Below, one piece after another: positions 1 through 64,000 of a stretch of DNA of 64,000 nucleotides. Below the pieces are notes generated by a model. It did no database searches, was not told the origin of the DNA, and worked only from the letters and a program-made list of their open reading frames with translations. Position 1 is the stretch's first letter. Each line of letters starts with the position of its first letter. The translations under genes were made by a program, and so were the position numbers. Source of the stretch: Favolaschia claudopus (lineage: Eukaryota; Basidiomycota; Agaricomycetes; Agaricales; Mycenaceae); the NCBI GenBank assembly GCA_037176885.1, contig JAWWNJ010000058.1, positions 124,001 to 188,000 of the forward strand, read 5' to 3'.

Positions 1-1435
1 GCACACCAGTACATACAAACAAAATCACGTTGTGGCATACCGTTGACTTGAGCCGAGAATTGCTTGATGAGGTCCCGAAGCGAATCTACGTCTTGATTGT
101 TGAGGTCGACATTTGGAAGTTGCGGGGGGTTCTCGGCGGCTAGCCAGTCATTCAGTTTTGGGAGATTTCAGACGTTGACGACGTACGAAGGAGAACTTTC
201 CGAAACCAGGCAACCAGTTCTTGATCTCCATTCTCTTGGGGCGAGAAGCCCTTGTCGCTGTTGTCAGAGCTGACCGAAACACTGGCCAGGCATACATCAG
301 AGTCGAAATCTTGAGACCGTGAGGGCGAATCCACTTACTGAAACCGCCTGATCTCCTCAGTGCCTGGGACCTTGAAGGCTCCGCGAACATAGAAGGCAGC
401 TTCGCCCAATCCGCCCCAGTCCGCCCCCAGCAGTTGGCGCAGCTTATTGTCTGCGAGTTCCAGAGCTCGATTCTGGTTCCTGCGAATTATCAGAAACAGG
501 AACGAATGAAAGGTGAGGAAACGTACTCAGCGATATGCTCCAGAGGAGGTTTTGCTTTGCGGGCGTCCTTTCGCTTCTGCGCTTCCTCCAGAAACTCTTG
601 CTTGACTTCGTCGGGGCTGCTGTCGAGCTTTTCGGAGGCCATGGCATTAAAAGTGTTTAACCACACTTCACGAGAATACGATGTGCCTGCTAAAGAATCA
701 CGGGTGGCTTGTGCCACTGAATCGTGGTTCGCCTTGCCATACAACACGGAGGCGCGCGGGGCCTTGGGTTTGTTGGCGGTCCAGGTCTGCTTCTGCGGCG
801 CAGCTGGTGTCTTCTTCGCCCCGTAGCGATTCTTCAAGATACTATACATTGACTTTTCGAACGGTAAGCGAACAAGCATGGAAGCACGGCAGACTGAAAC
901 GCACCTCAACAAATGCTCCGGTGTTATAACCTGAGGCACCATCGACACCAAATTTCTGGTTGACCTGCGGGAAGAGATCGCGACGAACGTAGTCTTGAAC
1001 GTTCCCTACGATGGTCTGGGCGTCCTTGGCAGCCTTGAACAAGGGATAGACGTCGCTTATGATGAACGTGTAGATCGGGTCGTCAGTGTAACCGGCCGCC
1101 TTGGCCTCTGCCTTCGTCATCTTCTTCCAAACCCGCCTCGTGTCAGGGGCCTGCGGAGCGGGTGAAGTGAGCGGGTTTTCTGGCGGAGGTGGGTTTGACG
1201 GAGGTGGAGGAGGAGAGGTAGAAGCAGGTGGCGCAGGAGCCGGCGGAGGTGGGTTTGGCGGAGGTAGAGGCGGAGGGGTAGAAGCAGGTGGCGCAGGAGC
1301 CGGCGGAGGTGGGTTTGGCGGAGGTAGAGGAGGAGGGGTAGAAGGAGATGGCGCAGGAGCCGGTGGTGTTGTGGAAGAACTCTGCGATAGAGTTGGGTTG
1401 TGGGTATTGTCGACCGTCGGGTTTGGTGCGGACAT
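1..1435 (-). CDS. Proline-rich protein of unknown function, cut by the window edge
   Basis: Not recognised. The ATG is at 1,435 and the gene runs off the left edge. Exons (minus): 1435-905, 852-527, 479-339, 281-187, 139-41, then a GTATGC donor. All joins keep frame and introns are 47-57 nt. Residues about 20-85 are a low-complexity tract of three repeated P/A/S-rich units (the GGAGGTGG-rich DNA at 1,180-1,370). A conserved-looking globular part follows, containing FIISDVYPLFKAA and YVRRDLFPQVNQKFG, and later LRQLLGADWGGLGEAAFYV. A TATATA box at 1,502-1,507 precedes the ATG. First gene of the KDZ block; its upstream region carries the block-wide motif. The Gly-rich frame on the other strand is only its antisense. 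Confidence 0.7.
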
Positions 1436-1501
1436 GGGATCAAAGTGGACGGTGGCTAAAGTGGAGAGAATTTGTGAGGTTCAGAGTCAATATTCGTCGT
1501 A

Positions 1502-1815
1502 CATATATACCCTCACCATGATCGTCAAAGCGTGGTGACAGGGAGAACAAAGGTCATTGTATGCTGGATTCTCGTCGCATTAGCTGCAGATTTCGGTGGC
1601 TAGAGATCGATTGGAGGCAGGGGTACGCGAAGATACGGCTGGGAGTACGCGTCGTCACCAGATTCGCTGGTGCCAGAGAGGAAGCCAACGAAGCGCTCAT
1701 AGTCGCCTCGCAAGCGCTTTGACTGTTGCTGGCGGCACCGACATGAAAGTCAGCGCCAGAAGAAGACGAGAACGTGAAAGTCCTCGTATTCACGCAGAGC
1801 CGACATGAGAGTCGA
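1502..1815 (-). promoter_or_regulatory. Promoter region of the 1,435 gene with three block-wide motifs
   Basis: The minus strand carries a TATATA box (1,502-1,507) and three copies of the block-wide motif at about 1,737-1,755 (GACTTTCATGTCGG), 1,767-1,786 (GACTTTCACGTTC) and 1,800-1,813 (GACTCTCATGTCGG). All are oriented with the gene. The rest of the 1,436-2,178 gap shows no coding potential. Confidence 0.5.
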
Positions 1816-1960
1816 CTCTGAACGGGCGAAACGGCGGGCAGTAAGGATAGTGGGTCGGTGGTCGGTGGGTGGTGTGGAAGGCAAAGGGTACGGTCACATC
1901 GTCACCAGTCACCTCCAGTCACATACTGACTCATACATCAAATCCGTCACGAGATGTAAC

Positions 1961-1980
1961 GCGTCGCGTCGCGTCGCGTC
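1961..1980. repeat. GCGTC microsatellite, four units
   Basis: Four perfect tandem copies of GCGTC in the intergenic region between the two leftmost genes, next to an imperfect CGTCAC-rich stretch. No function is indicated. Confidence 0.8.
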
Positions 1981-2178
1981 AAAAAGGCGCGAAATTGGTC
2001 GGTTGGGCGATGAAAAAAATTGATGTCAGCGTTGGGTACATGTAGATATTCATTCCCAAACTTCAATGCACTATATATCAACGGCACTTGAGCTACATTA
2101 CTACATTATGAGCAAGGAATGCAGCACATCGAGTAGTACGACAAGTAGGGTGAGATTAATTACTGGTTAACGGCTGGC

Positions 2179-3186
2179 TCACTCCACCGAAGGATCCTCC
2201 ACCTCCTGGTCGTCTTCCTCCCACGACTGAGGATTGTATGAGCCCTCCACATGGCTCCAGAGATGAATGCGCGGGATTACGATCCTTCGCAGATCTATGT
2301 CGTATCAAGATTATGAAGGCAAGGTAAGAAATTCAACTATTGCGACATACCGTCTTGGTTCAGATGGAAGCCAAACCGACGAATCCTCTCCGCGCGAGCA
2401 ATCCAATCTGCATAATGTCAGTAAATCGTAGACATTCAGAGAGGAGATGAACCAAACACTCACTCTCCGTCACTTTCCGCCCGGGCTTGAAGAAATGCTT
2501 GTACAGCAGTTCGGCGGACCCTGCATACAGCTGTAATCCGCCGCCGACAATTAAACTTCAAAATTTTAACTCACAAACTGACGGTGTATATCCCTCGAAC
2601 GATGGAAGCAATTGACGGGGGATTGAAACATGGTGTTGAGCGCACTTGCTGGTCACAGTCTTTGTCTCATGGAGTTCATGCCAACTGTCTGAATATCACT
2701 CGTTAGTTTGTCATCGCGCAACGAAATTAAGAAGCACACACCTTCAAGAACTTCATACCGTCTTCCTAAACCCATCTCCCTGACCGAGAGCGATAGGTTG
2801 TGTTCTGCCCAGCGAGCCTCAATAATCTCAGCGCAAGGAGCTAAGCAAGGATAAGTACTCGGCAGGTTGAAGGACGTTGAATAGACTCACTGGGGCGAAA
2901 AAGAATAACGGGGGCACCTGTCTTCCTGATTGCTGGACCCATGGCGGTCAGTATTCCGGGTGTGTTGTCTCGAGAACAGTCAGTTTTTGAGCGCCCTTCG
3001 AGTCGGGCAATATCGGAGAGGAGAATGCTAAGCGAACGAGAACAATTAGCGAGAACAATAAAACGATCGATCCATGATCGACTGTTATTGTGATTACTTA
3101 CCGAATTTGATGTGTACTGATGCGCTGGTTTGAGAGGGATCGACGAAGGCAAGAGGCACGGAAGAGATAAGATTAATGTTGTCCAT
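2179..3186 (-). pseudogene. Seven-exon gene of unknown function with a one-base frame break
   Basis: Not recognised. Exons (minus): 3186-3102, 3027-2891, 2840-2742, 2688-2579, 2530-2464, 2407-2351, 2294-2179, with good GT-AG sites. Together they total 671 nt, one short of a codon multiple. Exon 2 starts in the frame set by exon 1 but meets TGA at about 2,948-2,950. Its second half (MGPAIRKTGAPVILFRP) and every later exon fit the frame one base over, ending in an acidic tail (WEEDDQEVEDPSVE). This is either a single-base deletion near 2,950 or a sequencing error. Only 47 bp separate it from the upstream 171-aa gene on the same strand. It has no motif cluster of its own, so both may be one transcription unit joined by a GTTCGT intron. 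Confidence 0.55.
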
Positions 3187-3233
3187 CTCGGAGATTACAC
3201 GAGCACAATACAGATGCGGAAACGAGTACAAAA

Positions 3234-3800
3234 TTAAAGGCGCAAATGACGAACAGACTCCCAGTCAGCTAATTCTGACACGCCCTTGAACCGAAGCAAA
3301 AGAGGCTCGTTGGGGCGAACCGGCATCAGGGTCTCCCACCCCACAGTCCGCCATTTCCCGTCCAGGTACCTCTCAAGCTCGTCCGACTTGTCGAGCCCAA
3401 TGGCAGGATCTTCGAGAGCTAGCTTGTTATGCTCTTGGCCGAGCCAAACGAAACCGAATTGGGGTGGATCTAAGAAGACATAATACGGACGCTGAGCATT
3501 CTGGAAGAGCATCTTGTAAGAACGTTTGTCGAACTAGAGATAGATAATGGATCAACCTACATATTTATAAAGCACCATTAAAACTCTTGTAGGACTGTCG
3601 TGGGCCGTCGGGCGAAGACGGGGAGCTTTCACGGGTGGAATTGCTCGCGAGCGGGCGGTGGCTAATTTCCTGCGTTCCCTGTCGCTGAGGAGAGCGAGTG
3701 CGATCTGCGCACAGGTAAGGCGATCCGGGGCGGACGAAGGTGGAGTTGGGAGGAAGTTAGCGGCGTCAAGAGCACGGAGAACGGCACTGGGCTGGGACAT
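3234..3800 (-). CDS. 171-aa protein of unknown function
   Basis: Not recognised. Two exons, 3800-3585 and 3533-3234, are joined by a phase-0 51-nt intron. The N-terminal half is basic (a DRERRKLATARSRA segment); the second exon has a compact Trp/Pro-rich fold-like stretch (YYVFLDPPQFGFVWLG, WRTVGWETLMPVRPNEP). The ATG at 3,800 is preceded by TATATAA near 3,844-3,851 and two exact copies of the block-wide motif at 3,983-4,020. A GTTCGT donor near the end could splice directly to the ATG at 3,186, making one longer gene with its downstream neighbour. No lesion is visible in this part. Confidence 0.6.
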
Positions 3801-3843
3801 TGTGAATGAGGGTTGTTAGAGAATAGATGGTAAAGTGCGCACC

Positions 3844-4020
3844 GTTATATACACGTTGTCAAAGCATTTGAGTCCCAAGCGCATCACAGTGGTCCAAAGC
3901 GGGTGGTCAAGGCGTATGTGACGGTATGTCGTGCTTGAATCCACCGCAGGACACAGACGTCGCGAAGACGCCTGTGGAGAAGCCGACGCGAAGTCAGCTC
4001 ATGGTCACCGACGCGAAGTC
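3844..4020 (-). promoter_or_regulatory. Promoter with TATA box and two GACTTCGCGTCGG sites
   Basis: On the minus strand, TATATAA at 3,844-3,851 lies about 45 nt before the ATG at 3,800. Two identical 13-mers GACTTCGCGTCGG lie at 3,983-3,995 and 4,008-4,020, both oriented with the gene. The remaining bases to 4,223 show nothing else. Confidence 0.5.
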
Positions 4021-4223
4021 GATGTGGGTCGGGATGTGTGCGAGAAGTGAGAGAAGGTAAGAGACTTACTTGTATGGCAATGTTTATTTCACACTCGGCT
4101 CCCACGCCCGAAAAGGAAAAATCGCAAGACGAAAAAGGCAACGAAATACTGTGATTGGGTAGGCGACGTTTTCGTATTTACAAACAGCTATTTACGGTAG
4201 TAGATATTACATTGGTACTTGTA

Positions 4224-6463
4224 TTACTGTCCAAGTTCATGGTCGATGCGCATAGGTACAATGGCCGCGCGGCCAAATAGATCGTAAAAAGATTTCGTAT
4301 AGTATCGAGTCACTGCATCCTCCAACGCCCTCGTCTCCACTGTCGACTCTGGCTGTTGTAACGCGGGCGTTAATAGAGGAGAACGGTCGGGAGTTTTCCA
4401 GTCTAACATCAACTTCGCCAGACGCAAGAGATAGACGCGTCTCTCGTGCGAATCAGCCGCCGCAAATCCCTCCTTGCTCTGAGTAATATTGAAGCCAACG
4501 AGAGCTTGGCCTGGAAAACATTGTCGACACTCGTCAGGTCGCTGGATCCCTGAAGCGCGTTCATCCAGAGCGAGCAGCTCATACCGAAAGCCGTACTCTG
4601 CAGCCTCCCAAACAAGCTCGCGGGCACGATTCACCTCGGTGGGCGGAGCGTTTTGCGGGTCGACAGGAAAGCCAGTGAGTTCTTCGAGACCACAGGCGCG
4701 CATTGCTGGGGCCAGAACTGTCTCGATGACCGCAGTCCGCGCCTCTGCCCTGCTACCCGCCTTGCCTTGACGCTGGATCTTGCCCTGGAGAATGTCGCGC
4801 CATTGTTGCGCAGTGAGCACGGAGATATTCGGGTCCCCGAAGCGATATATCAAGGCATCACGTATGAGCTGATAATGGTGCAGCATCATCCGTCGACGGC
4901 CGTCATCCGCAGCTGAAACGAGAATGGCGGGCTCGGGGTAGACGTACACATTGCGTTGGTCGGCACCGGAGGTTGGGGGGTGAGACCGATCGATCTGGGC
5001 GAGGGAGATGGCCCAGCTGGGAATGACGGTGGGCATGTAGGGACTGTCGAATACTTCGAATTTGTTGCGTTCCTCTTTCGGAGGGCCTTTTGGAGGCTTG
5101 GCAGGGGATCTGGAATCTGTATTGCGTAAGTAACTGAGATTATAGAAGTAGAATGAGAAACGTACAAGGAGAAGATCGGTTTTGAGCACGTTGGGTGCGA
5201 TTTTCTACGTGAGCGCGACTGGGACCAGTCGAAGGAGAAGAACGATTGGATGGAGCGTGTTGTCGAGGTGGCGACGGGGCTCGTGCTGGAGCAGGAGACG
5301 AGCTAGAACTCGGTTGAATACGCGGCTGGCTCGGACCAGCGATCGGCTGCACTGGCGAGGGTACCGCCGGCACGGTAGCAAAAGGATTGGTGTACCACGG
5401 CGTGCTTCGGGTACACAGATGAAGTGAGCGCAGCCGATCCTCCAGTTTGGGACCGACAGGGACAGGCGCAAACCCCTCGGCAGGCACCAGTACAATAGCT
5501 GAACTCGCCTGCACAGGCTTGACGACGGAAACAATGTTCTCAAGATGAAAGGCGGTCAGAGGCCGAATCAGCCAGTAGGGTATGCGAGCTTTGTGGAATT
5601 GCTGCGCGATGGCGGGATCGGAGGTGAAGACGCCGACACATTCGTCGGGAAGACCCTTTCCGGCGGGGAGCGAGGGTGCATCGAGACTGTCCATTCGCGG
5701 TTTGTATACTGACATGTAACGCAGCGCGCCCCAAAGCTCCAGATAGCAGCGCTGGAGGGTGGTGACTTCGATCAACATACGAGGATACGTAGATGGAAGC
5801 ATTCGAAGTCTTTCGAGGGCGAGCTTCATCGATTGAGCGAGTCCGGTGATTATGGGAGAGATCTTGGCGGGAGAAACGATGCCTTTCTGATACTCCGCGC
5901 ATTCCTTGAGCAGCGTTTCCACGGGTTTGACGAAACGTGAAGACCTCGTATGGGTCAGCTTGCCCAATCCGCGGGTAACCGTGAGCCCAGAGTCGGTGGA
6001 AACGAAGTCCTCAGGATGAGGATCCCACCACATGATGGCCTGTATCTGGAAGTCTGCCTCGGCGGAAGGGGGTCGAGGGATTGCCCCGAGGTGACAAAAC
6101 TCGACGCTGTATTGTTGAGGCCATACCGTCGGGTCGTCCGGCCCATACCGCATATCGCGGCGGAGTTGCAGGTGATCAGACGCAGTTGGAAGTAGCTCAG
6201 GGATGTAGTCCGCATTGGTAGTGATGAAGCAAGGAGTGTGGCCCAGCTGAATGTGCGCTCCGACCCTGCCGTCGAAAGGTCCAAGTTCCTCAACTTATGT
6301 ATGTCAGGCTCTGGTTACGCTGTTGATAGCAAAGGACATACCATCGACGCTGTTCCTAAGTAGATCCACGCCATTTTTCACCGCGAGAGAGCCTTCAAAT
6401 TTAGATTCAAAACACTATCATAGTCCAGAATCGCGTCGACGCACCTTTGGTAGTAGCAGTCAT
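4224..6463 (-). CDS. 696-aa protein of unknown function in the KDZ block
   Basis: Not recognised by family. Four exons (minus): 6463-6445, 6392-6342, 6293-5166, 5116-4224. All joins are phase 1, totalling 697 codons with the stop. The N-terminal half is dense and ordered-looking (GAHIQLGHTPCFITTNADY, QIQAIMWWDPHPEDFV, WGALRYMSVYKPRMDS). Residues about 300-400 are a Ser/Pro-rich linker, followed by a second ordered region (VYVYPEPAILVSAADDG, ALIYRFGDPNISVLTAQQW) to the end. No signal peptide or membrane segment is evident. Three exact 12-mers related to the block motif lie just upstream. Its position among genes sharing that motif suggests a role linked to the transposon, but the sequence gives no direct clue. 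Confidence 0.75.
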
Positions 6464-6495
6464 TTGCGTGGCTGGAGGACCGGGGGGTAGAGACT

Positions 6496-6575
6496 AGCGC
6501 GAAGCCAGTCAAGTTTGAGGGTGAGCTCTGCAGCGCGAAGCCACAGAAGTACACACAGCTCGCAGCGCGAAGCCA
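6496..6575 (-). promoter_or_regulatory. Three exact TGGCTTCGCGCT sites upstream of the 696-aa gene
   Basis: The 12-mer TGGCTTCGCGCT (minus strand) occurs exactly at 6,496-6,507, 6,532-6,543 and 6,564-6,575, within 33-112 bp of the ATG at 6,463. Its GGCTTCGCG core matches the GACTTCGCG core of the motif upstream of the other genes in the block, in gene orientation. Confidence 0.5.
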
Positions 6576-6681
6576 CAAGCGCGAGGTTGAGGAGGAAAAG
6601 GAAAAGAGTGCATGTGGTAATGTTTGGCAGGAGCCTCCGCATTGATCGCATCATCTCACACCAGATTTCGCCAAGTCCACT

Positions 6682-6720
6682 TCCTCCTTGGTTCCTCCCT
6701 CATCCTCCTTGGTTCCTCCC
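6682..6720. repeat. Direct repeat of TCCTCCTTGGTTCCTCCC
   Basis: An 18-bp unit occurs exactly at 6,682-6,699 and 6,703-6,720 (period 21) in the divergent intergenic region between the 696-aa and 374-aa genes. Confidence 0.85.
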
Positions 6721-6737
6721 ATCCCACTCATAAGCGC

Positions 6738-6804
6738 GACTACGCGTCGTGTCTTCCGGTCTGCGACTCACATGTCGGGGCCATCTCCGCCGACTCCGCG
6801 TCGG
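6738..6804 (+). promoter_or_regulatory. Three block-wide motifs upstream of the 374-aa gene
   Basis: Plus-strand copies GACTACGCGTCG (6,738-6,749), GACTCACATGTCGG (6,765-6,778) and GACTCCGCGTCGG (6,792-6,804) lie 190-250 bp before the ATG at 6,991, in gene orientation. Confidence 0.5.
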
Positions 6805-6990
6805 CGACACTCCATCCTCCATCTGATGATCATGCTCAGATCCTCCAGTATCTCTTGTCGGCTATCTTCCACGGACAATAAACACAATAAGTCGCTACTC
6901 GATCGCAATCGACCATGGCTTCTACCTTATGTCGACAACACAATAATCTCTATGCTTTAAAACTCGTCTAACTCTGGCAACCCATTCACC

Positions 6991-8584
6991 ATGCCTCCTC
7001 GTACTCCCGACAGTGTCAATCTTACCTGGCTCAAAGAACACATTCCGCGATCTCCTTGGACGAAGAATTGTCCTCATGGAGGAACTCACCATATCTCATT
7101 TTATCAAGCTTCTGGGGACCGCGACCTCGACCGCTTTGGAGACCAATCTTTCTATGTATATTTCGCTCTAAGTTGTTTATCTTCGTGGCTAATACCAGCT
7201 GCAGTGTACTGCCAACAAATGCTTCAAGGCCGTTGTTTCTCTGTCTCCCGCCAGACGGAGGGAGCTTTATCCCGAGTTCCTCCAGTTCAAGCGCCAGAAT
7301 CGCGCAGCCAGAGCCGCAAATCGGGCTCCTCGTAAACCAGTGAAGAGAAAGAAGAAAAATTCGGACGACAACTCCCCTTCAGGTGAGCGTCCTATATTCT
7401 CTCTACCGGAATTGGGGCTAACGCTGCAGTGAAAACAGATAGTGATACACCTCCCGGTAGGTTTCATTGCGATTCTTCTTCTGGGATCACGGTCTGACGC
7501 TCTTAACTCAGAACCTTCGCCCGCTCGCAAAAAGCAGAAGAAGAAGTCGAATACTGATGCCGCCGCTGGTGGGTACTTTCACCTCTCGTCAGATGTATCT
7601 GATTTATACATTATCTAGATCCCGTCGCACCTACCGCCGCCGTCCCGACGCATTCTGGTAAGTTTCTATAATCTGACGCTGTACTTTTTCCAATTATTGT
7701 CCAGAACCCTCTGCTTCTTCTGCCAAAGGCAAGGATAAGGCCCGTGCCGTTCCGGAAGCTGCTTGCGGTAAGTAATACTGTCGAATCGTACATTTTGTAC
7801 TGATGTAATTATTTTTTCTCAGCTTCTTCCACACCCACCAAAGGTGGAAACACAGGCCATGCTTCCGTTGTACACAATCCAGTCTCCGGTTAGTGATCGA
7901 ACCTCGTCCCCACAACAAGATACTGACTCGTCTCAACTTCAGCAACGGCGCAGGTTCTCCCTGTCAATCTCCAAGATCTTGAGATCAAGGATGGATATGA
8001 CACCGACACCTACGAAATTGAAGACGATGAGCGTGAGTAACACGCCTGGTGGACCTTTATTTTCCGTTTCCCTCGTTCTGACTGGTTCTTCAGGTCGCCG
8101 CGTCGAATTCATCATCTTTACAGATGGCGACAAGGCACCAATCCGTCAAACGGTCACTCTACGCGCCGTAAGCCATCTCAACTTCTTCGAGCTGCCTCTT
8201 GCCGCAGCGGTGAATGCCCCCTCGAATCCTCGCTTCTCTTGGTTCTGCCCCCTCACTCAGGAATGGAACATGCTCCGTAATGAGCCAATCAACTTTCATC
8301 CTCGCGGTAGTGTTTTCATCATACGCGACATTGCACTGCGCGAAGCTCGTTGTCCCGATCTTGCTGAACGGATGGCGGAAGCGTTTCGTTCGGTTTTGGA
8401 TATTGATCCAGGTTTGTCTCTATCTATGTCTACAATATCAAGTATACTAACCGTGTTTTCGTGCACAGAGGACGATGAAGTCATTGAAATCATCGACACG
8501 GATTCAGATGAAGAGTTCCCTAGGTCGATTGCCTTGCCGCGTGCGCAACAACAGAGCGCGGTAATCGATCTCTCTTCTGATTGA
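6991..8584 (+). CDS. 374-aa protein with GRF-finger-like N-terminus and SUMO-interaction-like C-terminus
   Basis: Ten exons: 6991-7155, 7199-7382, 7430-7456, 7512-7568, 7619-7657, 7705-7767, 7823-7888, 7943-8032, 8094-8411, 8469-8584. The first intron is phase 0 and the other eight are all phase 1. The N-terminus has C27-x-H29 then C58-x4-C63 around FYLQCTANKCF, which resembles a GRF-type zinc finger. Next comes a very basic segment (RKPVKRKKK) and a Ser/Thr/Pro linker built from small exons. An ordered domain near residues 230-335 follows. The acidic end carries VIEIIDTDSDEE and terminal VIDLSSD, both fitting SUMO-interaction motifs. Inferred nuclear, DNA-binding accessory protein of the block; unproven. 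The acceptor of exon 2 could be 6 nt later. Confidence 0.75.
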
Positions 8585-8909
8585 CTTGAAATCTCGATAT
8601 TCTACCGATATATTTTCATTCTATCGCTCGCTGAACGGTGTCTTGGCCGTAATTATACCCGATGTTCCTCATGTAGCTTGATGTTTCTTGAATCCATGTT
8701 ATTCTTTCCCTAAATTCAAGCTCTTTATTTGCAATCCATAGTCTGAGAACAACACGAGCAATTTTATTTCCTGAGTCTGTGAGCGAGACCAATATTTGCG
8801 GATGTGTCGCATCAAGGATATTGCATAGCCACATACGACTCTCAAAGCACCCTTCAAGTGTACCCTCGCTTTGCCCCTTCGCTTTGCCCTCCCTTGCCTC
8901 AAACGGGTC

Positions 8910-9188
8910 GACTTCGCGTTGACCCTTTGCAATCGTGACTTCGCGTTGCGATTCCGTGCTGTATCGACTTCGAGTCGACGCATAAAGCACCAGTTTTCTC
9001 GGCTCACCTTCCGACTGGCGATGTACCCAACATCTCTTTCAATGGCGCTGTGTTTCACGGGAATCCAAATAGCTTCTCTCTCATGCTTTGGACGCACCGG
9101 TCTACTGGCCCGATTTCCCGCTTAGACGCTTTGGCCACGACCTGACAATTGAGCTTGGGCCGCCCGCTTTGACCCAAGTGTATAAAAG
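8910..9188 (+). promoter_or_regulatory. Promoter with three block-wide motifs and a TATA box
   Basis: GACTTCGCGTTG at 8,910-8,921 and 8,937-8,948 and GACTTCGAGTCG at 8,966-8,977, all in gene orientation. TATAAAAG at 9,181-9,188 lies 38 bp before the ATG at 9,226. The rest of 8,585-9,225 shows no credible gene. Confidence 0.55.
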
Positions 9189-9225
9189 CTGAGCCTATAA
9201 CGAATTCCAGGTCAGTAACTTCAGA

Positions 9226-10725
9226 ATGCAGTCTCGCCTTGCCAATATCGAAACCACCTTCAACAGGCTCGCCGCTCTACCTTCCAATCTCAATCGCTTC
9301 AATCAAGCATTCTTCCGGCAACGTTATTCCGCCGTTCAGCAGTTGGCCGAGGGCCTTGAGCAGACCAGAACCGGCCTGCTCAAAGTTTACGCAGATAACG
9401 ACGCGGAAAACGACGCACTTCTACCAGATGTGGTGGTAACGGCGCTCGGTAAATTATCCTATTCAGCCGAGTCGATATCTTTTCTGATTTGAGTTGCAGA
9501 CCGTATTCTTTACGAGTGTGGAACGATTATGGAGCAACTGGATGCCTCCATTCTCCCCTTTCGACTTCCTGACGACGATAATGACGAAACTGTGTACTGT
9601 CTCTCTTGTTCTTATGACTTGTGCAACTTAACTGAATCTCCTTTAGACGTGACTGCCTTCCGTCGTATGAGCGCCACATACGCAGACAGGCCTCTGTCCT
9701 TTTACAGAAACTTTCGCCCAGCACCCACCCGTACGTACATCTCATTTTCCATTCAGTCAAGGACTGCTTTTGACTCGTATGCAGAACGGTTTCTTCACGT
9801 TTTTTTCTATTTGGCGACTGCAGCAGACGCACTCCTGCAGAAATGGCGGGTCGACGATGCAGCAGTGGTCGATGTGAGATCTTTCCGCCTTCCCCCTGGG
9901 GTCCTAATTTGGGGAGATCTCGAAGTCCTCGACGTCAAGACAGGCACGTACGCCGTCGCTGGAAGGGACTTGAATATGGTGGGACGCGGTCGTATCCTGA
10001 TCTTCCGCAGAATTGGATTGACGGCTCCCGACTGCCCGTCGCTGGAACGACGCGAACATGCGGCACTCGAGTCGGCTCATGATCCAGGTACGTGAATCTC
10101 ACTCCAATTATATATTTTCACCTCAAGCTGACATTCAGCTAGTGAGGATAGTCATGAATCGGACGCTTCTTCGCCTCTCCCTCCTTCCTCTCCTCCTAAC
10201 GATGAGTCCGACTCCTCTGAGGAAGTTGTGGAAGACACCGATGGAGCCCACCCAAACTCGTCTCGTTCGTCTCACTCGGCGCTCGCCCATCACGACGCAA
10301 CCACAGCTCCCGTTCGCGCCACAGCACATTCTTCTAACGACAAGTTCGACCCCGCAGAGGAAGCTGTTAAAGAGGCCGACCAAGGTCATCCAAACTCGTC
10401 TAACCCGTCTCAGCCGGCGCTTGCCCATCACGACCCCACCCCAGCTCTCGTTCGCGCCACAGCAGATTCTGTCGTGCGCGTTCCTGAACAGGTGTCGCAA
10501 TCGAGCTTGAAACGGGCTGCGGAGTCTGAAGCAACGCAGGAGGTGGTGAAGAAACAGAGGATCGATGATCCCCCGGCTCGTTCCCCATCCCCCCAAACTG
10601 CTCCTGTCCCGCTCTCTTACGAAGAGAGACTTGCAATCCACGGGGGACTTGGCCAACCCGCTTTTTATGTCTCTTCCTCCGATCCTGACTATCCCGCCTC
10701 GCCAGATGTGGAGATTTTAGACTGA
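9226..10725 (+). CDS. 431-aa protein with internal 46-residue duplication, unknown function
   Basis: Not recognised. Exons: 9226-9448, 9500-9598, 9647-9730, 9785-10087, 10139-10725; all four introns are phase 1. The N-terminal 75 residues are helical-looking (LANIETTFNRLAALPSN). The middle is ordered, with WRVDDAAVVDVRSFRLPPG. The last exon encodes a disordered acidic tail with two tandem 46-residue repeats, each with HPNSS and ALAHHD. A basic patch (VKKQR) follows, and the protein ends DVEILD, again SUMO-interaction-like. Same strand as the flanking 374-aa gene and the KDZ transposase, and shares their promoter motif. A partner or accessory role is inference only. Confidence 0.75.
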
Positions 10726-10964
10726 ATGATTTTCTTTTTTACATTTTACTTATTGGCTGCCATTGTGCTCCTTATGGACTCATGATAACGAACGAACACC
10801 TATGCTATGTAAATTTGTACTTGCCGCTTCTGTATTCGTAATATAATAATCAACCGTTTGACGCTGACCTCAATGCCTTGGCCCTTTGTCCCTTTATGAG
10901 TTGTCACGAACGCCATTGAATGCCGCATCAGTCACAAGTCACAGTCACGGACCCGCCCTCACCC

Positions 10965-11267
10965 GACTCTCATGTCGAGTGGTCAAGACGGCCTCCCGCC
11001 CTTTCCGTCAACTTCCACGTCGGCGGAAATAGCTGCTGACTTCCACGTCGGTAGCTGGATCCGGTGGCTCACCGTATGGACGCGATCGGGAGGTGATGGC
11101 TGGTTATTGTTTTCGATGATGTGGCATCTTGTGGCACCACATGTGAGTGACATTGCCGACGTTTACAGCTCGATATATACTGATATTGAATCCTGTGGAT
11201 CTTATAGCCTTAGGAGCCAACTTCCATGTCGGTTCTTTGCTTGAGTGGACGCTGACTTTCACGTTGG
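10965..11267 (+). promoter_or_regulatory. Five block-wide motifs upstream of the KDZ transposase
   Basis: Plus-strand copies: GACTCTCATGTCG (10,965-10,977), AACTTCCACGTCGG (11,010-11,023), GACTTCCACGTCGG (11,038-11,051), AACTTCCATGTCGG (11,219-11,232) and GACTTTCACGTTGG (11,254-11,267). This is the richest cluster in the block. All are in gene orientation, 120-420 bp before the ATG at 11,387. Confidence 0.6.
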
Positions 11268-11386
11268 CGGTCCAAATCTTCAGAGTGGCTCTTAGGCTAT
11301 TCGTCTTCGATTCGAGACACACAGATTGAGGTGCGTGCCGTCTTTCTCTCGTTGTATTGCAAGTACTGAAGCTTTTTTGCAGTGTA

Positions 11387-14300
11387 ATGGATAAACGATC
11401 TCGAAAGAGAAAGTACCATGGAGCGTTCGAGTACGACCCTCTGCCCCCAGTCAACGCCGCCGCGTCGAGCTCCAATTCGGCCCCTTCCATCCCATTGCCT
11501 GTCCATTCAGCATCTGGAAGCTCCTCGCCGCCTCGGCGATACGCTACGAATCGGCGAGCCGTTCCTTCGGGCACTGGATTCGGCTGGGAAGCCAACGACA
11601 CCCCGCTCGCCTCCACAACCCCTTTCGTCTCTGTCTCTACTTCTGGCTCCGACCCGACTCTTCAGGAGCTTGACTCAGCTGACGATCCTGCTCCCGAGCC
11701 CACCGCCCCTCCCACAACTTCACAGAAATTCGGACCTTTGGAGGATAAGACGCGTCGGCCGCAGGTATATCTTCTCATTCCTCAGTTTATGAACAAACAA
11801 ACTAATATGCATGTATCTTCAGGGCGCTTCAGTTGCTATTGCAGAGGTGTTGCCTCTCTTTCCAGCCATTCAAGCCGCAGTTCTAAACACCTTCTCCCAC
11901 TGTCGCCTGGGGTCCGATTGCGGGTGTGGAGCCAATGCTGAAGACACAGTGTTTCGCTGCGTGGACTGCTTCAATGCGCCGCTGTGGTGTCGCCAATGCA
12001 TCGTGTCTCAGCACCGCTATACGCCTTTCCACCACATCGAAAAGTGGAACGGCAAGTTTTTCGCCCGCGACTCACTGGCGGCGCCCGCTGCAACGGAATC
12101 CTGTCCATCCTCGCCGTCATCGGACTGCGTCATCGTCGTTCAGACCCATCTCGTTTCCGATGGAAAGCCTTGCCCTAACATCGACCCGCGGAAGCGTCAC
12201 ATCACTCGCGAATTTACAATCTTGGATTACAATGGGATTCACACTCGCGAAGTCCAGTTTTGTGGATGCGTACAAGAAGACTTTGCTGAATGGCAGCAGC
12301 TCTTGGGGGTCCGATTGTTCCCAGCTACGTTCAAACACCCACAGACCGCTTTCACGTTCACGGTGATGAAACAATTTCACATCCATTCGCTCGCATCGAA
12401 GAAGTCTGCGTACGACTATATCAAGGCGCTTTGTATGTTCACCGACAACGCTGGACATCACAATGTTACGGTTAGTTCTCGTTCACATCTGCGAATGCCA
12501 ACTTATCGATTATCAGGACCGTTATCGAGAGTTTCTTTTCGCATTTCGTCTCTGGCGATTTTGCACCCTCCAGCGACGGTCCGGACAAGCTCATGGGATC
12601 GATTTTTGGGTACCTTTTCGGCGCGCCGGTTCACTCACGATACGGTGCCCCGCTTGTCCCGAGGTTGGTTTCAATATCTCTCGCGAAACTATGGATGCAG
12701 CTCTTGCTAGTGAACGGTGGGTCGAGATCACCGTAACTTCGAATCCCGTGCTCACGAATCGTCAGGCATAAGTTCACATTGTATCTATCCATCGATGGCA
12801 AGTTCAAATTGCAGCTGAAGAACAAACGTGGCGATCCTCACGACTTCGCTCTCAATGACGGCAAGGGCTATTTCGTCGACGTGGAGGACTATAAGGATTA
12901 TCTCAAAGTTGCCAAGCCTGAAGACGAGGTCAGTGTGACTGGGGTTTTTTCATGGTATTCATCCGCTGATTGACTATTAGTTGGGAACCTGCTGGCATCT
13001 GCGCGCAGCGCGCATGCAGAATATCGCCAAATTCAAGAACGCCATCGTCAGCGGAGTAATAGCTGTCCAATGCGCCCATCATGGCTTCTACATGACCCAA
13101 GGAATGGTGGACCTCAGCAAGGGCGAGGCGTAAGTTCAGGCCATCACATTTGTTGACGCGTTCACTCAATATGCTCTTAGTTTCGCCAACGCCGACTACG
13201 CTCTCATCTTCGCATTAGCTGAGGCTGCCTTGCTTCGGTGGATTCGTGGCATCTATGACATCTGGTGCCACTATGGAATTCATCTCCTCGATCGCGTCAA
13301 GGACCTCTTCCCCTCAATGCTGTCGATCATCGAGAAGATCACTGGCGCCATACCTAAAATGCACATCCTCAACCACATCGAGCGCTGCCAGATGCAGTGG
13401 AATCTTAATTGGATTCCTTATTCGGCGTTCACTGTGGGCGAGATGATCGAAACCGGATGGGCCGTACACAACCTTACGGCTGGAAGTACGAAAGAAATGA
13501 ATCCCGGCCACCGCCACGATGCAATTGACGAGACGAGCCACCACTGGAATTTCGAGAAAATGATCTCGCTAGGTACGTGCCGCTGCTGTAACCTATACTG
13601 TCTCTCAACGCCTTTTCATTAGCGGCCACTTTGTTACGCCTATACCGTCTTGCCGTTTCCGAGCGCCGAAAACGTACCCTCAATTTTGAAGCAGTGGATC
13701 GCCAAATGCGGCAACAATATCCTGAAAACGTCCCGAAGTGGGAAGCTATGGATGTGACTCCGAAGGTGGTGAAGGGTGAGCTACACAGCGTTTTTCAAGT
13801 GTCGTTCAAGAAAGGTGATTGTCTCCATCTTTTCGTTATTGCATCAGCTCACTTTTGACCTTGTCTCGCAGGTCCGCCAACTCATGCAGCTGCGTACGAA
13901 AAGCTTCTTAAGGCAGAAGTCGCGGCCGAGCAGCAGCGGAAGGCAGAGATGTCGGCCGCAGACATGGCAGAGGCGGGGAATACGGGATCTGCAACGGCTA
14001 CTGAGACGAGGGATCTTGGATCGGGGCAGTCGGTCAAGGGTGACTTGGGGCTTGTGGCTGCCGGGTTGCAGCTTGAGCGAGATCGGTGCGTTACCGATAT
14101 GCATAGAAGCTTCTTAACATTAATGGTCGTAATAGGGAACACATCCAGCGCCTCAGCAAAATGTCGGCCCCCGCTGATGTCATGCGTGCGGCGCGTTCGC
14201 GGTTCTTCCAAGACATTACCGCCCTCAGATCAAAGCAGGTCCAGCGTGTGCCAGATTTCTCCCGTCGCATGACGGAGGTCGATCCCGACAAACCTGAAGA

Positions 14301-15240
14301 CTGTCCACTATTTCTTCCATCGCAATTCGGTCCGGCTCAGCGGGCGACTATGAAGATTGAAGACTTAGGAAAGCTCGAGTACTCTCTTCGTGAGGGACTC
14401 GCCTACGATGCTATCATGGAGTTGCGGCGTGCAATCCGCACTCGCAACTGGAATCGGGACCTCAAACACGGGGCGATACATGGTGTGGGTCGGACTACTC
14501 GTGCTGGCAACTACCTCAAGACTCTGAGCAATGACATCGAGCTCGCATCTGATACTTACCGACGCGTGCGTGTAGGTTTGGTGCGGCTGGGGTTACCAAA
14601 TGATGATGAGACGTTGCGGCCGCTGGATCATCGTAAGAAGGCAGATGGGAAAGACGGGAAGAAACTCGAGCTTGGAGATGCGCGTAAGGAGGAGCCGTGG
14701 TTTTGGAAAGTGATCCAGCCATCTGGAATGACTTCTGGGGAAAAGGCGGAGTGGGATATGGAAAGTACGTGCTTCGCTCGCTGGTATTCCGTTCGCAGTA
14801 GAACTAATCTCACATGTAGTGGATCGTGTCAAGTGGTTTCGGGATCGGGCGCTGCGCGATCGGGCAGTGGAGGAGCAGGAGACACTTGAAGCCGAGGTCG
14901 AGAGGACCATTGCTTCATTCCGCCGCTACTGCGACATTTGGGAGGAGATAGCGTCGTCCAAGCAGGATGCGGGTGTGTCGGGCGGGGCGGTTGCTTACGC
15001 GCACAAACAAGCCGCTATGTATGATCGTCTGCGAGTGGACTGTGAAAGGGAGTGGGCACGAGCCCCGAGCTTGATAGCGCAGGACGAGAAGGACGAAGAG
15101 GAGAAGGCGAAGAAGGAGGAGTTAGAGTTGGCGGCTGCGACGGCGGGGGGAACGGAGTATGAGCCGGACTTCACGGTATGCCACTTATATTAGATGCTCA
15201 TTTGACTAATAACTTACAGGCGTACTTTGACGTCGTATAA
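11387..15240 (+). CDS. KDZ (Kyakuja-Dileera-Zisupton) transposase with CxC2 cysteine cluster, intact
   Basis: Eleven exons: 11387-11764, 11823-12470, 12517-12716, 12766-12928, 12981-13129, 13181-13572, 13623-13814, 13872-14085, 14136-14764, 14820-15175, 15220-15240. Frame is kept throughout, giving 1,113 aa without a stop. After a basic, disordered N-terminus, residues about 160-190 are the CxC2 cluster (GCGANAEDTVFRCVDC, LWCRQC, HRYTPFHHIEKWNG). The RNase H-fold core has the first Asp in YLSIDGKFKL (about 419), then GVIAVQCAHHGFY and GMVDLSKGEA, IYDIWCHYGIH, PKMHILNHIERCQ, and GEMIETGWAVHN with MNPGHRHDAIDE. The C-terminus is a long charged helical region. The length fits the family. It should act in the nucleus, cutting at element ends; the GATTA array just downstream is a candidate end region. 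Confidence 0.93.
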
Positions 15241-15609
15241 CGGCCTTGCTCGCGGTTAGGATGAACGATACACTGATCATGCGAGGCGGAGCTCGCTTGA
15301 GGTGCGTGTGTCTCGCCTCTCCATGTGCTGTCCATATTGACCTCGCCTTGCTCCAGCCTGCGTCGACTTCACCATCGCAGTTTTTTTATGCCCCTTGTGG
15401 ACGCTCATGCGGCGCTCTTCTGTGCCGTAGGTCATCATTTCAATGCCGCCGCCACTACTGCAGCGGTATACCTACTCCACATTCCACGGCTGCATCAAGC
15501 TGACCGCTCGCAACGAGTGCCACACCTCAATTTTTTTGTCCCCAAAAAGGAAGCCAAAAGTTGTGTATATCTGTTTACCATTGGCACCCGCTCTATACTG
15601 ATCCGACGA

Positions 15610-16010
15610 ACAGGCGAAAATCTCAAGTTTAATCTGAACCCAGATTATGCTCACAAGTTTGCGGATTAATCTTGTTCAAGATTATCGCGCTGTAGTAAGA
15701 TTGTTTTTCTCGCCTGAGATTTAATTCAACGGTCAAATCAATCTTACAGGGATTAAAATTCGGGATTTAATCCTCGCGAGCAATCTCATCAGGATTATCT
15801 CGCGAGGATTATTTTGTGCGGGGAGCGGGATTAAATAACATACCCACGACACAATCTTGGTGATTAATCTGGCGGCTCGCGGTTAGGATTATTTGTGTCG
15901 AGATTAAATCTTGTAGTAGAGATTATCGTGTACATTGTAATTTGCTAAAGAGCAACAGAGATTAACCTCAACTTTCGTCAATTACCAAGATAGATTAATC
16001 CTATCCACTG
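15610..16010. repeat. GATTA/TAATC array downstream of the KDZ gene
   Basis: About 400 bp contain at least 13 GATTA and 5 TAATC pentamers, often as GGATTA, AGATTA or GATTAATC, mixed with CTCGCGAG-like words near 15,768-15,805. The density is far above neighbouring DNA and there is no ORF. Arrays like this next to a transposase are typical of subterminal binding sites. The stretch 15,241-15,609 shows no gene. Confidence 0.7.
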
Positions 16011-16199
16011 ATTTCACTGACACTTCACGAGCACAGGAGTTGCTTTGAAACGTAATAATACGTTCTAGGATCTCGATCCAAAACCGACACAAGCGCAAGA
16101 ACGGCTTGCGTGTCGCAAACCCTCTCCAAGGCCAGAAAGTGAGTCGATAGCAGAATGATATTGCTGCTGGGTCACCATCAAGACTGATGCCGCAGAGAT

Positions 16200-19100
16200 A
16201 CAAAGTTATTTGAGCGGGCGGCTTGTCCTTCTGGTGAAGAACAGGGGTCGAGCGGGTTTCGTGACCTGAGTAAAGGATAGAACATCACGAACAGGGGAGA
16301 CCTCACGGAACGAACGAGTCGTCGATGCGCCGCAAGATACACAGACAAGGGAACAAAAAAAATGGAATCTCGAGAAAGCGACGGGAGATGAGTTTTCGTT
16401 CAGGGTGAGATGCGCAAGTTGTAGAAGAGCGGAGCGTCGATGAGCCTGATGGACAAAAGCGAAGGCCTCAACGACTGTAGGCGAGAATCGTTTTGTAGCC
16501 GAAATGAGTGTCATTGATGCGTGTACGGAGTCGCGCGGGGAGACGGGGCTAACACAGACTTGCTTCGGCATGTGCGTCGAAGCCGGAAAACAGATCGAAA
16601 TGGAGCATGAATTGACAACAAACGAAGTTGGACAGCAGAATGCAAAGTCGAAGTCGCTGCCCAACAACACCAAATAAGTGAGGTAACTCCTAAGCAGGAG
16701 GAAGGCGAAATTTTTCTGAGTGATCGTTGGGTGAGGAAGAGTCTAGGGCGGAGAACGAGGGATAGCGGATTCGTGATATGGAGGCACAGCGTGCGCGCTA
16801 GCAACAGAACGACACCAGAAAACGGGGCGGATATGCAGCGTCATTCACACACATTGACATTTCCAGAGGTGGACGCACGACCGCTCACTTCTCATCCCAA
16901 TACTTCATCAAGCAGTCATTCCACCACAGCTCCGCACGCCCAGCCTGGCTCCGATGCGTCGGGGATCGATTGAGCCATACGAAGAGGCATCAGCGGTGTA
17001 TCATCCCAAGGACAACGTCCGCCATCCCATCCGACTCAATTCTCAGCAAATGAGCAATCCAAAATCGACTGGAAGACATGCGAGACGCATGGAGCAACGA
17101 TGCTGACGCCGACGCCAGGAAGGGCAAGCCATTGGTCGGTCGACTGCGGGATGTATACAGTATAGACGGAGTAGGTAGAGATCGATGTGGGTCACGGCGG
17201 TACGGTCGGAGCGACGACAACGAGGATCGCAGGAAGGAGGCCGTGGGGAAATGGGTGAAGACCGCACGTCGAAGCAGTCGAGCTAAGGAAGACGGAAACG
17301 CTGAAGCATAAGCCAGACCCCCCACGCCTCAGCTATCAGCCGACGAGGATCGGTGACGCTGACGACAGCCATACGATAGGAGACCGCGAGGTCGAGAGTC
17401 TTGACAGTGAGACACGTCGCCAGCGAATAGCGAGAAGACCGCAGACACCGATCGACTTTTCAGGCAATACGTCGGTCAGCACACACACGGGCAGCTAGCA
17501 ATGGGCCTCACCTCTTCCTCCCCTGAGCGCCATGACCGTCCCGGCTCCCACCACCCCAAGCGAACCCACGAAGGCGAGACGCTCCATGCGTACCCGGACC
17601 ACGTCCGCTCCACTCTCCCACCATTTCCAGCTCGATCCCGCGACAGCCCCACGAGGCGCCGCGTCGACAACGGTGGCATGTACCCCATACCACGCGCGGG
17701 GGGCGGGGGAGCAGCCGCGGGGTTGGGGAGGATGATATACGAGCGACTCCATCTCGGTATAAGACCCCACGCCGTCCTTTATCCCGGACTACCTCCCTCG
17801 CCACCCCCCGCACCGCATCCCTCCGGACTACCTTCCGCTCCAGCGATCCTACATCATCTCCCGAATCGTCAGCCGTCAACGAAGCTCTCGCGGGTAAGCG
17901 AGGAGCACGAGAAGAATCTCGGAAACGCTATCCGGCTGTGAGGCGGCGAAAGGAGACGGAGATGGCAGCAAGAGGCGGGGAACGGGGGCAGAGAGGTCCA
18001 GTGGATAGCGTTGTCCGAGTTTCACGGGCGAGAGTGCTCGGTATATCGACCGACAGCGTATTCAATATGTCCGCAGGCGCTATCCCTTCACGACGAAGAA
18101 CCGGGCGAGGAGCCAATCCACCTTCATCGTCTTAATCTGACGAAAAAGTCAGTGCCGTCTTCCTCGTGCCACCTCGAAAGCCGAACGGGGACGTACGAGG
18201 CATTCCCCCTACCCCTCATCCGCTCCCCGTCCCGTCTTCAGTCTTCCGCCTCGTCGTCGTCTCCACCATCCTCATCGGCAAGCCGTTGCTCATCGTCACT
18301 CAGCTTCAAGCACCCACCGGCCCCGAAGCAGCTCCTAGCGACGGAGGACGTCAGTAGTCGCAGGGCCGCGAGAATACAGGGTACTTACTACATCCACACG
18401 CCGCGGGTGTAGTCAAAGTCGGGACTTGGACTGGCGATCGTCTTGAGCACGATAGACACGGCGAGCGACTTGAGATGGGCGGCGGCGGCGGGAAAATCAG
18501 GCGGGCAGTAGCAGCAAATCTGGTGCCGCTGGGTCGTGTGCCGGCCTTGGTCGCGGGCGAGGGTGACGATAACGGTGACAGAGGGGAGGTGCTGTATCAG
18601 GAAAGCCCTCCTGCGTGTAGGCAGCAAGGGGCGTCGACGCGGGTGTGCCGTATCCAGGAGGGTCGATGGAGGAGCATCTGAGGATTTTGAGGGTAGGTCA
18701 GCACGTATACGAGGTGCCCAGGACGCGGAGATGATACATACAGATGCACACCCGAATATTATAGAGCCCCGTGCGCGGAAACACGCTGACGCAGCGGATG
18801 AGGAGAGGAGGAAGCATGTAGAAATACCCCCGGATCTATCATTCCTTGTCTCAATCTGGACTCAGAGTCAGTACCGTCACTAATGTACCCGTGAAGAGAG
18901 AAGGAGAGGGAGAACGTACCATGCACACCCCCGCTCATGACTCCCGTCCTATTTCTCCTCCACCAACCTTCCCATTCCTTCCTCGGGTGATCCCCATTCG
19001 CCTCACCACCATCGTCACAGAGTGTCTTGAATGTGCTGGACATAGAGGTCGTCAGTACTCGTCGAGAGAACGGAAGACACGAAAGCACGGATGGGATGAG

Positions 19101-21190
19101 CGAGCATGCCTACCTGCACGCGCGAGTGTGTACGTATCCGATGCGAAGCCGGCGTCCAACGGGCATGTGGTGGGGCGGCGGGCTGGGGCGTACAGTCCAT
19201 ACGGGCGACACTGAGAGCCAAGTATGGACGGGTGATCCTCAGAAGAGGGCAAGTAAGCTTATCGAACTACGGACAGGAAGATCTCACTCACCTGCATTGA
19301 AGACGTAGAGATCCTAACCCCCCCAGCAGCCTACGTGGTCTCCGAATTTCAGCGAGGTCGAAGCAGGGCGGGAAGGTACTCGGTGGGCAGTAGACACACT
19401 CCAAATCTAGTCGTCGATTCTTTCAAAACGGCAGTCAGTAGACTGGAGAGCAGAGCAAAAACTACGCACCAGATTTCTCGCCAGCCAATCGACCCAGGTT
19501 CGTAAACTAGAGCCACTCTCCCATGACGCGTTGCCGTAGCCGCAACCAAGGTCTTGAGTTTGTGGTACGAGTACCCCTTCAAAGAGTTTTTCAGCAGTAT
19601 ACAGGAGATTGAGAAGGCGAAGGTGTACATACCCTCACAAATTCAGAGAAGAAGATCGGACCTCAGGCTGAGAAGGCCTGACGTCGGCGCCTTCCTTTCG
19701 TCAAGGGCGATGCCACCGTGTATCGAGTGAGAGCAGGCAGCGTAGCCAGAGGTCGAGCGCTTAGCGCGGCGTCAAATCCGTACAGAGGGGCTCTGAGAAT
19801 CGTGCTGGAGGCTTGAGAGTCTATACGTCGAAAAAGCTGGATAACGGCGTCATGGCGGCGCCTGATAAGTGTGAGGCGTGAATGTAGTTGCTGCAGATGA
19901 GGTTGAGGGTATGGGCGTATGCGGTAGCATAGCGACGAAGGTGTAGCGAGAATGAGAAGATCAAAGAAATCGCCGTCGCTGTAGTGGACGATGTCAAGAG
20001 ACGAACGTGAGAAAGGATCACGTTGCTTTGTTTCGGATACGTTTCGGCCGAGTCCCCCTTGTCGTCAACGACCACCTCGAACTCGCGCGTCGCGTCTATG
20101 GACCTCTTTGGAACGAACCAACGATCTCAAACCGTTATCTGGCATACGGGCCTCCAATGTACCCCCAACTGTCATCAGCATGCTGTGTCATCAGTCTATT
20201 TTTCTACCTTCCATGCGCATTCAATCCGAATTTCAACCAAACCAACCTCTCCTGTTCTCAGAAATTCCCAGGCCGCCTGTATCTCTTCGACATCTCATTA
20301 GTCTCTACCTCTCACTCACTGACTCAGTCTCCGGCAGTGAAATAAATAAGCCGCGCATCCGGTGCCGATTGTTTTCTTTTCGATGGTACGCGTTTAAGTA
20401 TACTTACGAATTTGGACTTTGATCTCATCTGTTGCAGCATTTCTTATCTTCGTACGTCCATCCCCAAGCTCCAATTACAAACCACACCCCTGGACCAATC
20501 AACGAGAACTCCAAACTTTATTTCCGTGTTGAAGCGCCGAGCGGGTAGGAGGTTTAACTCCTCCAGCGGGGGGTGACTCGGAACAATCCCCATTTTTCAG
20601 TCTTTTGTGTGGCGGGCGACGCTCGCTTCAAGTTCTCTGAACCTATCCATTCCTCGGGTTCAAGTTTCCTGCGGTCCATTCGTCGCGATACCTGTTGCTT
20701 GATACTCCGCCAAACACAAACCAAACAGGTACATATTCATCTTTTCCCTCGATAGACGAAGCTAGCCATTATGTTGAAGTTTCAACTGACCTGTCCCGTT
20801 AGATTCGGTGCTGGGATTCGCAACGCGTGGTTATCTACCTTGCTTGAGGTTCGACTCCTCGATCCAGCGATACCATCGCAAGTTACTCCTTAACTCGAGC
20901 GAGGTAAGTGCTAGCGATTTCTCCGCCCTTGCTCAACACTGTTTGAACTAACAAATCGAACTGATGATAACTTACCGGTATGATATTCCTCCCCCAGGGC
21001 CTTGTATTCCGCCCTCGGTATTATTCTCAATCGGGGTCGCTCGCTGTAGATTCGCGTCCAAATCTTCTGCAGTGTCTTCGATTCATTCTGATGCATCGCT
21101 CTTTATCCTCTCAGAATTGGTGCGCTATCCATTTTTCCCCAGCTTATGAATTACTATCCGCTTGTTTCAGCTGACTCGTTAGATTTAGCG
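16200..21190 (+). repeat. Copy A of a decayed dispersed repeat family
   Basis: This stretch has no credible gene but aligns block by block with 45.3-48.25 kb and 61.2-64.0 kb. Examples: the GTCTCAATCTG block at about 18,850 with the CCCATTCG/GGTGATCC-like block at 18,985; a GGAGGACGTCAGTA block near 18,340; a GATCACGTTGCT block near 20,015; and a CAATTGGTGCGCTATCC-like block near 21,120. Identity by eye is roughly 65-80 percent with many indels. The first kilobase is GC-rich. Open frames on both strands do not line up between copies. The tail carries T-arm-like hairpins at 20,548-20,564 and 20,846-20,860. Possibly relics of a multi-exon gene or a large non-autonomous element. Confidence 0.75.
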
Positions 21191-21595
21191 TCAGAAATCA
21201 GAACCAAACGTATAAGATTCGGCTGATCTGACCCCTCCTTAAAAGTCTCAATAATCACGCTTTCCACTCCCGCTTGGTATGCCTTGTCGGACTACTACAG
21301 GATGTTTTCCTGAAGGAATGAAACATCGATCGCTTTCCATTTGTTCGAACGTTTAAGTCGGAAATTCGGCTGAGGAAGCTCGATTGATTCTTGGGCTCTG
21401 GAACGGGGGTCCCATATGAGAGCAAAAACCACAGTAGGTATATCAATTTCGATTTTGCCTTGATCCTTCGATGCTGCTCCCGAACAAACGAAGAGAAATT
21501 TTGGAGAAATTGCAGGCTGGCTTGGGGATTTTTGATTTCATCATTCGGGCGGATCAAATGCCAGCACCAATCTTTCTTTTTCTCTCCCACTAAGT

Positions 21596-22845
21596 GTGTC
21601 TCCTTCCCCAGAACGACGAAATCCTCTAGACATCCAGGAACTTCTCGACGAGTGTATCGGGCTACTCCATGGATCTCCTTCGACGCTTCTTGCTTGTGCT
21701 TTAGTAGCCCGATCTTGGGTCAACAAAGCGCAAGCGCATCTCTTCCGAAATCCACTCGCCTCGACGCCAGAATTTGCATTCTCCGACGTGCGAGTCCACC
21801 AGTTCCTCCACAGTCTGCACTCAAATCCGATTCTGGCTGGACGTGTGCACGAGCTCGATCTCGTGGTCAATAATCGCAACGTCCATCCGAGCACGCTGGA
21901 CAACATCCGGACACTGGAATTCACAAACCTACAGCGTCTAAACATAGACATCGAAGACCATGTTATTCCAGACTTATTCGAGCCTCTTCTGTCATCGCCC
22001 TCGCTGCAATACCTGCATGTTCGCACCTCCCAAACCTTCACCGCCCTGGCCCCTATTTGGGCGTGCTGTTCTCCCACAATCCGGCATTTTGACCTCGTAT
22101 GTCGGGAGGAGAGTGCGCAGGTCCCTCCTACCGCTCGTCGCATATACCTCAAGTCTCTTGGTTTGGCTCTGTCAGAATGGGATGCCGCGTGTCCAGTACA
22201 ACCCCGTTCCCGTCTTTTACATCCCTTCGACCTCTCGCAACTAAAAGCTATTGCGACTCACGAAGCGGTGTCTGTTCCTTGGGACTCGATCAACGCAGAA
22301 AATATCGAGATTTTAGACGTCAATGGTGTGGTACGTAGTATCTTTTTGGCTATTCCTCACTTCACTGACCAGCTTCACATCATCGACAGCCTGACCCAGA
22401 GCATTTCTTCGGCACCGAAATGGACCTCACCATATTGCCCAATCTTCGCATTCTTCGTATCCAATTAGTTGGATTAATCAGGGTGGGGATGCTTGACTGT
22501 TTAGCACCCATCATTCTCGGGGCGCCACATCTCCATACCCTCGTACTCGCATTGGTGAGCGAATACGACAACGACAGCAAAGCTCAGCTTGCGGTACTCG
22601 AGGCAGCATTATTGCCGTTGGTTTCGTTTGCGTGTCCCGTCGTCGAGGTGGCATATTGGAACGATGATTTCACCGAGGATGAGCTCAAGGGTGTATTCCC
22701 GCAATTGCTCTCAAGAGACATGGTACGTTTGACGCTTTTTCGTTATGTGTATGCATACTTTGACTAAGGTTCAACGAGCTACGTTTTGTAGGTGCATCAT
22801 CCGCCAGGACCGAACCTTACCTCGAGGATGTTTGGTGGCATGTAA
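21596..22845 (+). CDS. F-box-like protein (Agaricomycete type), start unresolved
   Basis: Exons 21596-22330, 22390-22722 and 22792-22845 join in phase 0. The open frame begins at a GTG at 21,596 with no in-frame ATG nearby, so the true start is probably in an upstream exon, with a CTAAG or CCCCAG acceptor near 21,594-21,611. The N-terminus (DIQELLDECIGLL, then LLACALVARSWVNKAQAHLF) matches the F-box-like helix pair that starts many Agaricomycete proteins. The rest is leucine-rich with LQYLHVRTS and LRILRIQLV, typical of the degenerate LRR region. Expected role: substrate adaptor of an SCF ubiquitin ligase. The last exon encodes 17 residues, ending FGGM. Confidence 0.7.
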
Positions 22846-24026
22846 GTTCTTCCCTTTTTGCCTCATTAGACGGGACGGATATACAACCTCACGCCTTTTT
22901 CGTAGAAAATCATTCGAAAAATTTGAATTGGATTTCAACCTAAAGTTTGAAGCAGCCCGCGTAACGGCCGGGAAAATGTTAAAATTCGTGATGATGAAAT
23001 TTCATCGGAATCATGTCCAGTATCTTGGTATTTTACCCACCCCTCTCTGACTCTGAGAGCACTGATATTCGCGAGCGCTACCGATCTCCCCATCAGAATA
23101 TTTTGATGGTCCAAAATCGGAGATGGGTGTGTCGACGAGGTGTCTAGAAAAAATTTGCATCCCGAGGGCTGCGGAGCCATCAGCCATCCGGTGGCCGCAT
23201 CGCAACGTCGCTAACCACAATTATTAACATTATGCAAGTAGGATAGAAGGAAGTTTGCTTCTCCACGACGAATCAAATAAATCAAGTGAAGCTTTGGTCT
23301 CATCCGGCGATCGAAAGCGTTTGAAATAATTGAGCCTTGACTTCTCCTGGACTTCCTAATCCCCTGGTGGAATTCGAATCGTTTGATAAGTAGACAGTAC
23401 TTACGATCATCTGCTGGTCAACGTTGAACCAATTGCGTAGGAGGCAGGATCAACGCGGGGAGACCAGAGAAAGAAATTGTAACTAATACCTACTACCTAC
23501 CTAGCGTAATTTCGTGCCACAATTTTATGGACTCAAAGTGAAGTTTGAACGGAGTCCGGACTAGGGACCAGTCGGCCGAATCGCCGAGTCCCCGAAATCC
23601 AAATCAGACGTGATTGCGTCACGCGTTACTTTTCTGTTTCCTGCGCTCATGACCTCCCAAAGCTACGACAATTCACAGGGAACCGGGCTTCAGAATCGCG
23701 TAGTTGATACTTAATTCCTTGGACAAATCTCTGACGCCTGGTCTGAACTCCCCCCGACCGTTGCGGAAGTAAGTGGTTCCTTACTTACAGTAAGTGATTC
23801 ACCGCTAGTTATACACAGCCGCGGGAGAGTTCACCGACTTATGAATGAGAATGCAGAGGATTCGGAAGAAGATTCAAGCCGTACTTGGATTTGGCTCTGA
23901 CCCCTTCACGCTATCATCCCCGTTTCGGCCTTGTCAGGCCAGCCGCCCAACATGTTCCTGAAAATGCGCCCGGAATCCATGTAAATGCCAAGCTAACGCT
24001 TTATCGAAACGCCGAATCCCTGGTCG
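22846..24026. other. Intergenic region, no gene seen
   Basis: No ORF with splice support was found. A 14-bp perfect palindrome GATGAAATTTCATC lies near 22,992-23,005. Otherwise nothing recognisable. Confidence 0.6.
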
Positions 24027-24033
24027 TATAAAG
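24027..24033 (+). promoter_or_regulatory. TATA box of the secreted-protein gene
   Basis: TATAAAG lies 30 bp before the ATG at 24,063, a short leader for this genome. Confidence 0.5.
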
Positions 24034-24062
24034 ACGCTTGAACGTCTACTTTGTATACAACA

Positions 24063-27000
24063 ATGAGGCCTGCCTTCGCCCTCGCAGTCGCAGCTCTGCT
24101 GCCTGTGGTCCATGGAGATCTCCTGTTAGATTTTCTGGGCGCACCGCTCACGGTCGGGAACACTTCAATCGTGTCCAGCGCCTCTAGATCTGCGGCTACA
24201 GTTTCAACATCCGCAAGCTCAGCGAGCTCAAGCCTCTTCAATACACTGCCGACAAGTACCGTTATCGGAATCGCTACCGTTCCTCAGAAACGAGCCGCCA
24301 TTCCAGCATGCCTCAAGACCGTGGAACTGTCTTGTCTGAACCTGGCTGCAAACTGTATTGACTCCGTCAATGCCGGCGTTCGTAGCATTCTTACATTCCT
24401 TCTTTTCTTTGATTGTCCTTCTCAAAACTTGAGCTAACGAAGTATTCGCAGAATGTCAACATTCTCTGGAGTATAAAGTCTTGTGTTGCTGCGGCTACAT
24501 GCTATGGGGTACGTTTCTTGGCCCTTCTTGTTCTAAACTTACTCGCTAATTCTACCGTGTAAGGTCGGCGATTTGATTACGAGTGTCGAATGTCAGACGG
24601 GATTTGTTGTAACAAACTCAGCTCAAGCTGCCCTTCCTACTAGTGTAAGTGTGCCAAATGTTCTCCGATATGCACTCTGTCTCACTTGATTTTCACAGAT
24701 CTACAATGGGATTGTCATGGGCTGCACATCGTGGTAAGGACACTCGTTCATCTCGCAGGGTTTCAGGAGTCCTGACTTGGCGAAACAGCGCTATCACCCA
24801 GCAAAACTACATCGACTTTTACTTCGGACAATTGACGGCGGTCAACTCTGCCAATTTCCCAATGTAAGTTTTATGTTCTCCGCATTTGTATGATTGCATA
24901 TCAATCTCGGGCATCAAGTTCCAGCGCGGTGGTCAAGGCATTTTGGAGTGTCATCACTACGTGGGCTGCTACTGGAAGCACGGTTCCATACAAGAAGTAA
25001 AACATTTTCTGATACATCTTCTCCATCACTGAACTTTCTGCAGTTTCAACGACTGGTTACATTTTTCATCGTTTCCGGTCACGACGATAGTGAGCACACT
25101 TTCGCTGTAGATCCTCTTACCCTTCTCAACCTTTCAGACGACGACCATGCCTGTCACCACGTATACTCAGCTTACTTGGAGTCAGTGAACGAGTTTCTAA
25201 ATACAATACTATTACTGACGGCTGATTGCTCCAGACCCAAATCCTGCTCCCACTTCTGGCGCCGTATCCGAAACGTTTGTGAAATCAACCACCACCGTGA
25301 TTATTGCAATCCCTACGGCTACGACTTCAGTCGTAATTGGAGGGACCAGCATCACACTTGCTCCTGGTGGTACGCCCATCAACAGCCCATTACCTCCCGG
25401 CATCTCGATCCATGGCGCGACGATACCAACATGGAGTGATTCTTCGCACAAATTCCCCGTCAATCTTGAAAAACTGATCCGGTTCTTTAGATCCCAACAT
25501 CATACCGCCCACCTCCGTCGCCTCTGTCACCTTTACAGCCCCTCCTTCATTCACCACCATCGTAGCCGTCCCTCCTGCCTCAAATTCTCCCCCGAAAAAT
25601 ATCACCGGTCCACCGGGAGACAAGAACAGCGACGGCAATAACTGGTGGCTGCTGCTGTTCCCCGGGGTCATAGGCGGATTGCTTCCGGCAGATATTGGTA
25701 TACCAGGGGGTGTGAAGCCTACCGCTGCGCCGCCGCCTGATTGGACGGGCGCGTGGACAGATCCTGACCCCACATCAAGTTCCATGCACAACTCAGTTAG
25801 CGCAAGTTCGTCGGCCTCTTCTTCGTCATCTTCGTGTCCCCAGCCGACTGGAGCCTATTCCCTGTCCGACGATGATGAAAATAGCGACTGGGAGGATCTT
25901 GGCTCGGATCCCGATAGACGCCGAAGCGATATTATGACGATTGCTGCTCGTGCAGGTCGCTGTAAGTGTTCACGCCTATGTATCTAAGCTGTGATTCCAG
26001 CTGAGCTCATGAACTTTCGAACAGCCATGAGCCTCCCTGTTTGCGGGATCACTGAGAAGAATGGGAATCTTGTCATCAACCCCAATAGTGTTAGTTTAAC
26101 AACTGGAACATATTATACGATTGGCACCAAGGCGGCGGGCGGGACAAGCATCGTTTTGAATCCGATAGTTGTGAACAGTCGGCCGGTCGGCAATGGCCCC
26201 AAGACTGTTGCTCAGGAACATATCTTTGAGTGAGTGTGTTTGATGATTTTCATCTATCTCTTGCCAGTCGTTGACAAACTGCTTAGGATAGGATATATCC
26301 GACAGTTCTTTGAATCCATCAACGATAGCGGTCGAGGTATTTCGTGTACTTGGTGCGGATAAGCTCTTACTCTCTATCCTTTTCACCTTGATCTTTTCAT
26401 TGAATAACTCAGGATCCTCAATAATGTCTACAATCAGGCCGGGTGGGATGGCCAAACTTGGGCGTTATCATTGCTGCAGGAGATCGACCAGGTATGTGGG
26501 ATTAGCACTTCGAATTGGGTGGATAAAGAGCTTGCATCGCCTAGCGTGCTAACATGGTTTGGGTCGACAAACCAATGAATCAAGGCCAGCATTGTCACCT
26601 TCCTTTCTTAAGTTCAGTCATTCATCATTCATTCTCTAGCCAAATCCAATGTTGTCAATCGTAACAAGGCAACCGCTGCCGACCCGCCACAGAAGGAGAA
26701 TATGGATACGATCTCGGACTTTACAACAACGATCTCGGTTAACGAGATTCAAGATATAGAGTATTTCATTCGGAATTTTGCTGCGCTTGGGACGTGTACG
26801 TGGCTCTTGTGGTTTTCATTGTGTTTCGAAATGTATCGAGCCTCACTGTCGTCCAGATTTTAGCAACACAGCGGGGATATTCCAAGCCACGGCGTTGCGG
26901 GTTCAAAATCGTTTGGCTCAGATCACACCGAATACTCCCGATGTCAACCTGCCCGTCGCATTCAATGCCTGGTTACGTGCGCTGTTACCTACTTATCCAT

Positions 27001-27829
27001 TGGGATGCACGTGAGTCCAGCTGGATCAGTTTACCTACTCCGTTAATCTTTCAACTGCATAGCTCTCGAGCCAACAATGTCTTCAATTACTATCACGCGA
27101 AAATGATCACGGTTGCGAATCAACATAACAACGGCGTGGTGCCTCAGTGTTTCCCGCTGTTCCCGGCCGGCGTACGAACGTTCAGTTCTCCCTCGTTGTA
27201 ATTCGCTGAACACCACAATCATGTAGATTAATCCCCAGTCATTCACCTGGCAGGTCAGTATCAATGCTTGTTTTAAGATCGTTGTGTTCAAGTTGTATGA
27301 TTCTCAGAATCTCCTTCCTCCGCCACCAACTCTACCTCCCTGCAACATCCCCGGGACCCAAGGAAGGTTACAATTCGGATTCAACCCGGACGGATCTCCT
27401 GAGCCTTCGGTCACTGCCCTCCGTGTTCTGGGAGCAGGCCGCTCCGACTTCTACGGATTAGGCACGGGAACGGACTTCACCGGTCCTCATTTTGCCGCAG
27501 AAAGCCAGCCAGGTTGCGGAAACGGTGCGGTGCACGTAGGTCTGAGCGACCCTACCACCGGTAGACTCCCCGATGTCTTCTTTTCGCCTCAGTGTAACGG
27601 ACAAACTGGGAAACAGACCGTGCCGTTTTCGTTTGTGCTGAACGGGCAGCCGCTCAGCTGTAGCCCAATCTACACAAATCAGGCGGTGGCGCCGGGTCAG
27701 CCAGTTCCTATCCGGGTGGTTTGTGCTGGGTCTGCGGCGGCGGCGGCGACTTGTGCGAATTCACTTCTGAGCAGCACATACCCTACCGGGCACTTGCTCA
27801 CGGGGCCTCTGACGTTTATTCCTGTTTAA
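24063..27829 (+). CDS. Large secreted protein with 19 exons, unknown function
   Basis: Hand-spliced exons: 24063-24377, 24452-24508, 24564-24644, 24699-24733, 24789-24863, 24919-24996, 25044-25089, 25138-25180, 25235-25435, 25491-25961, 26025-26229, 26287-26343, 26413-26491, 26545-26593, 26640-26795, 26857-27010, 27063-27171, 27227-27253, 27308-27829. They total 2,760 nt (919 aa) with frame kept. The first 18 residues are a signal peptide ending VVHG. A Cys-containing domain (CLKTVELSCLNLAANC) follows. Next are Thr/Pro-rich stretches with a repeated W-N-P-N join, a Ser-rich acidic linker, and a C-terminal domain with AQEHIFEIGYIRQFF, VPQCFPLFPAG and CGNGAVHVGL. Family not recognised; probably extracellular or wall-bound. 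Exons 12-15 are the least certain. Confidence 0.7.
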
Positions 27830-28493
27830 TCACCTTAATCATTGTTTCTGCCTCGTTAAACTAGTATCATCTGCCCTTTTAATTCATTTTTTTCGGAATT
27901 TTGACAAGTTCATGGTTCAAGTTCTGTCGATTCTTTATTTTTGTTGGTTTTACAAGTCAGTTCGAAGTCAGTTGAGTTGAGTTCGTGGTACGTTTCACTT
28001 CGACTCTGGTATCTACAATTCAGGTACCGAAATCTGCGTTTCCTTAGAGCTCAAACCTAGCGAAGGAATAGTCCCGGCGCTGATCATTACTCATTCACCA
28101 TGTCGGTGATGAAAGCGGTGTTGTGAATGGCTACTCGAACGTTCGACTTTTCGATGTTCTATCTAGTGAGTTTTCTTTCCTTTCTCGAGATTACGCAGGT
28201 ACCTTGACTCTCGTGAATACTATTAATTCATCTGAATCCTCGAAGATGAATTCCAGCAGCCGGAATTTTGCTTGCATTGAAGATAGAGCATCACGAACAC
28301 GAGGGACTTCACAGAAAAACGAGTCTCCCACGCAGACAATGAAACAAATGACGGGTATATGGCCTCTACGAGGCGGAAGCTTAACCTTTACCTTGTTGTA
28401 CCCACTTTGTACCACCAATCTACGGCCGGAGTCTTGTACCACAGAACTGGGCCGAGATCAGCGGATACGTATTGATTTGGCACGTGAACTTGA
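27830..28493. other. Intergenic region with a fragment of the dispersed repeat
   Basis: No gene. The stretch 28,270-28,350 matches the start of copy A (16,270-16,330), sharing CATCACGAACA followed by a GGGACTTCAC-like block; on the minus strand both read a similar REVSPVRDVLS-like frame. This is taken as a fourth, truncated copy. Confidence 0.45.
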
Positions 28494-28501
28494 TATCTTC
28501 T

Positions 28502-28933
28502 CAAGGGGTACCCACCGGCAAAACCCGAGACACCGGCTAAGGGGGGGGTGGGCCTCAAGGTCGCCTTATTCCACTTTTCCGACCTAGCCTTGGATTGGTC
28601 TGAAAACGCGTTTGAGAAGGTCAGAAAAAAAAAAGTGAGAAAATATTTGATTACATAATATATTGGGTGTATCCCGGACAAACCCGAACGACAAGTCATG
28701 GCCAGGAAAATGCAGAAAATGTGTGAGATACCACATTTGAGCAGTGATGTGTCCCAGAAGTGTACTGATATGGTCAGAATCAAAGCAAAATTCGACTAAA
28801 CTTTGGCAGTTTTTGATGGGAATTACCGGTTTGGGGGCTTATGTAACACTTACGTAGGGGGGGTGGGGGTCGAGCGAGCGTTAAGTCACTTTTCCGACCC
28901 TGTGTCCGAAGTTTTAAGGTTGGGTACCCCTTG
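28502..28933. mobile_element. 432-bp hAT-type MITE with perfect 8-bp target duplication
   Basis: The ends are CAAGGGGTACCCA and its exact reverse complement. Beyond 13 bp, similarity continues imperfectly for about 25 bp. Both sides are flanked by TATCTTCT (28,494-28,501 and 28,934-28,941). An 8-bp duplication and a YAGGG-like terminal repeat fit the hAT superfamily. The inside holds two copies of a module, in direct orientation on the minus strand, with GGTCGGAAAAGTG and a C-rich run, at about 28,592-28,536 and 28,898-28,850. No coding capacity, so non-autonomous. Confidence 0.85.
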
Positions 28934-29106
28934 TATCTTCTCCATTTACCACGACCATCCCATGTCGCGCTGGCTGTCCAATGAGATGCTAACACTGCAG
29001 ACACCTTTGGTTGCTGTTCTGAGTCAACACTACCGGTAAGAATGAAGCGCCATCGATTCAATACTTCCGACCGAGATCCACTGTCCAGCTCGTCTACTCG
29101 CGTAAC

Positions 29107-32100
29107 TCAAATACCTGTCATTACCGCATCCATGTCCGTCGAATCAAAATCCAGGAAGTCTCCTTGAAGCAGCATCTTAACTTTACCTTCCGGTATCAGG
29201 TTGTAAAACCAGGATAACCGGTCACGAGTGTAAGTCTTTGTCTTTTCAGCTTTAGCTTCGGTCCGGCGCAATTCAGCTCTCAATTCCTCTGATATATGGT
29301 TTTGAATTCGGTCCAAAGTAAAAGGTCGAAGAATACACAAGCCTTCTAATTTCCGCACTCTTGACAACATGACATACGCACTCTGTATGCTCGGACACCC
29401 GGCAAGATCTATACAACACACATCAAGGGAACGTCCCTGTGCATTGTGAGAGGTAAATGCGAATGCTGGGATCAGAGGGAGCTGAGAGCGTCTTGCTGAG
29501 TATAAGGTATCCGAATTTGGAAGCCTGAATTCGATGTCATCGGATACGGGTTTGAGAGTCACTCTGTGCGGATGAGGTACATGTAAGTTCTTGTTCCTGT
29601 ATGCCTTGAAGTCCACATCAGCTGAAATAGCATAGCGCCTCCCATGAATCTCTTCATATACAACTGAAACAAGTGTTCCTGGGCTGCCATTGGATATCCC
29701 AAGCTCCGTCGCGATGTTCTCGGTGCAAAACACAGGCATCCCAGGCATGTAAGGAACTTTCCCGCCGAGATCATTGGCTTCTTTTACTGGTATTGCCCAG
29801 GCAACCTCAGCAACTATACCCGTAAGTTGGTATTTCTTGGATCCGCGTCCCCGTGTATCTTTGGAATAATAAATATGATATTCCTGGCTGGTCGCAACTG
29901 AAAATGCATCTGACATCTTCAGATTATGACCGTCTCGAGCAGCATTGGTGTAGACAATCAAGGGGCAGGCATTCCCCGGACCCTCGATCCACCTTTTGAC
30001 ATCAGTAAGTGCCTTAGTGTCGTCACTGCATTCAATGTCTGATAGTACATAGCGGTCCAGAATTTCCTTATCATTGACGGTGCACAAGCCTTTTCTCAGT
30101 CGCTTCAATATATCAAGTAAGATAGGATCATCTTTTTGCCTCATTATCTCATCGAGGATAACAACATGCTCGATCTGATGCCAAACTTGAATGCCTTTGG
30201 TTTCCTGGCGAGTTTTCTCATTCAGATCATTCAAGAGATTATTTTCATAGCATCTGACAAACTCTCGAGCGAACAGGGATGTTCCTCGAGCTGGCGGCAA
30301 CTGACAGGGATCGCCACAAACAGCCCAATTCAACCCACCCAAAATTCTTTCGGTATTCCCTCTTGCCATGCTCAAGTATTCTGACAAACGAGCTACGTCC
30401 TTTGCGCTCAAAAAATAAATCTCGTCAGTAACTAAGGTCTCAATCGGTTTTGCTCTATTTTCTAAGTTTTGGCGCGTACGAGGTTGCGACTTCATTTTTG
30501 CAGGAGGCACGCGCAAAGAGGCTTCAGCATGGATTGTAGATCCACCGATATCATTAGCGACGACGCCGGTTGGCGCTGTCAAGCGTAATCGCTCCGGACG
30601 TCCAGTGAGTTCGTAAAATTCTCTCCATGCTTTGAAGATCACGGACTTGCCTGTCCCTCCAGGTCCCGTGCACAGTAATGTTAACGGCGGTTCAGTGTGA
30701 TTGGTGTGTAGTTCACGACCAATTTTATCTGCTAACAGAAGAAATGCCCTGGACTGTTCATCATTCAAGGTGTGTTTAATTATAAGTGCAAGGCAGAGTT
30801 TTTGGTACGGAAGAAGAGAATCCCAACCCAATGTGGCATCTGTGGACTGAGTCCCAGATGCCCGTTGAACTCGGTCGGAGATTTCTCTAGCTCGCTTCGC
30901 CTCATCGAGTAATGTCGTTGACAGTGCGTGGGGGATTCGGTCAGACTGCTGGCGGAAACCCAGTTTCTCCTTGTCACTCTTTGTGGCTGCTTCCAATTGC
31001 CGCTCGATCAACCGCTTTTTATCATCCACTAATGCCCGGTGCGCACTTTCTGCATTCATTTTATCAGCCTCATCTCCAACTCGTGTCAGATTTTCACAGT
31101 TTGGAATCACTACGTTCGATGAGACGGAATAGAATCCGTGAGATTTAGCTTCTTCAACAATGACTAGTGCTTCCCGCGTAGCACGCGTATTTTTGCCGAA
31201 GTTTATCTCGTCGGGATCGATGTCGTCGGGATCGACTGTGGCCTGCATTGCATTCTCCCAAGCAGGGTCAAAATTGTGTTCGGTATCATCGTTGATGTCA
31301 ACACCAGACTCTTTTGCAGTGCTGAACAGGCTTACCAATCGTTTGCTTCGTTTCGCAGCATAGTCAAATTTTGCGTCGCGCGTTTGATATAGTAGCTGCA
31401 TATTTTTTATGATTCGAATATGCTGAGCCTTCATTGTGGGCTTAAATTCATGAAGTGCGTCTTCCCACAACATACTATCCAATTTCACCGGAGATGACTT
31501 GTTCTCAGTCCATGGCTTGAACAAAGTAAGCAATACTGCAGCATATTTTACCTTGTCTGGATCGAAGTCATTGCGAGGGACACGATAGCCCATAAGCACC
31601 GGGATCACTGGTTGGGGTAACTGTTTCAAGCAATGTGTGGTATATTCCGGGTGGCCTGGTTTGAAGTTGAGGTAAATGTTTCGCTGTGTAGCGGATTTTG
31701 GTTTCTTCTCTTTAACATAGTTTCTCATGATGTCCCAAACGCACATTGTTTGCAGCTCTGGAGGCCGGTAAAACATATCGTTAAAGAGTTTTGAGAATTT
31801 CTTTTCTTCCGCATCAGTCTGCGGTTCGATTTTCAGCTCTATTTCGAGTGTATCTGGTGAGAGGGTGATCATGTTGTCATCTTCGTCTTCTGGAATGCTT
31901 AATCTATGCTCTGTAAGGTCATCGGATTCGTCGGTACCCTTCTCATTCTCCCCAGAGTCCATGTCTTGCACATTCTTGATTGCAAACACATCCCGTGCAA
32001 TGTCCCGCAGGAGCGAAGACCACCAATACTCGTGGTATGAATCAGAGACATAATGATTCTTTCGACCCAACAAAAAGCATGCTGTTTGCTGCCCACTAAG

Positions 32101-35100
32101 CTCTCGCTTTCCAACCAAGGTATTCGCTGTTTTGACCATCATTAAACGACTCAATTCGGAAGGATCGGTTTTGCCATCGATATCAATTGGGGGTTTATCT
32201 TGCAGTGCCTTAATTGAGGCGCATAGGGCAGAGAAGACGATTGAGGTATCAAGTTGTAGTTTTATGGTATAATTCAACATATACTCAATGAGTGCCATAC
32301 TCACAGTTCCTGAAGCAATTTGTTTGAGATCTGTATTGCATCCCAGGCACAATGTACCTGTCGGATTGTGACCATTCAAACTCGCATTCTCACATCGAAT
32401 CACTAAATCCCCATCATCGTCGAAATGAGTTTTAGACACCAGCGGCCGAGGAAGGTCAAACCGACAGTCCTTGTCCGGATCAGCCAAGAACCTGATTCTC
32501 TGAGGTATATGCTTGAAGCATGTTGGATTGTGTTCATGAACGAGCCCAGTATTCTCGCATAGATCTCGGTGATGTTGATCCCTGTTTTCAGAGTACCCTT
32601 CGGACGTGGGATCAAGAGGACGGCTTAAAACGGGGAGCTTCTTCGGCATCCCTTCAAGTTGAACATATTCCGTGGTGCCTTGTCCAAAACTTTGACAAAT
32701 AATGTCATCATACCAAGCTCTGAGTTTTTCTTTGAAAACAGGATCAGCATTCATGCGTTCTTTCATATCTAGAGGGGAGGATGGAGCAAATCGGAGCCAT
32801 ATGAGAATATGCAAATGCAAAGATCCCCGTACCTGTGCTTCGATAACTGCATACCACCCAGCAACTTCTCCGAGCACGCCTATCTTTGAAGCACGTTCTG
32901 TTCCCAAAATGATCTCGAGAAACTTTGTAACCATGAGATGAAAAAACTCTGCACCGGCAACCGGATTCTCCGCCAGTACCTTTGCTCGAGAACCACTCTC
33001 TTTATCTCCATCGAGTGCATCAAAGATTTTGTCTAAGTCAACATCTCGCCCAGCAAGTACTTGTGCAATCGGATTGTGGGCATCTGCTGGATTCACAGTA
33101 CCAAAGATGTGCGGTAGACCATTACATATGATTTTACTCTTTGCTTGTTGCTTCATCTCATCTACATCACCGGCAGAGCCAGGAATATGATCAGAGACAT
33201 AGTTGACGTATTTCATCAATTGAGCTGCCGCTTTTTCACTCTCCGTCCCGGGTTTTGCAAATGGATTGGTGTCCAGTTTCGCCTTGTATGTATCCAGGGA
33301 CTCAAGATCAACTTTGGGGATTAACTTCTGAATTACAGGGAACCAGGAACGGTTGACTGCAAGTCGAGATTTAAACGAAGTCTGTCTTCTTTGGATAATG
33401 TTGCTCATCACGAAAATAAATGATTTGTGAACCTGGAAACGCCGGTCCGCAATAGTGAGTAAGTGTTGAACATGCGGTAAGGTGTCAACATGGTGAAATC
33501 CGAAGTCTGTTGAGAGACGCACATTGTTATTATCAACCATTCCAACACCATACGGGAAGAGAGTTGGCCACAAGCATCCAAATACTCGCGGATTTTTTGA
33601 TGTATGTAAAGGTGTGTTCCCGGAAGGAAATTTGACAAATTCTGTGTCCTGTTTCTTAAGGCGTTTCAAAGCCTCTAGCTTCCTCTGCCTGTAAGTAGAC
33701 TCGAGATCATCAGCATCAACAAGGGTGGTTGAAGTAAGTTCAAAAGTGTTGGTCGTATCAAAGATTTCAGCGTTAGCTTGATCTGTGTATGAGGATCCTT
33801 GATTAGTAGCGGAATTTGTTCGAAGAAAGTCCTTGACAGCCAAAGGGCAATCGTACTCGGGGTATTCTTCCAGATTAGCAACAACGGAATCTTTCCTCAA
33901 GTCCCCATAGAGCGGATTATTTTCAATCAGCCAGAACAATGCTTGCTTGACTTTCTGACGGCGCACGAGAAGCGGGGATCTTTGGAGCATGCTCTGGGTG
34001 ACTTCCGTCTCAGGCGACGCAACAAGGATTACGCAGACTTCATCGCGAAGGCGGAACAAAGGTAAAGGCATGGCACTGACAAATGAACTGGTATCTTGCG
34101 GTAAGATGCAAACATTTCCACGCGCAGCAAGTTGTCCCGACGGACCAAGTTTAATCTTGTACATGCATCTCGTAGCCCGTGCCCGGGCTATACACTGTTC
34201 TTCCAAAAATGTCAACCCTTGAAGTTCCGGAGGGACATCACCGATCCAAAGCCCATTTGCGTAGCTTCGAAGGGGGAGAGCTTGAAATTTGTTGTGGCTC
34301 ACCGATAGACTACACAGATGACAGAGCACATAGGTAGAGCCATTTATGAGAGTGGACAGCTTGAAAGCTTCAATATGCGGTTGATGTGAATTCTCACGAA
34401 GGCTTTGAACAGCGTGATTCAATACCGATATGTCAAGCTCTCCCATCGGTCTCATTTTTACGTCAATCGCCAACTCAAGCTTTCCGCAGAAAGAGCATTC
34501 GTACCTCTTGAGCGCTTCATTGTTGGTGCTTTCTCGGAACTCGTGAACTATTTGATCTTTTTCACTTTGCGAGAGAATTCGTGGAAACACAGGAGTTTCA
34601 AGGCTCGAGCCTTCAGACGATGTTCGAACCTTCTTTTGTGGAGGCCCCTCGGCAACTGGATTCTTTCTCTTCTTGCCTTTTGTATATAGATTCAACATCA
34701 GTAAGCATTCCTGTAATTCAGTAGAAGAAAGAACACGTTTGCCACTTATACCGGCTTGGATGGCTTCTGATCTCAGAATCAAACAGCTATTCGTGCATTG
34801 ATGCAACTCAAAATCTTTCCGTAACACAGCGGCTTTTTTCTCTTGTCTGTCAGCCGTACGCCTCGACAGGTTCTGATGTCGAGGTACACACTGTTGGAGG
34901 ACCTTAACGCTGGCATTCCGTGTTACAGCCAAGAACTGGACGACAGCATGCTTATCTGCAAGGGTGAGACTCACATATGGATCAGCGACTTGTTTTACGG
35001 ACGGTTGACCAGCCGTATTGGTTTCAGTGTCGAGGTCATGCAGCACAGTCGCGGATGCAGACATTAACGTGGCAATTCCAGGCACAGATTTATTTGGGGA

Positions 35101-35340
35101 CACAGACAGATCATTCAAGGGTTCGGCCTGCAAAGCAGACGATTTATTCAAGGTTTCGGTCTGGTGAACAGACGATTTAATCAAGGTTTCGGTCTGATGA
35201 ACAGACGATTTTATCACAGATTCGACCCGCAAAGCAGGCAATTTATATTCGTCCCGCAAAGCGGGCTCCCCTTGCGGGGTTGGAGACAGCGCCTCCGATT
35301 CGTCCTGCAGAGCAGGCTCCCCTTGCGGGGTTTGAGACAT
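29107..35340 (-). CDS. Helitron Rep-helicase (HUH replicase fused to Pif1-like helicase)
   Basis: A single open frame of 2,077 aa starts at ATG 35,340. Residues about 270-420 hold a Cys-rich zinc-binding N-terminal region (CSFCGKLEL, then a CIARARATRCMYK segment as in other basidiomycete Helitrons). The Helitron-like N domain follows (HLLTIADRRFQVHKSFIF). The Rep nuclease has H-x-H in GSLHLHILIWL (about 842) and the paired tyrosines in EYMLNYTIKLQ (about 1,018). The helicase has Walker A GPGGTGKS (about 1,557), VTDEIYFLS, AVCGDPCQLPPARG, and C-terminal TSHNAQGRSLDVCC and MLSRVRKLEGL. All catalytic motifs look intact, so the element may be autonomous for rolling-circle transposition. CTRR and TC termini were not identified with confidence. 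Confidence 0.92.
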   Translation of the reverse strand: MSQTPQGEPALQDESEALSPTPQGEPALRDEYKLPALRVESVIKSSVHQTETLIKSSVHQTETLNKSSALQAEPLNDLSVSPNKSVPGIATLMSASATVLHDLDTETNTAGQPSVKQVADPYVSLTLADKHAVVQFLAVTRNASVKVLQQCVPRHQNLSRRTADRQEKKAAVLRKDFELHQCTNSCLILRSEAIQAGISGKRVLSSTELQECLLMLNLYTKGKKRKNPVAEGPPQKKVRTSSEGSSLETPVFPRILSQSEKDQIVHEFRESTNNEALKRYECSFCGKLELAIDVKMRPMGELDISVLNHAVQSLRENSHQPHIEAFKLSTLINGSTYVLCHLCSLSVSHNKFQALPLRSYANGLWIGDVPPELQGLTFLEEQCIARARATRCMYKIKLGPSGQLAARGNVCILPQDTSSFVSAMPLPLFRLRDEVCVILVASPETEVTQSMLQRSPLLVRRQKVKQALFWLIENNPLYGDLRKDSVVANLEEYPEYDCPLAVKDFLRTNSATNQGSSYTDQANAEIFDTTNTFELTSTTLVDADDLESTYRQRKLEALKRLKKQDTEFVKFPSGNTPLHTSKNPRVFGCLWPTLFPYGVGMVDNNNVRLSTDFGFHHVDTLPHVQHLLTIADRRFQVHKSFIFVMSNIIQRRQTSFKSRLAVNRSWFPVIQKLIPKVDLESLDTYKAKLDTNPFAKPGTESEKAAAQLMKYVNYVSDHIPGSAGDVDEMKQQAKSKIICNGLPHIFGTVNPADAHNPIAQVLAGRDVDLDKIFDALDGDKESGSRAKVLAENPVAGAEFFHLMVTKFLEIILGTERASKIGVLGEVAGWYAVIEAQVRGSLHLHILIWLRFAPSSPLDMKERMNADPVFKEKLRAWYDDIICQSFGQGTTEYVQLEGMPKKLPVLSRPLDPTSEGYSENRDQHHRDLCENTGLVHEHNPTCFKHIPQRIRFLADPDKDCRFDLPRPLVSKTHFDDDGDLVIRCENASLNGHNPTGTLCLGCNTDLKQIASGTVSMALIEYMLNYTIKLQLDTSIVFSALCASIKALQDKPPIDIDGKTDPSELSRLMMVKTANTLVGKRELSGQQTACFLLGRKNHYVSDSYHEYWWSSLLRDIARDVFAIKNVQDMDSGENEKGTDESDDLTEHRLSIPEDEDDNMITLSPDTLEIELKIEPQTDAEEKKFSKLFNDMFYRPPELQTMCVWDIMRNYVKEKKPKSATQRNIYLNFKPGHPEYTTHCLKQLPQPVIPVLMGYRVPRNDFDPDKVKYAAVLLTLFKPWTENKSSPVKLDSMLWEDALHEFKPTMKAQHIRIIKNMQLLYQTRDAKFDYAAKRSKRLVSLFSTAKESGVDINDDTEHNFDPAWENAMQATVDPDDIDPDEINFGKNTRATREALVIVEEAKSHGFYSVSSNVVIPNCENLTRVGDEADKMNAESAHRALVDDKKRLIERQLEAATKSDKEKLGFRQQSDRIPHALSTTLLDEAKRAREISDRVQRASGTQSTDATLGWDSLLPYQKLCLALIIKHTLNDEQSRAFLLLADKIGRELHTNHTEPPLTLLCTGPGGTGKSVIFKAWREFYELTGRPERLRLTAPTGVVANDIGGSTIHAEASLRVPPAKMKSQPRTRQNLENRAKPIETLVTDEIYFLSAKDVARLSEYLSMARGNTERILGGLNWAVCGDPCQLPPARGTSLFAREFVRCYENNLLNDLNEKTRQETKGIQVWHQIEHVVILDEIMRQKDDPILLDILKRLRKGLCTVNDKEILDRYVLSDIECSDDTKALTDVKRWIEGPGNACPLIVYTNAARDGHNLKMSDAFSVATSQEYHIYYSKDTRGRGSKKYQLTGIVAEVAWAIPVKEANDLGGKVPYMPGMPVFCTENIATELGISNGSPGTLVSVVYEEIHGRRYAISADVDFKAYRNKNLHVPHPHRVTLKPVSDDIEFRLPNSDTLYSARRSQLPLIPAFAFTSHNAQGRSLDVCCIDLAGCPSIQSAYVMLSRVRKLEGLCILRPFTLDRIQNHISEELRAELRRTEAKAEKTKTYTRDRLSWFYNLIPEGKVKMLLQGDFLDFDSTDMDAVMTGI

Positions 35341-35560
35341 CGCCTCAGGGGAGTTGACTTCGTCATACGACGGAATAGAGGGAAATTCTGAAGGTAAATG
35401 TCAGTAACGAAGGTAATAACAAATGAGATGGGGTGTGGGAAAATGAGCGTCGAAGGATCCACAGCTCGCATGCACGACATGAGCACATCGAACTGCGCCG
35501 GCCAACGGCGAGCGCTCCCAGACAAGATGGAAGAATGAAGGGAAGGTTCAAGACACTCAC

Positions 35561-35882
35561 TGTTAAATCTCGCCTCGTACGTATACAGTGCGAAGACAAC
35601 GCCCCCGCCCCTAGCAGCAGCGCGACAGATTGCGATCCAGTCGTCACCCAAAACAACATCAGCGAAGACGTGTTCGGTTATTTCAACAGAGAACGGCTCA
35701 TGTGTGAAGAGCGCAGAGTCGCCGGAGCCTCGAAACGCAGCAGCGATAGATATGGAGACGAATAGGGTGGTAACAGCGGCAGAGATTTTTAGTCCAAGTG
35801 AACGGGCAAAATGCCGGGAGATTTGCGACCGGGGCTGGGAGTAGTACATGGTTTTAGCCGGATGACCGTTGACGAGACACAT
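35561..35882 (-). CDS. Retropepsin-like ORF, possible spliced N-terminal exon of the Helitron gene
   Basis: From ATG 35,882 the frame encodes VNGHPAKTMYYSQPRS, RHFARSLGL and, 65 residues on, DVVLGDDWIAICRA. The spacing and the LGxDW box resemble retropepsin-like domains, but the expected catalytic D-S/T-G position reads YSQ, so activity is doubtful. A GTGAGT donor at 35,560 and a TTCAG acceptor at 35,388 (173-nt intron) bring this frame exactly into that of the Rep-helicase upstream of its ATG. The frame stays open upstream almost to the LINE end at 36,115, so its natural start may have been removed. Confidence 0.45.
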
Positions 35883-36114
35883 AAAGCGCTTCGTTGAGGG
35901 CACAGAGGACGGAGCGAGGGGCTCGACGTGGGGGTTGGTGGTCAAGATGCAAAATTTCCCACCCCTTGTCGCTCCCTGTTGCTTAGCATTGCCTCGGCGG
36001 GAAAGGGCACGGAGATAACTGGGTGTATCCAGTAAAGCCGGGAGAAAAATCCAGGAGGAAATGCCCTTACGCACCGGGTTCAAGCCGTCGTGTGGGACTC
36101 TGGCCGTTTCATGC

Positions 36115-39100
36115 TCATCCTACTCCGTCATTACGAGTAGCAGGCCGTATACCCACTAAAACCCCCCTCTCATTGATCCAATTGTCCGGCAGGGAATCTT
36201 CGTTAAGGAGAACTCCGCTCCACGTCTCAAGCACGACATGTTCTTTACGTGCGAGGTCGCCGAATTTGAATGTATTTGAAAGAATCTGATCTCGCCTCAG
36301 CGCGGCGTTCATTGCTGAGATCCAGCGGTTGTGAATCTCTAAATTTGTGGCGGGTGTATGTCGTTCAAAAATTCTTTCATTTCTCAGGCACCAAATTAAG
36401 TACATCGAGGTCGAAATCAAGATTGTGAAGAATCTATTCTTTCCCGTCGAGAGTTTACCCTTGGTGGACTTGAATTTGGGCAGCGCACATCCGAGCAGTA
36501 GTCCCAGGGTAAGTTTTGGCCAAGTTGGGTAACGTAGTCTCCAGAGTGTTTCACCCAGTCGCCAGATCAGCCGTTGTCCAGGTATATCACATTCCAATAA
36601 TATGTGCTCCATAGATTCAGGTACTCGGCAGCTTAGACATTGCCCGAAGTGTTCAAGATTGGTGATTTTGTCCCAGAAGAGACCAATACGGAAAGCGTCA
36701 TGCATACACTTCCACAAGAAGTTTCTTATAACCCGGCTTATATCGGTGGAGCGAATTGATCTCCATATTGTCGCATCGGAAGGGGCGAAGCTGAACTCGT
36801 CGGCAATGCAGCAGCGGACGCGATCCAGATTGGCCGTGGTTGATTTGCATCGTCGACGTGAGATTGAGTTGATTAATAAAATAATCTTCGTGAAAAGGCG
36901 TTGATTGCCTTGGCTGAGAGATATCCCGGGCATCGAAAACATAATGTCCGGTTGTATATCGAGCATGGTTGCCATAGCGGGAAGGGCTTGTATCAGCGGT
37001 GCTCGGTTGTATTTTACTCTTCTAAAGTGAGTCTTTGCAGACCTCTCCCGCAAGGTGGCAATCACGCATTGGATCAGCCTGAAATTGGTGTCGAGCAGAT
37101 TGTTCTCCATGACACTACGATGTTTGACAAGTGTCGCTCCCAGGTAAGCGGTGCTGCTAGATATTGTGAGAGTTGCATTCATGGGGATATTTTGCAATAT
37201 GTACAGCAAGCCGCCCAAGAGCGCTGTGTTGAAAGAGGGGAACGGGTCCCAATCAGCGAATGCCAGATGTAAGGACAAGTTTTCGTCGGGTTGATTTGTT
37301 TTTCTGAGGTTGAGAAGTGCATACATCTCAGCTGTTGCTTCTCCGGGGTGTTTGATATGGGCGTTGATATGGACGTCGATTGTGGTTTCTTGCCCGGGGA
37401 CGAAAAGACTGTAGCGTTTGGCAGCAATATTTCGAAGATGGTCCTCGGAGGCAAAGATGCGGAAGCCGCGGCCAATTTCTGTAAGCCGGAGCGTCGGATC
37501 AAAAGTCAGAGGGAGCTCGTCGTCTGTCCCATTACCTTCATTCGCAAGTCGTTCGCTTTCCGACAGGTTCAAGGCATCTGTCAGGTGGGAATCAACGACA
37601 CTCGAATTCCATTTTGGTGGGATACATTGAAGCATTGCGCGGGCGGTTTCTATACACTCCCCTGGGTTCGTGCACCCCATCTCTACGCGATCTCGCTGGC
37701 AGGGCGGACAGCCGCAATTTTTTCGTCCAATCCCAGATGGATTCACTGAGTGCGGACGTCTCGGTACTGTCGTTCGACGGTGGGCAATTAGTACGATGTC
37801 CGACAGTGTTCTGACTCGGTGGTTTCGCCGAAGGCAAGTAATTGATTTCCTCCTTTGGATCTTCTCGTATTTGACCTCATCTATAGCTATGTGTTTCCAC
37901 ACAGGCATTTGAAGTTGAATTTCATCAGAGATAGCGAGCTCGGTAAACTTCAAGTCGAATTTCTTAGCAGCCCCAATCATGCGGGAGACGTCGTCAGACA
38001 TCGGATGTATCTTCCATTGCGGTATGTGTATATTCTGGAGAAAAATATTGTACAGTAACCCTTGATTGTTCTCGGATTGGCTAGCATTCCATCTGTGGAT
38101 AATTGTATTCTCAACGAAGAACGCCCAATTTGGTCTATTATCTCCGTATTGCAGAAATTGACGCAAATTCCATAAATCAATGGCTTCGTTTCTAGACTGT
38201 AGGTCAAGGATTTGTTTGCCTCCTTCGCATATGGGGAGACACATCGTTTCATGCACAACTCGGGATTTCTTACCCTCCCAGAGGAATGCATCTCGCATTT
38301 TGATCAGGGTTCTCTCAATTTCCTTAGGCATTCCTTGAACGCGTGTCAGGTATTGGGTTCTCCCGCCGATGACCATGTTAATGACATGCCTTCGGCCCTC
38401 AATCGAGGGTTTAGTTTCCGACCAGCGAGCAAGATCTCTGGAGATCTTTTCAATTGTTTCCGGCCACGGTGTCGAGTAGTCGACATTGTTTCCGATCCAG
38501 GCTCCCAGAAAGCGGCACGTCTGTGAATCAGGAATGATAGTAAGTTCGTCTGTAATCCGAGATGAATCTGCACTGATTCTGCGATTCTGTACTAGGTCAG
38601 TTCTGTATGTCGGTGAGCCGAAGGGCAGCAAGACTGTTTTCTTCATATTGTATCGTGATGTTGACGCTGTGCACCATAGGTTCAAGACGTTCCATAGCTC
38701 ATCCCAAGAGTCGGTGTCAGATAGGTAGATCGTTGTGTCATCGGCAAAAAGTGAGACTACGAGTTTTCGGTCCGATCCTGGGACCATGACACCTTTCAAG
38801 TTAGAATTTCTTAGCATGTCGGCGAGAGGTTCAATAGCCATATTGAAGAGTAGGCACGAGATTGGATCGCCTTGTCGAACTCCGCGAACGACTAAAAAAG
38901 GTCGGCTCATCTCACCATTGATCATGACACGGGTGCTCGCATTTGTGTATAGGTTCTGGATTAGTGTGCAGAATTTATCTGGAAAACGCATGTGGTTGAG
39001 AACAGTTAGAAGGTACGAATGGTCAATTCTGTCATACGCTTTTTCCTGGTCAAGGGCCACTATGACACCATTTTCTTCGACAGCGTCGGCATAGTTCAAG

Positions 39101-39675
39101 AGGTGTTTAACCTGCTTGACTTGATCTTCGATCTTGCGCCCTTTCATAAAGCCGGCTTGGTCTGGGTGAATGAGATGGGGTGCCACGTCTGCGAGTCTCA
39201 GTGAGTAGGCCTTCGTTAACAATTTATAGTCGGTGTTTAATAAGGTGACAGGGCGGTAGTTTGCGATCTTTGCTTTGTCGCCTTTCTTGTAAATTGGGCA
39301 CATCCAGCCCGAGTTAAAATTAGTCCCTGGTGTCACACCGAAGCGTTCAACGTCTTCGAAGACGTCTTCAAGGATGGCCATGATATCCACCATCTCTTCT
39401 CCTTTTCTTTGTCGTATATTGTGTTCAATTACGAGCCATTTGTAGAATTCATACGGTATGCCATCCAGGCCTGGCGCTGATCCGTTTTTTGAAATCCTCA
39501 GTGCTAATCTCAATTCATCTGTGAGTAGTTTGCGGTCCATTTTACTGTATTGGTCCTCACTCAAATATGTATCGAATCTTTCAAGGACCATTTGGGTTGC
39601 CATGAGCTTTGTGTAGTCATCCGGCCTGTCTTTGAATTGAATTTCGTTATGGTATTCCCCTGCCATCTCGGCCAT
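36115..39675 (-). CDS. LINE reverse transcriptase with C-terminal zinc finger (zf-RVT)
   Basis: 1,186 aa. RT motifs in order: NGSAPGLDGIPYEFY, PIYKKGDKAKIANYRPV, the first catalytic Asp in ALDQEKAYDRID, GVRQGDPISCLLF, FADD in VVSLFADDTTIYLS, and NMKKTVLLPFG. A Cys cluster (NCGCPPCQ, MGCTNPGEC) follows. Then comes a degenerate RNase H-like region with HPGEATAEMYALL, and a zf-RVT domain (FLWKCMHDAFRIGLFWDK, QCLSCRVPESMEHILLEC). The ORF starts at ATG 39,675 only because an in-frame TGA at 39,687-39,685 separates it from the endonuclease ORF in the same frame. It should have been one ORF2. Confidence 0.9.
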   Translation of the reverse strand: MAEMAGEYHNEIQFKDRPDDYTKLMATQMVLERFDTYLSEDQYSKMDRKLLTDELRLALRISKNGSAPGLDGIPYEFYKWLVIEHNIRQRKGEEMVDIMAILEDVFEDVERFGVTPGTNFNSGWMCPIYKKGDKAKIANYRPVTLLNTDYKLLTKAYSLRLADVAPHLIHPDQAGFMKGRKIEDQVKQVKHLLNYADAVEENGVIVALDQEKAYDRIDHSYLLTVLNHMRFPDKFCTLIQNLYTNASTRVMINGEMSRPFLVVRGVRQGDPISCLLFNMAIEPLADMLRNSNLKGVMVPGSDRKLVVSLFADDTTIYLSDTDSWDELWNVLNLWCTASTSRYNMKKTVLLPFGSPTYRTDLVQNRRISADSSRITDELTIIPDSQTCRFLGAWIGNNVDYSTPWPETIEKISRDLARWSETKPSIEGRRHVINMVIGGRTQYLTRVQGMPKEIERTLIKMRDAFLWEGKKSRVVHETMCLPICEGGKQILDLQSRNEAIDLWNLRQFLQYGDNRPNWAFFVENTIIHRWNASQSENNQGLLYNIFLQNIHIPQWKIHPMSDDVSRMIGAAKKFDLKFTELAISDEIQLQMPVWKHIAIDEVKYEKIQRRKSITCLRRNHRVRTLSDIVLIAHRRTTVPRRPHSVNPSGIGRKNCGCPPCQRDRVEMGCTNPGECIETARAMLQCIPPKWNSSVVDSHLTDALNLSESERLANEGNGTDDELPLTFDPTLRLTEIGRGFRIFASEDHLRNIAAKRYSLFVPGQETTIDVHINAHIKHPGEATAEMYALLNLRKTNQPDENLSLHLAFADWDPFPSFNTALLGGLLYILQNIPMNATLTISSSTAYLGATLVKHRSVMENNLLDTNFRLIQCVIATLRERSAKTHFRRVKYNRAPLIQALPAMATMLDIQPDIMFSMPGISLSQGNQRLFTKIILLINSISRRRCKSTTANLDRVRCCIADEFSFAPSDATIWRSIRSTDISRVIRNFLWKCMHDAFRIGLFWDKITNLEHFGQCLSCRVPESMEHILLECDIPGQRLIWRLGETLWRLRYPTWPKLTLGLLLGCALPKFKSTKGKLSTGKNRFFTILISTSMYLIWCLRNERIFERHTPATNLEIHNRWISAMNAALRRDQILSNTFKFGDLARKEHVVLETWSGVLLNEDSLPDNWINERGVLVGIRPATRNDGVG

Positions 39676-39684
39676 TTCCTTGGG

Positions 39685-41592
39685 TCATGACTCGTAATCT
39701 GGCGATCCAGTAAAGCTCAGTCTCGGTTTCTCGAACTCGTATATTGTTTCCTTCATGTGGTAACCTGTGGCAGATTTGGTCCAGAAGCGGCTGTGAAGGG
39801 TTTCCCCTTCGACATCGAATTGCGCCTGTGAGGTTTCTCTCTTATTTTGAGCTCGTTGACTTAGAGTCTCATTTATCTTCTTCTCCAGCATGTAGGCCGC
39901 GGTGTTTCGATTGTCAGGAGGGATTTCCATGTCGTGCAATACAAGGTGTAGTTGAGCTTTCCATGTTTTCACCTTCTTCATATCTTCGTCCTCTAGAGAC
40001 GAACAACATATCTTCCCATGCTTGAGGATGCCGGACTTGAAATGTGCCCATAGGGTTTGTTTGTTCCTATGCTCGTCTCTAGGCAAGTGTTGTATCTTTG
40101 TCCACTCAGAATCGAGCGTGACAAGGAGACGACGGACTTCGGACGTGAATTTCGCAGTTTTGAGCAAGTATAATGGTAAGCTGAATCGTCCTTTCCCTGC
40201 CTTCTCCTCGGGTCTACTCACTAGCTGAACTGTAATCAGGGCATGGTCGGTCTTCAACGGGGTTTGCGTTATATTCCATCCTCGACACCTATCAAAACAT
40301 GGGTGGTTCGCGTATATTCTGTCGATTCGCGAGCGGGAAGTGTGAATCAATCCAGTGCTATGATCGGTGCGTTGCTGGATGCAGGTATATTCCCGTGCAT
40401 CTGAAAATGTATTTCTCCAGCCATCTTCCATCTGAAAGAGGGATTTCAACCGCATGAAACTGGCAGGGGCGGTCGCTGTCTCGCCCGACAGACGGTCTCT
40501 TCCATCTTCAACGAAATTCCAGTCTCCGAGTGCTAGATCTGGCAGAGGTAAGTGTTTGTCATTTCGCCACCTTTCCCAAAGCGCGGACCATAAGGCGTCC
40601 CTTTCGTTAGCTTTATTAGGGGCATATATATTCAGGATAGTAAGTGTCTCGCCTCGATGCCACGGAACCGATATCAACAATGCTCGGCCAGGTATTAGTT
40701 CAATGACCCGAGTATGTTCTATATCGACGAACTTCTTGTTTAATAGAAAGGCAACACCTGCCGTTGATGTGGGTTGGAGTGGGTGGTCGGAGTGGTATAG
40801 GTGGAACCAGCGTTGGTAGATATCATTGAGCTGGGATCCTGCAGCATTGTCGAGGTGAGTCTCCTGAATAGCTAGGATGCCTAGCCGTTCCTCATCCACA
40901 ACTTGTTTCAGGTATCTAAACTTATGTGTGCTTCCGAGTAGTGAAGTCGCTGCATCCCTCCCTGCAATATTTAGAGAGCCGATGCTGATGCTAGATCGAG
41001 TGAATTTTGCTGTTTCGGGTAAGCTGGTCTTCGCATTTCTTCTCCGTATCTCAGCGTTGACAGTTTCCCAGTCATCTATTGGGTCTTCAGGCGGAGGCTG
41101 GGAGGTGTTGTTGTGATTGAGGCCGTTGTCCGGTGTTGTATAGACATGTTCGCCAGAGGTATTGAAGCTGGTGTCGGACATCTCGTTATGAGTATTGTAT
41201 TCACGTCCAACTTCGCCGGAGAACACGTTGAATGGTCGCTTCGTACCCTTCTTAATATGTTTACCTATCATTGAAATATCCAAACGTTCGCCCTCCCCTG
41301 TCGCCGCAACTGAGGCTGGCGAACCTTCGGAGGTCAACATATCATGAACAGCACAAAGCTGCTGTTCTTTGCTTGTCGCCGCAACGGCCAAAACAGCAGA
41401 GTCGTCGCGGAGGGAGCCGCACATCTGATAGTCGGGGCTAGGCCCCGGGTCACCCCAACTCCTGCTGGATTCACAATATAAACTCGCCGCCTGCAGGCAC
41501 GGACGAGAGGGAGACACCAGATCCCCGGAACCCTCCCGTGAGCCAGGAGGGCCTATGGTGCCAAATACTAGTTCGTTTGGTTGTGGTTTCAT
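39685..41592 (-). CDS. LINE ORF2 N-terminal part: APE-type endonuclease
   Basis: 635 aa from ATG 41,592. Residues 1-200 are low-complexity, with a repeated AVAATSKEQ/SVAATGEGE segment. The endonuclease-exonuclease-phosphatase fold then shows SLNIAGRD, AIQETHLDN (catalytic Glu), LNIYAPNKANERDALW, LALGDWNFVEDGRD (Asp/Asn), SRIDRIYANH and the final TDHALITVQL (Asp-His). The frame stops at TGA 39,687-39,685 and reopens at once as the RT ORF. The gap between domains fits a normal ORF2, so this is one gene with a nonsense codon, or with read-through. Confidence 0.88.
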   Translation of the reverse strand: MKPQPNELVFGTIGPPGSREGSGDLVSPSRPCLQAASLYCESSRSWGDPGPSPDYQMCGSLRDDSAVLAVAATSKEQQLCAVHDMLTSEGSPASVAATGEGERLDISMIGKHIKKGTKRPFNVFSGEVGREYNTHNEMSDTSFNTSGEHVYTTPDNGLNHNNTSQPPPEDPIDDWETVNAEIRRRNAKTSLPETAKFTRSSISIGSLNIAGRDAATSLLGSTHKFRYLKQVVDEERLGILAIQETHLDNAAGSQLNDIYQRWFHLYHSDHPLQPTSTAGVAFLLNKKFVDIEHTRVIELIPGRALLISVPWHRGETLTILNIYAPNKANERDALWSALWERWRNDKHLPLPDLALGDWNFVEDGRDRLSGETATAPASFMRLKSLFQMEDGWRNTFSDAREYTCIQQRTDHSTGLIHTSRSRIDRIYANHPCFDRCRGWNITQTPLKTDHALITVQLVSRPEEKAGKGRFSLPLYLLKTAKFTSEVRRLLVTLDSEWTKIQHLPRDEHRNKQTLWAHFKSGILKHGKICCSSLEDEDMKKVKTWKAQLHLVLHDMEIPPDNRNTAAYMLEKKINETLSQRAQNKRETSQAQFDVEGETLHSRFWTKSATGYHMKETIYEFEKPRLSFTGSPDYES

Positions 41593-41819
41593 AGTTTGGT
41601 TTGTGCGTTTAAAGACCGCCGTCTATGAAGAATATATTTACAATGTTAACAGTGTGTTGTTGCTAATGAGAGTGAGTTGATGTAAATATGTGTGTAAGCA
41701 ATTCAAGTACAGTACGGATTCAATAAGAGGGGTGTTGGAACGTGAATATACAGCTTGTCAATGCAAAAGCCCATTGCGTGGAATGTGAATGGACAGAGTG
41801 GGCAACGGAGACGAGATAC

Positions 41820-42059
41820 AGTAGGTAGTTCACGAGGGCAAAAGACATGGGGCGCGGTGGAAGGGTGAATATACATGTGAGGAATGAAAGCAGCCGTTGT
41901 AATGAAGAAGACAAACGATGGGGAGCGAGGGACGATGCAGTAGGTAGTTCACGAGGCCAAAGGATATGGGGCGCGGTGGAAAGGTGAATATACATGTGAG
42001 GAATGAACGCGGCCGTTGTAATGAAGAAGACGAACGATGGGGAGCGAGGGACCATAATC
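41820..42059. repeat. 119-bp tandem duplication in the LINE inter-ORF region
   Basis: Two adjacent copies (about 41,820-41,938 and 41,940-42,059) start AGTAGGTAGTTCACGAGG and share GGGGCGCGGTGGAA and GTGAATATACATGTGAGG, about 92 percent identical by eye. Open frames here look incidental. Confidence 0.8.
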
Positions 42060-42117
42060 ATAAAACCTTTGGACGTTGTCATAGAACCGGGTAGATAGGC
42101 ATGCGAGCCGCCGGTGA

Positions 42118-42690
42118 TTAACGGCGGCGCGAGCGACGCTCGGCGTGGCGGCGGAGGCGGCGCACATCCCTTTCGAGATGGCGAAGGCGGCGCATCACCG
42201 TGTAGAGGAACATGCCGTTGAATGTGCGAGGGCGGTTGCGACGGTGAGCGCGCCGAGCGTAATGGTTGCTGACACGGAGTCTGGGGATGCGGGGCGGGTT
42301 GTCGAGGCGGTCAGCGAGCGCTGCGTCCAAAGCGCGTTGAGCAAGGTTGCCGGGAATGTGGTGTGGGGCGCGACGGTGGATGGAGCGAGTGGTCCAGGAA
42401 AGGGGACTGTTCACGTCTCCCACGAGCATGGCCCGCGGAGCCCGGGGTGCGGTGGACAGCAGTCCCAGGCGTTCGGTAAGGTCGCGGAGGTTATGGGCTG
42501 AGTTGGTGTCGTCCTCAGCGCCGGACTCGGAGTGTGAGACAGACACGAGGTCGGGCATACTGGGGTGAGTCGAGTTGTTGCCATCCGAGTCATCAGCGCT
42601 CTCGGCAAGGAAAAGAGCCGGAGAGCCGACAGTGGAAGATTTCTCGTCGTACGGGGGAGGGGAGGAGTCGGGGTCAGAATTAGTGGGCAT
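42118..42690 (-). CDS. 190-aa protein with acidic N-terminus and very Arg-rich C-terminus
   Basis: Not recognised. ATG at 42,690 (MPTNSDPD). The first 90 residues are Ser/Asp/Pro-rich and acidic (ESADDSDGNNS). The last 60 are strongly basic, ending RRLRRHAERRSRRR. It lies between LINE ORF1 and ORF2 on the same strand and could be an extra nucleic-acid-binding ORF of that LINE, or an incidental reading of Arg-rich DNA (CGG/CGC runs). Confidence 0.4.
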   Translation of the reverse strand: MPTNSDPDSSPPPYDEKSSTVGSPALFLAESADDSDGNNSTHPSMPDLVSVSHSESGAEDDTNSAHNLRDLTERLGLLSTAPRAPRAMLVGDVNSPLSWTTRSIHRRAPHHIPGNLAQRALDAALADRLDNPPRIPRLRVSNHYARRAHRRNRPRTFNGMFLYTVMRRLRHLERDVRRLRRHAERRSRRR

Positions 42691-43178
42691 TTTGGATGGG
42701 GGGGATGACGAACAGGGCAAATCACATCGATTATAAGGACGCTGTCGTCTTGTTCTTGCCCACTTTGAGATGTTTCAGAAAAATTTGCCCATTTCGAGGG
42801 TATGGTGGAGTTGTAATCGGTGAGGACAAAAGAGCGGGAGTTGAGGGATTCCCGCGACAAGTGTCCCATGGTCTGTTTGTCTCAGACTGAGTGCAGTAGT
42901 GACGAAGGTGGCGTAGGCCCGTAATGAAGAGCGAGGTCGAGACACGTCGGTCGGGGAGCCATGACCGTTGTCGGCGGCGATAGCATTACTGTAGATGGAT
43001 GCGTTGAACAAGACTTCTTCAAGAATATCCTTGTCTCATAACAGGAATAAATTGGCGACAAGTCGTGTATTTTAGCGCTTCGTAGAGTATGGTACAAGGT
43101 ACAAGGGATAGTAAAGTGACGATACAGCGAGGTTAGCATATGCGATACAAATACAAGGAATTTTGGAAAGGATACAGA

Positions 43179-44366
43179 TTAGAAGCGACGAGGGCGAATA
43201 TTCCAGCCGCGCTGTTTGTAACCGCCTCGCATGAGGCGACGGGTACGAGTGTTGACCGTGGTGAAGCCGTCATGATCGGTTCCGACTTGCTTCATGGAGC
43301 CAAGTGTGGTGCCGACAGTATTCGCGTCCTGTTCGGTTTGGCGGGGGTGAACGGCGAGGAAGCTGGGGGACGCGAGAATAGGGCACTCAGCTTTATAATG
43401 ATCGAGTCCCAAACACTCGGTGCACTCCATGGTGCGCGGCTTGCCGGCTCGGGTTGGCTTGAAGGGAGCGGCACGTCCACGACAATCGACGATGAAGGTG
43501 AAGGAGGGAGAGTTGAGGTGTTCCTTCCACTCCTTGATGGCGGCGTCGTTGAATGAGGGGGGAGGCATGTACAAGCGGACGGCGTTCTGGTGTTGAGGTC
43601 CATTTCCGCGACGAGCGGACATGACGACCTAGGAAAGGGAGCTTCAGAAAAGGTAAGGGATGAAGTATCTGCGACGCACCTGGCATGGGATAACCTGTGC
43701 ATACTCCAGCATGACCCTGACTGTGAACGGGAGGTCCTCGGCGTCGGGGATACGGTCGTGGTTGTCAAGGATCATCCTGATCACTTGACGATCAGAGACG
43801 AGTTTGTCGAACAGGGCAGCGATGAATTCGGCGGCCGTCAAGTGTTGGGAAAGACCTACGTAGGTCGCGATGTACCAGCTAGGCTCGGGAAAGGCGGGGA
43901 GGATGTAGAAGGTGAACCCCTCGTTGTCGCGTTGGGTGTGAACAATGGCTTTATGGGGGTCGTCTCCAACCTTGTCCTTGAGTGCGGAGGAGTTGCAGAT
44001 CACCAGATTGGTGTGCGGAAGGACAGGGCTGTTGGGGTCGCCGTCTTTCGGAGTAGGGGGGATGACAGTGAAGTCGTCCTTGGCCGACAGGTTAGCGTGG
44101 ATGATAGCGTCGGCAATGGCATTGGCGCCGGCAGCACGGTCGGCGGGACGATCTTGGGTGAGAATAACAGCCGCCATCGAAGAGAGCGGCTTGGCGAGGA
44201 CTTTTGCGATATTTTCATCGAGGTGGTTGTAGAGGATCGAGTCGTTGGTCCAGCCGTGAACAGGAAGAATGTTGGTTTTGGGACCAGCGAGAAAGTCTTT
44301 ATAATTGGGGGGAGGACGAAGATCCTCTGCGGAGGCGGAAGGATTGCGGGGAAGAGAGTCGTCCAT
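43179..44366 (-). CDS. LINE ORF1-like gag protein with CCHC knuckle, one intron
   Basis: Exons 44366-43680 and 43628-43179 join in phase 0 by a 51-nt GTGCGT...CCTAG intron, giving 378 aa. The first exon encodes a gag-like region (HGWTNDSILYNHLDENIAK, FTFYILPAFPEPSWYIATY). The second has FTFIVDCRGRA and a CCHC zinc knuckle C-x2-C-x4-H-x4-C (CTECLGLDHYKAEC), then a basic tail. Unspliced, the first frame stops 11 codons into the intron and the knuckle is lost. It should bind LINE RNA. Confidence 0.7.
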
Positions 44367-44531
44367 GGCAAAAGTGTGACCGGCTCACGTCGATCAGCAA
44401 AGTATTTAACGACAGGTTGGAGGAGTCATTTGCTTGAAAAGGTCGTTAGAGTGACGAGCACGATGATCGAGGGCGGAGACAATGGGGTCTTTTGTTGAGG
44501 ATCGGCGGGATCGAGAAGAGACAATTGTCTA

Positions 44532-44729
44532 CTAGGCCGAGTCAGAGCTGTCAATCGGAGTTTCGGAACATCTAGAATATTCTGTGCGCTGATCCGATCT
44601 CTGGTCCCACTCGCAGCGGTCCACATCGTCGAAGGCATTGGGTAGGCCGTTGGAGGCGTATGGGTGGACACTGAAAACTGTGCCGGACGATAATGCCTCA
44701 CTCGCATCACGTAGAGAAATTACATTCAT
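44532..44729 (-). CDS. Small 65-aa ORF upstream of LINE ORF1
   Basis: ATG 44,729 to TAG. The tail is acidic and hydrophilic (CEWDQRSDQRTEY). No family. May be a leader ORF or chance. Confidence 0.2.
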   Translation of the reverse strand: MNVISLRDASEALSSGTVFSVHPYASNGLPNAFDDVDRCEWDQRSDQRTEYSRCSETPIDSSDSA

Positions 44730-45289
44730 TGTCTACGCGAAGTTCACAACAAGGTATGAAATTTTCAATTCAAGTGTAAAAAAGCCCCCCGGGCGGCATC
44801 GCGCTGTATAGGCGGTCGATTAAGTCTCGAAGCCGAATTGGCAAGACGGGGGGGACGTCGAAGGCGTAGGCCTGAGTTTTAATACTCCTCCTGTCCTGAT
44901 ACCGACCCTCAAAACGTCTGCCCAGATTCTGAGTGGACGAGATGATGGTGGTTCCGGATCAAGGAGCCCCCCCAGCTTGGCATTCTCTTATAGTCCGATG
45001 TTCGCTTGCATTCCGACCTATTCCGATTTCCAATATACTGAGAGTCAGACCAGATTCACTCGCATACTTATAAGTATTCGCATTCTGTTAAATCTCGCGG
45101 GAAAACTACTTAGAGGTCAAGCTGGGTTCGACGATTACTTACTCGCCACGACGCCTCAGGGCTTGAAGACAATTACAGTAACTTTTCAGCGGATGCTGAG
45201 TGATGACGATTGACACATCCTTTATTTGGCGGCGGCGTCTCTCTTATTTGTTCCGCTCCCCAAGATCGAAGCGTCTGAGGGTGGCCTAA
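44730..45289. other. Intergenic region, nothing recognised
   Basis: Lies between the LINE 5' region and repeat copy B. A C-rich run near 44,784 and no credible ORF. Confidence 0.5.
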
Positions 45290-48250
45290 CCCTAAAGGTT
45301 AAGCAATAAATTGAATCTCGAGAAAGCGACAGGGAATAAGTTTCCACTTGTAGCGGGTGAACATAAGAGGCAGAAGAGAGGAGTGTCGGTAAGCCTCATA
45401 GGAAAAAGGGAAGACTCTAGATGACAAGCAGTTTGTATTCGAACGAGCAACGAAATGGAATAAGCCACCGCTGAGGGCTCTTGGCAAGCTCTTGATGCGT
45501 GTACCCCCAAACTAGCTCCCTCCCGCTCTCTGACCATGGCCAGCTCCATCCCACTGGCGACCCAACATCGTCAGCCTACCACGAAGCGCCACGTCGACAG
45601 CGGCGGTGTATACGCTATACTGAGCGCATGGAAAGCGAGTGAGCAGCTGGCGACGAGCGAGGTGGGGAGTGAGCTTAGACACACTCCATCTCGTCTCAAT
45701 CTGATGAGCAAGTCAGCACCATGATCTTCATGCCTCCTCAACAGCGGAACGGGTACATACAAGGCATACCCCCGACCCCCTCTCTGCTCCGTTTTCCGCC
45801 TCTCATCCCTCCTCCTTGTCTTAGTCATCGCCATCGGCAAGCTGCTGATCATCGTCCCCCAGATTCAAGCACCCACCAGTACTAGCGATGGAGGACGTCA
45901 GTACTCCCAGGGCGGCAAGAATACAGCATACTTACTACATCCATATCTTTGTGTTTGCCAGGAAGGTATCGAGCGCCGCGTGCGCATGCGTCGTCAGAGT
46001 AGGTCTGGACTGCAGGTCGAGCTGGGCATCAGAGATGGCGAGCGACTTGGGGCGGGCGGCGGCGAGAAGGAGTACGCGGCAGTAGCAGCGAGTCCGATGA
46101 ATACGCTCGCTGGGTCGTGTGTCTGCTGGCCTTGCTCACGGGGGAGCGCCAATGACAGCGGGGTACGGCGCTGCCGGATGTCTATCGTGGAACGTACTCC
46201 TCCATGTGGGACGTGTAGGCGGCAAGGCGCATCGACATGGGTGTCCCGTATTGAAGGCCGTCAATGGTGGAGCATCTGAAGATTTTTACAGGAGGTCAGC
46301 ATAGATACGAGTTACCCAGAACGCGAAGATACATACGCACAAGAGCGTGGCAACATCATGCGCCGTGGTATCCTGCTGCTGGTGATAACGGAGCCAGCGC
46401 ATGATCGTCCGGTTTCCCTCGACCTACTTGTTTGTCTCAATCTGAATGGAGAGTCAGTACTCGTACCAGCGAAGCAAGGAGAAACGTACCGCCTCCAAAC
46501 TCGCTCGCCTCTCCCTTACTCCTAATCCACTTCCTGCGACCTCCCATTCCTCTTCCGGGTACTCATCATCCCCATCCGCGTCACCACCAAGTCCCTCGAA
46601 TGTGCTGGGCTTGGAGCTCATCAATACTTGCGATGATAGCGGAAAATAGGAAAGAAATGAGGGGAAAAGGAAACGTACTGGCACATATGGGCTGCCCAGA
46701 TCCCTTTACCGGGGAGTGAGTGTCCACGTCCTGGGAACGAAGCCAAGCCGGCATTCGGCGGGCACGCAGAAGCTGCGGCTGCGGAAGTGTACGGTGCACG
46801 GGGGAGAGATTCAGAGCGGGAGCTACACCGCAGTTGAGGGTCGAAGGACGGATGGTGGACGGGGGATCTTCAAAAGAGGGTAAGTACCAGTGAGCTTCCC
46901 AGAAAACGGAAAACAAAAGACCCCACTCACCTACACAGGCACAACGTCCAGGGCACCCCGGGTTGGAGAAGCCTCCACCTCATACTCCAGTCCGACCTCC
47001 AGCCAAGTCGAATGTATTTGACGAGCAGCATTTCCGCGCCATTTCTGTATGGGCGAGAATCAACAACTTACCCAGGAGATTCAGAACTACGCACCAGATT
47101 CTCCTCTCGAGATGTTCACCGCCACCAGCTTCATTGACTTTCCGATGATGCGTTTCCATAGCGGGAGGCAAGCTTCAAATACACCTTCAATGAAGACAAG
47201 AAAACATTTTCAGCACTGTGTACGGGGGGAGGCAAAGACTAGGGAGCACGTACCTTCTTTCAGAAAAGAAGAATCGGGCTGGGAGGGTTAATTAATCCTT
47301 CCTTTGCGTCGGGGGCCCGGGGCGATGCCGCTGTCGAAGACTTTCGAATCGTGCGAGTCGCTTGATGTGTCGGACGAGCAGAATGGCGGTAGCCTGGTGA
47401 GATCTTGAGGGTGTAGGTGTGTGCGGTAACATCGTGGCGCGCAGCGACGAAGACGAAAGGCGACGGTGACTCGTCACTGACATGAGCGACGTCAAGACAA
47501 ACGTGGGAATTGATCACGTTGCTCAGCTTCGGTCATGATTCGGCCGAAACCTCCTTGTCTTCAACCACCACCTCAAAATCGCGCCTCGCATCCATCAAGA
47601 TTTTTCAAGCAAACGACCGCCTTCCGGATTCAGCCCAAATTCGACTGAATGAGAATCAACTCGTACTCCTGTTCTCAGAAAATATCCAAACCTCCTGTAT
47701 CTCATTAAGTTTTTTCCTCCCGCTCATGTCTGATTCCGCCAGTTGACTCATTAGGCCACGGATGTGGTGCTGGCTATTTCGTATTTGTTCTTCAGCAGGG
47801 CGGTTATACGTGTGCAAACCTACAGAAACCTAGCCTGGACTTTGACCTTCATCCTGCGCGTCCCAATTATCTCGGCTTCTATTGCAAAACGCACCGGACC
47901 CAACGAACGAGAGCTCGAAGTCGAATATCCGATGTTGAATAATAATCTGGTGTGAGTTTCACTTCCTCCAGGCGGTTATAGTCGCATTTTTCATTTCCTT
48001 TCGTTTGACAGACAACGCTCGCTACACAATACAAGCTGATCCAATACCCCGCTTTAGATTCTCCGCCGACTATCCCTTCCGATGCCTCTTTCTGTGCCCT
48101 CTCAACAATTGGTGCGCTATCCTTTTTAAGAAATTCATGAATAGAGAAAACTATCCGGTTCCCGCCCTGACCTGTCTCGTTGAACTCCCTTTTAGGATTC
48201 AGAATGCATAACATCCAGTCGATCGGAGGTTCGACTCCTCGATACTTCAA
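45290..48250 (+). repeat. Copy B of the dispersed repeat family
   Basis: Shares with copy A the blocks GAATCTCGAGAAAGCGAC (45,312), the GCGCCACGTCGACAGCGG-like block (45,583), ATGGAGGACGTCAGTA (45,890), GTCTCAATCTGA (46,435), GATCACGTTGCT (47,513) and the AATTGGTGCGCTATCC block (48,108). About 3 kb against 5 kb for copy A. The tail hairpin GAGG-TTCGACT-CCTC is at 48,226-48,240. No gene supported. Confidence 0.75.
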
Positions 48251-48735
48251 TAAGAAAGTGAAGGAAGGTTCTTTTTCTTCAAGCAAGGTGCGTCTCCAGC
48301 TCTTCCTCCAACGTTTTCCTGACATCAATCTATTGTCAGCAGTTCCTCTCTTTCAGCACAGCCAACCCTGCGAGTGCTGGAAATTCGGAACTCTCTGTTA
48401 CATGTGGGGGAGCTCGTCTCGGACTCTGAACGCCCATTGGTCTTGGACTCTTGGTGCGAAAGCAAGAGTTGTAATCAGTGCTAATCAGATGTGATCGTTC
48501 TCAGTTGTAAACACGCGCCCACATCGCTTTCTGCTTCTCCCTCGACCGGCACAGCACTCGAATCTTGGGACATGCCTATGTCAACCCACTGTCATCGTAG
48601 ACTTGAAACACTCTGACGCTGACGTCTATGACGAATCTCTGGCCACATCAGCGAAGGAGCTGCATTACTGAAATAGCGCTGCCTTCAAGTTGAGTCATGT
48701 CGTCTGGTAAGCCGTAAAGCGCACAGTGACTGGGA
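48251..48735. other. Intergenic region, nothing recognised
   Basis: No ORF or repeat identified between copy B and the promoter of the 48,946 gene. Confidence 0.5.
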
Positions 48736-48749
48736 TTGATCTTACTGGT

Positions 48750-48860
48750 GATGTTACTGGTGTGGCCGCAGGTGCACGCGTTAATTGATGTTACTGGTGA
48801 TGTTACTGGTGCTTGGACAAATTTGGAATTTGACAACACCTGTTCGTCGACATATAAAAG
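48750..48860 (+). promoter_or_regulatory. Promoter with GATGTTACTGGT repeats and TATA box
   Basis: Three exact copies of GATGTTACTGGT (48,750-48,761, 48,787-48,798, 48,799-48,810) precede TATAAAAG near 48,854, about 92 bp before the ATG at 48,946. Confidence 0.6.
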
Positions 48861-48945
48861 ACGTATGTTGAGGACAAACTTCCCAGTATCCTCCTCCATT
48901 CATATTCAACCTCAATATCCCTTGGTCTAACTGCGCTATTCATTC

Positions 48946-49636
48946 ATGCCTCGACAATCACCCCGCGTCAAACAGGAGAGCGAGGTCAGTAATTCCTGAA
49001 ACTGGCACCTAACTCATCTGAGTGTCTTGAAGGGCTCGGATGGTTCGGGAGACGAAGGCAATGCTGGACAATATCAATCTCCACATTCGGCTGGTCCCTC
49101 ACAGCCGAGTACACACGGTGGAAATCGGGCTCGAGGTGAGCTTTCACTTGCATCTGAACAGTTGAAGCAAGGCTCTGACGAAGGATCTCCTCGTCTGAAT
49201 AGACAGCGGCATGGGGAACTCTTCCAACAACAGACAATATGTTTCAGGTTTCCCAGGGATGCATTCTGGTGGTACTCAGCCCGTGCAGCCCCAGCGGCAG
49301 CAATCCCTCCCCCCACCGTATACTCCCACTGCGCAATACCCTCAATCTCCCCCGACTCTGCCTACATTTAACCAACTGATTGAAAGAATCAATCAACCTA
49401 CTCCTCCCTCACTCCGGGGATCCATGGCCCCTCCTCAATATGTGCCTGCTCACGCCCAGCGTCCTCCGGCTCAGGCCAACCGTTCAGGATACCCGGTTCC
49501 AAACCCCGGATACCAGCCCTATGCGGGTGACACCCCATACATTCCCCCTGATTTCAACGACCGTAATGCGCAGGCAGCTGCCCGCTACAATGCTCTTTCT
49601 CGCGGTCGTGGTGGCGGGCCTGGGGGCAGACGCTGA
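48946..49636 (+). CDS. 176-aa disordered Pro/Gln-rich protein with RG-rich end
   Basis: Exons 48946-48984, 49033-49135 and 49248-49636; introns are phase 0 and phase 1. The first third is Ser/Gly/Asp-rich with a KQESEGSDGSGDE stretch. The rest is Pro, Gln and Tyr-rich (QPVQPQRQQSLPPPYTP, SGYPVPNPGYQPYAGDTP) and ends in an RGRGGGPGGRR tail typical of RNA-binding or condensate-forming proteins. No folded domain seen. Clear TATA promoter with repeats. Likely a real, expressed single-copy gene; function unknown. Confidence 0.7.
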
Positions 49637-49894
49637 GCTATCGAACAAGTGGTCTCCATCGGTTCTTCTCGACTACGGCTATACACGACACTCTTGATCT
49701 ACTCGGAAATTTCTCCCTCCCTTTCATACTGATTGATGACTCTGCTACGTACACTATGTTTCCCTCCTCATTCTCATGACCTTTACCGACTCTCCTCTCA
49801 TTCCTTCACGACCATTTCACGAAGCTTCCTCACTTTGACTCCTTCCGTTTCAACCAAACCCGTTTTCAACTTTCTACCCTTCCCCGTTGCCATT

Positions 49895-50173
49895 TTAATC
49901 TATTAGCTTACGGAAATTGTCTTTGCTTACGGTGTACGCAGTAGACAGGCTATGTTCAAGTACAGGAGCCTTGAATTGATTTTCTTCCGTAAAATATGTG
50001 ATCGATACCACCCAGCGCATATTCGGAGTTGTGTCATCGCAGCAAGCTCGGAGCCGGAAAGAGAAAGCTAGAGACTGGGTGCAAAGTTCAGGCAGAGCTG
50101 AGTCTGGAATCATACCAAGAGCAAACGAAGTCGAAGTAGCCAGCCATCCGATCTTGCCTCTGAGAACCGGAAA
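49895..50173 (-). CDS. Exon-like ORF, unknown gene or fragment
   Basis: On the minus strand a CCTCTAG acceptor is followed by 92 codons to TAA. The peptide looks like a real protein (GKIGWLATSTSFALGM, SLAFSFRLRACCDD, MRWVVSITYFTEENQF). No convincing 5' exon was found upstream toward 50,500, so this may be the 3' end of a truncated gene. The rest of 49,637-50,970 shows nothing else certain. Confidence 0.4.
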   Translation of the reverse strand, partial: FPVLRGKIGWLATSTSFALGMIPDSALPELCTQSLAFSFRLRACCDDTTPNMRWVVSITYFTEENQFKAPVLEHSLSTAYTVSKDNFRKLID

Positions 50174-50970
50174 CTAGAGGAAATGGGAAAGTTAGTCAAA
50201 TTGGTCAAACGACCCAACGCGAATCGCTCGAGATACCTATCTATTAATACTCGAGCCAGGTGCGATCCCCACGGCACTCGAACCTTTTACATTTTAAGAT
50301 TGAACCCGCATTAAATTGCCCGAGAAATAGTACGTCCTTCGAAGAGGTACCAATTGATTGGGAAAGGGTTTTGAAGCATCGAACCTGAGGAGAATTTCAG
50401 ATGCACTCACGACATTGATGTGTTCTTATTTATATGAGGAGACTAAGAGCTGAAATTGAGGGCAAGAGACCAGTTCACCGCATCGAATCTTCAAGCCCGG
50501 AAATCAACCAAGTTGAAGCAAGCGAAACACCGTGACGGCTCGAAGGTACTTAAGTAAGTACTAGTATACAGAGAGAAGCGATAGAGGTTTGCGGATGGAG
50601 CGTAAGGTGCGATTCTGAAAGTGATTAATGGCGTGAAACGGCCGTCGGGCGGTGGATGCTGCGGTGGATTGTTGTGGTTTGTGGGGAAGTGCAAGCAACT
50701 GCAAGCGGTGTCGGCCGCTTTGATGCCCGTGACCCGAGTGATTGGTGGCAGTGCTCAGATGGAGCGTTTTCTGCTGCTCTTCCGACGATAACAGCTTGAG
50801 CTCAAAGCGAGCTTGCGAGCCGGAGCGCAAAGCCGGCTGACTAAGAGAGCGTTGAGACATTGATCGGTGATCGAATAACTTGTCTCCAACGCTCTCTTGG
50901 AATTCTTTGCAGGCTTGAACTTCGTTGTCTTTGTTCTTCCAGCCTATCTTACCGTACCCAACAAACAACT

Positions 50971-52137
50971 ATGTCTGACAACGGAATTTCTGGCCTTTCG
51001 AGCAGCTTCTTGAAGAATTCCGGGCAAACCCCTATTCCCCGAACTCTCAAACCGGGCGACGTCGTGCTCTCAGCGGAGGCTATACAGGCGCTGAAGAAGA
51101 TGGACATTCTTCGTTTGGAACGCAATAACAAACGCGATGAGCGCAGGAAAGCTGGGGAGAAGGATGTGTCCGAGGATGAAGGCGAGGGACTGGCCCCTTT
51201 GATCACTCTCGTCCCATCGGGTGAAATCCCCACAGATTTTGGCGCCTTGGATGCTCAGGAATCGGAAGCTCCGAAGCTTCTTTTCGACGACTCCAAAGCC
51301 GCTCTCAATTCCTTCCAGGCCATCGACGACTCTATCCCTTCCGCCATCTTCTTCCTAGCCAAGAACGGCATATCCCCACCGCTTACCATCTTCCTGCCTG
51401 CTTCCCTTGCTCGTATCCGTTCGAGCAACATCAAAACCGTGAAACACGGCACCGGCGAGTCTACGAAGATCACCGTTATCGACATATCGGACTTTCCGAC
51501 CGAGGATGGGCTTGACCAAGCTACGTGGTGCACCACATATAATACCTTTCTCACCTTCATGGAATTGGCTGCAGGTCCCAAGATTTTTCAAGGCTTTGCC
51601 AGCCACTACAACTACATCCTTTCCGACCCCGAATTTGCGCAGTGGTTCACGGCCTACAGGGACTTTGATCAGCGTCTTCGTGCGCGATTCTTTACCCAGG
51701 CTTTTATCATTGACTGCAAGACGGACGAATATCGAGCTGTGTTACAGTCTGCGAAAAATTCGTTTCTTATGTCGAGCCATTCTTCTCCCTCTGCTTCAAG
51801 CTCCAGGACCACCTCCTCCACTGCGAAAGGCGACCGTGCCGATCGTTCGAAGCCTTACGACAGGGATTCATCTCGCAAGAAACCGATGTTGTGTTTTCGT
51901 TGCGGAAGAACAGGTCACAGTGCGCACACCTGCGAGCAAGCGGAACCGAGCCGACATGGTCGCCAATTCGTCATCTTCGCCAACCGCGAGGGGCTCTTTC
52001 GAATCTCCGACAAACGGGCCGTATGCATGGGATACAATTGCGGAAGGTGCGACTCAAACTCTCGTTCCCACCCCATCCACATCTGCTCTCTCTGCGCCGA
52101 CTCTCACCATGGAGCGGCGGATTGCACTCGCAACTGA
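50971..52137 (+). CDS. Gag-like protein of the YR retrotransposon
   Basis: 388 aa from ATG 50,971 (MSDNGISG); an upstream in-frame codon at 50,860 is less likely. The N-terminus is disordered with a charged helix (RLERNNKRDERRKAGEKDV). The capsid-like middle contains DQATWCTTYNTFLTFMEL and FAQWFTAYRDFDQRLR. A Ser-rich linker leads to the zinc knuckle CFRCGRTGHSAHTC and a second Cys-rich segment (CMGYNCGRCDSN, HICSLCADSHHGAADC). The stop at 52,137 overlaps the start of the RT ORF. Confidence 0.85.
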   Translation: MSDNGISGLSSSFLKNSGQTPIPRTLKPGDVVLSAEAIQALKKMDILRLERNNKRDERRKAGEKDVSEDEGEGLAPLITLVPSGEIPTDFGALDAQESEAPKLLFDDSKAALNSFQAIDDSIPSAIFFLAKNGISPPLTIFLPASLARIRSSNIKTVKHGTGESTKITVIDISDFPTEDGLDQATWCTTYNTFLTFMELAAGPKIFQGFASHYNYILSDPEFAQWFTAYRDFDQRLRARFFTQAFIIDCKTDEYRAVLQSAKNSFLMSSHSSPSASSSRTTSSTAKGDRADRSKPYDRDSSRKKPMLCFRCGRTGHSAHTCEQAEPSRHGRQFVIFANREGLFRISDKRAVCMGYNCGRCDSNSRSHPIHICSLCADSHHGAADCTRN

Positions 52138-54296
52138 TTGTGCGAGGGTCGTCACACCGTACCACGCCGCAGGGTGGTTTGCGGCTTTACGTGACTGTAA
52201 CCTGCTGGAGCGATACCCTAATCTTGTTCACGATATTTCCTTTGGCTCTCCAATCGGCAATCCCCCTACACCATCATTCACCTTTATTCCTTCCAACATG
52301 CCGACCACGGATCTCAATCCCTCATTTATTGATAATTATCTCGCGGGCGAGGTCGCTGCTGGGCGCATGAGTGGCCCATATTCTGTTGAAGAGGCGCATG
52401 CCTTCTTTGGCGGACACTTTCGGACAGCGCCCCTTGGTCTCGTCGAGAAAGAACCGGGGCTCGGAAAGTGGCGCATGGTCCAAAACAACTCTGTTCTTGA
52501 TTCAAGCGGCGACTCGACAAACTCCTGGCTTGACGCCAAGGATATCTTAATCAAATGGAACACTTGCGCGAATATGGCTGACCTGGTGAGTTTTCCGTTT
52601 CATACTCGTTTGGTTTCGTTTTCGGTCACCGTATCCTTTCAGCACCTGCCTTGTCCAATTTTCGCGGCCAATTTGGCGCGTATTTCGCCAATTTGGCACT
52701 GCGACTGGTCAATTTGACAGTGCGCTATTCTTCCGCGGCCAATTTGGCGCGTATTTTTGCCAATTTGGCATTGCGACTGGTCAATTTGACAGTGTGCTAT
52801 TCTCCGCGGCCAATTTGGCGCGTATTTTGCCAATTTGGCATTGCGACTGGTCAATTTGACAGTGCGCTATTTTCCGCGGCCAATTTGGCGCGTATTTATG
52901 CCGATTCGGGCTTGCGCAACTAGTCAATTGCCACTTGGCGCGTATTCAATTGTTCGCTCGGGCGTCTCGGCGATGTTCATTCTTTGCGATTTCGCGAATA
53001 TTTTGTCCTATCTTGCAATTTCTCATTGACAACTTCTAGGTTGCAAAAGCGCCACCCGGAACCCAGGTTGCGAGCTTGGACCAGGCGCACGCATTCCGTT
53101 GTTCGGCTGTTCTGCCGAGGCACAAGTGGGCTTTGCCTATTTCCTGGCGCGGGTCTATCTGGCCGGATCACACCTTTCCATTTGGCCTTTGTACTTCGGG
53201 TAATGTTCAGGGAACTGCAGCCGACGCATTCGTAGATGTTCTCGATGCGAAGGGCATCCCAGACACGCTCAAATGGGTTGACGACTACGAATTCTTTCGT
53301 TACCCAATCGCGTCTCAAATCTCGGCCGACGGTTCGACCGAATACACCTACGGGCATGATCTGTCGACAATCTTATCTATCAGCGACCCCCTCGGGATTG
53401 TTTGGAACGATATTTGCGACAAAGGGCACGATTTTGCCTATGTCACGGAATACACCGGCTTTACCTTTGACTTGTCCAGCAAACGGGTTTACCTCTCAGA
53501 GAAGAAACGTCTCAAGTATCTGGCGAAGGTCACTCGTTTCCTCGAATCGGCAAGCTCCGGCAAAATCAAATTACCCGCTTTACGTTCCATTCACGGCACT
53601 CTGCAACACGTCAGCTTTGTCTATCGTGACGGCCGTTCCTTCCTACCCTCCCTCAATCGTCAGATTGCTCGTTTCCCCAACAATTTCGTCTCGCATAACC
53701 TCTCCAACGCCGCTCGAAATGATCTGCTCTGGTGGCAGCGCACCCTGGAACTCCTGAACGTCTCTCGTTCGCTTGCCATCCGCCAGGTTCTTAACTGGGA
53801 TATTTGGGTCGATGCCTCGACCGACTTTGGCATCGGTTTACTTGTTCGGGGCCGCTGGGCGGCGTGGCGACTACTTCCCGGCTGGAAATCTGACGGTCGT
53901 GATATCGGCTGGGCCGAATCCATCGCTGTCGAGTTCGCGTGCCTTTATTTATGCTCCCGCCGTGACCTTCTTGATAACGAGATTGTCATTCACGGGGACA
54001 ACACTGCGGTCATCGACGCGTATAAGCGCGGCCGGTCTCGTAACATCCCTCGAAACCTCTCCATCCGACGCATCACTGAGATGCTCATTCCTCGAAATCT
54101 GTCTATTTCTCCGCGATATGTCCCTTCGTCGGACAACCTCGCTGATCCAATCTCCCGCGGCAATTTTGGATCTTCTGGGTCGCGCCTACACATTCCATTC
54201 ACGCTCATTCCTGAGCTCGCTCAATTTCTTGCTCCATGCACAGGTTTCGCTGTTGCCGTTATTTCTTACTTTCGTATTTCTGACCCCTACCGTTAG
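52109..54296 (+). CDS. Reverse transcriptase-RNase H of the YR retrotransposon, one intron
   Basis: Exons 52109-52585 and 53040-54296; the 454-nt intron is phase 0 and restores one frame of 577 codons. ATG 52,109 sits in CACCATGG and overlaps gag by 29 nt; ATG 51,956 is an alternative. RT motifs: LGKWRMVQNNSVLD, the first Asp in VASLDQAHAFR directly after the intron, a FPFGLCTSG box and WVDDYEFFR (active-site DD). The connection has ALRSIHGTLQHVSF. RNase H has WVDASTDFGIGLL, SIAVEFACLYLC (Glu), HGDNTAVIDAY (Asp) and YVPSSDNLADPISRG. It lacks the stop codons expected of an old copy. Confidence 0.85.
52586..53039 (+). repeat. Intron in the RT gene carrying a roughly 70-bp minisatellite
   Basis: GTGAGT donor and CTTCTAG acceptor, phase 0. 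From about 52,664 to 52,900 it holds three full and one partial unit of about 70 bp. Each unit contains CCGCGGCCAATTTGGCGCG, then GCCAATTTGGCA and CTGGTCAATTTGACAGTG. Units are about 95 percent alike. The last unit decays and is followed by isolated GGCGCGTATT words to 52,950. Confidence 0.85.
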
Positions 54297-55607
54297 GTTA
54301 GCATTGACGAAGTCAGCAGATGCTGACCATTTGCGCTCAGTCGAGTTCGGACCCTCGGTCAGTTCGTCTCGGCCGCAAGCTGCGCGCAAATCATCGGGAC
54401 CAAGAATCTCAGCAAAACCTTACAATCGTCTCAAGCCTTCGCCTCTTCGGCCTCCGGTTCTTGCGAAAGACCGCATCTTATCTTGGCGTACTCCGTATTC
54501 TTTCCACTCTCTGCGTTCTCTCTCTGTTTCCTTCTCTCCCGATCTCGTCTCTCGCTGGCAGACCGTTCTGGCGGCCTCTGTTGAGCGCGATACCCACGGT
54601 TCTTACGCCGCCGGTTTGCTCCGCTTCAATCATTTTTGTGATCTTCACAATATTCCCGAGACTCAACGCATGCCCGCTAGCGAGGCACTTCTATCTATCT
54701 TTGTCTCCTCGTATGGTGCGGGTTTGGTCGCCAGCGGAACGGTCGGGACGTGGCTGGCTGGTCTCCAGCTTTGGCATGCGGTCAACTTCGCTCCTTGGCA
54801 TGGTGCTACACTTTTGAGTCGTACTCGCAAAGGTGTTTCCAAGCTTGCTCCCCCCTCCTCTCGCCGCTTACCGCGAGATCCCGTTACCTTCCATCATATG
54901 TCTGTTCTGCGCGCTCACCTCGACCTCTCCAACACCCGGGACTCCGCCATTTGGGCTGCCGCTTGCACAGCATGGCGGGATTGCGCTCGGCTCGGCGAGA
55001 TTTTGGTTTCCTCAATTTCTTCCTTCGATTCGAAACGCAATGTCACGCGTGGTTGTGCAAAGAAGCGCGGCACGGCTTCTAACGGCCATAAATTTATTTC
55101 GTTCAAGGTGGCCTTGGATCACACTGAATGTCATTTCTGTGCTCTTATTTGCATCTCTAGGTACCGTGGACGAAAACTCGGCTCGCCCTCGGTGACTGGC
55201 TCACTTCTACCGAAACCTCCGACGAGGTGGACGCCGTCGCTGCTCTGGAGCATCATCTGGTTGTCAACAGCTCCGTGCCGGTCTCCGCACCTCTCTTCGC
55301 ATACGCTACGCGTTCCGGATGGTCCCACCTCACTCGTACCGATTTCATTACCAGATGTAATCAAGTCTGGTTGGACGCTGGAATGGCAGGTTTAAACGGT
55401 CATGGCTTCCGAATTGGCGGTACGACACATCTATTGCTGCATGGTGTTGACCCTTGGGTTGTGATGAAGCAAGGCAGATGGAGCTCCGCCGCATTCCTGG
55501 TCTATTGGCGTAATGTTGAGGAGATACTCCCATTATTTATAGGTGACTCGTTGGACACTTTCAAGTCCCTGAAGGAATCTGTATCTCGTCTAGCAAAGTC
55601 TATATAG
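54118..55607 (+). CDS. Tyrosine recombinase of the YR retrotransposon, one intron
   Basis: Exons 54118-55107 and 55161-55607, phase-0 53-nt intron. The start at ATG 54,118 is tentative and overlaps RT. The N-terminal SAM-like binding domain is seen in SRWQTVLAASVERDTHGSY and LLRFNHFCDLHNIPETQRM. The catalytic domain has ACTAWRDCARLGEILV (first Arg), KKRGTASNGHKFI, PWTKTRLALGDWL after the intron, then GHGFRIGGTTHLLLHG (His-x2-Arg), VVMKQGRWSSAAFLVYWR with the nucleophilic Tyr, and a short tail. All expected residues appear present. Catalyses integration of circular DNA copies. Confidence 0.85.
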
Positions 55608-55912
55608 TTGGGATAGTCGTCGTTTATACGTATGCCGACTGTCCGTTCACTTGGCTCACTTGTTTTGTGGGAAGTGGCATCCGTATACCTCACTCACAGA
55701 GCTGCTTGAACTTTACTGAGTTCAAGCGGTCCTCTTCCCCAAAGTTTGATTTATATTTTATTGGCTAGCGACTTAGTTAGCCCAATTGTCTGTGGTTACC
55801 GCTGGCTTTTCGCTCGTCGTCTCGATCTCCGCTCGATGACTGCTTATGGGTGTCTGAATCAGTGAATCTAAAGCAAGGCTCTGAGGGCCACCTTTGCGCG
55901 ACGCAGCGGCGC
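55608..55912. other. 3' flank of the YR element with two inverted repeats
   Basis: TATACGTATGCC (55,625-55,636) pairs with GGCATCCGTATA (55,676-55,687) with one mismatch. CTTGAACT (55,705-55,712) pairs perfectly with AGTTCAAG (55,719-55,726) across a 6-nt loop. These may be part of the 3' untranslated or terminal structure of the element. No gene. Confidence 0.5.
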
Positions 55913-56556
55913 TAGGGATCGGCACCGTACCGTATACGGTACGGCCCGTACACTTTACGGCACTTTACGGCGGTTACCCCGGACGTAACCGTAACCGTAT
56001 TGGTCAACTTGGGGACCTATACGGGACGGTACGGCATGTTTTACGGGGTGTTTACGGGGTCATACGGCCGTACCATTTTTTACCCACTTATTTGGCTTAG
56101 GAAGGGTCAATTTCGGCTGCGGGGAGCTAGTTGAAGGTAAACTTTTGATATTTGAACAGTTTCGGGCACGGTTGTGTGGACGCTGACTGTATTTGCATGC
56201 AATGTGTTGGCGAATGGACTGAGCCAGACCACCCGGCACAACCCGGCACATCAGTATTCAGCCGAAATAATGGGACGAAAGGTAAATGGATAGCCGACGA
56301 AGTATAGGCGAGCTGCTGTCAGCCTGCGGATACATCCGAGTCTGAGCCGAAGCCTGATAATCACGCTCCAGCGGATGATGTGGATACGGGCCGTACAACG
56401 CCGTACACGGCCGTACAAATACGGCTTCATACGGCAGTCGTGACGGCGCCTCCCCGTACCGTAAGGATGGGCCTCGAGACCCTATACGGGACGGCTACGG
56501 GTGCCGTATTGTACGGGCCCGTACACCGTATTTTACGGTTACGGTGCCGATCCCTA
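55913..56556. mobile_element. TACGG-rich palindromic MITE, hAT-like
   Basis: The ends are TAGGGATCGGCACCGTA and its reverse complement (56,540-56,556). The terminal repeats extend inward as long, imperfect TACGG/CCGTA-rich arms (55,920-56,065 and 56,385-56,545). A 20-bp perfect palindrome CCGTACCGTATACGGTACGG lies near 55,925-55,944. Flanking octamers AGCGGCGC and CGCAGCGC match at 6 of 8, a possible decayed 8-bp duplication. The centre has no coding capacity. Confidence 0.75.
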
Positions 56557-57040
56557 CGCAGCGCTTCGTGGCAGACTGCCAGACTGGTACAGTTCGTCGT
56601 GGTTCTGGACCTAATGCTACCTTAACGACATAGAAGGTTATCGGACACTGTACTGCTCAGTTGGATTTCAATTTTGACAGCCCACCGTTTCAATCAATCG
56701 GTTCAAATCTCCTTCAAATGCTTCCAAATTTGGCCAACGACGCAACGCAGCTGCAGGCTCTACTCTGCTACAGCCTACAAGGTGGTTTCGATTTAAAATA
56801 ATCTTCAGGTACGGTGTGCACCGCGCGCCGTGCTCAAACTTAGACACATGCTGTGCAGTGTGGACTCATAAGTTAACATCGGCTGCCGTTGGGAGGATTC
56901 TGAGCTCAGAATCATTCCAAAATTAACCCAACTCAGTGCCTTCGACGCCGCCGCGGCAGCAGACGGCAGCAAGGCGTCTAGGGTGCTTGTAAGACCCACG
57001 CCACCTATGTGTTGACATGTCCACAAATAAGGCGACGGAC
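56557..57040. other. Intergenic region upstream of the GATA-like gene
   Basis: No ORF with support and no repeat seen. Ends at TATAAAGG (57,041-57,048), the likely TATA box 58 bp before the ATG at 57,099. Confidence 0.5.
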
Positions 57041-57098
57041 TATAAAGGTGTTGTGGGCGTCGCACCTTGGCCTCTTGCTCACTCGCTATCTCCCTGTG

Positions 57099-58578
57099 AT
57101 GTCGTCCCTGTATCCAGACGACTCCAGAACTTCGAGTTCGCATGAGGTGAGCAACATATTATTGTTCCTGCAATGCCGGCGATGACCATGCTGCACAGAA
57201 ACCTTCGTCGCCACATCCATTAGCATTGTCAGAAGTGAGCGGAGTTTATCCAACACCATCATATACTTCTCTTTCTTTGGACTCAAATTACGCTCTCCCT
57301 CCCGCGATGGGTGGACTCAGTGCTATCGATCCCTTCAATTATTCCTCGTACAACCCGACAAATGACCATGTACCGAACTGTACTTCCTCCGCGTTCCCTG
57401 CGTCGTCATCGCCGTCGTGGTTGTTCTGGGACGCCTCTGCTCATTCGACATTCAGTCCTCATCTCATCGGCTCACCGCTCCTCGAGAGACCCATGCCCCA
57501 ATCACACCTTACTGCCGAAGGTGCCTTCACTCTCTTCGCATCATCAGCCACTCCGACAAACCGTTGTGGAACGTATGAAGCTATGCTAGATAGCCAACCC
57601 ATCGACCCTCAACCTTCATCTCCGCCGAACTTGATGATCAATTTCAATCCCGCCTCCTTCTATGCCGAGCATGCATATGAACCCGATGTAGAACTCGGTG
57701 GCGAGGGGACGGAAATGGAGTCGGACTGTCTTGATGCCCTGACCTCTTCGAATAATTTCGAAACGTGGTATAGTAACTCAGAGGCATCCGAAACCTCTAC
57801 ATCACAGTGTCCTTTGGACGATTTTCTTTCTGATTCCGACTCGAAGACAATTTGTGCCGGTGAAATGAACATAACCTTTGTATCCTCCCACGCAAACCCG
57901 TCAACCTACGAGTACGAACCATCTCCGGGGATTAGAAATGTAGGTCCTGAACAAATGTCGGCTATTGAACATCGTATGATGAGTGCCTGTGATTCGTTGT
58001 TAAATTGCAATCTCGACGACCTTTTACGACTCTGGCCGTCCACCCACTACCAACAGCCCGATTCCTCCACAGCTCTCACCAAGCAGAATACTCTTGCGGT
58101 GGCGCAGATTAACGACTACTCTCGAGACAATACTCCCACCATAGATCACTGTCCTGAGAGTCTCGGTACTCCGTCGCCCACCCCAAACTCGGGTGCACGC
58201 TCTCCTGACGGAGCCTCAGTTTGGCAACTTTGTGCCCGTTGCTCTAACATCTTCGCGACAAGCTGGAATCCCCCGGCGATTGAGCACCGATCTTGCGATG
58301 CATGCATGTTGGATCTCTCAAGACCAGAAACACAGCAGAGCTCTCATTATCTCGAAGACGATGGCACTGGGCATACTGACGACGAATCAAAGCAATGTAG
58401 TCATTGCCACGAGTGGAAACCGCCCGCGGGCGGTGAAGGGAAAGGAGATGCATGGATGTGCAATGCCTGCTTGGTTTATTGGCGCAGGTACAGAGAGCAT
58501 CGACCGAGAAGGCTTTGGAAAAAGCCGTATCACTCTCGGATGGGTCGTGGCAATCGAGGAGGGAACCATACAACTTGA
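57099..58578 (+). CDS. GATA-type zinc-finger-like regulator
   Basis: Exons 57099-57146 and 57199-58578, phase-0 intron of 52 nt, 475 aa. Residues 1-330 are disordered, Ser/Pro/Asn-rich with acidic stretches, as in activation regions. Near residue 360 is a C-x2-C pair (CARCSNIF) with a later CDACMLDL pair. Near residue 418 is a second finger, CSHCHEWKP, 17-18 residues, then CNACLVYWRRYREHRPRR. The C-x2-C ... C-N-x-C arrangement with a following basic tail fits GATA-type fingers, with a slightly atypical loop. Expected role: nuclear DNA-binding transcription factor. TATA box at 57,041. Confidence 0.75.
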
Positions 58579-58739
58579 GCCACAGACACTCCGTTTCGGT
58601 GAAATCTGGATTCAGAAGGATTCGGGAGGGCAGATTTTCTCCAGATCGTCGGCGAGGCTACTACTAGTAAGTAGGAATAATCTCATTCTGTAGCAATCAA
58701 TATTTTCAGCCGATATGTCCGCCGTTCTTATGAAGTTGG

Positions 58740-58930
58740 CAACTGATGGCAGGCAAAGTTCGGTTTGGGTTCAACAATTCTGTCCGGCGGACGTCACACC
58801 GAACTGAGCCGATGCGAAGTCACCGTTCGGGTTCAGCATTTAGGGTATGCCCGAGCGCGAACGTAAAGTCGGGTCAGCGTTCGAATGCTTGTCGAACGCT
58901 CTTGCACGGCGAACCCAACTTTCACATCAT
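58740..58930. other. CGAAC/GTTCG-rich palindromic segment
   Basis: Between the GATA-like and F-box genes this segment has many GTTCG/CGAAC words and the perfect arms GCGTTCGA and TCGAACGC around a 7-nt loop near 58,883-58,905. It also holds GACTTCGCATCGG on the minus strand (58,809-58,821), one base off the KDZ-block motif. Weak AAAGTT.GG similarity of the two ends hints at a small MITE, but no target duplication was found. Confidence 0.35.
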
Positions 58931-59108
58931 CCCAACGACAGAGGCCATCAGGAATGGATCGCTACGGATCATGACACATGTGATCGCCGACCGGCGCATG
59001 GGTGGGAAATGTCAGACTGCACTTGGACTGCACCGTACACGTGTCTTTTGTGGGTCCTGACTCCTTTCCCTATCTCTTTTTTGCGGCTTTTGTCGGTACC
59101 GCAGCACA

Positions 59109-60682
59109 ATGCATAGGTGTTGGGAGGTCGCCGAACTTGTCCAACTGATATTCGAGGCACTCGACCCCTATGCCGTCGGTGTCTATCGAGCAGAGGGCAT
59201 TGGCCAGCTCAAGGCAAGCACCTTGTTTCGCCTGGCGCAAACATGCCGTCAGTTGTGCGAACCTGCTCTGGATGTTCTTTGGAGGACCAACGAGGGTCTC
59301 ATACTGCTTCTGAAATGTCTTCCTACCAATACTTGGGCGATCCGCGATGGATATTTTGTGAGTGATCTCGCAGCACTTCATCTTGCTATAACACTCAGAT
59401 GGTCGCGTAGGAAATTGTGTCTCCGATCCAATCAAAAGATTGGGAGAGATTCCTTCTCTACTCGAGACGCGTTACAACCTTTTCGGCATGCGATCGAGAC
59501 ATCGTCGTTGGCAGCTCGGCTCTGGAATCCATGATTTCACTGCCGCCTGGGACGCTGCTGCCCAACGTGCAAGGTCTTTCGTGCAAGTCATCTTCGGTCC
59601 TTTTCCCGTATCTCACGCTCCTTGTTGGACCGCGAGTTACTCAACTGGCGACCTTTCTCGACGGTCCAGCTTTCCGCATCTCCGCATTACAGTCCATTGC
59701 CAGGTATTTCAAGTCTTTGGAGTATGTTCACCTCAACACTCCAGTGACACATCGGGAGATGGTGCGACCATACGTGCCGGGTTTTTTCATGCAAATTGTA
59801 CCTCCCCGCCGTCTGGAAATACAGGGTCTCAACCAAGCTGCCTACCGTCATCTAGCTATGCTTCCGACCATCCGAAGCCTGGAACTATTAGATCTAGTCG
59901 AACTGCCGTTCCCTAGTCCTTGCTCATTTTCCGACATAACATTCCCTGTTCTTGACGAGCTCAAAATACAGGCGGCAAGTCCCCTTTTCGCCACCAACTT
60001 CCTCAGTGTTTTTGACAAGGCTCCATTTACGTTGCTTTCAATCGCGGCCTCCAAAAATTCCACTGTTTCCAACTCACTCTCGCTGCTCTTCGCTGTTTGT
60101 GCTGCCTGTATCCCCGCCACTCTTGTCAAACTTCACATTTATCTATGCGAAGATAACGAGACTGTCCTCTCCAATTGTCAAGCCTATGCCATGACATTCG
60201 ATATGATACGACCGTTAACGGTTTATTCTAATCTCCGGCGTGTCTCCCTAGTATGTCCTCTGGGCTTCGAGCTGGATAACAAATCGGTGGAAACTTTAGG
60301 GCAGGCTTGGCCGCAGCTTGAATGTCTTTGCATCGTAGGGGATTTCTCGGCTGTCCTCGTCCCCAGCTCTTATCCAACACTCGCAGCCGTGCTTTCCCTG
60401 GCTCGGCACTGCCCCCTCCTTCAGGATCTATGCCTTGCCGTAGATGCTCGAGTTGTCCCGGAAGCCGCTGATTCAGCGACATCATATTCGACGGCTCTGA
60501 TAAATTGGGAACCCGTCGAGTCTCCCATGGATTGTCCGGATAGCGTCGCGGAAGTTCTGGGCAAAGTCTTCCCGGAACTGTCTATTGAGTACAAGTCTGA
60601 AACCTGGGCAAAGGTGGACACGTTGCTCACCAACTATAGGGAGACTAAAACTTCGCGGGTGTCACGAGGGAGTGATTGGTAG
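59109..60682 (+). CDS. F-box-like protein (Agaricomycete type)
   Basis: Exons 59109-59357 and 59411-60682, phase-0 53-nt intron, 506 aa. The N-terminus (WEVAELVQLIFEAL, LFRLAQTCRQLCEPALDVLWRT) is the F-box-like pattern; LLKCLPTNTW then leads through the intron to IVSPIQSKDWERFLLYSRRV, the usual region after it. The rest is a degenerate leucine-rich repeat array (LNQAAYRHLAML, LRRVSLVCPLGFELDN, LVLARHCPLL-like). Likely SCF ubiquitin ligase adaptor. No lesion. Confidence 0.85.
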
Positions 60683-61199
60683 GAAAAGGTATCATCGAAT
60701 CGCATTATGATTGTACAACTTCAATATAAACGGCAAACACACCTCCAAATTTGAAGTCCTTTAAATTTTCGTTCAATTATACTGCATACGGATCGCCGGG
60801 GAGTTCTCTACTAGAACAGGGTGCCAGTCGAGTGAGGAAACTACAGCGCTTGGTAACACAAAGTTGTCCACAGTGAATGCGAGTTAAATCTCTCGGTTTG
60901 TATGTTGTGCTAAAGTGCTAATGATCACCCTCGAAGCACAAATCACCGCTGGAAGAAAGGTATCAACGGTAGTGGAAGAAATTCCATTGAAGTTGTAGCA
61001 TGAGATGCGTATGATTCAGAGCTTGCGATGACGAGCGTCGACTCGATAAGCGTCAACGAGATTCACAAGAAGCGTCACCGAAATCTCAGGGGCTCCCGAC
61101 GAACATGATGATGTTGCCGAAAGAGTCAACGAGATTTTGAATCAATGCAAGAATGCGTGTACTGAGCCGCCCGCAGACCAGCAATTGACCATTGACAGC
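60683..61199. other. Intergenic region, nothing recognised
   Basis: No ORF with support. Slightly repetitive GCGTCAACGAGATT/GCGTCACCGAAAT words near 61,050-61,085 only. Confidence 0.5.
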
Positions 61200-64000
61200 C
61201 AAAAAGCGCAAAGGCTTCGCTAATCAACAACATCAAATAAAAAATAGAGTCACTTCCTAAATGGGAAGAAGGCGAAAACGAAGATGCCCTTGATGAGGTG
61301 CATAAACGAAGCAGCGGGGTGTCAAGGAGGCGGAGAAGGGGTAAAACGACGGATCGGAGATAACATCGAGGCTGCCGGGAGAGGAGAGAAGCAAGACAAA
61401 TATCCAGGACGCCCAATTTGCGCCCAATTTCGACTCGAAGCGGAGAGCCAGCATCAAGTAGCGAGGGACGAGAGCTCGTTCTGAGATCCACATACACCCG
61501 CGGACATTGACGAGGGTCCCTACGACATGTCCACTGCCACAGTCCAGGGAGCATCGACCGAGGAAGCTGTGCCTTGAGCTAGCCCCGACGCGTGGGCTGC
61601 GTCCACAAGGCGCAGCTACCGCGATGCTGAAGACGCGCAATACGATAGCGGCGGGAGAGATTGACGATCTGCTACGACGCTGAGATTGTCGGATGCCGAG
61701 GCTGATATGCCGGTCAGCGCACACACCATATAGCCAAAGACAAGCCTGACTAACCTGCTCCCTCCCGAGCGTAATCACCAAGGAGAACCCACACACACGC
61801 GTATCGATCCATCCCCGCGCAGACCTCCCTCCCTCCCTTTCCCCATCCCCGTACCTTTTCCCATCGCCTCCCTCCACCTCACCACCTCCCTCCACCGTAC
61901 CACTTCCTTCGGCTCTACCGATCCTGCAGAGACGACAACGCCTCTAGCCGACACCGACGCTAACGCGGGTAACGGCGGAGTCGGTCGTATAGCCGATACG
62001 GGTGCTGCGGACCTAGTGGAAGAGAGACATCGTCAGCATGATTGAAGCCAGCGGCGGAAAGGGTTGTACCGAGAAGACCACCATACCTCGTCGTCCTGGC
62101 CACACCCTCCTCGCCGTCCCTTAACCCCCAGGTGCAACGTCGACGTCATTGCAGCGGGCGAGGAACATCTGCGCAGCCGGCCGATAGTGAAGTATCTAAA
62201 GCTTTGTATGGTAGGTCAGCACCCATACGAGTGGCCCAGAACGCGAACAAATTACATACCTACCCTCGACGTCGCAGCGCAGGACAACAATCCAGCGAGC
62301 GGAAGCTGCAATGCTACTCCTGCGGTGGTGACGAAGACTGCGGCGATAGCCTCTTCCCCTCAGCTCTCTTCGTCTCAATCTAAAGCAAAAGTCAGTGCCG
62401 CCCCCGCCGTATCAGCGAAGAGGGACGTACCGCGCACGCCCGCTCGTCATTACCTTCCTCTTCCACCTGTTCTCCCTCCACTTGCCATTCCTCCGGGTAC
62501 CCGTCATCCCCATCCGCCTCACCACCATCGCCGAAGAGTCCCTCGAATGCGCTGCGCGTAGAGGTCGTCAATACGTGCTGGAATAGGGGAATAAGAGAGG
62601 AACCTATCGCCTCCCGGCGGGTGAAGACCGCGTATTCCAGGTCAAGCCTGTGTTCGCCGGGCATGCTCGAGCGACGGGCGCCCCGATCTACAGCCCAGAG
62701 CTGTATGCATCTCAAGTTTGGGTGTGGAAGGTGCACGGACAGTGGACGAGGAGTCTTCAAAGGAGTACAAGTGAGTTTCTCGGTACCGAGAAAGGGAAAA
62801 GATAAACGCACTCACCTACACAGACATAATGCCCCGACGCGCCGGGTTAGAAAGGCGTCCACCTCCTCCAGCCAGATCTAAGCAGGAAGAAAGGTACGAC
62901 GGGCAGCATAGACGCTGTCTAGACGTCGACTACGCGCGATTTCTGGACAACAACAGTCAGTAACATGGCCAGAAGAGCAACAACAACGCACCCGATTCTC
63001 CTCATCAGCTATTCGACGCAGGCCAGTCGGTCGACTGCCCATCACACGTTGCCGTAGCGGGGAGCAGGCTCTCGGGCTAGGGAAACGAATACAATTCAGT
63101 ATTGAGGAAGAGCTACGAGAACAAAGAGCAAATACCGTCATTGACCGTCGAGTCGTCAAGAATTCATCGAGCGGGAGCGGCCAGCGTATGCGTAGGTTCA
63201 TACCGAGCACCCAGCGCCGCGTCGAAAGTGACTCGGTGTCGGAGGAGCAGGATGACGGCGTCACGGTTTGAAGAGCAGCATGAGCTTGACAGTGTAGGTG
63301 TAGGCGGAAGACATCGCGAACCACATGGACGAAGTTGTGACGAGGATGAGAAGTGGCCGGCGAGTTGTTGTCGTCGCTGTGGTGGATGGCAGTGGATGGC
63401 GTCAAGAGACAATCGTGGGAATGGGTCACGTTGCTTCGGTTCGGCTATGCCTCGGCCGAGCCCTCCTTGTCTTCAACCGCCACCTCAAATTCGCGCTTCG
63501 CATTTTGTTTATTAGCTCTCAAACGAACGAGCGAGCTACAAAGACTTCGGCATCCTTAATCTGAATTTCCCCTCCCAGTTTCATTGAAATTCAATGCTGC
63601 ATCATGAATTGCTGCCATTTGTATTCAACTCAAACTGTACTGAATAAACCCTCATTCTTCTTCTCAGAAACACTCAGGGCTCCTGCATTTCTTCGCAATT
63701 CTATAACTCCCTCCCTCTCAGTTGAGTCTCAGCTCGCCAGGTGAGTCGTAAAGCCGCAAACTATAGCGCTATTTTTGAATCTCTTCTCATCGTACGCGTT
63801 CATCATGTTCAACTTTGGAAGCTCCGGCGAATTCCGAGTTTCATGTGGCGAAGAATCGTCAATCCTCATGTCCGTCGACCAGGCGTCAGTCACAAAACGC
63901 ACCCCTGGCTCAATCAACGAGAGCTCGAAATTCAATACCCGATGTCGAATGATAATCGGGTGGGTGTGAGGAGATTCAACTCCTCCATGCGGGTATGGTC
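61200..64000 (+). repeat. Copy C of the dispersed repeat family, reaching the window edge
   Basis: Aligns with copy A from AACAACATCAAATAAA (61,227) and the CCTAAATGGGAAGAAGGCGA block (61,256). It continues through CGGTCAGCGCACACAC (61,710), GTAGGTCAGCACCCATACGA (62,209), GTCTCAATCTAAAG (62,372), CCCCATCCGCCTCACCACC (62,508), GGGTCACGTTGCTTCGG (63,423) to the tail hairpin loop TTCAACT (63,975-63,981). Same orientation as copies A and B. Whether it ends at the window edge is unknown. Confidence 0.7.

Follow-up and report, generated by a model that had tools for sequence, protein, structure and literature searches.

A 17.4-kb KDZ transposon with Kyakuja-type ends and seven genes in the mushroom Favolaschia claudopus

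Starship elements of the Pezizomycotina are large fungal DNA transposons that shift many genes as a unit. Among KDZ transposons, Kyakuja elements, as described by Kojima (2025, PMC12730594), encode a TET/JBP dioxygenase; the word "subterminal" does not occur in the text of that paper. The Cryptococcus elements KDZ1, KDZ2, and KDZ3 are described as being ~9-11 kb long, of the CxC1 type, with terminal inverted repeats (TIRs) of 139-241 bp and target site duplications (TSDs) of 8 bp in KDZ1 and 4-8 bp in KDZ2 and KDZ3 (PMC12810828). In the VANDAL elements, the target motifs of VANC are reported to be tandem and to vary between related elements (PMC5735166).

Here, we describe a DNA transposon of 17,392 bp in Favolaschia claudopus (Mycenaceae), located at C58:122628-140019 of a 264.6-Mb assembly and containing all seven genes considered below. 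The window, i.e., the whole stretch of 64,000 nucleotides that was analysed, is C58:124001-188000, and positions without a contig name refer to it. The element starts 1,373 bp to the left of the first base of the window and ends at position 16019; positions 1-16019 are thus its right 92%. A previous, sequence-only reading had proposed a giant cargo-carrying KDZ transposon that ends near position 16010. The locus is indeed one transposon with seven genes, but its right end is at 16019 and its length is 17.4 kb, not 16 kb; the element is large, yet it falls below the 20 kb that one review sets as the limit for giant transposons (PMC6431247). We consider it very probable that this is a Kyakuja-type KDZ transposon with accessory genes of its own. 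Its features, from left to right, are as follows.

C58:122621-122627 (outside the window): left copy of the target site duplication, ACACTTC
C58:122628 (outside the window): left terminus, 5'-CATCG...
C58:122647-123079 (left of the window): mirror array, TAATC-rich, in the opposite orientation to the right array
1-1435 and on to C58:123278, minus strand: G1, model of a Pro-rich 621-aa protein with six exons, ending in WYIVEVDA (SUMO-interaction-like, hereafter SIM-like)
2179-3186, minus strand: G2, model of a 222-aa protein with a KDZ-like stretch
3234-3800, minus strand: G3, 168-aa protein, neighbour of G4, dN/dS 0.11
4224-6463, minus strand: G4, 696-aa protein of a large unnamed family that adjoins several other KDZ transposases
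6991-8584, plus strand: G5, model of a 369-aa protein with two C-terminal SIM-like motifs (VIEIIDTDSDEE and VIDLSSD)
9226-10725, plus strand: G6, 447-aa protein (428 aa in NCBI model P0241), ending in DVEILD (SIM-like)
11387-15240, plus strand: G7, CxC2-KDZ transposase, 1113 aa, 11 exons (Pfam; NCBI R3P38DRAFT_3322377)
15630-16000: right subterminal array of GATTA-type words
16001-16019, plus strand: right terminus (...CACTG-3'), shared with small variation by three large and 11 short elements
16020-16026: right copy of the target site duplication, ACACTTC, placed by alignment with an uninserted relative

The terminal sequences are 5'-CATCGTTTGCACCCC... on the left and ...CCACTGATTTCACTG-3' on the right, giving ends of the form 5'-CA..TG-3'. 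The sequence-only reading had suggested looking for TIRs and a target duplication; the 7-bp duplication is there, next to matched CA..TG ends, but true TIRs are absent: apart from CA/TG, the outermost 19 bp of the two ends are not inverted copies of each other. An inverted similarity of ~85% over 66 bp starts only at about base 20. A genome search with a 23-base subterminal word, allowing up to three mismatches, found 34 places, compared with one for a reversed control; all 34 were read and resolved into three large elements, 12 short elements with both ends, and four ends without a partner. The large elements are full insertions on C58 (copy A, in the window), C37 (copy B), and C1 (copy C). 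Exact 7-bp direct repeats flank all 14 elements scored (three large and 11 short nonautonomous), which are those where both ends were detected automatically by the terminus pattern; the fifteenth two-ended element, L062, whose left end is altered, fits a 7-bp duplication by eye. It had been considered that the KDZ gene alone might be bounded by its own termini; this is not the case, because each copy has one left and one right terminus, both outside all seven genes. These ends and duplications show that the element is mobile as a unit.

The transposase claimed from the sequence alone is intact: the open frames of G7 match PF18803 (CxC2; E 7e-31) and PF18758 (E 2.2e-28) on two frames, and the same two domains are precomputed for the NCBI protein (P0121). 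The element thus has the KDZ transposase domain and the associated cysteine cluster that define the KDZ superfamily, as well as the 7-bp target site duplication and the CA..TG termini lacking TIRs that are described for Kyakuja. Its ends and duplication length support classification as a Kyakuja-type KDZ transposon with a different accessory gene set: no Pfam match to a TET/JBP dioxygenase was found in the spliced models of G1-G6, the open frames of G7, or the precomputed domains of P0121. Two other identities were considered and rejected. Zisupton and Dileera require 8-bp duplications, whereas those found here are 7 bp long, and Pfam scans of the seven proteins revealed no tyrosine-recombinase captain domain of the kind that marks a Starship.

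The subterminal region at the right end had been read as a GATTA array. It is dense at 15630-16000, but it consists of 18 interspersed GATTA/TAATC words, and no tandem repeat was reported there. A second array to the left had been anticipated, and examination of 30 kb to the left of the window revealed it at C58:122601-123200, in mirror orientation. Over 94 kb, just 3 of 468 windows of 400 bp contain at least 14 such words, all of them from the right array or from this mirror region, and 452 contain 0-2. The array sequence kept by the short elements amounts to roughly 0.3-0.6 kb at the left end and 0.3 kb at the right, although none of the seven genes can be recognised there. In the mechanism that we propose, the CxC2-KDZ transposase would recognise the GATTA arrays together with the terminal CA..TG, excise the whole element, and then integrate it with a 7-bp stagger. 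Alternatively, the arrays might be sites for an element-encoded anti-silencing protein, as VANC is in VANDAL, rather than for the transposase. This is rather unlikely: on the one hand, the arrays do vary between related elements (GATTA here, GGATAG in a relative on C107), as VANC motifs do; on the other hand, short elements in which no gene of the seven is recognisable keep their arrays, and transposase recognition explains this at least equally well. We treat the arrays as putative transposase sites.

The seven gene models make up 63% of the element, with G1-G4 on the minus strand and G5-G7 on the plus strand. All seven that had been noticed from the sequence alone are present and open in the window copy, including the protein predicted at 696 aa, for which our model gives exactly this length, and each gene is open to its stop codon in all three large copies. 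The NCBI models for G4, G6, and the transposase (670, 428, and 1068 aa, respectively) match ours apart from some splice choices. None of the spliced models of G1-G6 matches a Pfam family at the curated cut-off, in agreement with the earlier remark that the gene models are mostly of unrecognised families. Comparison of copies A and C shows that the reading frames are conserved. Their 24 indels include a single coding one, 3 bp long, and none of the 16 between the first and the last gene shifts a frame (p about 1e-8). Nonsynonymous changes account for 27 of 71 substitutions in the transposase (p 3e-10; dN/dS 0.18) and for 84 of 139 in the six other genes pooled, fewer than the neutral fraction of 0.72 (p 0.002). 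Taken singly, purifying selection is significant for G1 (p 0.03) and G3 (p 0.007), borderline for G4 (p 0.05), and not significant for G2, G5, and G6. Two introns of copy C have non-GT donors, GC in G5 and GA in G2.

G2 is probably a truncated, transposase-derived open reading frame: its residues 79-121 are similar to the transposase around residues 599-642, and its substitutions give no sign of purifying selection (w about 1). Short fragments like this stretch occur elsewhere, two of them a few kilobases upstream of KDZ genes.

G5 and G6 do have the SUMO-interaction-like ends that were noted in two of the proteins, and G1 has a weaker one; SUMO interaction itself is a prediction. By a loose rule for these short motifs, such ends occur in three of the seven element proteins and in 6 of 240 proteins of the G4 and KDZ families, a weak control, since these families probably end in folded parts. 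The rule matches 8 of 242 proteins in all, two of which are the NCBI model of G6 and its relative. Under a stricter rule, 2 of 242 pass and, among the seven element proteins, G5 alone. In a relative of G6 from Mycena haematopus (42% identity over 60%), DVEIVD is retained close to the C terminus, within a poorly conserved tail. These motifs suggest that the C termini of G5, G6, and possibly G1 may bind SUMO; if so, element proteins would be anchored through them to SUMO-rich chromatin or repair sites of the host. A pair of stretches in G5 and G6, picked by eye, scores 61 against a shuffled mean of 27, with 0 of 1,000 shuffles as high, and BLASTP does not report this similarity. As for the GRF-finger-like protein of the sequence-only reading, the scanned model of G5, whose exon boundary within the proposed finger is uncertain, gives no zf-GRF match up to E 1 and no PDB relative.

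The same reading treated the extra genes as cargo. Genome-wide searches covered five of them. For four, the matches are limited to the element or are weak and mostly at related KDZ loci; with no host match for these four, the extra genes seem to belong to the element as accessory genes and not to have been taken up from the host. G1, which extends 723 bp beyond the left edge of the window, matches only the three element copies in a protein search of its own genome, and G5 matches the three copies and one decayed piece on C51. Apart from that piece, no relatives of G1 and G5 outside the element were detected in this genome.

Two of the genes, G4 and G3, point to a wider association with KDZ transposons. 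The AlphaFold2 model of G4 (NCBI version) has a pLDDT of 88 and a pTM of 0.87, and Foldseek returned no match for it at E≤0.001. At least 124 relatives were found among the candidates scored, most of them from Mycena, with many per species; the matches listed include two from Panaeolus and one from Coprinopsis, and none of the 120 relatives listed carries a precomputed Pfam domain. Within the F. claudopus genome, there are 35 G4 loci outside the copies. The scored matches (41 of 1,092 KDZ candidates were scored) comprise 28 other KDZ loci, and a G4 relative lies within 15 kb of five of these, compared with 0.13 expected (p 2e-7); C178 and C157b are possibly copies of a single element, in which case the count is four. 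Searching the genome with G3 at E≤1 gave three weak matches outside the copies (E 0.10, 0.70, and 0.77), and all three adjoin G4 relatives at other KDZ loci, with order and orientation kept (chance about 5e-10). In other species, four contigs, matched by their lengths, carry both a G4 and a KDZ relative (two in M. galericulata and two in M. leptocephala), which is only suggestive. This co-occurrence with KDZ genes leads us to infer that G4 and G3 form an accessory module common to several KDZ elements, which would act in the transposition complex or prevent silencing of the element.

The relative on C107 comprises, in order, a G4 gene, a G5/G6-like stretch, two G3-like repeats, an open reading frame with a SIM-like end (GDVIEIESSDDEE), and a KDZ gene followed by the array of GGATAG motifs. 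The two G3-like repeats resemble each other; in shuffling tests against G3, one is supported (2 of 1,000) and the other is not (110 of 1,000). Because this locus has the same architecture and a different motif, it suggests that arrays and their readers evolve together.

Could the six extra genes nevertheless be host genes carried as passengers without use, as in a Starship? A multi-gene set that runs in both directions and has no Pfam family at the cut-off would be compatible with this, the genome searches gave no clear relatives of G1 and G5 at other KDZ loci, which may mean that the element has part of the set to itself, and at 29 of the 35 other G4 loci none of the KDZ genes scored (41 of 1,092 candidates) lies within 15 kb. 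However, no host copy of G1, G2, G3, or G5 was found in this genome, where the matches are element copies, weak matches, mostly at related KDZ loci or to KDZ-motif fragments, and the decayed C51 piece; G4 and G3 recur beside KDZ transposases, and the reading frames are maintained in all three copies. We consider passenger cargo quite improbable and favor accessory genes that belong to the element. The sequence-only reading would have been refuted by syntenic single-copy cargo genes in related species lacking the KDZ gene; within the F. claudopus genome, none of these four genes was found as a host gene.

As the sequence-only reading had anticipated, co-mobilised copies and empty sites exist in this genome: three copies carry all seven genes, and joining the flanks of seven insertions and searching the genome revealed uninserted sequence across the junction for six (A, B, L053, L055, L056, and L058), with best matches 87-93% identical; the same search found no empty site for copy C. 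In junction alignments for A, B, and L053, the target is present once per site; it equals the 7-bp duplication at L053 and is one base off at A and at B. The C37 copy is 99.76% identical to the C58 copy over 17,404 bp (32 mismatches), and the C1 copy is ~97% identical, with a 594-bp insertion within its right array. Because two copies 0.2% apart occupy different sites, the element appears to have moved recently. The right flank of the C58 copy is collinear in pieces with C100:104721-110391, at an identity of only 71-76%. Parts of this flank also resemble other places on C58, C227, and C12, and C100 may be either the second haplotype or a paralogue. The assembly may contain both haplotypes, because 86.8% of its BUSCO genes are duplicated (PMC10905254). 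Such duplication makes large duplicates common and could favor a nested or composite locus, in which a KDZ element and unrelated genes were copied together in a segmental duplication, but this is hardly credible, given that the flanks of the three large insertions differ, similarity ends at the same termini, their three 7-bp duplications are different, and no internal termini were found inside the large copies.

A single transposon with its own accessory genes accounts for these observations, and a broader, tentative picture, which we hold to be possible but not probable, is that KDZ transposons of the Mycenaceae are multi-protein machines. G4, with G3, would be an obligate partner of the transposase, SUMO-binding proteins would direct the complex to chromatin, and element proteins would read family-specific end arrays, together providing a protein-based alternative to anti-silencing by TET/JBP. 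At this locus, a multi-gene Kyakuja-type element is complete, its ends are defined, and two of its copies are almost identical; the locus also links KDZ transposons to the large unnamed G4 family, with its many copies in Mycena genomes. Three full copies and 11 or more short elements that share their ends offer a system for studying how KDZ elements move and whether they escape silencing without TET/JBP. A transposase that moves with six genes without recognised domains suggests that a fungal KDZ-type transposon may work as a multi-protein machine, and this may bear on the large genomes of the Mycenaceae.

Compared with the known systems, VANDAL of Arabidopsis is alike in having element-encoded accessory proteins and motif arrays that differ between relatives; its host is a plant rather than a fungus, its transposase is presumably unrelated to that of KDZ elements, and anti-silencing has been shown there, whereas here it is predicted. 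Starships are similar in moving many genes as a unit, but their captain is missing here and movement is attributed to the KDZ transposase. Cryptococcus KDZ1-3 are, like this element, DNA transposons whose KDZ transposase has an N-terminal cysteine cluster, but they differ, as described, in having CxC1 rather than CxC2, in their long TIRs, and in the length of their TSDs. The closest match is Kyakuja of Laccaria bicolor and other Agaricomycetes, which shares the KDZ transposase, the 7-bp TSD, and the CA..TG ends without true TIRs; in place of the TET/JBP dioxygenase of Kyakuja as described, the F. claudopus element has six further genes, among them the G4-G3 pair.

Divergence between two large copies of the element, the one in the window (on contig C58) and the one on C1, is uneven across window 3628-7627, ranging from a low of 0.5% (4628-5627) to a high of 5.9% (6628-7627). 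This unevenness suggests that copies have undergone gene conversion or recombined with each other. A decayed piece of the N-terminal region of G5, one of the seven element proteins, lies at C51:199656-200031, separate from all three large copies.

The ends of the large element also delimit short elements of 2.2-3.9 kb (L053-L064), which fall into at least two subfamilies. In one of these, L058 (C149:275401-280400), the array words are abundant mid-element, with TAATC at 4.8 per kb in the mid-region. No similarity to the seven element proteins was detected in L053-L068, the set of loci that includes these short elements, at E<=1e-3.

The right flank of the element (window 16020-22000) belongs to a multi-copy region, with numerous stretches 64-85% related on C58, C100, C227, and C12; this is probably what the sequence-only reading described as a different repeat family. 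Farther into the window there are two tandem repeats:

41815-42056, tandem repeat, period 119 bases
52663-52929, tandem repeat, period 70 bases

At the related KDZ locus on C107, a coding-looking stretch (L070:760-2200) lies beyond the GGATAG array. We take it to be a candidate ferric-reductase-like sequence, and it may represent an interrupted host gene.
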